DNA from: a virus
IMG/VR virus record: IMGVR_UViG_3300035070_002087
Coordinates: 1 to 23,395 of that record
DNA: 23,395 nt
Direction: 5' to 3' (one strand)
In this document: piece after piece, positions 1 through 23,395 of the stretch
Layout: each line of letters begins with the position of its first letter
How positions within the stretch are numbered: position 1 is the stretch's first letter
Program-made: the position numbers and the translations under genes
Notes under the pieces: model-generated
Told to the model about the DNA's origin: nothing
Database searches by the model: none
What the model saw: the letters and a program-made list of their open reading frames with translations, nothing else

Positions 1-6
1 GATCTC

Positions 7-30
7 GCGAGGGCGCGAACGCGCCCTCGC
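7..30 (+). terminator. Perfect 10-bp hairpin upstream of the tail adaptor gene
   Basis: GCGAGGGCGC (7-16) and GCGCCCTCGC (21-30) are exact inverted repeats separated by the tetraloop GAAC. No T-run follows, so this is not a classic intrinsic terminator. In T7 the late terminator T-phi sits in the same place, between the capsid gene and gene 11, so partial termination is plausible. An RNA processing or mRNA-stabilising hairpin is the alternative. Confidence 0.5.
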
Positions 31-54
31 TCCACATAGTAGGAGTGAGCCACC

Positions 55-690
55 ATGGGCGTTTCGAAAGTAGAGATCGCGAACATGGCGCTCGACGCGC
101 TGGGTGTGGAGCGCATTGCCAGCCTCACCGAGAACAGCGCACCGGCGCGCATCATCAACACGCGCATTGATCAGGCTATCGACGCCGTGCTCGAGATGTC
201 CGACTGGACGTTTGCCCGGCGCATCACTGCGCTGGCCAGCGTCGCGAACGACTGGGAGCAGCGCTACCAGATCAAGTACAGCTTGTCGAACGACACGGTT
301 AAGGTGATCCGGCTGGTGCCGCAGATCGACATCCCAAACACCGTCCCGATCCCGTTCAGCCTCGCCAATGGCGCGCTGTACACGGATGAGCCCGACGCAA
401 TCCTGCAGTACACCTACCGGCACGTCGACACGCCCAGCTGGCCGATGTCCTTCACCGAGACGGTGTCCTTCTATCTGGCCCGGGCATGCGCTTACCCGCT
501 GACGCGTAAGCGGGCGATGTTCGTCGATATGCACTCGCTGATGTCGGAGCAGCTGGAGAAAGCCATCGAGTTCGACGCGAGCCAAGAGGCCACGTTCTGG
601 GCTTACCCGTCCGAGTATCTGGAAGCGCGTGGTGCGTCCGCTCGATCGGGTGACGGGCGCGGGGCCGACGGCTCCTCGTACTGGGAGTAG
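55..690 (+). CDS. Tail tubular protein A (T7 gp11-like head-tail adaptor)
   Basis: A 211-residue protein, close to the roughly 196 residues of T7 gp11. In T7-like phages this protein forms the dodecameric adaptor ring between portal and tail nozzle. The N-terminus (VEIANMALDALGVERIASL) and the following Ala-Val-Leu-Glu-Met-Ser-Asp-Trp-x-Phe-Ala stretch around residues 40-55 match the usual pattern of this family, in which an 'xxNxAL..LG..xIxSL' helix is followed by 'xLxxxxWxFA'. The C-terminal 20 residues are Gly/Ser/Arg-rich and probably flexible. The start is supported by AGGAG at 41-45 with 9 nt spacing. The nozzle gene follows after only 3 nt, which fits co-transcription and co-assembly. 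Assignment is by pattern and gene order, not by a database search. Confidence 0.88.
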   Translation: MGVSKVEIANMALDALGVERIASLTENSAPARIINTRIDQAIDAVLEMSDWTFARRITALASVANDWEQRYQIKYSLSNDTVKVIRLVPQIDIPNTVPIPFSLANGALYTDEPDAILQYTYRHVDTPSWPMSFTETVSFYLARACAYPLTRKRAMFVDMHSLMSEQLEKAIEFDASQEATFWAYPSEYLEARGASARSGDGRGADGSSYWE

Positions 691-693
691 CTG

Positions 694-3009
694 ATGCGGT
701 TGATCCAAGGTAACTTCAACGCAGGTATCATCGGCCCGGCGATGTACAGCCGGGGCGATCTCGGCAAGTTTCAGACCGGCGTCAAGGACGCGGTCAACAT
801 GGTCGTGCGGCCCGAGGGCGGTATCTTCAACCGGGGCGGGACCCACGTAGCTACCGGCTTCGACGTGTCGACGCCCGACGGCAAACCCACCATGATCCCG
901 TTCGATCTGGGAGACGGCGCGAATTTCATGCTGGAGTTCGCGGACAACGTCATGCGGGTTCTGTTCGAGCGCGCGTACGTCCTGAACAGCACGGTTGGCG
1001 CCCGGCCGGTCACCGCGGTCACGGCAGCCAACCCAGCACGCTTCACCATGGCTACCGCGCCGGACGCGGCGGCCTTTACTGTTGGTCGGCTCGCTTACTT
1101 CGTTGATCCCAACGGAACGTCGGTGTTCCACCAGCAGGTGGTCCGCATCTCGGCGATTGCGGGGTCGAACGTGACGTTCGAGATCGTGGGAGGGGTCACC
1201 GTTGACACCACGACCGGAGACTGGGGCGCGGTGGGCGCGAGCGCGCTGTTGTACGAGGTCTACGAGCTGGCTTCTCCGTACGCGATCGAGGACACCCCCG
1301 ACATCGCGCACGCGCAGGACCTCGAGACGGTGTATCTGGCGCACGCTGGCTACGCTCCCCGTACGCTGAAAATCACGGCCGCGGACAACTGGGCCTTCGC
1401 ACTCTTTGGCGCGGCGCCGACGATAGCGGCCCCGGGCAGCCCGACGGCTGTGGCAACGACCGGCACAGGGACTGTGACATATCGGTACAAGGCAAGCGCG
1501 CTGTCGGCCGAGACCCGGGAGGAGAGCCTACCTTCCGCGGAAGCCACCTGCACCAACGACCTCGACGCGGTCGCGGGGAACATCAACACGTTCAGCTGGG
1601 CGGCGGTGCCCGGTGCCTCCGCGTACAAGGTGTATAAGGACTACAACGGCATCTTCGGCTATATTGGCATAACCGAGGGGCTGACCTTCGTCGACGAGAA
1701 CATCACGCCAGACACGCTCGACAACCCGCAGAGCGGCCGCGATCCGTTCGCGGGGGCGGACAACTACCCGAGCTTCGTGACGTTCATCGAGCAACGGTTG
1801 ACCTTTGCCGCGAGCAACAATCAGCCGCAGGCCGTCGAGATGTCCACCGCTGTGGCACCGGCCAACTTCAACCGGGCGCTTACGCCCGGCGACAGCGACG
1901 CGATCTCCTTCCGCGCACGTGCGCAGAAGCAGAACAAGATCGTCGCCATTGTACCGGCTGACGATCCCGTGATCTTCACGCGGGGCGCGGAAGGCTACGT
2001 GCGCGGAGGCGACGACCAAGGGTATCTCACCCCAACCAACCTCATCCTGAAGACGACCACGTATCGGGGCTCGCGCGACTATCCGAAGCCGCTGCTCGTA
2101 GGCGAGGCGATCATGCACGTCCAGAGGGACGGTAGCACGATCCGGGAGTACGTCCCCCAGCGTACGGACCAAGAGAGCGCGGACCTCACGTTGCTCGCCC
2201 GGCACCTTTTCCGTCGGCGCACCATCACGTCATGGGCCTACGCGCAAGCGCCGGACAGCGTGGTCTGGGTGACCACTGACCGCGGTGAGCTGTATAGCCT
2301 GACCTACGCGGCCGAGCATGAGGTATGGGCGTGGACACGGCACGAGGTCGCGGGTACCGACGTGTTCGTGCACCAAGTCGAAGTGCTGCCCGAGGGCGGC
2401 GACGACATCGTATACCTCGTGGTGTCCCGCACGCTGTACGGGCAGGAGGTGACGTGGATCGAGACGATCGACCCGAGGAACTACGACGACGTCACCGGGG
2501 CTTACTTCGTTGACGCTGGCCTGACCTACGCGGGAGCCGCCACGCAGATTGTGCGCGGGTGGCTGCACTTGCGTGGCGAGCCGGTCTCTGTCCTCGCAGA
2601 CGGCTCGGTTGTCGAGGGAGCGGTCATCTCTGCGCAGGGGCGCGTCGATCTGGGCGCGGACACCGAGATCGCGCATGTCGGTCTCGGTTACTCGTCGTAT
2701 TTAACGACGCTGGGTGTCGACTTCAGCAGCCCGTCTGACGGCTCGACGGTCGGCAAGCTGAAGTCCGCATCGACGGTGGTGCTACAGGTCGAGGATACCC
2801 GCGGCATCGCAGTCGGCCGCGAGGGCGGTAGGCTGAACGAGGTCAAGCAGTTCGAAGGTGACGGGCCAATCCAACTGGAGACCGCGACCTACCGGGTGAC
2901 GATCGAAGGAGATTGGCGAGCAGACGCGCGCATCACGGTGCGGCAGAACTTCCCGCTCCCGATGACCGTGACCGCGATCGCCCCGGACTGGGAGGTCAGC
3001 GACACATGA
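694..3009 (+). CDS. Tail tubular protein B (T7 gp12-like tail nozzle)
   Basis: A 771-residue protein, close to the 794 residues of T7 gp12, which forms the hexameric nozzle at the tip of the short tail and anchors the fibres. The N-terminus has the family signature: a short beta start with 'NFNAGIIGPAMYSRGDL', then 'KFQTGVKDAVNMVVRPEGG' and an Arg-Gly-Gly-Thr. The remainder is beta-rich, as expected of the propeller-like nozzle. Residues about 244-347 look like an inserted fibronectin-III-type domain ('TYRYKASAL', 'FSWAAVPGASAYKVYK', and a terminal 'FVDENI'). The start lies 3 nt after the adaptor stop; GGGAG inside the end of the previous gene (683-687) serves as the ribosome binding site. 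The stop overlaps the next start (ATGA at 3006-3009), indicating translational coupling. Confidence 0.88.
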   Translation: MRLIQGNFNAGIIGPAMYSRGDLGKFQTGVKDAVNMVVRPEGGIFNRGGTHVATGFDVSTPDGKPTMIPFDLGDGANFMLEFADNVMRVLFERAYVLNSTVGARPVTAVTAANPARFTMATAPDAAAFTVGRLAYFVDPNGTSVFHQQVVRISAIAGSNVTFEIVGGVTVDTTTGDWGAVGASALLYEVYELASPYAIEDTPDIAHAQDLETVYLAHAGYAPRTLKITAADNWAFALFGAAPTIAAPGSPTAVATTGTGTVTYRYKASALSAETREESLPSAEATCTNDLDAVAGNINTFSWAAVPGASAYKVYKDYNGIFGYIGITEGLTFVDENITPDTLDNPQSGRDPFAGADNYPSFVTFIEQRLTFAASNNQPQAVEMSTAVAPANFNRALTPGDSDAISFRARAQKQNKIVAIVPADDPVIFTRGAEGYVRGGDDQGYLTPTNLILKTTTYRGSRDYPKPLLVGEAIMHVQRDGSTIREYVPQRTDQESADLTLLARHLFRRRTITSWAYAQAPDSVVWVTTDRGELYSLTYAAEHEVWAWTRHEVAGTDVFVHQVEVLPEGGDDIVYLVVSRTLYGQEVTWIETIDPRNYDDVTGAYFVDAGLTYAGAATQIVRGWLHLRGEPVSVLADGSVVEGAVISAQGRVDLGADTEIAHVGLGYSSYLTTLGVDFSSPSDGSTVGKLKSASTVVLQVEDTRGIAVGREGGRLNEVKQFEGDGPIQLETATYRVTIEGDWRADARITVRQNFPLPMTVTAIAPDWEVSDT

Positions 3010-3461
3010 TCTCGTTCTCCGCGGCCACACCAGAGCACGGGGTATACATCGCGGAGCACATCCGTCCACTGGACCGCGAAGAGCTCCGGCTCACCGGGGC
3101 TAGTAGCGTGGCGTCCGCAGTGCGGACCTCGATCGCGCTGTCCCGAGGCAGCGCGGTGACGGCTTTCGTAGATGACCGGCCAGCCGCCGTATTCGGGGTC
3201 GCGCCGAACTACCTGCTCGGGGAAGGCTGCCCGTGGATGCTCGGCACCCCGGAGGTATCGGCGCATGCCCGCACGCTGCTGCGCTGGGCGGGTGACGTCG
3301 TGGATCGCTGGCTCGAGGAGTTCCCTATCCTGATGAACGAGGTTTGGATCGGCAACCGCCCGGCCGTCCGGTTCCTGAAGCGAGTGGGTTTCGAGTTTGC
3401 AGAGCCGAGGCTAAACGGGTATGGTGCAGAGATGGCACTTTTTTACAAGCGGAGGTCCTGA
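3006..3461 (+). CDS. GNAT-fold protein in the T7 gp13 position (internal virion protein A-like)
   Basis: A 151-residue protein starting at the ATG that overlaps the nozzle stop codon (ATGA). A longer frame opens at 2913, but its first 31 residues are Arg/Asp/His-rich and lie inside the nozzle gene, so the short start is preferred. The C-terminal third carries a GNAT-like acetyl-CoA-binding pattern, 'NEVWIGNRPAVRFLKRVGF' (about residues 112-130), the usual 'N..A...Y.k.GF' motif of acetyltransferases. T7 gp13 homologues in many podophages are GNAT-related proteins of this size located between gp12 and gp14. The role could be structural or assembly-related in the internal core, or an active acyltransferase; no substrate can be inferred. 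The gene overlaps the next by 1 nt (TGATG). Confidence 0.72.
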   Translation: MISFSAATPEHGVYIAEHIRPLDREELRLTGASSVASAVRTSIALSRGSAVTAFVDDRPAAVFGVAPNYLLGEGCPWMLGTPEVSAHARTLLRWAGDVVDRWLEEFPILMNEVWIGNRPAVRFLKRVGFEFAEPRLNGYGAEMALFYKRRS

Positions 3462-3964
3462 TGTGCGGAGTACAAGCCTTGATGATCGGGTCGACCATCC
3501 TGTCTGGGGTGGGCACGGTCATGTCGGGCAACGCCGCGGCAGCCTCGGCCAACTACAACGCCGCGATCCAGACGCAGAACGCGGTATACGCTGACCAGCG
3601 AGCCAAGGACGCACTTGCCCGGGGGCAGGACGAGGAAGAGCGCGTGCGCCGCGAAGGCACGTTGATCCGCAAAGGCCAAGAGGCCCGCTATGGCGCGGCC
3701 GGTATCGATCTTGCGTACGGGTCACCACTCGACGCGATCATCTCTTCCGCCACGCAGGCTGAGCTTGACGCGCTGACCGTCCGAGAGAACAAGAACCGGG
3801 AGGCCGAAGACTTCGAGCGCGAGGCGTGGAGCTCGCGAGCTGGCGCCGCGCTGAGCCGCTCCGAGGGGCGGGCGGCAAAGCGGGCCGGGCTTATCTCTGG
3901 CGTAGGTAACGTGTTGTCCGGCGGAGCTGAGGTGTACAAGTACAGGGCGGGGCTGGCGGCATGA
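3461..3964 (+). CDS. Internal virion protein B (T7 gp14-like)
   Basis: A 167-residue protein, slightly shorter than T7 gp14 (196). The start 'MCGVQALMIGSTILSG' is chosen because GGAGG (3451-3455) lies 5 nt upstream of ATG 3461; an upstream in-frame start at 3344 lies wholly inside the preceding gene. The layout is that of gp14-like proteins: an N-terminal Gly/Ala/Ser-rich hydrophobic helix (residues 4-30), an Ala/Gln/Asn-rich helical segment, then a long charged helical region with 'RKGQEARYGAAGIDLAYGSP' and an Arg/Glu-rich stretch, ending in a Gly-rich hydrophobic helix. T7 gp14 is ejected into the host and forms the outer-membrane pore of the DNA-ejection channel. It overlaps the next gene by ATGA (3961-3964), consistent with coupled translation of the core proteins. 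Confidence 0.72.
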   Translation: MCGVQALMIGSTILSGVGTVMSGNAAAASANYNAAIQTQNAVYADQRAKDALARGQDEEERVRREGTLIRKGQEARYGAAGIDLAYGSPLDAIISSATQAELDALTVRENKNREAEDFEREAWSSRAGAALSRSEGRAAKRAGLISGVGNVLSGGAEVYKYRAGLAA

Positions 3965-6315
3965 GATTTCCGGTATACGAGCAGCAGGTCCGGCTACAAG
4001 GGCGCAACCGCACCGACCTGAGCGTACGGGCAAACCCGAACGCCTTCGGTGCGCAGATCGGCGCGGCCGTGCAAGACTTGGGCGTCGGGATCGGGAAGGT
4101 TGCCGAGGCCTTCCGCTTCAAGGAAGCGCTGGTCGCAGACGGCGACGCCCGCGCGGCGATGAACACATACATCGACTACAGCCGCGATGTGCTCTACGAT
4201 CCGCAGACCGGGGCGCTGAACCAGACCGGTGCCAAAGGCATGGCCGAGAACCGTGACGCGGCCAACGAACGGCTGGCAGAGAAGCGCAAGCAGATCGAGG
4301 CGAACCTCGGCCCGCAGGCCAAGAAGATATTCACTGACGCAGCTGACCAGCTCGACAACACCGCCAAGAACAACCTGATCAAGCACGACAGCGAGCAGAC
4401 GAAGAACTACGTCAACACGCAGGCGGAGAGCACGGTCGAAGGGTTCATGCAGACGGCCATGGACAACTATGGCAACGACGAGGAGTGGGACCGGTACGTC
4501 AAGGCCGCGCTCGCGGAAGCCGACGGGTTGGGGCGTCTTAACGGCGCACCACCGGAGACGATCGCGCTCAAGAAGACCGAGCTCCTGAAGCAGGCGCACG
4601 GCAACAGGGCAATCCGCATCGCGTACGACGACCCGGTCAAGGCGGACGCGTACATCGACGCGCACCGTGCCGAGCTCGGCGAGGCAGAGTACAGCAGGCT
4701 GAAGGTCGGCATGGAGGCAGCGGTTGTCGAGAGCAAGGCGGACGCGGAGATCGAGAAGCTGCGCGGCAGCGACATGTACGTCGGCAAGCGCGGCGGCACC
4801 GAAGACACGTGGCTGAAGTATTCCAACGAAGGCAAGATCAGAGACAAGCCGGTCAGCCCGAAGCTGAAGATGTCCATGGGGTTCCTGCGTGATATGGGTA
4901 TCACCATGGAGGTGTTCTCCGGCGGGCAGGACGCGATCGGGGAGGGTAGCAAGCGGACGGGCTCGATCCGCCACGATCACGGCGATGCAGCCGACGTGAT
5001 CTTCTACAAGGACGGGCGCAAACTGGACTGGAACAACCCGGCTGACCTGCCGTACTTCAACGAGATCGTCGCGCGGGCCAAGGCGAACGGGGTGACCGGC
5101 TTCGGCGCCGGCTCGGGCTACATGACGGACGGCTCGATGCACATTGGCTTCGGCAATCCCGGGGTCTGGGGCGCAGGAGGCGACGGCGGCAAAGCTGCAC
5201 CATGGCTGGTCGCCGCTTTTGCAGGGGCAGCGCTTGGCGATACCCCAGCTAGCTTGGTCGATGAGGGCATGAGCACGCGTTCTGCGTACGAAGCAATAAT
5301 GCGGATCGAGGACCCGAAGGTGCGCGCGGCGGCGATGACGAAGCTCGACCAGCAGCTGAAGGCCGAGGCCTCGCTCAACATTGAAGACCAACGCGGCGCG
5401 GCCGACGAGGCGTGGCGGCTGTACACCCAAGACGGGATGCGCCCGCAGGATATCCCGATGGACCTGCAGATCAAGATGGGGCGCGAGGCGACCCTGAACT
5501 TCTTCGAGAGCGCCCGCGCGTATGAGAGCGGCACGCTGGCGACGGACGAGCTCCGATACTCTGAGCTGCAGCGCATGGCTGTCGAAGACCCACAGGGCTT
5601 CGCCGAGCTGGACCTCAGCTACGAGCGCATGAACTTTTCCAAAAATGACTTCCGGTCGGTCGAGCAGATGCAGCTCGAGATCATGCAAGGCATGGAGAAG
5701 GCGGGGAGAGAAACGCAGAGCACCCTCGATGACCCCGGCACAATGAACAAGGTGTACAGCGATGCCGAGCAGCGGTACAACGATGTGGTTCCGAAAGCGG
5801 GCAGCAGCCGCACGCAAGAGGAGGCTGCCGCGTACAACCGGTTCCAAGAGAGCGTGAAGCGCTATGCCCGGGAGTTCATGCTGGAGAAGGGGCGCCCGAT
5901 GACCTTCGACGAGCAGGACAAATTGTTCTCCATGCTCCTCACCCCGATCGTGCTCAAAGATGGCCAAGGGATGTTCGGCAGCAGCCGGGACGCGATGCTG
6001 TTCGACGCACCGTTGCGTGGGTCGAATGAGCGCGTAGAGGGGGGTCTGACGGCGGATCAAGTTCCACTGGCCGACGAGAAAGAAGCCCGTGAAGAGCTCC
6101 TCACGTTCTACGGCCGCGAGCCTTCTGACGACGAGATACTGGCGCACCACAATCGTAAGATGCTGGCCAAGCTCGGCATCAGCCCTGAGCTGGAGTACCG
6201 CGACCTCCCATCTGATATGAAGGTGAAGCTGGGCAAGGCGTACCCGGATGCCAGCGATGAGGAGCTCGTGGACATGTACATCGACTTCGTTCTTGCGGCA
6301 GCGAAGGACCAATGA
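3961..6315 (+). CDS. Internal virion protein C (T7 gp15-like) with an M15-type zinc peptidase motif
   Basis: A 784-residue protein at the gp15 position and of gp15-like size (T7 gp15 is 747). It is mostly helical and charged, as expected for the ejected periplasmic channel protein. Residues about 298-400 differ from T7: a compact domain with 'MEVFSGGQ' (about 316-323), the motif H338-x-x-G341-x-A343-x-D345 and a later 'GSMHIGFG' (H394). These fit the zinc ligands of the M15 / D-Ala-D-Ala peptidase (Hedgehog-like) fold, which cuts peptidoglycan cross-links. In T7 the cell-wall enzyme of the core is the lytic transglycosylase of gp16; here this domain probably replaces it. The start overlaps the previous stop, and the next gene begins 12 nt after the stop. 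Substrate and activity are inferred. Confidence 0.8.
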   Translation: MRFPVYEQQVRLQGRNRTDLSVRANPNAFGAQIGAAVQDLGVGIGKVAEAFRFKEALVADGDARAAMNTYIDYSRDVLYDPQTGALNQTGAKGMAENRDAANERLAEKRKQIEANLGPQAKKIFTDAADQLDNTAKNNLIKHDSEQTKNYVNTQAESTVEGFMQTAMDNYGNDEEWDRYVKAALAEADGLGRLNGAPPETIALKKTELLKQAHGNRAIRIAYDDPVKADAYIDAHRAELGEAEYSRLKVGMEAAVVESKADAEIEKLRGSDMYVGKRGGTEDTWLKYSNEGKIRDKPVSPKLKMSMGFLRDMGITMEVFSGGQDAIGEGSKRTGSIRHDHGDAADVIFYKDGRKLDWNNPADLPYFNEIVARAKANGVTGFGAGSGYMTDGSMHIGFGNPGVWGAGGDGGKAAPWLVAAFAGAALGDTPASLVDEGMSTRSAYEAIMRIEDPKVRAAAMTKLDQQLKAEASLNIEDQRGAADEAWRLYTQDGMRPQDIPMDLQIKMGREATLNFFESARAYESGTLATDELRYSELQRMAVEDPQGFAELDLSYERMNFSKNDFRSVEQMQLEIMQGMEKAGRETQSTLDDPGTMNKVYSDAEQRYNDVVPKAGSSRTQEEAAAYNRFQESVKRYAREFMLEKGRPMTFDEQDKLFSMLLTPIVLKDGQGMFGSSRDAMLFDAPLRGSNERVEGGLTADQVPLADEKEAREELLTFYGREPSDDEILAHHNRKMLAKLGISPELEYRDLPSDMKVKLGKAYPDASDEELVDMYIDFVLAAAKDQ

Positions 6316-6341
6316 TACCTTGCGGGGATGGTACAATTTGA
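6304..6341 (+). promoter_or_regulatory. Possible 9-codon leader ORF overlapping the start of the giant gene
   Basis: The giant gene's ATG (6328) has no good Shine-Dalgarno sequence: only GCGGGG directly abuts it. AAGGA at 6304-6308 sits 3 nt before another ATG (6312-6314) that overlaps the gp15-like stop codon. That ATG opens a different frame of nine codons ending in TGA at 6339-6341, just past the giant gene's start. Termination there could feed re-initiation at 6328 and set a low expression level. The reading frame is directly visible; the regulatory role is speculative. Confidence 0.28.
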
Positions 6342-9300
6342 CCTCCTGAACGGCCCGCAGAAGCCTGACGCCACTGATTTCGACAAGTGGTTGGCTGATC
6401 GTAACTACCAAACCGCGATGTCGGCGTCCACCGCCCTCACTGCGGCACGGACCACCACCACGCCCGAGGAGGCGGTCAAGCGACGTAAGGTCGCAGCGAT
6501 GGCAGGGACGGCGCTAGGACTGAGCCTACCCGCGAACCTTCTGGCTGAGCCCGGCGTGCTGGGTATGGTCGAGGGGAAGATCGACCACCACCGCAACGTG
6601 CAGACGTTCATGGGGAACCCGAAGCTCGCTGATTGGATGGCCCGTGAGGATAACGCGGCTGTCGCGAGTGACAGCGTCGAAGAACTCGGCGCGTGGGGGG
6701 TCTTGTTTAACGGCTTCGCACGAGGCACGTCGCGTACGGTCGACGGCTTTGCCGGGCCGACAGCCCGGCTGGAAGACACATCTGAGGTTCTGCGCCGAGC
6801 CCGCGACAGCCAGAAGACATTTGGTGACCTACTCACTGACGAGATCGCGGCCGAGGCTCCCGGCCCAACCCGAACCCGGGGCTTCAAGTTCTCGGAAAAG
6901 GAGAGGAAGCAGTCGGAGGCGGGGACGACTGAAGGCGCAGTGCACCCGGTTGCGGTGATCGCGGCGACCAAGCGTTGGCTCGAGGGTAACATATTCGCGG
7001 CGACCTCGTTCACCCCGGCCGACGAAGCTATCCCTCTTCTGGAAGGCGAGGCGGAGGACGCTGCACGCGACGCGGCAAGAGCGGAGGCCCAGCGGAACGT
7101 CGACTACCCCCGAGGTCGGGCTGCCGAGCGCGCCGCGGCGGTGCTCGATGCCATCCCAGACGACGCGGGCTTCGTCGACACGACGAAGGTTATCGCTGAT
7201 CTGGCGTACAATAGCCCCGGTGACTTCATCAGCTTCTTGGCTGGGATCGCGGCAGAGAGCGCGCCGGCCATAACGGCGGCCGGGACCACCACGATGGTGA
7301 CGAAGAACCCATTCCTTGGCCGCGCCGCGATGGTCGGCGCCACGATCCCGAGCACAAAGGCCAGCAGCACGCTGGAGCAAGCGGCCGCGATGGGCTACGA
7401 CCTGTCGAAACCGGAAGACGCCCGACGTCTGGCGCAGAGCGACGGCGATCTCGACAAGCTGATCCGCAGCGTCGGGGTGTACAGCACAGTCGTTTCGATG
7501 ATCGACGCGTCCACGGCGGGTCTCGGCTCGCACATGGCGAAGAGCCCGGTAGGCAAGTTCCTTGTGGAGGCTGTGGCGCAGGCCGTGGCCGGTGGCGGCG
7601 GTGAGGTCATGGCCCGCATGATGTCGGGTCAGAAGTGGACGTGGACCGACGCGATCCTCGAGGGGTTGGCCGAGATGGTCACCGCCCCGTTGGAAGCGGC
7701 CGGCGTGGGAAGTAGCGTCGTGTTCCGACGGTACAGCGAGGCCCAGAACAACGCAGATCGCCGTGGTTTCTTCAAGGCGTTGAGCGAGGGCTCGGTCAAC
7801 AGCAACCTGCGGAAGCGCTCCCCGGAGGCCTTCAAGTCCGCCGTCGAAGCTCTGACCAAAGACGGCCCGGTGGAGAATGTGCACATCGACGCGGGGCGGA
7901 TGGAGCAGCTGTTCCAAGACGCGCCCGAGGAGCTGACAGCACTGTTTGACGCAACGCCTGAGCTGGACTACCGGGTGTTCCAGAAGGCAGCGGAGACTGG
8001 CAGCACCTTCGCCATCCCGACCGCGGTCTACGCGGCGAAGATCGCGGGCACCAGCTACGACGCCAAGCTGTCAGATAACCTGCGCCTGCAGGCTGACCGC
8101 ATGTCCTACGCTGAAGCGCAGGAGGCGATGGCCGAGGCGGAGACCGAGATCAAGGCGATCGAGACGCGGGTGGCTGAGCTTGAGCGCACCTCGGAGTTCG
8201 ACGCCACTTCGCAGGCAGAGTACGAAGGGCTGGTCACACAGCTCGTCACGGCCGGGCGCGCGCCGGGCGTGGCCCGGGCTGAGGCGCAGGTTATCGCCAG
8301 CACGGTGCAGACCATGGCGCAGCGGCAGGGCATCACGACTGAGGAGTTCGTGCGGCGCAACATCGTGCCGACCGTACGCCGTGAAGGCGCCGCGGCGACG
8401 GCCGCCCCGTTCCGAGTGATGCGGCTCGGCGAGCTGTCGGATGCTATGCAGGACCCGACGACCGCCACCCTGCCGGAGTTCGCGGTGATCACGGAGGAGC
8501 TGGCCGAGCGCGGGCTGACGCCCGAGACGGCCGACGTTGATGACATCCGGCTGGCAGCAATTGCTGTTGCTGACAGAGGAGGGCTCAGCTCTGACCTCGA
8601 AGAGGATTTTTTGCTGACGCCCAGCGGCATCTACCCGGCCACGCCGGGCGAGGCCCTGATGCAGACGGTCAGCCTGCGCAACGGCACCGAAGACCTGAGC
8701 GCATACGGACACACCCCGGGCAAGAGCATCACCACCCGCGCATTGGCGCTGGTCATGCAGAAGCGTCAGCGGGCGCTGTACGGTAAGATCAACCGCAAGG
8801 ACTTCGGGCGCAAGACCATCGAGAAGATGGCGAGCTGGATGGCCGACGAGATCGAGTTCGAGCTGCAGACGCCCGGCGCGGCTGCGGACGGGTGGTACAC
8901 GACCAAGTTCCAAAAGGCGCTCGACATCATGGCGGCGCGCTTCCCTGAGTTCAGCAACGATGGTGAGTGGGTACGACCCAACCTCGCCGGATTGAAGAAG
9001 GTCAGTTCCGCGTACGAGGCGCGGCAGCTGATGACGATGATCATCGCCGTCACCTCGAACGGTGCCCGGGTCGCTGACAACTACAAGATGGCCGTCGAGG
9101 CGTACCGCCAGTTTCGCGAGACCGGCCGCATGCGCGTGATGCGGGGCGTCGGCGAGCGCGGCTCCTCGATCACAAACCACCTCAACCGGATCGCACAGCT
9201 GGTCGGGGAGTTCGACAGCGTAGCCGATATCACTCAGTTCCTGACCGAGAGCGTGACAGTCAAAGAGACGAATGTCGAGCTGCGGAAGATCGGTATGCCC

Positions 9301-12300
9301 GCGATCTCCAAGATGCCGAACGACGCACGCGTGCCCCGGGCGACCGCGATCTTTGGACCAAAGCTGGGGGCGTTCTACGCCAACCTGTCGGGCGCCGACG
9401 GCTACCTCACCATGGATTTGTGGTGGACCCGCACGATCAACCGCTACCGCGGCGACGTGCTGCCGCGAGTGAGCGGGCTGAAGAACGCCGTGAACAGCAA
9501 GGGTGAGCCGGTTGGCCTGCACCGTTTCAAGTGGCTGGTCGGCCAGCCCGATCTGACCGACAGTCAGGCGCTGAAACTTGTTGTCGACCACGCCCAGCGG
9601 TACAAGGACCGGGGCTACAAAGAAGGCGACGAGGCCGAGAAGGCCGCGAACACCTTGTACAAAGACGCCTTTGTCAAGCTGCAGGAGGCGCCGCTCAGCG
9701 CGAAAGAGCGAGGCTTCATGATTGAGGTCGCCGGCGCCGCACGCGACGAGCTTGCAAACCGCACCGGGAAGAGGTACTCTATCGCGGATGTGCAGGCGCT
9801 GATCTGGTATTACGAAAAGCGCCTGATGGCGGACATGGGAGCAAAAGAAAATGGCGACATCAGCTATGAAGACGCGGCCCGACGTGCAATTGGTGGACCC
9901 ATCGGAGTGGCCGGACCTATCGCCGACGCCGGAGCAGGTGTCAGCGATGGCACAGGACTGGAAAGCGCAGCGGCCGCAGACGGTCGCCGGTTACCTGACC
10001 TCGATCGCGCCGAGGTCCTAACCGGCGCGCTGAAAGGCGACGGTCGGAAGTTCACGAACTTCTTCGCCGACGTCACCGCTGGGCGTAGGCAGAAGCCGAA
10101 GAACCTCGACGGGTACACGCCGGTGATCGACCTTCCACCGGAGGTCGGGGAGTTCAGCGCAGCCCGTGAGAAATACTCGGGCAACTTCGACAAGCACATC
10201 ATGACCTCGATCCCGGGATACCGGGAGATGCAAGACGCCGTTGGCTACGCGATCTCGCAGGTGCTGAACGGCGGGTCGATCCTGCGCATCGGCGCGTCCG
10301 AAGGATCGACAGTCAAGGCGATCGTCGAACTCGCTGGTAACGGCGCGACCGGCGTCGCGATGGACCCGAACCTCGACATGCAGCGGACCTTCGAAGAGAA
10401 AGGGCAGGTCCCGGGCGTGCGCTTCGACTTCTCGGCTTTTGGTGCGATCGAGGACGCAGGTAATGAACTCTGGACCGAAGACACCGGCGAAGTCGTTCGG
10501 GTGTTCGATCCCGGCGCCCAGCGTTTCGATGTAGTCGTCGAGCAGATGGTGTTCCAGTTCATCTCGAACGCGCGCGGCGCGCAGGTGGCGGCGGCCAAAG
10601 GGCTGATGAAGCCGGGCGGCCTCTTCTACACCGCTGAGAAAGTCGGCGGTCCGGCGGAGGCATACCGCGCGAACGAGGCCAAGAAAGACAGCTTTAAGGC
10701 GCAGTACTACTCGCCCGAAGAGCTCGAGGCCAAGCGTCAAGAAGTGCTGCAGACTGGCGGCGACGCAGTCGAAGGTATGACCGACCTCCAAGTCTCGAAC
10801 ACTGAGATCGAGGCGGTGCTACGCGCAAACTTTGCGCATGTCGTTCAGGTGTGGGACAGCGGGAATTTCAAAGGCTACGCGGCCTCAGACGATCCCGCAA
10901 AGCTGGCAGGGTTTCTTCAGAACCTGCCGTCTCTTGCGTCAGAATACGCGACCGTCGAGACCCCCCGTCTCGTCGGCGAGCCCGCGATGGTGTTGCAACA
11001 GAGCTCGATCCCGCCGGATGCAGCGACGCCGGCCGACTTCGACGGCGAGCTCAAGCTCAGCTCCTTTCGCAAGAAGGGCTGGTTCATCATCTCGGCAACC
11101 CAGAGCCACTTCGGTGACTGGGATAGCGCCGACAACGTGGCGGAGGCCCAGCGCCTGCGCGACTTCTTGGCCGCCACTGGGCTGGCTCACCGCGAGGTGC
11201 GCGGCCGCTATGCCGCCACCGACGATGGCCCGTCGTTCCTCGTGTTCGGTAACGAGGCCACCTACGGCGCGACCATGCGCGACATGTTCCGGCAGGAAAG
11301 CATCCTGACCCGGCAAGGTTTTGTCTACGGCGAGGAGGGGCGCAAGCCCGTCCCGATCATCGGTCTGCGCGAGGGCGCTGCGCTGAAGCCTGATGAGGAC
11401 TACCAGACCACGCTGCCAGACGGCCGCACGTTCACGCTTGATCTGGACTGGCCCGACGCCAAGTCTGACGATCCGCGCGATGACCTGTTCCGTCGCGAGG
11501 ACGGCCTGACCGAGCTGACCCACTGGTCGCCACGTGAGCGCGCCACGATCGACCCGCGTCACGCGGGCAAGGGTAAGCTGCCCGGCCCGGAGCGCCACCG
11601 CTCGGGGCCGAAGAAGGCTTTCTTCGGGCTGAACCATGGCAAGCGGAACACCGCCTATGAGCGGGAGAGCCCCGATCTGGGTGGGCTCAAGCACACCGTG
11701 GCGGTCGATCCGCAGAAGCTCTATCCGTGGGACACCGATCCCGACGGGTTGCGCGACAAGGTAGACGGCAAGCTCCCAGCGCCCCAGCAGATCGGCGCCT
11801 ACGAAACGCTGATCAAGCGGGCCGGCTATGCCGGCTACTTCGTGATCGATGGACCGCTTGGTGACGTGGCGGCCGTGTTCGACGCGCTGCCGGTCGAGCG
11901 TGTCGAGCGGGACATGGCGCTGTACCAGAGCGGCGAGGCGTTCTTCAAGTCGGCCCTGTCGCAGGCGATCCTCGACGCAAAGCAGGAGACGGCGCCTGCA
12001 CAGGACTGGCTGAAGATCATCCCGAAGCTGCCCGGCGTGAAGAAGGCCGAGCTCGAGTGGACCGGTCTGGCCGCGTGGCTGGAAGGGCAGGACCCGACCC
12101 GCAAGCTGACGCGCCAGCACATCTACCACTGGCTCTCCAGCGCGCAGGTACAGATCGAGGTTGTCGACGGTCCGGGCACGTTCAGCGGATACGCGACCGA
12201 GCTCAGCACCCCCGCGGACTACGAGGAAATCCTGATCACCGTGCCGAACCTCGACGAGATCGGGCCAAACGCGGGGCGGGGTGTCGTGAGCACCATCGCC

Positions 12301-15300
12301 AACAGCGGCCACTTTGACACGCCGAACATCGTCGTGCACGCCCGTGTACAACGGACAGGCGACACCCTGTTCGTCGGCGAGGTGCAGTCGGACCTGAACA
12401 GCTTCTGGCGCAAACGCGGCGGGCAAGTCCCCTCGGTGAGCCCCGAGCAACAGGAGATGTTGGACGAGCTGCGCCGGTTGGAGGATGTATTCGCAGCCGG
12501 AGAGATCGCGCTGCTGCAGGCGCGAAACGCCTTTGACGACACCCTTCGCGACACATCGGTTTCGTTCTTCGAGGGACAGTCTTTTGCGGTCTCTGTCAAC
12601 ATCATGGATGACATCCTCGGCGCGTCGTCGCGGGCGCGCGGCAACCTAGCGCGCTCCCTGAAGCTCGCGGAGGTAGAGGGGCACTTCGAGACGTTCGATG
12701 CGTTTGCGGCGGATTACCTGAAATCGGCACTCGATCGCACCACGGCCCTCTACCGGGAGATGATCGATGCAGAGCCGCATATCCGCAACGCGATGGCTCT
12801 ACTGGTCGTTAGGAAGCTGCGCGAAGCGGCCGCCCCCGGTTGGCAGCAAGCGTTCGTCACGTTGGACAAAACGGCTGAGGCCCGCCAAGAGGCGCGCGCT
12901 GACTTTTTGCAGTACCGTCGCGACCTGCCGCCGGGGCTCGTCGGGCGCGAAGATGGCCAGCTCCCGCTGCCATTCTCCCCCTTCGAGGGCGAGAGCGCTG
13001 TACAGCTGGCGATGAAGTATCTGACCACCTACGCCGCGCGCGAGGGGTTCAAGAAGATCGCGTGGACCCCGGGCTACATGCAGATGGCGCGCTGGGGCGT
13101 GCAAGAGCAGCGTGCTCAAGGGATGATCGCGCGCTGGTTTGTCCAGCGTGGCAGCGACGGCCAACAGACGGCCACTGCGGACTTGAACGATGGGCAATAC
13201 TTGACAGCGACGTTCGGCGCAGATGGGACTATCACGCGCGGCGGAGACCGCCTGAACGGCATGGGTGTCGAAGGCCGCCATCTGCGCGAGGTGTTCCCAG
13301 CCGCGCTGGTTGAGCAGTTTATGCAACCGTTCGCGGACGGCGAGAGACTGCGTACCGGGACCGGCGAGGACCTGCCCGAGGTCAACCTCAGCGACAATGC
13401 CGGCCAAGGTTACCGTATCGTCTACGACCAGCAAATGAAGCGGTTCCTCGAGAAGTGGGCGGGCAAGTTCGGGGCGAAGGTCGAGAGCGACACGTCGCTG
13501 GCGCGAGGCAACGAAGAACGCGTCAACCCTGAAGCGGTGCGCCAGTACCTTAACTACTGGCGGATGGGGCTGATCGACGGCCAGATAACTCCCGAGCAAG
13601 TTCGGCGTTTTAGAAATGCGGTCGTGGATCACGGAAACGCGAGTTTCAGCGTCGAACCCGCGATGCAAGCTGAGTACGTAGCCGGAAACTACGCCGCAGT
13701 TATCGAGATCGGAATGACGAGGATGGATAACACCCGAGTGGCCCGCGTCGCCAGAGCGATCGGCGACGAGCGCTTCTTCGTTTACGCGGGCGATCCCGTC
13801 TGGTCGCTCACCCTGACCGACGAGTTCCGCGCTGAGGCGTCCAAGCCCCAGCCGCTGTTCCAGAACCGGCCCGGCGGTGCGCGCGGTCAGATCATCCTGC
13901 CGCCTGTCGGCAGCGACGCCGCGCCTGAGATCACAGTCTTCGACAAGGCTGACCTGTCCACCGTGATGCACGAGGGCGGCCACTGGATGCTGTGGCTCCT
14001 GCAGACTGGCGCCCGGGCGGGCGACCAGTTCTCGACCGAGGCGACCCAGACGGTGAACGCGTGGTTCGTGAGCCAAGCTGAGGACATCGCCAACGAGATG
14101 GGGCTGATCGCCCCGCAGGTGCTGGAGTATCTGTCCAAAGGGACGACCGGCGCCGCCGATGTCGACGACAAGGTGCACCGTGGGCTGCATGAGCGTTTCG
14201 CCCGTGGCTTCGAGGCCTACCTGCGCGAGGGTAAAGCCCCGAGCATCGCCCTGCGCGGTGTCTTCCACCGGTTCGCCGCATGGTTGATGGAGGTCTACAA
14301 GTCTGCGAAGCGCCTGCGGGTGGAGCTCTCGGACGAGGTCCGGCAAGTCTTCGACAAGATGATCGCCACCGACGCGCAGATCACACAGGCTCGTTCGCTC
14401 AGCGTCGGCGCCGAGCAGATCGCTGCCACCGCGAAGGCCATGGGTCTGGACGAGGCCAGCTACGAGGAGCTCGTGCGCCTGCAGGATGAGGAGCGCTCGG
14501 AAGCCTTCGGGCTGGCGCTGCGCGAGACCATGGCGCCGATCATGGCGCAGCGGTCGGCCGAGGCCCGCGCACTGCGCAACGGTCTGATGAAAGAGGTGTC
14601 CGAGGAGGTCAACGGCCAACGCCATAACCGAGCGTTCGAGTGGCTGGCCAACGGCCGCTGGGTCGGCTCGGCCGAGGCACCGGACGATCTTCCTGCCGAT
14701 CTGCGCATGGACCCGGAGCTGCTCGCCGACGAGTATGGTCAAGAGCTGCTCGACAAGCTGCCGCGTGGCCGGCGCCCGATGACCAAGGCAGGCTCTGGCC
14801 TGACCGCAGACGAGGTCGCAGGTTGGTTTGGCTACGACAGCGGCGCCGACATGTTGAACGATTTCGTGACGAAGCCACGCGCCAAGGACGAGATCAGGAA
14901 CCAAGTGCAGGCCAAGCTCGCTGAGCGGCTGGCCGAGCAGGACCCGCGCACTGAGGGCGACGCCGCCGAGGCGATGGTTGAGGCGCTGCACGGTGAGAAG
15001 CACGGGCAAGTGTTGGCGGCCGAACTGCGCGCGATCAATCGTGTGTCCGCGGCCCCCGGCAAGATCACCAGCCGTCAGCAAGCCGCGCAGATCGCACGCG
15101 ACGTCATCGCCCGCATGAAGGTGCGCGACGCCATCCGGTCGAACCTGTACGCCCAACAGGCGCGCACGTTCGGTGAGCAGGCCGCGCGGCTGCTGATAGC
15201 CGGTGACACCAACGGGGCGTTTGAGGCCAAGCGTAAGCAGCTGATCCAGCACTCGCTGTTCGTCGAGAGCCGGAAGGCTGCCGACCTCGTGGCGCGTACG

Positions 15301-17727
15301 GAGCGGAAGGCCGCCAAGCTCAAGCGGTCCGGCACGCGCAAGAACCTCGCCGGGGAGTACCTCGAGGCGATCGACGACCTGCTGTACACCTATGACTTCC
15401 GCAAGCTCTCGGCCGCGGCCGAGGCTAAGCGCGGCGGACTGCTGCGGTACATGGAGATGATGATCAAGGCCGGGCGCGAGAACGAGCTCTCGATCCCTGA
15501 CCACCTGATCACCGATGCAAAGCGAGTGCCTTACAAGACACTGACGGTGCAACGTCTGCAGGGCGTCCTCGACGCGCTATCCAACATCGAGCACACCGCC
15601 CGGCTGAAGAAGAAGCTGCTGGACAAGCAGCGCGAGCGGGAGATGGACGAGGTCGTCAGCGACATCGAGCAGGCGTTCTCCGACAACATCAAGGGGCGCG
15701 ACCTGAACCGGGTGCCCACGGGCTTCGAGCGGGTGCGCGACGCCGTGAAGGAGTTCGTCAACTATGCCACAAATGCTGACACCCTTTTGCGTCGGATTGA
15801 CGGGTGGCGCACCGGTGCGGTCTACGGTCACCTGAAAGAGGGCATCGATCGGGCGTCGAGCCAAGAAGTGGTCATGCGCCAGCGCGCCGCGCTGGAGCTG
15901 GACAAGCTGTTCACGCCTTACGACCGGGGAGAGCGCCGCCGTATGGCCGTCCGCCAGCGCTGGGACGGCTACGACCAGAGCCTCAGCAAGTGGGACCTGA
16001 TCTCGATCGCGCTGAACAGCGGGAATAAAGACAACTGGGAGCGGCTGACGTCGCGCGATAACGCAAAGGCGGTCACCCCGCTGGAGGCGCGCGCGCTGCT
16101 GGAGCACCTCGACGAACGTGACTGGAAGTTCGTCCAGAGTGCTTGGGATCACCTCGACGCAGAGTATTGGCCGCAGATCGCCGAGCGCGAGAAGCGCACC
16201 ACCGGCGTTGTGCCGAAAAAGGTCGAGGCCATGCTGATGGTTGAAGGCCTCCCCGGTATGCCCGCTGGCGTCCGCGGCGGCTACTACCCGATCGTGTACG
16301 ACCGCCGGTTCTCGGCCAAGGTGGCGGAGGAGAAGCATCAGGAAATCCAGAACGCTATGCAGGCTGGACGGTTCGGCAAGGCACAGACCCGCAACGGGCA
16401 CACCAAGGAGCGCGCGGCCGGTTCAGGCGGGCGCACGGTAGAGCTGGGTATCCACGTGCTGTTCGGCCACGTCAACCAAGTGATCCACGATCTGGCGTTG
16501 TCAGAGGAGGTGGCAAACGCTTGGAAGGTGCTGCAGGAGCCACGCGTCAAAGGGCTGTTTGAGCAGGCCGGTCTGCTGGTCGACCACGCGTCGCTGGAGG
16601 TGTGGTTGCAGGATGTTGCCGCCGGGCAGATCGTGACCGGGGGCGTCCTCGGCCGGATGGCGCGGCACGCGAAGTCTGGTTTCACGGTCTCGAAGCTGGC
16701 CTTCAACATGTCGACTGTCGCCATCCAGTTCACCGGTCTGGCGCAGTCGATGGCGGTCATTGGAAAAGCCCCGATGGTGAAAGCCTATTCTTCGTACGTT
16801 GCACAAGGGATGTATCCGGCAGGGCAGCGCATCAAAGCGCGGTCGGTGTTCATGCGCGAGCGGGAGATGACCTTCCAGCGCGACATGTTCGACCTGATCG
16901 GTGAGGCCACGCGCAATCCGACCAGCGGCATGCTGGCTGACGGGCGAGGCCTCCTGATGGCCGCCGGGTTCTGGGCGATGCAGAAGGTGCAGTTCTATGT
17001 CGTCGACGCTCCGACGTGGATGGCCGGCTACGAGCAGGGTCGCAAGCAGGGGATGTCCGACGACGAGGCCGCGCAGCACGCCGACCGCATAGTCGCCCGC
17101 GCGCAGGCGTCAGGCATCTACGCGGACCGCACGGCGATCGAGCGGGGGACGCTCGGCCGTGACACTCGGCAGAACGAGTTCATCCGGCTGTTCACCGCGC
17201 TGGGCTCGTACATGTTCGCCAAGTTCAACGTCGCGCAGGAAATCGCCGGGCGCACCGCGCGGGACGTTCGGGCAGACGATAAGAGCTCCGTGGCTGCGCT
17301 GCTGAACGGGACGATCGATCTGGCGCTGATCTTCACGGTCGAGGCCGTGCTGTACAACCTGATCAAGGGCACGCTACCGGGTGACGACGAGGAAGACGAG
17401 CAGAGCTGGCTGGCGTTCCTCGCCCGCGAGACCGCGCTGTCGGCTATGGGCACGTTGCCCTTTATCCGCGACATGGCCTCAGCGCTGCAGGGCTTCAACG
17501 GTGGCGGCGCCTACGGCGGCGTGGCCGACATCTTCGGGCGCGTCGGTGTGCAGGTCGGTCAAGGTGAGGTCGACCAATCGCTGTTCCGCAGTGTCAACGA
17601 GCTTGTCGGCGTGGCCGTGCCGGGGTATCCTTCGGTCGCGCTCTGGCGGCTGGTCGCTGCCGAAGCGGAAAGACAAGATGGTGGGGATGTCAGCCCGATG
17701 AGCTACATCATGGGGCTTCCGCGCTAG
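6328..17727 (+). CDS. Giant 3,799-residue ejected 'polyvalent' internal virion protein (gp16 position, DarB-like mosaic)
   Basis: One uninterrupted frame, about three times the length of T7 gp16. Residues 1-120 have the 'RKVAAMAGTALGLSLPANL ... NPKLADWMAR' pattern common at the start of giant phage core proteins; 250-480 is hydrophobic/helical ('DAILEGLAEM'). About 780-1220 is a conserved helical module ending in 'QALIWYYEKRLMADMG'. About 1265-1525 is a class I methyltransferase resembling CmoA (motif I 'ILRIGASEG', 1318-1326; D1346). About 1580-1670 resembles DUF3293. About 1726-1867 may be ADP-ribosyltransferase-like. About 1871-2384 is a module typical of large phage polyvalent proteins ('VGEVQSDLNS', 'LPLPF', 'FLEKWAGKFGAKV'). 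About 2537-2700 is a zincin (H2548-E-G-G-H2552, then 'HERFARGFEAYLREG'). About 2700-3150 is coiled-coil-rich. The C-terminal ~600 residues resemble the membrane-associated LPD38/39-type ends and include a hydrophobic helix near 3659-3679. No transglycosylase motif is seen. It is likely packaged and ejected (inferred). Confidence 0.85.
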   Translation: MVQFDLLNGPQKPDATDFDKWLADRNYQTAMSASTALTAARTTTTPEEAVKRRKVAAMAGTALGLSLPANLLAEPGVLGMVEGKIDHHRNVQTFMGNPKLADWMAREDNAAVASDSVEELGAWGVLFNGFARGTSRTVDGFAGPTARLEDTSEVLRRARDSQKTFGDLLTDEIAAEAPGPTRTRGFKFSEKERKQSEAGTTEGAVHPVAVIAATKRWLEGNIFAATSFTPADEAIPLLEGEAEDAARDAARAEAQRNVDYPRGRAAERAAAVLDAIPDDAGFVDTTKVIADLAYNSPGDFISFLAGIAAESAPAITAAGTTTMVTKNPFLGRAAMVGATIPSTKASSTLEQAAAMGYDLSKPEDARRLAQSDGDLDKLIRSVGVYSTVVSMIDASTAGLGSHMAKSPVGKFLVEAVAQAVAGGGGEVMARMMSGQKWTWTDAILEGLAEMVTAPLEAAGVGSSVVFRRYSEAQNNADRRGFFKALSEGSVNSNLRKRSPEAFKSAVEALTKDGPVENVHIDAGRMEQLFQDAPEELTALFDATPELDYRVFQKAAETGSTFAIPTAVYAAKIAGTSYDAKLSDNLRLQADRMSYAEAQEAMAEAETEIKAIETRVAELERTSEFDATSQAEYEGLVTQLVTAGRAPGVARAEAQVIASTVQTMAQRQGITTEEFVRRNIVPTVRREGAAATAAPFRVMRLGELSDAMQDPTTATLPEFAVITEELAERGLTPETADVDDIRLAAIAVADRGGLSSDLEEDFLLTPSGIYPATPGEALMQTVSLRNGTEDLSAYGHTPGKSITTRALALVMQKRQRALYGKINRKDFGRKTIEKMASWMADEIEFELQTPGAAADGWYTTKFQKALDIMAARFPEFSNDGEWVRPNLAGLKKVSSAYEARQLMTMIIAVTSNGARVADNYKMAVEAYRQFRETGRMRVMRGVGERGSSITNHLNRIAQLVGEFDSVADITQFLTESVTVKETNVELRKIGMPAISKMPNDARVPRATAIFGPKLGAFYANLSGADGYLTMDLWWTRTINRYRGDVLPRVSGLKNAVNSKGEPVGLHRFKWLVGQPDLTDSQALKLVVDHAQRYKDRGYKEGDEAEKAANTLYKDAFVKLQEAPLSAKERGFMIEVAGAARDELANRTGKRYSIADVQALIWYYEKRLMADMGAKENGDISYEDAARRAIGGPIGVAGPIADAGAGVSDGTGLESAAAADGRRLPDLDRAEVLTGALKGDGRKFTNFFADVTAGRRQKPKNLDGYTPVIDLPPEVGEFSAAREKYSGNFDKHIMTSIPGYREMQDAVGYAISQVLNGGSILRIGASEGSTVKAIVELAGNGATGVAMDPNLDMQRTFEEKGQVPGVRFDFSAFGAIEDAGNELWTEDTGEVVRVFDPGAQRFDVVVEQMVFQFISNARGAQVAAAKGLMKPGGLFYTAEKVGGPAEAYRANEAKKDSFKAQYYSPEELEAKRQEVLQTGGDAVEGMTDLQVSNTEIEAVLRANFAHVVQVWDSGNFKGYAASDDPAKLAGFLQNLPSLASEYATVETPRLVGEPAMVLQQSSIPPDAATPADFDGELKLSSFRKKGWFIISATQSHFGDWDSADNVAEAQRLRDFLAATGLAHREVRGRYAATDDGPSFLVFGNEATYGATMRDMFRQESILTRQGFVYGEEGRKPVPIIGLREGAALKPDEDYQTTLPDGRTFTLDLDWPDAKSDDPRDDLFRREDGLTELTHWSPRERATIDPRHAGKGKLPGPERHRSGPKKAFFGLNHGKRNTAYERESPDLGGLKHTVAVDPQKLYPWDTDPDGLRDKVDGKLPAPQQIGAYETLIKRAGYAGYFVIDGPLGDVAAVFDALPVERVERDMALYQSGEAFFKSALSQAILDAKQETAPAQDWLKIIPKLPGVKKAELEWTGLAAWLEGQDPTRKLTRQHIYHWLSSAQVQIEVVDGPGTFSGYATELSTPADYEEILITVPNLDEIGPNAGRGVVSTIANSGHFDTPNIVVHARVQRTGDTLFVGEVQSDLNSFWRKRGGQVPSVSPEQQEMLDELRRLEDVFAAGEIALLQARNAFDDTLRDTSVSFFEGQSFAVSVNIMDDILGASSRARGNLARSLKLAEVEGHFETFDAFAADYLKSALDRTTALYREMIDAEPHIRNAMALLVVRKLREAAAPGWQQAFVTLDKTAEARQEARADFLQYRRDLPPGLVGREDGQLPLPFSPFEGESAVQLAMKYLTTYAAREGFKKIAWTPGYMQMARWGVQEQRAQGMIARWFVQRGSDGQQTATADLNDGQYLTATFGADGTITRGGDRLNGMGVEGRHLREVFPAALVEQFMQPFADGERLRTGTGEDLPEVNLSDNAGQGYRIVYDQQMKRFLEKWAGKFGAKVESDTSLARGNEERVNPEAVRQYLNYWRMGLIDGQITPEQVRRFRNAVVDHGNASFSVEPAMQAEYVAGNYAAVIEIGMTRMDNTRVARVARAIGDERFFVYAGDPVWSLTLTDEFRAEASKPQPLFQNRPGGARGQIILPPVGSDAAPEITVFDKADLSTVMHEGGHWMLWLLQTGARAGDQFSTEATQTVNAWFVSQAEDIANEMGLIAPQVLEYLSKGTTGAADVDDKVHRGLHERFARGFEAYLREGKAPSIALRGVFHRFAAWLMEVYKSAKRLRVELSDEVRQVFDKMIATDAQITQARSLSVGAEQIAATAKAMGLDEASYEELVRLQDEERSEAFGLALRETMAPIMAQRSAEARALRNGLMKEVSEEVNGQRHNRAFEWLANGRWVGSAEAPDDLPADLRMDPELLADEYGQELLDKLPRGRRPMTKAGSGLTADEVAGWFGYDSGADMLNDFVTKPRAKDEIRNQVQAKLAERLAEQDPRTEGDAAEAMVEALHGEKHGQVLAAELRAINRVSAAPGKITSRQQAAQIARDVIARMKVRDAIRSNLYAQQARTFGEQAARLLIAGDTNGAFEAKRKQLIQHSLFVESRKAADLVARTERKAAKLKRSGTRKNLAGEYLEAIDDLLYTYDFRKLSAAAEAKRGGLLRYMEMMIKAGRENELSIPDHLITDAKRVPYKTLTVQRLQGVLDALSNIEHTARLKKKLLDKQREREMDEVVSDIEQAFSDNIKGRDLNRVPTGFERVRDAVKEFVNYATNADTLLRRIDGWRTGAVYGHLKEGIDRASSQEVVMRQRAALELDKLFTPYDRGERRRMAVRQRWDGYDQSLSKWDLISIALNSGNKDNWERLTSRDNAKAVTPLEARALLEHLDERDWKFVQSAWDHLDAEYWPQIAEREKRTTGVVPKKVEAMLMVEGLPGMPAGVRGGYYPIVYDRRFSAKVAEEKHQEIQNAMQAGRFGKAQTRNGHTKERAAGSGGRTVELGIHVLFGHVNQVIHDLALSEEVANAWKVLQEPRVKGLFEQAGLLVDHASLEVWLQDVAAGQIVTGGVLGRMARHAKSGFTVSKLAFNMSTVAIQFTGLAQSMAVIGKAPMVKAYSSYVAQGMYPAGQRIKARSVFMREREMTFQRDMFDLIGEATRNPTSGMLADGRGLLMAAGFWAMQKVQFYVVDAPTWMAGYEQGRKQGMSDDEAAQHADRIVARAQASGIYADRTAIERGTLGRDTRQNEFIRLFTALGSYMFAKFNVAQEIAGRTARDVRADDKSSVAALLNGTIDLALIFTVEAVLYNLIKGTLPGDDEEDEQSWLAFLARETALSAMGTLPFIRDMASALQGFNGGGAYGGVADIFGRVGVQVGQGEVDQSLFRSVNELVGVAVPGYPSVALWRLVAAEAERQDGGDVSPMSYIMGLPR

Positions 17728-17738
17728 ACAGCGCGGGA
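17717..17738 (+). other. Short hairpin spanning the giant gene's stop codon
   Basis: CCGCGC (17719-17724) pairs with GCGCGG (17731-17736) around the loop TAGACA, and a G-U and a T-A pair extend the stem to 8 bp. The stop codon TAG lies in the loop. No T-run follows, so termination is not clear; an RNA processing site or a weak attenuator before the tail fibre gene is possible. It is followed by ATAGAAGG (17740-17747), which supplies the fibre gene's ribosome binding site. Confidence 0.35.
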
Positions 17739-17759
17739 TATAGAAGGTAGGGTGCACGC

Positions 17760-19313
17760 ATGACAGTCGAGACAGTGAACGATGACGGCACGCCCGTAGT
17801 TCGCTCCGGGCCGTACAACGGCAACGGTATCACAACGGTGTTTGGCTACAACTTCCTGATCACCTCCGCGACGGACATCAAAGTGACCCGGCAGAACGCC
17901 AACCTGTCGGAGGACATCCTCACGCTGACGACCGACTATACCGTCACGGGTATCGGCAGCGAAGCCGGGGGGACGATCGTCTTGGTCGACGCGGCTGACG
18001 CGCCCACCGGCTCCAAGCTGGTCATCCAGCTCGACATGGACTTCAAGCAGAGCACCGACTACTCGAACCAAGGCCGCATCCAACTTGCGCTTCTGGAAAC
18101 CAGCCTCGACCGTCTGACACTCACATGCCGCCAGTTGCGCGAGAGCATGTTGCGCGCGGTGACCATCGACAGCTTCGGGACGGCGAACCTCGCACAGTTG
18201 CGCACGAACGTCAACGCGCTGGCGGCTATCGAGGCGCAGATCACGACGGTCGCGGCGAACATCGCAAACGTGAACACCGTGTCGGCGAACATGGCCGACA
18301 TCGACGCCATCATCGCCAACCTGATAGCGGTGCAGAACGCGGCGGCGAACGCTATTGCGGCGGCGAACAGCGCGACAGCCGCTTCGAACAGCGCGACAGC
18401 CGCTTCGAACAGCGCGACGGCAGCGGCGGCGGCGTCCGCCGACTTCCTGAACTACGGTCTCGGCGTCGCAGGTGCGCCCGTGTTGCTGGCCAACATCGAC
18501 GCAACCAATATAAAAGCCGGTGTCTACTTCTTCGACGGGACGACGCTCGGGACCTACCCGACAGGTATCGTGGCGGCGGATACCGGGCTGATCGAACTCT
18601 GGCGGCAAGCCGCTGGTACGGCGCTGATGGAACTGCACCACGCGACCAGCGACAAGGTGTTCCGTCGCCGCATGACCGCGTCGGTCTGGGGCGCATGGCG
18701 CGAGGTGATCAGTGCCAACCAGAACGCTGTCGAGGGGGACATCCTCTACCGTTCGGCTACCGCGTGGACACGGCTCGCCAAAGGTTCGGCGCTTCAGGTT
18801 CTTCGGCAGAACGCCGGGCTTACCGCCCCGGAGTGGGGATCGGTAAAGGGCACCAGCAACGTCGCGGTCACCACGTCTGGTACGACGCACGATCTGACCG
18901 GCGTCCCGACAACGGCAATGTTCTTTACTTTGCATTGCCTTCAGGTAAGCCTTTCCGGGTCTGGGGGCTGGAGAGTTCAACTCCTCGACGCGGCGGGTTC
19001 TCCGATTACTGCGGGGTACACTTCCACGTTCGCGACAACCGACGGGGTCACGGTCGCGACAAGCGCTGGACCGGCCAACGCGTTCCAGGTTTATCAAGTC
19101 GCTGGGGTAGAGAATTTCACTGGTAGGATGAACTTCGCGCGCGTTCCGGGAACAGACGACTGGATACAGGACCATGTCGGGCGTAGAAGCGGAAGCCAAA
19201 CGGTCATGGGTGGCGGTTTCATAGCGGCTGGTAACGTAACAGGCGTTCGCCTTCTGCCATCGGGCGCGTACACGTTCGACAGCGGAAGCGCCTTCATCTC
19301 GTGGGAGGCGTGA
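17760..19313 (+). CDS. Tail fibre / receptor-binding protein (T7 gp17-like N-terminus)
   Basis: A 517-residue fibre. Residues 1-150 match the virion-attachment domain of T7-type fibres: 'NGNGITTVFGYNFLI', 'LTTDYTVTGIG', 'GGTIVLVDA', then 'TDYSNQGRIQLALLETSLDR' leading into a helix. Residues about 153-228 are an Ala/Asn/Ser-rich coiled-coil shaft containing an imperfect 7-residue repeat (NSATAAS). Residues about 251-320 resemble a pyocin-knob domain ('GVYFFDGTTLGTYPTG', 'MTASVWGAWREVI'). The C-terminal ~150 residues are beta-rich and Gly/Ser/Thr-rich and probably form the receptor-binding tip; the DNA there (from about 18900) is visibly less GC-rich than upstream, as often seen in exchanged tips. 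Length is close to T7 gp17 (553). Start: GAAGG at 17743-17747, spacing 12 nt. The next gene overlaps by 1 nt (TGATG). Confidence 0.88.
   Translation: MTVETVNDDGTPVVRSGPYNGNGITTVFGYNFLITSATDIKVTRQNANLSEDILTLTTDYTVTGIGSEAGGTIVLVDAADAPTGSKLVIQLDMDFKQSTDYSNQGRIQLALLETSLDRLTLTCRQLRESMLRAVTIDSFGTANLAQLRTNVNALAAIEAQITTVAANIANVNTVSANMADIDAIIANLIAVQNAAANAIAAANSATAASNSATAASNSATAAAAASADFLNYGLGVAGAPVLLANIDATNIKAGVYFFDGTTLGTYPTGIVAADTGLIELWRQAAGTALMELHHATSDKVFRRRMTASVWGAWREVISANQNAVEGDILYRSATAWTRLAKGSALQVLRQNAGLTAPEWGSVKGTSNVAVTTSGTTHDLTGVPTTAMFFTLHCLQVSLSGSGGWRVQLLDAAGSPITAGYTSTFATTDGVTVATSAGPANAFQVYQVAGVENFTGRMNFARVPGTDDWIQDHVGRRSGSQTVMGGGFIAAGNVTGVRLLPSGAYTFDSGSAFISWEA
18365..18418 (+). repeat. Tandem 21-bp repeat in the fibre shaft
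   Basis: A 21-bp unit beginning GAACAGCGCGACAGCC occurs at 18365-18385 and exactly again at 18386-18406, followed by a partial third copy from 18407 that diverges after GAACAGCGCGAC. It encodes the heptad-like NSATAAS repeat of the coiled-coil shaft. Exact nucleotide identity points to recent slippage-type duplication, which would change shaft length in 7-residue steps. Confidence 0.85.
19303..19308 (+). promoter_or_regulatory. Ribosome binding site fixing the start at 19313
   Basis: GGGAGG lies inside the end of the fibre gene, 4 nt before ATG 19313. It overlaps the body of an alternative in-frame GTG start at 19301, so that upstream start cannot use it. Confidence 0.6.
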
Positions 19314-19669
19314 TGTCGCGCTGGATGTACTTCCGCTACCTCCTCTGCGCCCCCTTCACCTTGATCACGCTGGGGGCGTTTGCGCTGTATTTCGTTCCAC
19401 GTAACGCGGGCTATTTTCAGAAGGGTTTGCCGCAAACCTTCTGGGGCGCGACGGCAGGCGTTCTGACCGCCATCACGAACCCGATCTACAACCTGACGTG
19501 CTGCTCGTTCATCTGGCTGGAATGGCCGACACTGCGGGACGACGACGGGTCGTTCTCGCCGTTCACGACGACCCGGCTGGACGCCTTGCGCAAGCGTGGC
19601 GACCCTCTGGCGATCCACTTGGCGCAGGTGATCAACACCTACGATCCGGGGCACTTTGACGAAATCTGA
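19313..19669 (+). CDS. Small membrane protein after the tail fibre, function unknown
   Basis: A 118-residue protein starting at ATG 19313, which overlaps the fibre stop by 1 nt and has GGGAGG 4 nt upstream; an in-frame GTG at 19301 would add only four residues. The N-terminus is a positively charged start followed by a hydrophobic helix (about residues 8-28, 'YLLCAPFTLITLGAFALYFV'). A second moderately hydrophobic part (about 42-66) follows, with two adjacent cysteines and aromatic residues, then a hydrophilic Asp-rich segment ('WPTLRDDDGSFSPF') and a soluble tail. Small membrane proteins of this plan, with a Trp-x-x-x-x-Asp-Asp-Asp-Gly motif, recur beside fibre and lysis genes in proteobacterial podophages, but I cannot name a function. 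Its position suggests host-envelope interaction or an accessory lysis role. Confidence 0.7.
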   Translation: MSRWMYFRYLLCAPFTLITLGAFALYFVPRNAGYFQKGLPQTFWGATAGVLTAITNPIYNLTCCSFIWLEWPTLRDDDGSFSPFTTTRLDALRKRGDPLAIHLAQVINTYDPGHFDEI

Positions 19670-19673
19670 CCTG

Positions 19674-19680
19674 AAGGGAG
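19674..19680 (+). promoter_or_regulatory. Ribosome binding site for a TTG start
   Basis: AAGGGAG sits 7 nt before TTG 19688. The strong site at ideal spacing is the main reason for accepting the rare TTG start codon here; no ATG occurs in this frame near the N-terminus. Confidence 0.65.
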
Positions 19681-19687
19681 ACCGACC

Positions 19688-19966
19688 TTGTCCACCACCA
19701 CGACCAACACGATCCCGGAGGCCATCCTCGAGTGGTGGCAAATCGCGCTGTATGCCGTCACGATGGTCGTCGGCTTCATCCTCGGCACCGCGCGGCAGCG
19801 CTGGACGCAGGAGCAATTGCAGATCAAGGTCGCGGCGCTCGAAAGTCGCCTGACCGCGCTCGAGCAGTCCTCGGGGATTGACAGTCGTACCCTTCTCGTG
19901 GTACAAACCGAGTTGACCCACATCCGATCCGCTCTTGTCGAGATCAAAGCCAAATTGGAGGCATGA
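19688..19966 (+). CDS. Single-pass membrane protein with coiled coil (holin- or inner-spanin-like), TTG start
   Basis: A 92-residue protein that begins with TTG behind AAGGGAG. A short Thr-rich N-terminus leads into one transmembrane helix (about residues 14-35, 'WWQIALYAVTMVVGFILGTA'). A basic/polar stretch and a coiled coil follow (about 40-90, 'ALESRLTALEQ', then Leu/Ile-spaced 'ELTHIRSALVEIKAKLEA'). This N-terminal-anchor plus coiled-coil plan is shared by Rz-type inner-membrane spanins and by small holin-associated phage proteins, and the endolysin gene follows directly with an ATGA-type overlap. It is shorter than typical Rz (about 140-150), and no outer-membrane lipoprotein partner with a lipobox is visible, so the spanin reading is only one option. 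Confidence 0.72.
   Translation: MSTTTTNTIPEAILEWWQIALYAVTMVVGFILGTARQRWTQEQLQIKVAALESRLTALEQSSGIDSRTLLVVQTELTHIRSALVEIKAKLEA
19957..19961 (+). promoter_or_regulatory. Ribosome binding site deciding the endolysin start
   Basis: GGAGG ends 1 nt before ATG 19963 but 7 nt before the in-frame ATG 19969. Spacing therefore favours 19969 as the start; choosing 19963 would add only two residues. Confidence 0.6.
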
Positions 19967-19968
19967 CC

Positions 19969-20790
19969 ATGAAGCCTGCACCCCTGACCGCCTTCGGCCT
20001 GAAACAGATCGACCTGATCGCGGGCCGCGCCATCGACACCGCGAATGCCAAGAGCGCCCTGCTCGGGCTGGAAATGTACGGCTACGAGAAGCTGGGTCTC
20101 AACCGGCCACACCGTCTTGCCCAGTATCTCGCGCAGATCATGCACGAGAGCGCTCGCTTCCGGTACGATCGCGAGTTGTGGGGCCCGACCCCGGCGCAGA
20201 AGCGGTATGACACCCGCACAGACCTCGGCAACACCGCCGCGGTGGACGGGGATGGCAAGCTGTATGCCGGCCGCGCGGGCATCCAGATCACCGGGAAAAC
20301 GAACTATGCGGCGTTCACCAAGTGGACGAAGAAGATCGACCCGCGCGCGCCGGACTTCGTGAAGAACCCGAACGCAGTGAACACCGACCCTTGGGAAGGC
20401 CTTGCTGCGATCTGGTATTGGGAGACGCACAACCTCAACTATGACGCGGATCGTGGCGACACCGACAGGATCACCAAGCGGATCAATGGTGGCTATAACG
20501 GTCGGGCAGACCGGCGTGACCTGTTCGTGCGGACTGCGCTGGTCTTGCTGGGCTACGAACCGACCGAGGTCATCCGCTTCCAGATGAACAGCGGCTTGTC
20601 CGTCGACGGCGTCGCCGGACCGGTCACGCACAACGCGCTGCACTACGCCCTGCTCGTCGTACCGGCGCTCGGTGCACCCAAGGCGCCCGCCGTGGTCAAA
20701 CCGGCATTGACCTCGAAGACGCCCTATGGGATTATCGGGGCTATCATCATGGCCGCGGTCGCGGCGTACAACTACTTCGCAGGAGGCTGA
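19969..20790 (+). CDS. GH19-type endolysin with peptidoglycan-binding-like segment and C-terminal membrane anchor
   Basis: A 273-residue lysis enzyme. Residues about 45-195 look like the glycoside hydrolase 19 (chitinase-like) fold used by many phage endolysins: 'AQIMHESARF' with the likely catalytic Glu60, 'LYAGRAGIQITGKTNYA' (about 99-115) matching the family's 'Y.GRG.iQlTGr.NY' motif, and 'ITKRINGGYNG' (168-178). Residues about 205-225 ('NSGLSVDGVAGPVTHNAL') match the repeat of PG_binding_1-type cell-wall domains. The last ~20 residues (253-270, 'YGIIGAIIMAAVAAYNYF') form a transmembrane helix, unusual for an endolysin; it may keep the enzyme membrane-tethered until holin triggering. A two-residue-longer start at 19963 is possible. 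Neighbours on both sides are small membrane proteins, as in a lysis cassette. Confidence 0.85.
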   Translation: MKPAPLTAFGLKQIDLIAGRAIDTANAKSALLGLEMYGYEKLGLNRPHRLAQYLAQIMHESARFRYDRELWGPTPAQKRYDTRTDLGNTAAVDGDGKLYAGRAGIQITGKTNYAAFTKWTKKIDPRAPDFVKNPNAVNTDPWEGLAAIWYWETHNLNYDADRGDTDRITKRINGGYNGRADRRDLFVRTALVLLGYEPTEVIRFQMNSGLSVDGVAGPVTHNALHYALLVVPALGAPKAPAVVKPALTSKTPYGIIGAIIMAAVAAYNYFAGG

Positions 20791-20792
20791 CC

Positions 20793-21023
20793 ATGCACCC
20801 GTCCGTTGTTCTGGAGCTGACGCGCCAACTGCTGCGCTGGCTCACTGTCTACCTGCTCGGCTTCGGCCTGCCCCCGGGGCTGGTCGGGGTCATCGAGCAC
20901 CCGGAGTTCGTGGCGCAGGTTGCCGCCGCGATCTCTCTCGGGCTGGCTGATGGCGGCTGGTTGGTCGTGAAGGCCAAGCAGTTCCGTCTGTGGTGGTCGC
21001 TGCGCAAGTGGGGTAGCGACTGA
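20793..21023 (+). CDS. Small two-helix membrane protein, probable holin or holin partner
   Basis: A 76-residue protein with a strong ribosome binding site (AGGAGG, 20781-20786, 6 nt spacing) located inside the end of the endolysin gene. The sequence has two hydrophobic segments (about residues 14-34, 'LRWLTVYLLGFGLPPGLVGV', and 38-58, Ala/Leu/Gly-rich) separated by a short loop, then a basic/Trp-rich tail ('KQFRLWWSLRKWGS'). Size, helices and charged C-terminus fit small phage holins, and the gene lies directly between the endolysin and another membrane protein. No family is recognised with certainty. It overlaps the next gene by 1 nt (TGATG). Confidence 0.72.
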   Translation: MHPSVVLELTRQLLRWLTVYLLGFGLPPGLVGVIEHPEFVAQVAAAISLGLADGGWLVVKAKQFRLWWSLRKWGSD

Positions 21024-21424
21024 TGTTCCTCGTACGCGGCATATTCGCACTCTTCAACGCGCTCACCGGCTCCGGGCTGGTGGGCGCGCTTGAACGCGCG
21101 CACGAGCGCAAGCTCGCGGCAAAGAACGACGAGGACAAGCTGGCTGCTGATCTCGACATCAAGCGGATCGACACCGCGCTGGAAATGGCGCGCGCCCGGG
21201 CCGCCGACCGGTGGGGTGCGAGCTCGATCGGAGCGTTCCTGATCGTCATACCTTTCGGGTTGTGGATCACCGCGATCTTCGCCGTGTCGATCATCAACCC
21301 GAACTTCGGGACCAACTTCGTGATCCATGATGTACCGCCGCGCATCTGGGACTTCATGACCGTCGCGTTCACCGCGCTGGTGGTCGGGGACGCGAGCAAA
21401 TCATTCACACGTAACCGGCGGTAG
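21023..21424 (+). CDS. Membrane protein resembling 3-helix (GTA-type) holins
   Basis: A 133-residue protein whose ATG overlaps the previous stop. It has a short hydrophobic N-terminal helix (about 1-20), a long charged helical region (about 23-66, Ala/Arg/Glu/Lys/Asp-rich), and two transmembrane segments (about 68-92, 'IGAFLIVIPFGLWITAIFAV', and 106-124, 'IWDFMTVAFTALVVGDA'), ending in a basic tail. The order 'charged helix, two membrane helices, Lys/Arg end' recalls the 3TM holin family described for gene transfer agents and related alphaproteobacterial phages. With the preceding small membrane protein it may form a holin/antiholin pair; which one makes the hole cannot be read from the sequence. 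It is the last gene of the packed lysis operon; a 90-nt gap follows. Confidence 0.68.
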   Translation: MFLVRGIFALFNALTGSGLVGALERAHERKLAAKNDEDKLAADLDIKRIDTALEMARARAADRWGASSIGAFLIVIPFGLWITAIFAVSIINPNFGTNFVIHDVPPRIWDFMTVAFTALVVGDASKSFTRNRR

Positions 21425-21444
21425 GACACGCGGGTGCGAATTAT

Positions 21445-21473
21445 TTGACATCATTGGGCTATGCCGGTACGCT
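21445..21473 (+). promoter_or_regulatory. Sigma70-like promoter upstream of the secreted-protein gene
   Basis: A perfect -35 box TTGACA (21445-21450) and a -10 box TACGCT (21468-21473) are separated by exactly 17 nt. The -10 keeps the three most important bases (TA at the start, final T). The site falls in the window's only non-coding gap of appreciable size (21425-21514), before a gene with its own good ribosome binding site. A host-type promoter here would allow expression independent of the phage late promoter. Confidence 0.55.
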
Positions 21474-21514
21474 GCGACGACTTACAAGGACCTCTCACCT
21501 AAAGGAGCCAGACC

Positions 21515-21880
21515 ATGCTACGCAGTTCAATCCTCGCCGCAGTCCTGTTCGCCTCACCCGCCGTCGCAGCCTCACCGGACCTGACAGCTGAAGTCGGGCT
21601 TGTGCTGGACTTGGAGGGGGGCTACCAGATGCTGCTGCTGGAACCCAGCTCCCGCCCGTGTTACCTCGATGTCGACAGATGGGTTGCGGACGTGCGTGCA
21701 CGGGGCTACACCAACCCGCCCGCTCCCTACGGCTACGGGACCAACCCGTACACCGGGGAGTACGTCTTCGCAATCGGCGTGGTCGATCCCGTGACAGGTG
21801 ACAACGCCGAGACGTGGGCGGCAGAAGACGGTTCTGACCTCCTCTGCCTCCACGCCGTCACGATCAAGCAACCCATCTAA
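21515..21880 (+). CDS. Small secreted (periplasmic) protein of unknown function
   Basis: A 121-residue protein with AAAGGAG (21501-21507) 7 nt before its ATG. The N-terminus is a clear Sec signal peptide: Arg3, a hydrophobic core (residues 5-13) and an Ala-x-Ala site, with predicted cleavage after A18 ('PAVA/AS'). The mature part of about 103 residues has two cysteines (C49 and C111) that could form a disulfide, a Pro/Gly/Tyr-rich loop ('PPAPYGYGTNPYTGEY') and mainly beta-type sequence. No lipobox is seen, so it is not an outer-membrane lipoprotein spanin. No family is recognised. With its own promoter it looks like an accessory gene; superinfection exclusion, envelope modification or a lysis accessory are possible but untested. 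Confidence 0.72.
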   Translation: MLRSSILAAVLFASPAVAASPDLTAEVGLVLDLEGGYQMLLLEPSSRPCYLDVDRWVADVRARGYTNPPAPYGYGTNPYTGEYVFAIGVVDPVTGDNAETWAAEDGSDLLCLHAVTIKQPI

Positions 21881-21891
21881 GAACCCTACAT

Positions 21892-23070
21892 ATGACAGGA
21901 CCCTCGTCCGCGCGCTTCGCGGCCATCCTTTCCGCCAGCCCGGCTCAACTGGCCGGGCTCACGCCGACGCAGCAGGAGCTCGCCCATCTGGTGCGCGACG
22001 GTGGGCACACCACCGTCCACGCGTTGGCACGAGCGTTAGGTCTCCATCGCAAGACGGTGCAAGAGCGGCTCGACCGCGCGACGCGCGTCCTTGAGATGCC
22101 TCCCGAGTTGGCCGACCGGCTGCGCGCCGGAGGCGCAGCTGACCCCGCTGACGTGCACTCCGCGTGGCTAAAAGACAAGGACGGCGACAGCGTATACGTA
22201 TATTTTGGGAAGCCCGAGGGCGGCGCGGAAGACGTGCTCGAGCGTATCCGTGAGGCGATGTCGAGCGTTCCGCCCGCGCCTGCCGTGGTCCCGCCGGCGT
22301 ACGTCGACGACGACCTGCTGACCATCTACCCACTGGCCGACGCGCATGTCGGCATGGTGGCATGGGGGAAAGAGACGGGGGAGGCCTACGACACCGACCT
22401 CGCTACCTCGCGGATTGTGGAGTGGGTCGGGCGCTGCGTAGCGTCGTCGCCTGCGTCTGGCACCGCCCTGATCCTCGACGTCGGCGACCTGATGCACGCA
22501 GACGACCAGACGAACCAGACCCCCCGGTCGAAGCACGTCCTCGACGTCGACACGCGGTATTACCGCACGCTCGAGGTGACCATCGCCGCGCTGGCTACCA
22601 GCGTCGAGCTGGCCCTGAGAAAACACGCGCAGGTGATCGTCCGTATCCTGCCGGGCAACCACAACCCGCATAGCTACATGGCGATCATGTTCGCGCTGGC
22701 TGAGCGCTACCGTGAGAACCCTCGGGTCACCGTGCAGAAGGTGCCCGGCGAGTTCTTCGTTCACCAGTTCGGCCAGAACATGATCGCCGCGCACCATGGC
22801 GACAAGGCCAAGGCCGAGCGCATCGTGCTCTATCTGGCAGACGAACACGCGGCAATCTGGGGGAAGACCAAGCACCGCTTCCTGTTCACCGGTCACCTGC
22901 ACCACCATAAGTCGGCCGACATCGGCGGGGTGACGTGGGAACAGCTTCGCGCCGTCACCGCCCGGGACGCCTATGCGGTGTCGCACGCGTACACCGCCCG
23001 AGCTCAGCTGCAGGCCATCACGCTCCACAAGGACAGGGGCGAGGTACAACGGGTCAAGGTCGGAATGTAG
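21892..23070 (+). CDS. Helix-turn-helix plus calcineurin-like metallophosphoesterase
   Basis: A 392-residue protein. Residues about 24-65 form a helix-turn-helix ('TPTQQELAHLV ... TVHALARALGLHRKTVQERL'). A variable linker follows, then a metallophosphoesterase domain (about 142-380) with the full set of metal motifs: D150-x-H152, G198-D199, G255-N256-H257, H301/H302-G-D and G334-H335-L-H337. Such proteins occur in many phages; the fold hydrolyses phosphodiesters and includes DNA nucleases such as Mre11/SbcD, so a DNA-directed nuclease or phosphatase is likely. No good ribosome binding site precedes the ATG, which lies 11 nt after the secreted-protein stop, so the exact start is uncertain, but the next Met is only at residue 69, past the helix-turn-helix. 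A strong terminator begins at its stop codon. Confidence 0.82.
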   Translation: MTGPSSARFAAILSASPAQLAGLTPTQQELAHLVRDGGHTTVHALARALGLHRKTVQERLDRATRVLEMPPELADRLRAGGAADPADVHSAWLKDKDGDSVYVYFGKPEGGAEDVLERIREAMSSVPPAPAVVPPAYVDDDLLTIYPLADAHVGMVAWGKETGEAYDTDLATSRIVEWVGRCVASSPASGTALILDVGDLMHADDQTNQTPRSKHVLDVDTRYYRTLEVTIAALATSVELALRKHAQVIVRILPGNHNPHSYMAIMFALAERYRENPRVTVQKVPGEFFVHQFGQNMIAAHHGDKAKAERIVLYLADEHAAIWGKTKHRFLFTGHLHHHKSADIGGVTWEQLRAVTARDAYAVSHAYTARAQLQAITLHKDRGEVQRVKVGM

Positions 23071-23102
23071 AAAGGGCGCCCAGTGGGCGCCCTTTCTGTT
23101 CT
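23070..23102 (+). terminator. Strong intrinsic terminator, probably bidirectional
   Basis: GAAAGGGCGCCC (23070-23081) pairs perfectly with GGGCGCCCTTTC (23085-23096) around the loop AGT, giving a 12-bp stem followed by TGTTCT. The A-rich start and T-rich end are the usual form of a terminator working on both strands, which fits its place between two convergent genes (stops at 23070 plus strand and 23117 minus strand). Confidence 0.82.
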
Positions 23103-23116
23103 GGGTGTAGAGTTGC

Positions 23117-23395
23117 TCAGCCCTGACCGGGGTTGCTCGGATCGACGTTGCCCGGGTCGTTGCCGTGACCATTGTTGCCGTCGTCTTCGGGGTCAACCGG
23201 ATCGACCGGGTCGACGGGGTCAACCGGATCGACCGGGTCGACGGGGTCAACCGGGTCGACGGGGTCAACCGGGTCGACGGGGTCAACCGGATCGACCGGA
23301 TCGACCGGGTCGACCGGGTCGACCGGGTCGACGGGGTCAACCGGATCGACCGGGTCGACGGGGTCAACCGGGTCGACGGGGTCAACCGGGTCGAC
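23117..23395 (-). CDS. C-terminal end of a minus-strand protein with a (Val-Asp-Pro)n tail, partial
   Basis: The minus strand carries an open frame entering from the window edge and stopping at TGA (complement of 23117-23119), 92 residues inside the window. From the edge inward it encodes at least 23 consecutive Val-Asp-Pro triplets and then a Gly/Asn/Asp-rich end, 'EDDGNNGHGNDPGN' followed by 'VDPSNPGQG'. This frame is chosen over the Ser-Thr-Arg frame of the same repeats because only it passes into a non-repetitive, low-hydrophobicity C-terminus with a stop just before the convergent terminator. Synonymous changes among the repeats leave the peptide constant. Asp/Asn/Gly-rich ends like this occur in secreted and cation-binding proteins; the function and main domain are outside the window. 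It may be a host gene or a phage gene on the opposite strand. Confidence 0.6.
   Translation of the reverse strand, partial: VDPVDPVDPVDPVDPVDPVDPVDPVDPVDPVDPVDPVDPVDPVDPVDPVDPVDPVDPVDPVDPVDPVDPEDDGNNGHGNDPGNVDPSNPGQG
23189..23395 (-). repeat. Tandem 9-bp repeat, at least 23 units, running off the window
   Basis: On the plus strand the units are GGGGTCAAC, CGGATCGAC and CGGGTCGAC, arranged in mixed order without interruption for 207 nt. There are higher-order blocks, for example GGGGTCAAC-CGGGTCGAC pairs. All three encode Val-Asp-Pro on the minus strand, differing only at synonymous positions. The tract reaches the window end, so its true length is unknown and an assembly break inside the repeat is possible. 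Confidence 0.9.

Follow-up and report, generated by a model that had tools for sequence, protein, structure and literature searches.

A giant protein in the gp16 position of a BPP-1-type podophage, probably an ejected carrier with a variable cargo region between constant ends

The genes of phage T7 stand in the order gp11-12-13-14-15-16-17, and gp16 is a protein of 1,318 aa with an SLT domain at its own N-terminus and neither a zincin nor cargo. Hardies et al. are said to have described, in 2016, internal virion proteins of phage phiRIO-1 that host lysozyme domains together with domains destined for the cytoplasm. K1E/K1-5 offer a known case of a lytic domain moving from one to the other of the gp15- and gp16-like proteins (PMC8954989). 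In the N4-like phage DEV, the giant virion RNA polymerase (vRNAP) is encoded third in the ejection operon and has been called the functional equivalent of gp16, and the N4 vRNAP is likewise known as an injected protein (PMC10925440), which is packaged and contains a zincin (PMC5512222). Polyvalent proteins were proposed to be injected and then processed by their own zincin (Iyer et al. 2017, PMC5512222). The delivery, together with DNA, of a giant enzyme from the ejection slot is already established for the N4/DEV vRNAP (PMC10925440); for polyvalent proteins it has been proposed (PMC5512222). Finally, the zincin of Bbp10 from Bordetella phage BPP-1 (residues 700-1000) was one seed of the 'CLCA_X' family (PMC3650047).

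The DNA analysed here, called the window, is a virus fragment of 23,395 bases (IMG/VR) with a GC content of 64%. It encodes a giant protein of 3,799 aa, with an ATG start and without an internal stop (Table 1). When T7's own proteins were scanned, gp13 was assigned to phrog_308, gp14 to phrog_805, gp15 to phrog_1339, and gp16 to phrog_342. Since the window also has a phrog_308 protein, the T7 gene order is matched, and the giant gene does lie in the gp16 position, as the preliminary description had it, preceded by a gp15-position gene and followed by a gp17-type fibre. On these profile assignments, gp13 is the same family in T7 and in the window. The link for gp14 is weak: the window gene matches PF24072 (T7_gp14) at E 1.8e-5, below that family's cut-off, and phrog_805 at E 0.021. 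The gp15 and gp16 proteins correspond by position only, so that the neighbour described as gp15-like keeps its place in the order but not its family (phrog_10475, versus phrog_1339 in T7). The phrog_308 match starts at residue 34 of the gp13-type ORF, whose true start is thus probably near 3010. Downstream of the fibre lie a GH19-type endolysin/chitinase and then an exonuclease.

Table 1. Genes around the giant protein and parts of the giant protein, in window coordinates.
Feature	Residues	Position	Strand	Evidence
Tubular tail A (gp11-type; TubeA), phrog_394		55..690	+	E 1.8e-37
Tubular tail B / nozzle (gp12-type; TubeB), phrog_376		694..3009	+	E 1.5e-144
gp13-type internal virion protein, phrog_308		2913..3461	+	E 8.9e-32; T7 gp13 in same phrog
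gp14-type internal virion protein, phrog_418		3344..3964	+	E 6.2e-22; match from residue 40
gp15-position protein, phrog_10475 type		3961..6315	+	PHROGs match
Giant polyvalent carrier protein (putative), 3,799 aa, phrog_9880 / Bbp10 family		6328..17727	+	Profile match
Constant N-module	1-685	6328..8382	+	HMM in 76/81 relatives
LPD22 domain	40-132	6445..6723	+	Window E 8.8e-5 (sub-threshold)
Variable cargo bay, 1,833 aa	686-2518	8383..13881	+	blastp, end-module HMMs
DUF7178-like module	760-1182	8605..9873	+	blastp to ctEw122, L041, L086, L028, DC33, others
Exchangeable cassette	1229-1549	10012..10974	+	Replaced in sister phage L098
SAM-dependent methyltransferase domain	1272-1519	10141..10884	+	phrog_4752 E 1.5e-14
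DUF3293 domain, possible SAM-lyase-like fold	1578-1710	11059..11457	+	Homology to L041, predicted fold
Possible ADP-ribosyltransferase-like domain	1725-1870	11500..11937	+	AF2 confidence ~80; weak 6kyf match
Conserved uncharacterised cargo	1964-2430	12217..13617	+	blastp to Nsp-JY18, L021, L076, others
Zincin metallopeptidase	2519-2690	13882..14397	+	HEGGH at 2548; HExFAxxFExY at 2621
Constant C-module beyond zincin, all-helical, ~1,100 aa	2690-3799	14395..17724	+	AF2
Tail fibre, T7 gp17-type N-terminus, phrog_1640		17760..19313	+	E 1.8e-20; T7 gp17 in same phrog

A full-length match to phrog_9880 (2,231-position profile, E 2.2e-264) places the giant protein in the Bbp10 family. Pairwise blastp showed that only its two ends, residues ~75-720 and ~2490-3797, are common to relatives. 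HMMs of these end modules were applied to 81 complete phage relatives, 76 of which contain the N-module. In these 76, the N-module (631±41 aa) and the C-module (1,270±46 aa) are constant, and the bay between them ranges from 17 to 2,036 aa (sd 490) and follows total length (r=0.992). The window bay is the third longest measured among the phage relatives. Prophage copies form a separate collection, taken from bacterial genomes, though they are phages of the same family: 35 of the 37 have all parts, with bays of 6 to 1,322 aa and a correlation with total length of r=0.965. Constant N- and C-modules are thus present in more than 100 relatives, and they enclose a single region of variable length that ends just upstream of the zincin. 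The LPD22 domain, sub-threshold in the window, is found in 43 of 44 N-modules of relatives, with E values down to 1.9e-26. Compared with PDB sequences, neither the N-module nor the C-module alignment gave a match.

The family is widespread. tblastn with residues 2507-3799 recovered 43 phage records (38 at 80% coverage or more), and a scan of viral contigs found at least 585 relatives in IMG/VR. The gene position is the same in BPP-1, CP2, Jess A, AF, Carin1, HU1, Ab9, DC33, and Nsp-JY18. Relatives, including several metagenomic podophages, have an 'endolysin/lysozyme' gene on one side and a fibre/tail-spike region on the other, and in phage AF two holin genes come between the giant gene and its usual neighbours. 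Family lengths run from 1,822 to 4,012 aa, with Bbp10 of BPP-1 at 2,052 aa (C-module about 31% identical to that of the window), Xanthomonas CP2 ORF24 at 2,478 aa, and the protein of Nostoc phage Nsp-JY18 at 4,012 aa (C-module 44% identical). Since the latter and that of phage L098 (3,837 aa) are longer than the window protein, this one is not exceptional by size alone. It shares with the family its gene position, N-module, zincin, and C-module, and differs in its cargo and in a bay of 1,833 aa, versus 169 in BPP-1. Within this phage protein family, which is known and large but little studied, the window protein stands out for its heavy load. Members are often annotated 'crystallin beta/gamma motif' or 'lysin', names for which the analysis found no support.

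A scan of bacterial-genome contigs gave no match with the window sequence alone and gave matches with a clade alignment. The nearest prophages (41-46% identity) are mainly from Rhizobiales and other Alphaproteobacteria, which suggests an alphaproteobacterial host for this phage. Phages recorded from Nostoc and Microcystis (L002, L017) match the window almost equally well; the nearest family copies in bacterial genomes are in Alphaproteobacteria, and these host records may stem from heterotrophs in cyanobacterial cultures. Another relative, Limnohabitans phage DC33 (L007, PQ492659.1), is filed under Inoviridae, but its 39-kb genome is of podovirus type and encodes the giant protein as well as genes in the TubeA/TubeB positions.

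The preliminary description had gone further and suggested that ejection machinery and a set of defence-neutralising enzymes are fused in one virion protein. That the giant protein is a gp16 with extra domains is borne out by neither profile comparison nor fold. In hhalign, the C-module compared with a profile of 21 gp16 sequences gave a probability of 1.6% (E 0.032, score 31.9), against maximum scores of 26.4 for shuffled and 22.3 for reversed controls, and the N-module gave nothing (probability 0.1%). The PHROGs scan did not match the giant to phrog_342, the family of T7 gp16, and the N-terminal lytic transglycosylase of gp16 is absent from it. Its likeness to T7 gp16 lies in position and in neighbours (gp11-gp14 and gp17) of homologous families. 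The giant protein is gp16-positioned and polyvalent in kind, and gp16 homology is unsupported by sequence or fold. For gp16, a weak collinear GGYYP/GTYVP alignment was considered, and for N4 a comparable one at GYxP; both were rejected as not significant. The G-Y/T-Y-x-P motifs aligned by hhalign lie at about 16276-16302 in the window, about 660-670 in T7 gp16, and 2919-2965 in N4 gp50; each alignment alone is insignificant, and their agreement in relative place might point to a very distant common ancestor.

It is the upstream gene family that shares an SLT domain with gp16 (hhalign probability 96%, E 3e-9), and the SLT motif has been lost from the window's own copy. The murein-hydrolase insert of the gp15-position protein varies: most relatives have SLT, ctEw122 has an M23-like insert, and DC33 and PS25B.1 have none. 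In the window, the insert has HxxGxxxD and HIGFG motifs. An M15-peptidase assignment for this gene reached an E of only 0.8 and was discarded.

At the start of the C-module, the HExxH motif is found in all 81 phage and all 37 prophage relatives (118/118). The remainder of the C-module was modelled with AF2 (mean pLDDT 84, pTM 0.71) as almost entirely helix, with a hydrophobic segment at 3657-3675. Searched against the PDB, this model gave no match better than E 0.25, T7 core proteins included. Among viral predicted structures, 89 matched it at E<=0.001. Many are phage proteins that bear the names polyvalent, ART-PolyVal, MuF C-terminal, LPD, or 'crystallin', and several belong to contigs recorded as sipho- or myovirus. 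Since the predicted fold recurs in phage polyvalent proteins, we conclude that the C-module is probably a carrier fold common to many of them.

A closely comparable layout is that of the N4/DEV vRNAP (gp50/gp71), a protein of about 3,400-3,500 aa in the gp16 slot of the ejection operon, whose payload enzyme lies upstream of a zincin followed by a C-terminal region of ~1,300 aa. In N4 gp50, HExxH is at 2228 of 3500, and the remaining C-terminal region equals the C-module in length. The payload differs, being an RNA polymerase; Pfam and PHROGs scans found no RNA polymerase family in the giant protein. Homology with the N4 vRNAP was not detected, there being no significant sequence similarity or fold match. 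As an occupant of the same slot, the N4/DEV vRNAP is a strong precedent for an ejected carrier.

Pfam searches on 56 bays found ART-PolyVal in 23, PBECR5 in 8, DUF7178 and GNAT in 5 each, RadC and DUF3293 in 3 each, ddrB-ParB and MuF_C in 2 each, and LPD23, Zeta_toxin, GGDEF, LPD3, and PBECR1 in one each. Many bay domains belong to the published polyvalent-protein set (PMC5512222). The proposed kinship with polyvalent proteins is supported for the family as a whole, which has LPD22, zincin, ART-PolyVal, PBECR, RadC, and ddrB-ParB, all domains that polyvalent proteins combine in one chain (PMC5512222). The difference is that the window family takes up insertions at a single fixed place, flanked by its constant ends, whereas polyvalent proteins mix domains freely; also, DUF3293 or SAM-lyase-like cargo was not found among the features in the text of PMC5512222. 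The window chain combines LPD22, the zincin HExxH, and a methyltransferase, hence at least two unrelated domains of the polyvalent set. Its polyvalent modules are mostly sub-threshold and were identified chiefly via relatives: PF23802, for example, was found in the parts of L028 and L086 that correspond to the DUF7178-like module. The methyltransferase is the clear one, with further matches to Methyltransf_12 (E 0.006) and Maribacter phage Panino (E 1e-29). Helicase/methylase modules of the P1 DarB type were not seen: Pfam, NCBIfam, and PADLOC scans found no SWI2/SNF2 or adenine-methylase family. PADLOC gave no defence-system match in the window bay and one borderline family in one relative.

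Next to the methyltransferase, the window protein carries a domain homologous to the DUF3293 domain of L041 (E 3.6e-13). In an AF2 model of residues 1540-2480, the initial 330 residues have a confidence of about 80. The best PDB matches of this model are 7ock, which is the chain of T3 SAMase (E 0.014 at probability 1.00, with a target TM of 0.58), and 6kyf (anti-CRISPR; probability 0.72, E 0.34), which we take to be the ADP-ribosyltransferase AcrIF11. The fold search gave no aligned coordinates; placed by size and motifs, 7ock would fall on the DUF3293 segment and 6kyf on the following one. In SAM lyases, which have a GlnB-like alpha/beta fold, the residues of interest are Gly56, Tyr58, Glu69 (catalytic), Gln104, and Glu105 (PMC7877911). 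G-x-Y (G1626, Y1628) and Q1656-E1657 are invariant in the DUF3293 alignment. The catalytic Glu69 aligns with Glu in L041 and with Gly1634 in the window, so the window copy may be altered or inactive. The domain may resemble the SAM lyases T3 SAMase and Svi3-3 (PMC7877911), given its predicted-fold match to 7ock and the kept GxY and QE; it differs in the catalytic residue. The hhalign score of T3 SAMase against the DUF3293 profile was within the shuffled range and not significant, the DUF3293 alignment matched no PDB sequence, and no mention of DUF3293 was found in the literature searched. DUF3293 may have a GlnB-like SAM-lyase fold. This reading is no more than a lead, though one that would be new to the function of this Pfam family.

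The sister phage L098, with a C-module 80% identical and DNA 69-80% identical over aligned blocks (about 75-78% over most of the regions flanking the exchange), provides a direct view of cargo exchange. The protein alignment is unbroken at residues 1-1228 (67%) and 1550-3799 (71%) and is interrupted exactly between them; DNA similarity ends at 9907 and restarts at 11023. In the interruption, the window has the methyltransferase and L098 an unrelated stretch ending in ART-PolyVal (E 1e-5). This is a clean cassette swap within the bay. In the L098 cassette (residues 1239-1612), a module of ~230 aa that is unannotated but looks conserved comes before an ART with an HGT motif. In more distant relatives, L099 (C-module 54% identical) has the same bay as far as residue 1851 and differs beyond it, and L100 (C-module 52% identical) has a bay of just 159 aa. 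dN/dS against L098 is 0.10 in DUF3293, the lowest of the protein, 0.13 in the zincin, 0.17 in the C-module, 0.32 in the N-module, and 0.19-0.47 in the remaining reliably alignable bay, values that are rough because dS is near 1 in several parts. The range of 0.10-0.47 over all reliably alignable parts shows that the giant is not a chance ORF, and the cargo is under purifying selection.

Most likely, the giant protein is an ejected carrier. We consider it fairly probable that this BPP-1-type podophage packages it in the virion as an ejection protein whose cargo bay can be loaded. We infer its presence in the virion, its cleavage, and its enzyme activities; no virion proteomics for any relative of the family was found in the literature searched. 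The constant ends would pack the giant in the head and, as the DNA is delivered, lead the chain down the tail and into the cell, where the zincin would cleave it and release the cargo in the cytoplasm. During the initial minutes of infection, this cargo (methyltransferase, SAM-lyase-like DUF3293 domain, ART-like domain, and DUF7178 module) would modify host targets or weaken defences, for example restriction, and the enzyme-like bay domains probably disarm the host cell.

The gp16 position would also suit a pure inner-core or DNA-translocation protein, the functional equal of gp16, with a middle that is structural filler or a DNA-binding surface. Bays of 6-17 aa in some relatives show that the bay is dispensable and the ends could carry a core function, and the faint collinear hhalign signal with gp16 exceeds the shuffled maximum. 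We nevertheless judge this unlikely: gp16 homology is not significant, the enzyme families recognised in bays are unrelated to one another and are replaced as cassettes, and the lowest dN/dS is on an enzyme-like domain. Somewhat less likely still is a late-expressed intracellular protein, active in lysis or host takeover outside the virion, as the GenBank names 'lysin' or 'lysis protein' of relatives (annotations only) would have it; in every relative seen, the gene lies inside the tail/ejection cassette, from internal virion proteins to fibre, and it is the upstream gene that has lysozyme or SLT domains, no peptidoglycan hydrolase being detected in the giant. Finally, the PBECR, Zeta-toxin, GGDEF, and ART domains in bays of relatives could be anti-competitor or toxin-like effectors against host or rival phages instead of counter-defence. 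We hold this improbable: what can be recognised in the window (SAM-related parts and a methyltransferase) is typical of anti-restriction as well.

New in the ejected-carrier reading are the fixed-slot design, here put into numbers, and a cassette swap that is seen directly. Tentatively, and with more doubt than confidence, the Bbp10 family could be a natural loadable chassis for protein injection, with packaging/ejection ends, one slot directly upstream of a release protease, and exchanged cassettes, including a virion-delivered SAM-lyase-like anti-restriction domain newly recognised in DUF3293. The slot model makes a concrete prediction on the layout of giant polyvalent proteins (carrier ends, cargo, and zincin) and ties BPP-1-type phages to the layout of the N4 vRNAP. 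If it is true, the early effectors of podophages in this family sit in a defined bay and can be swapped there; new counter-defence enzymes could then be found by reading bays, and a foreign domain put in the bay might reach bacteria.
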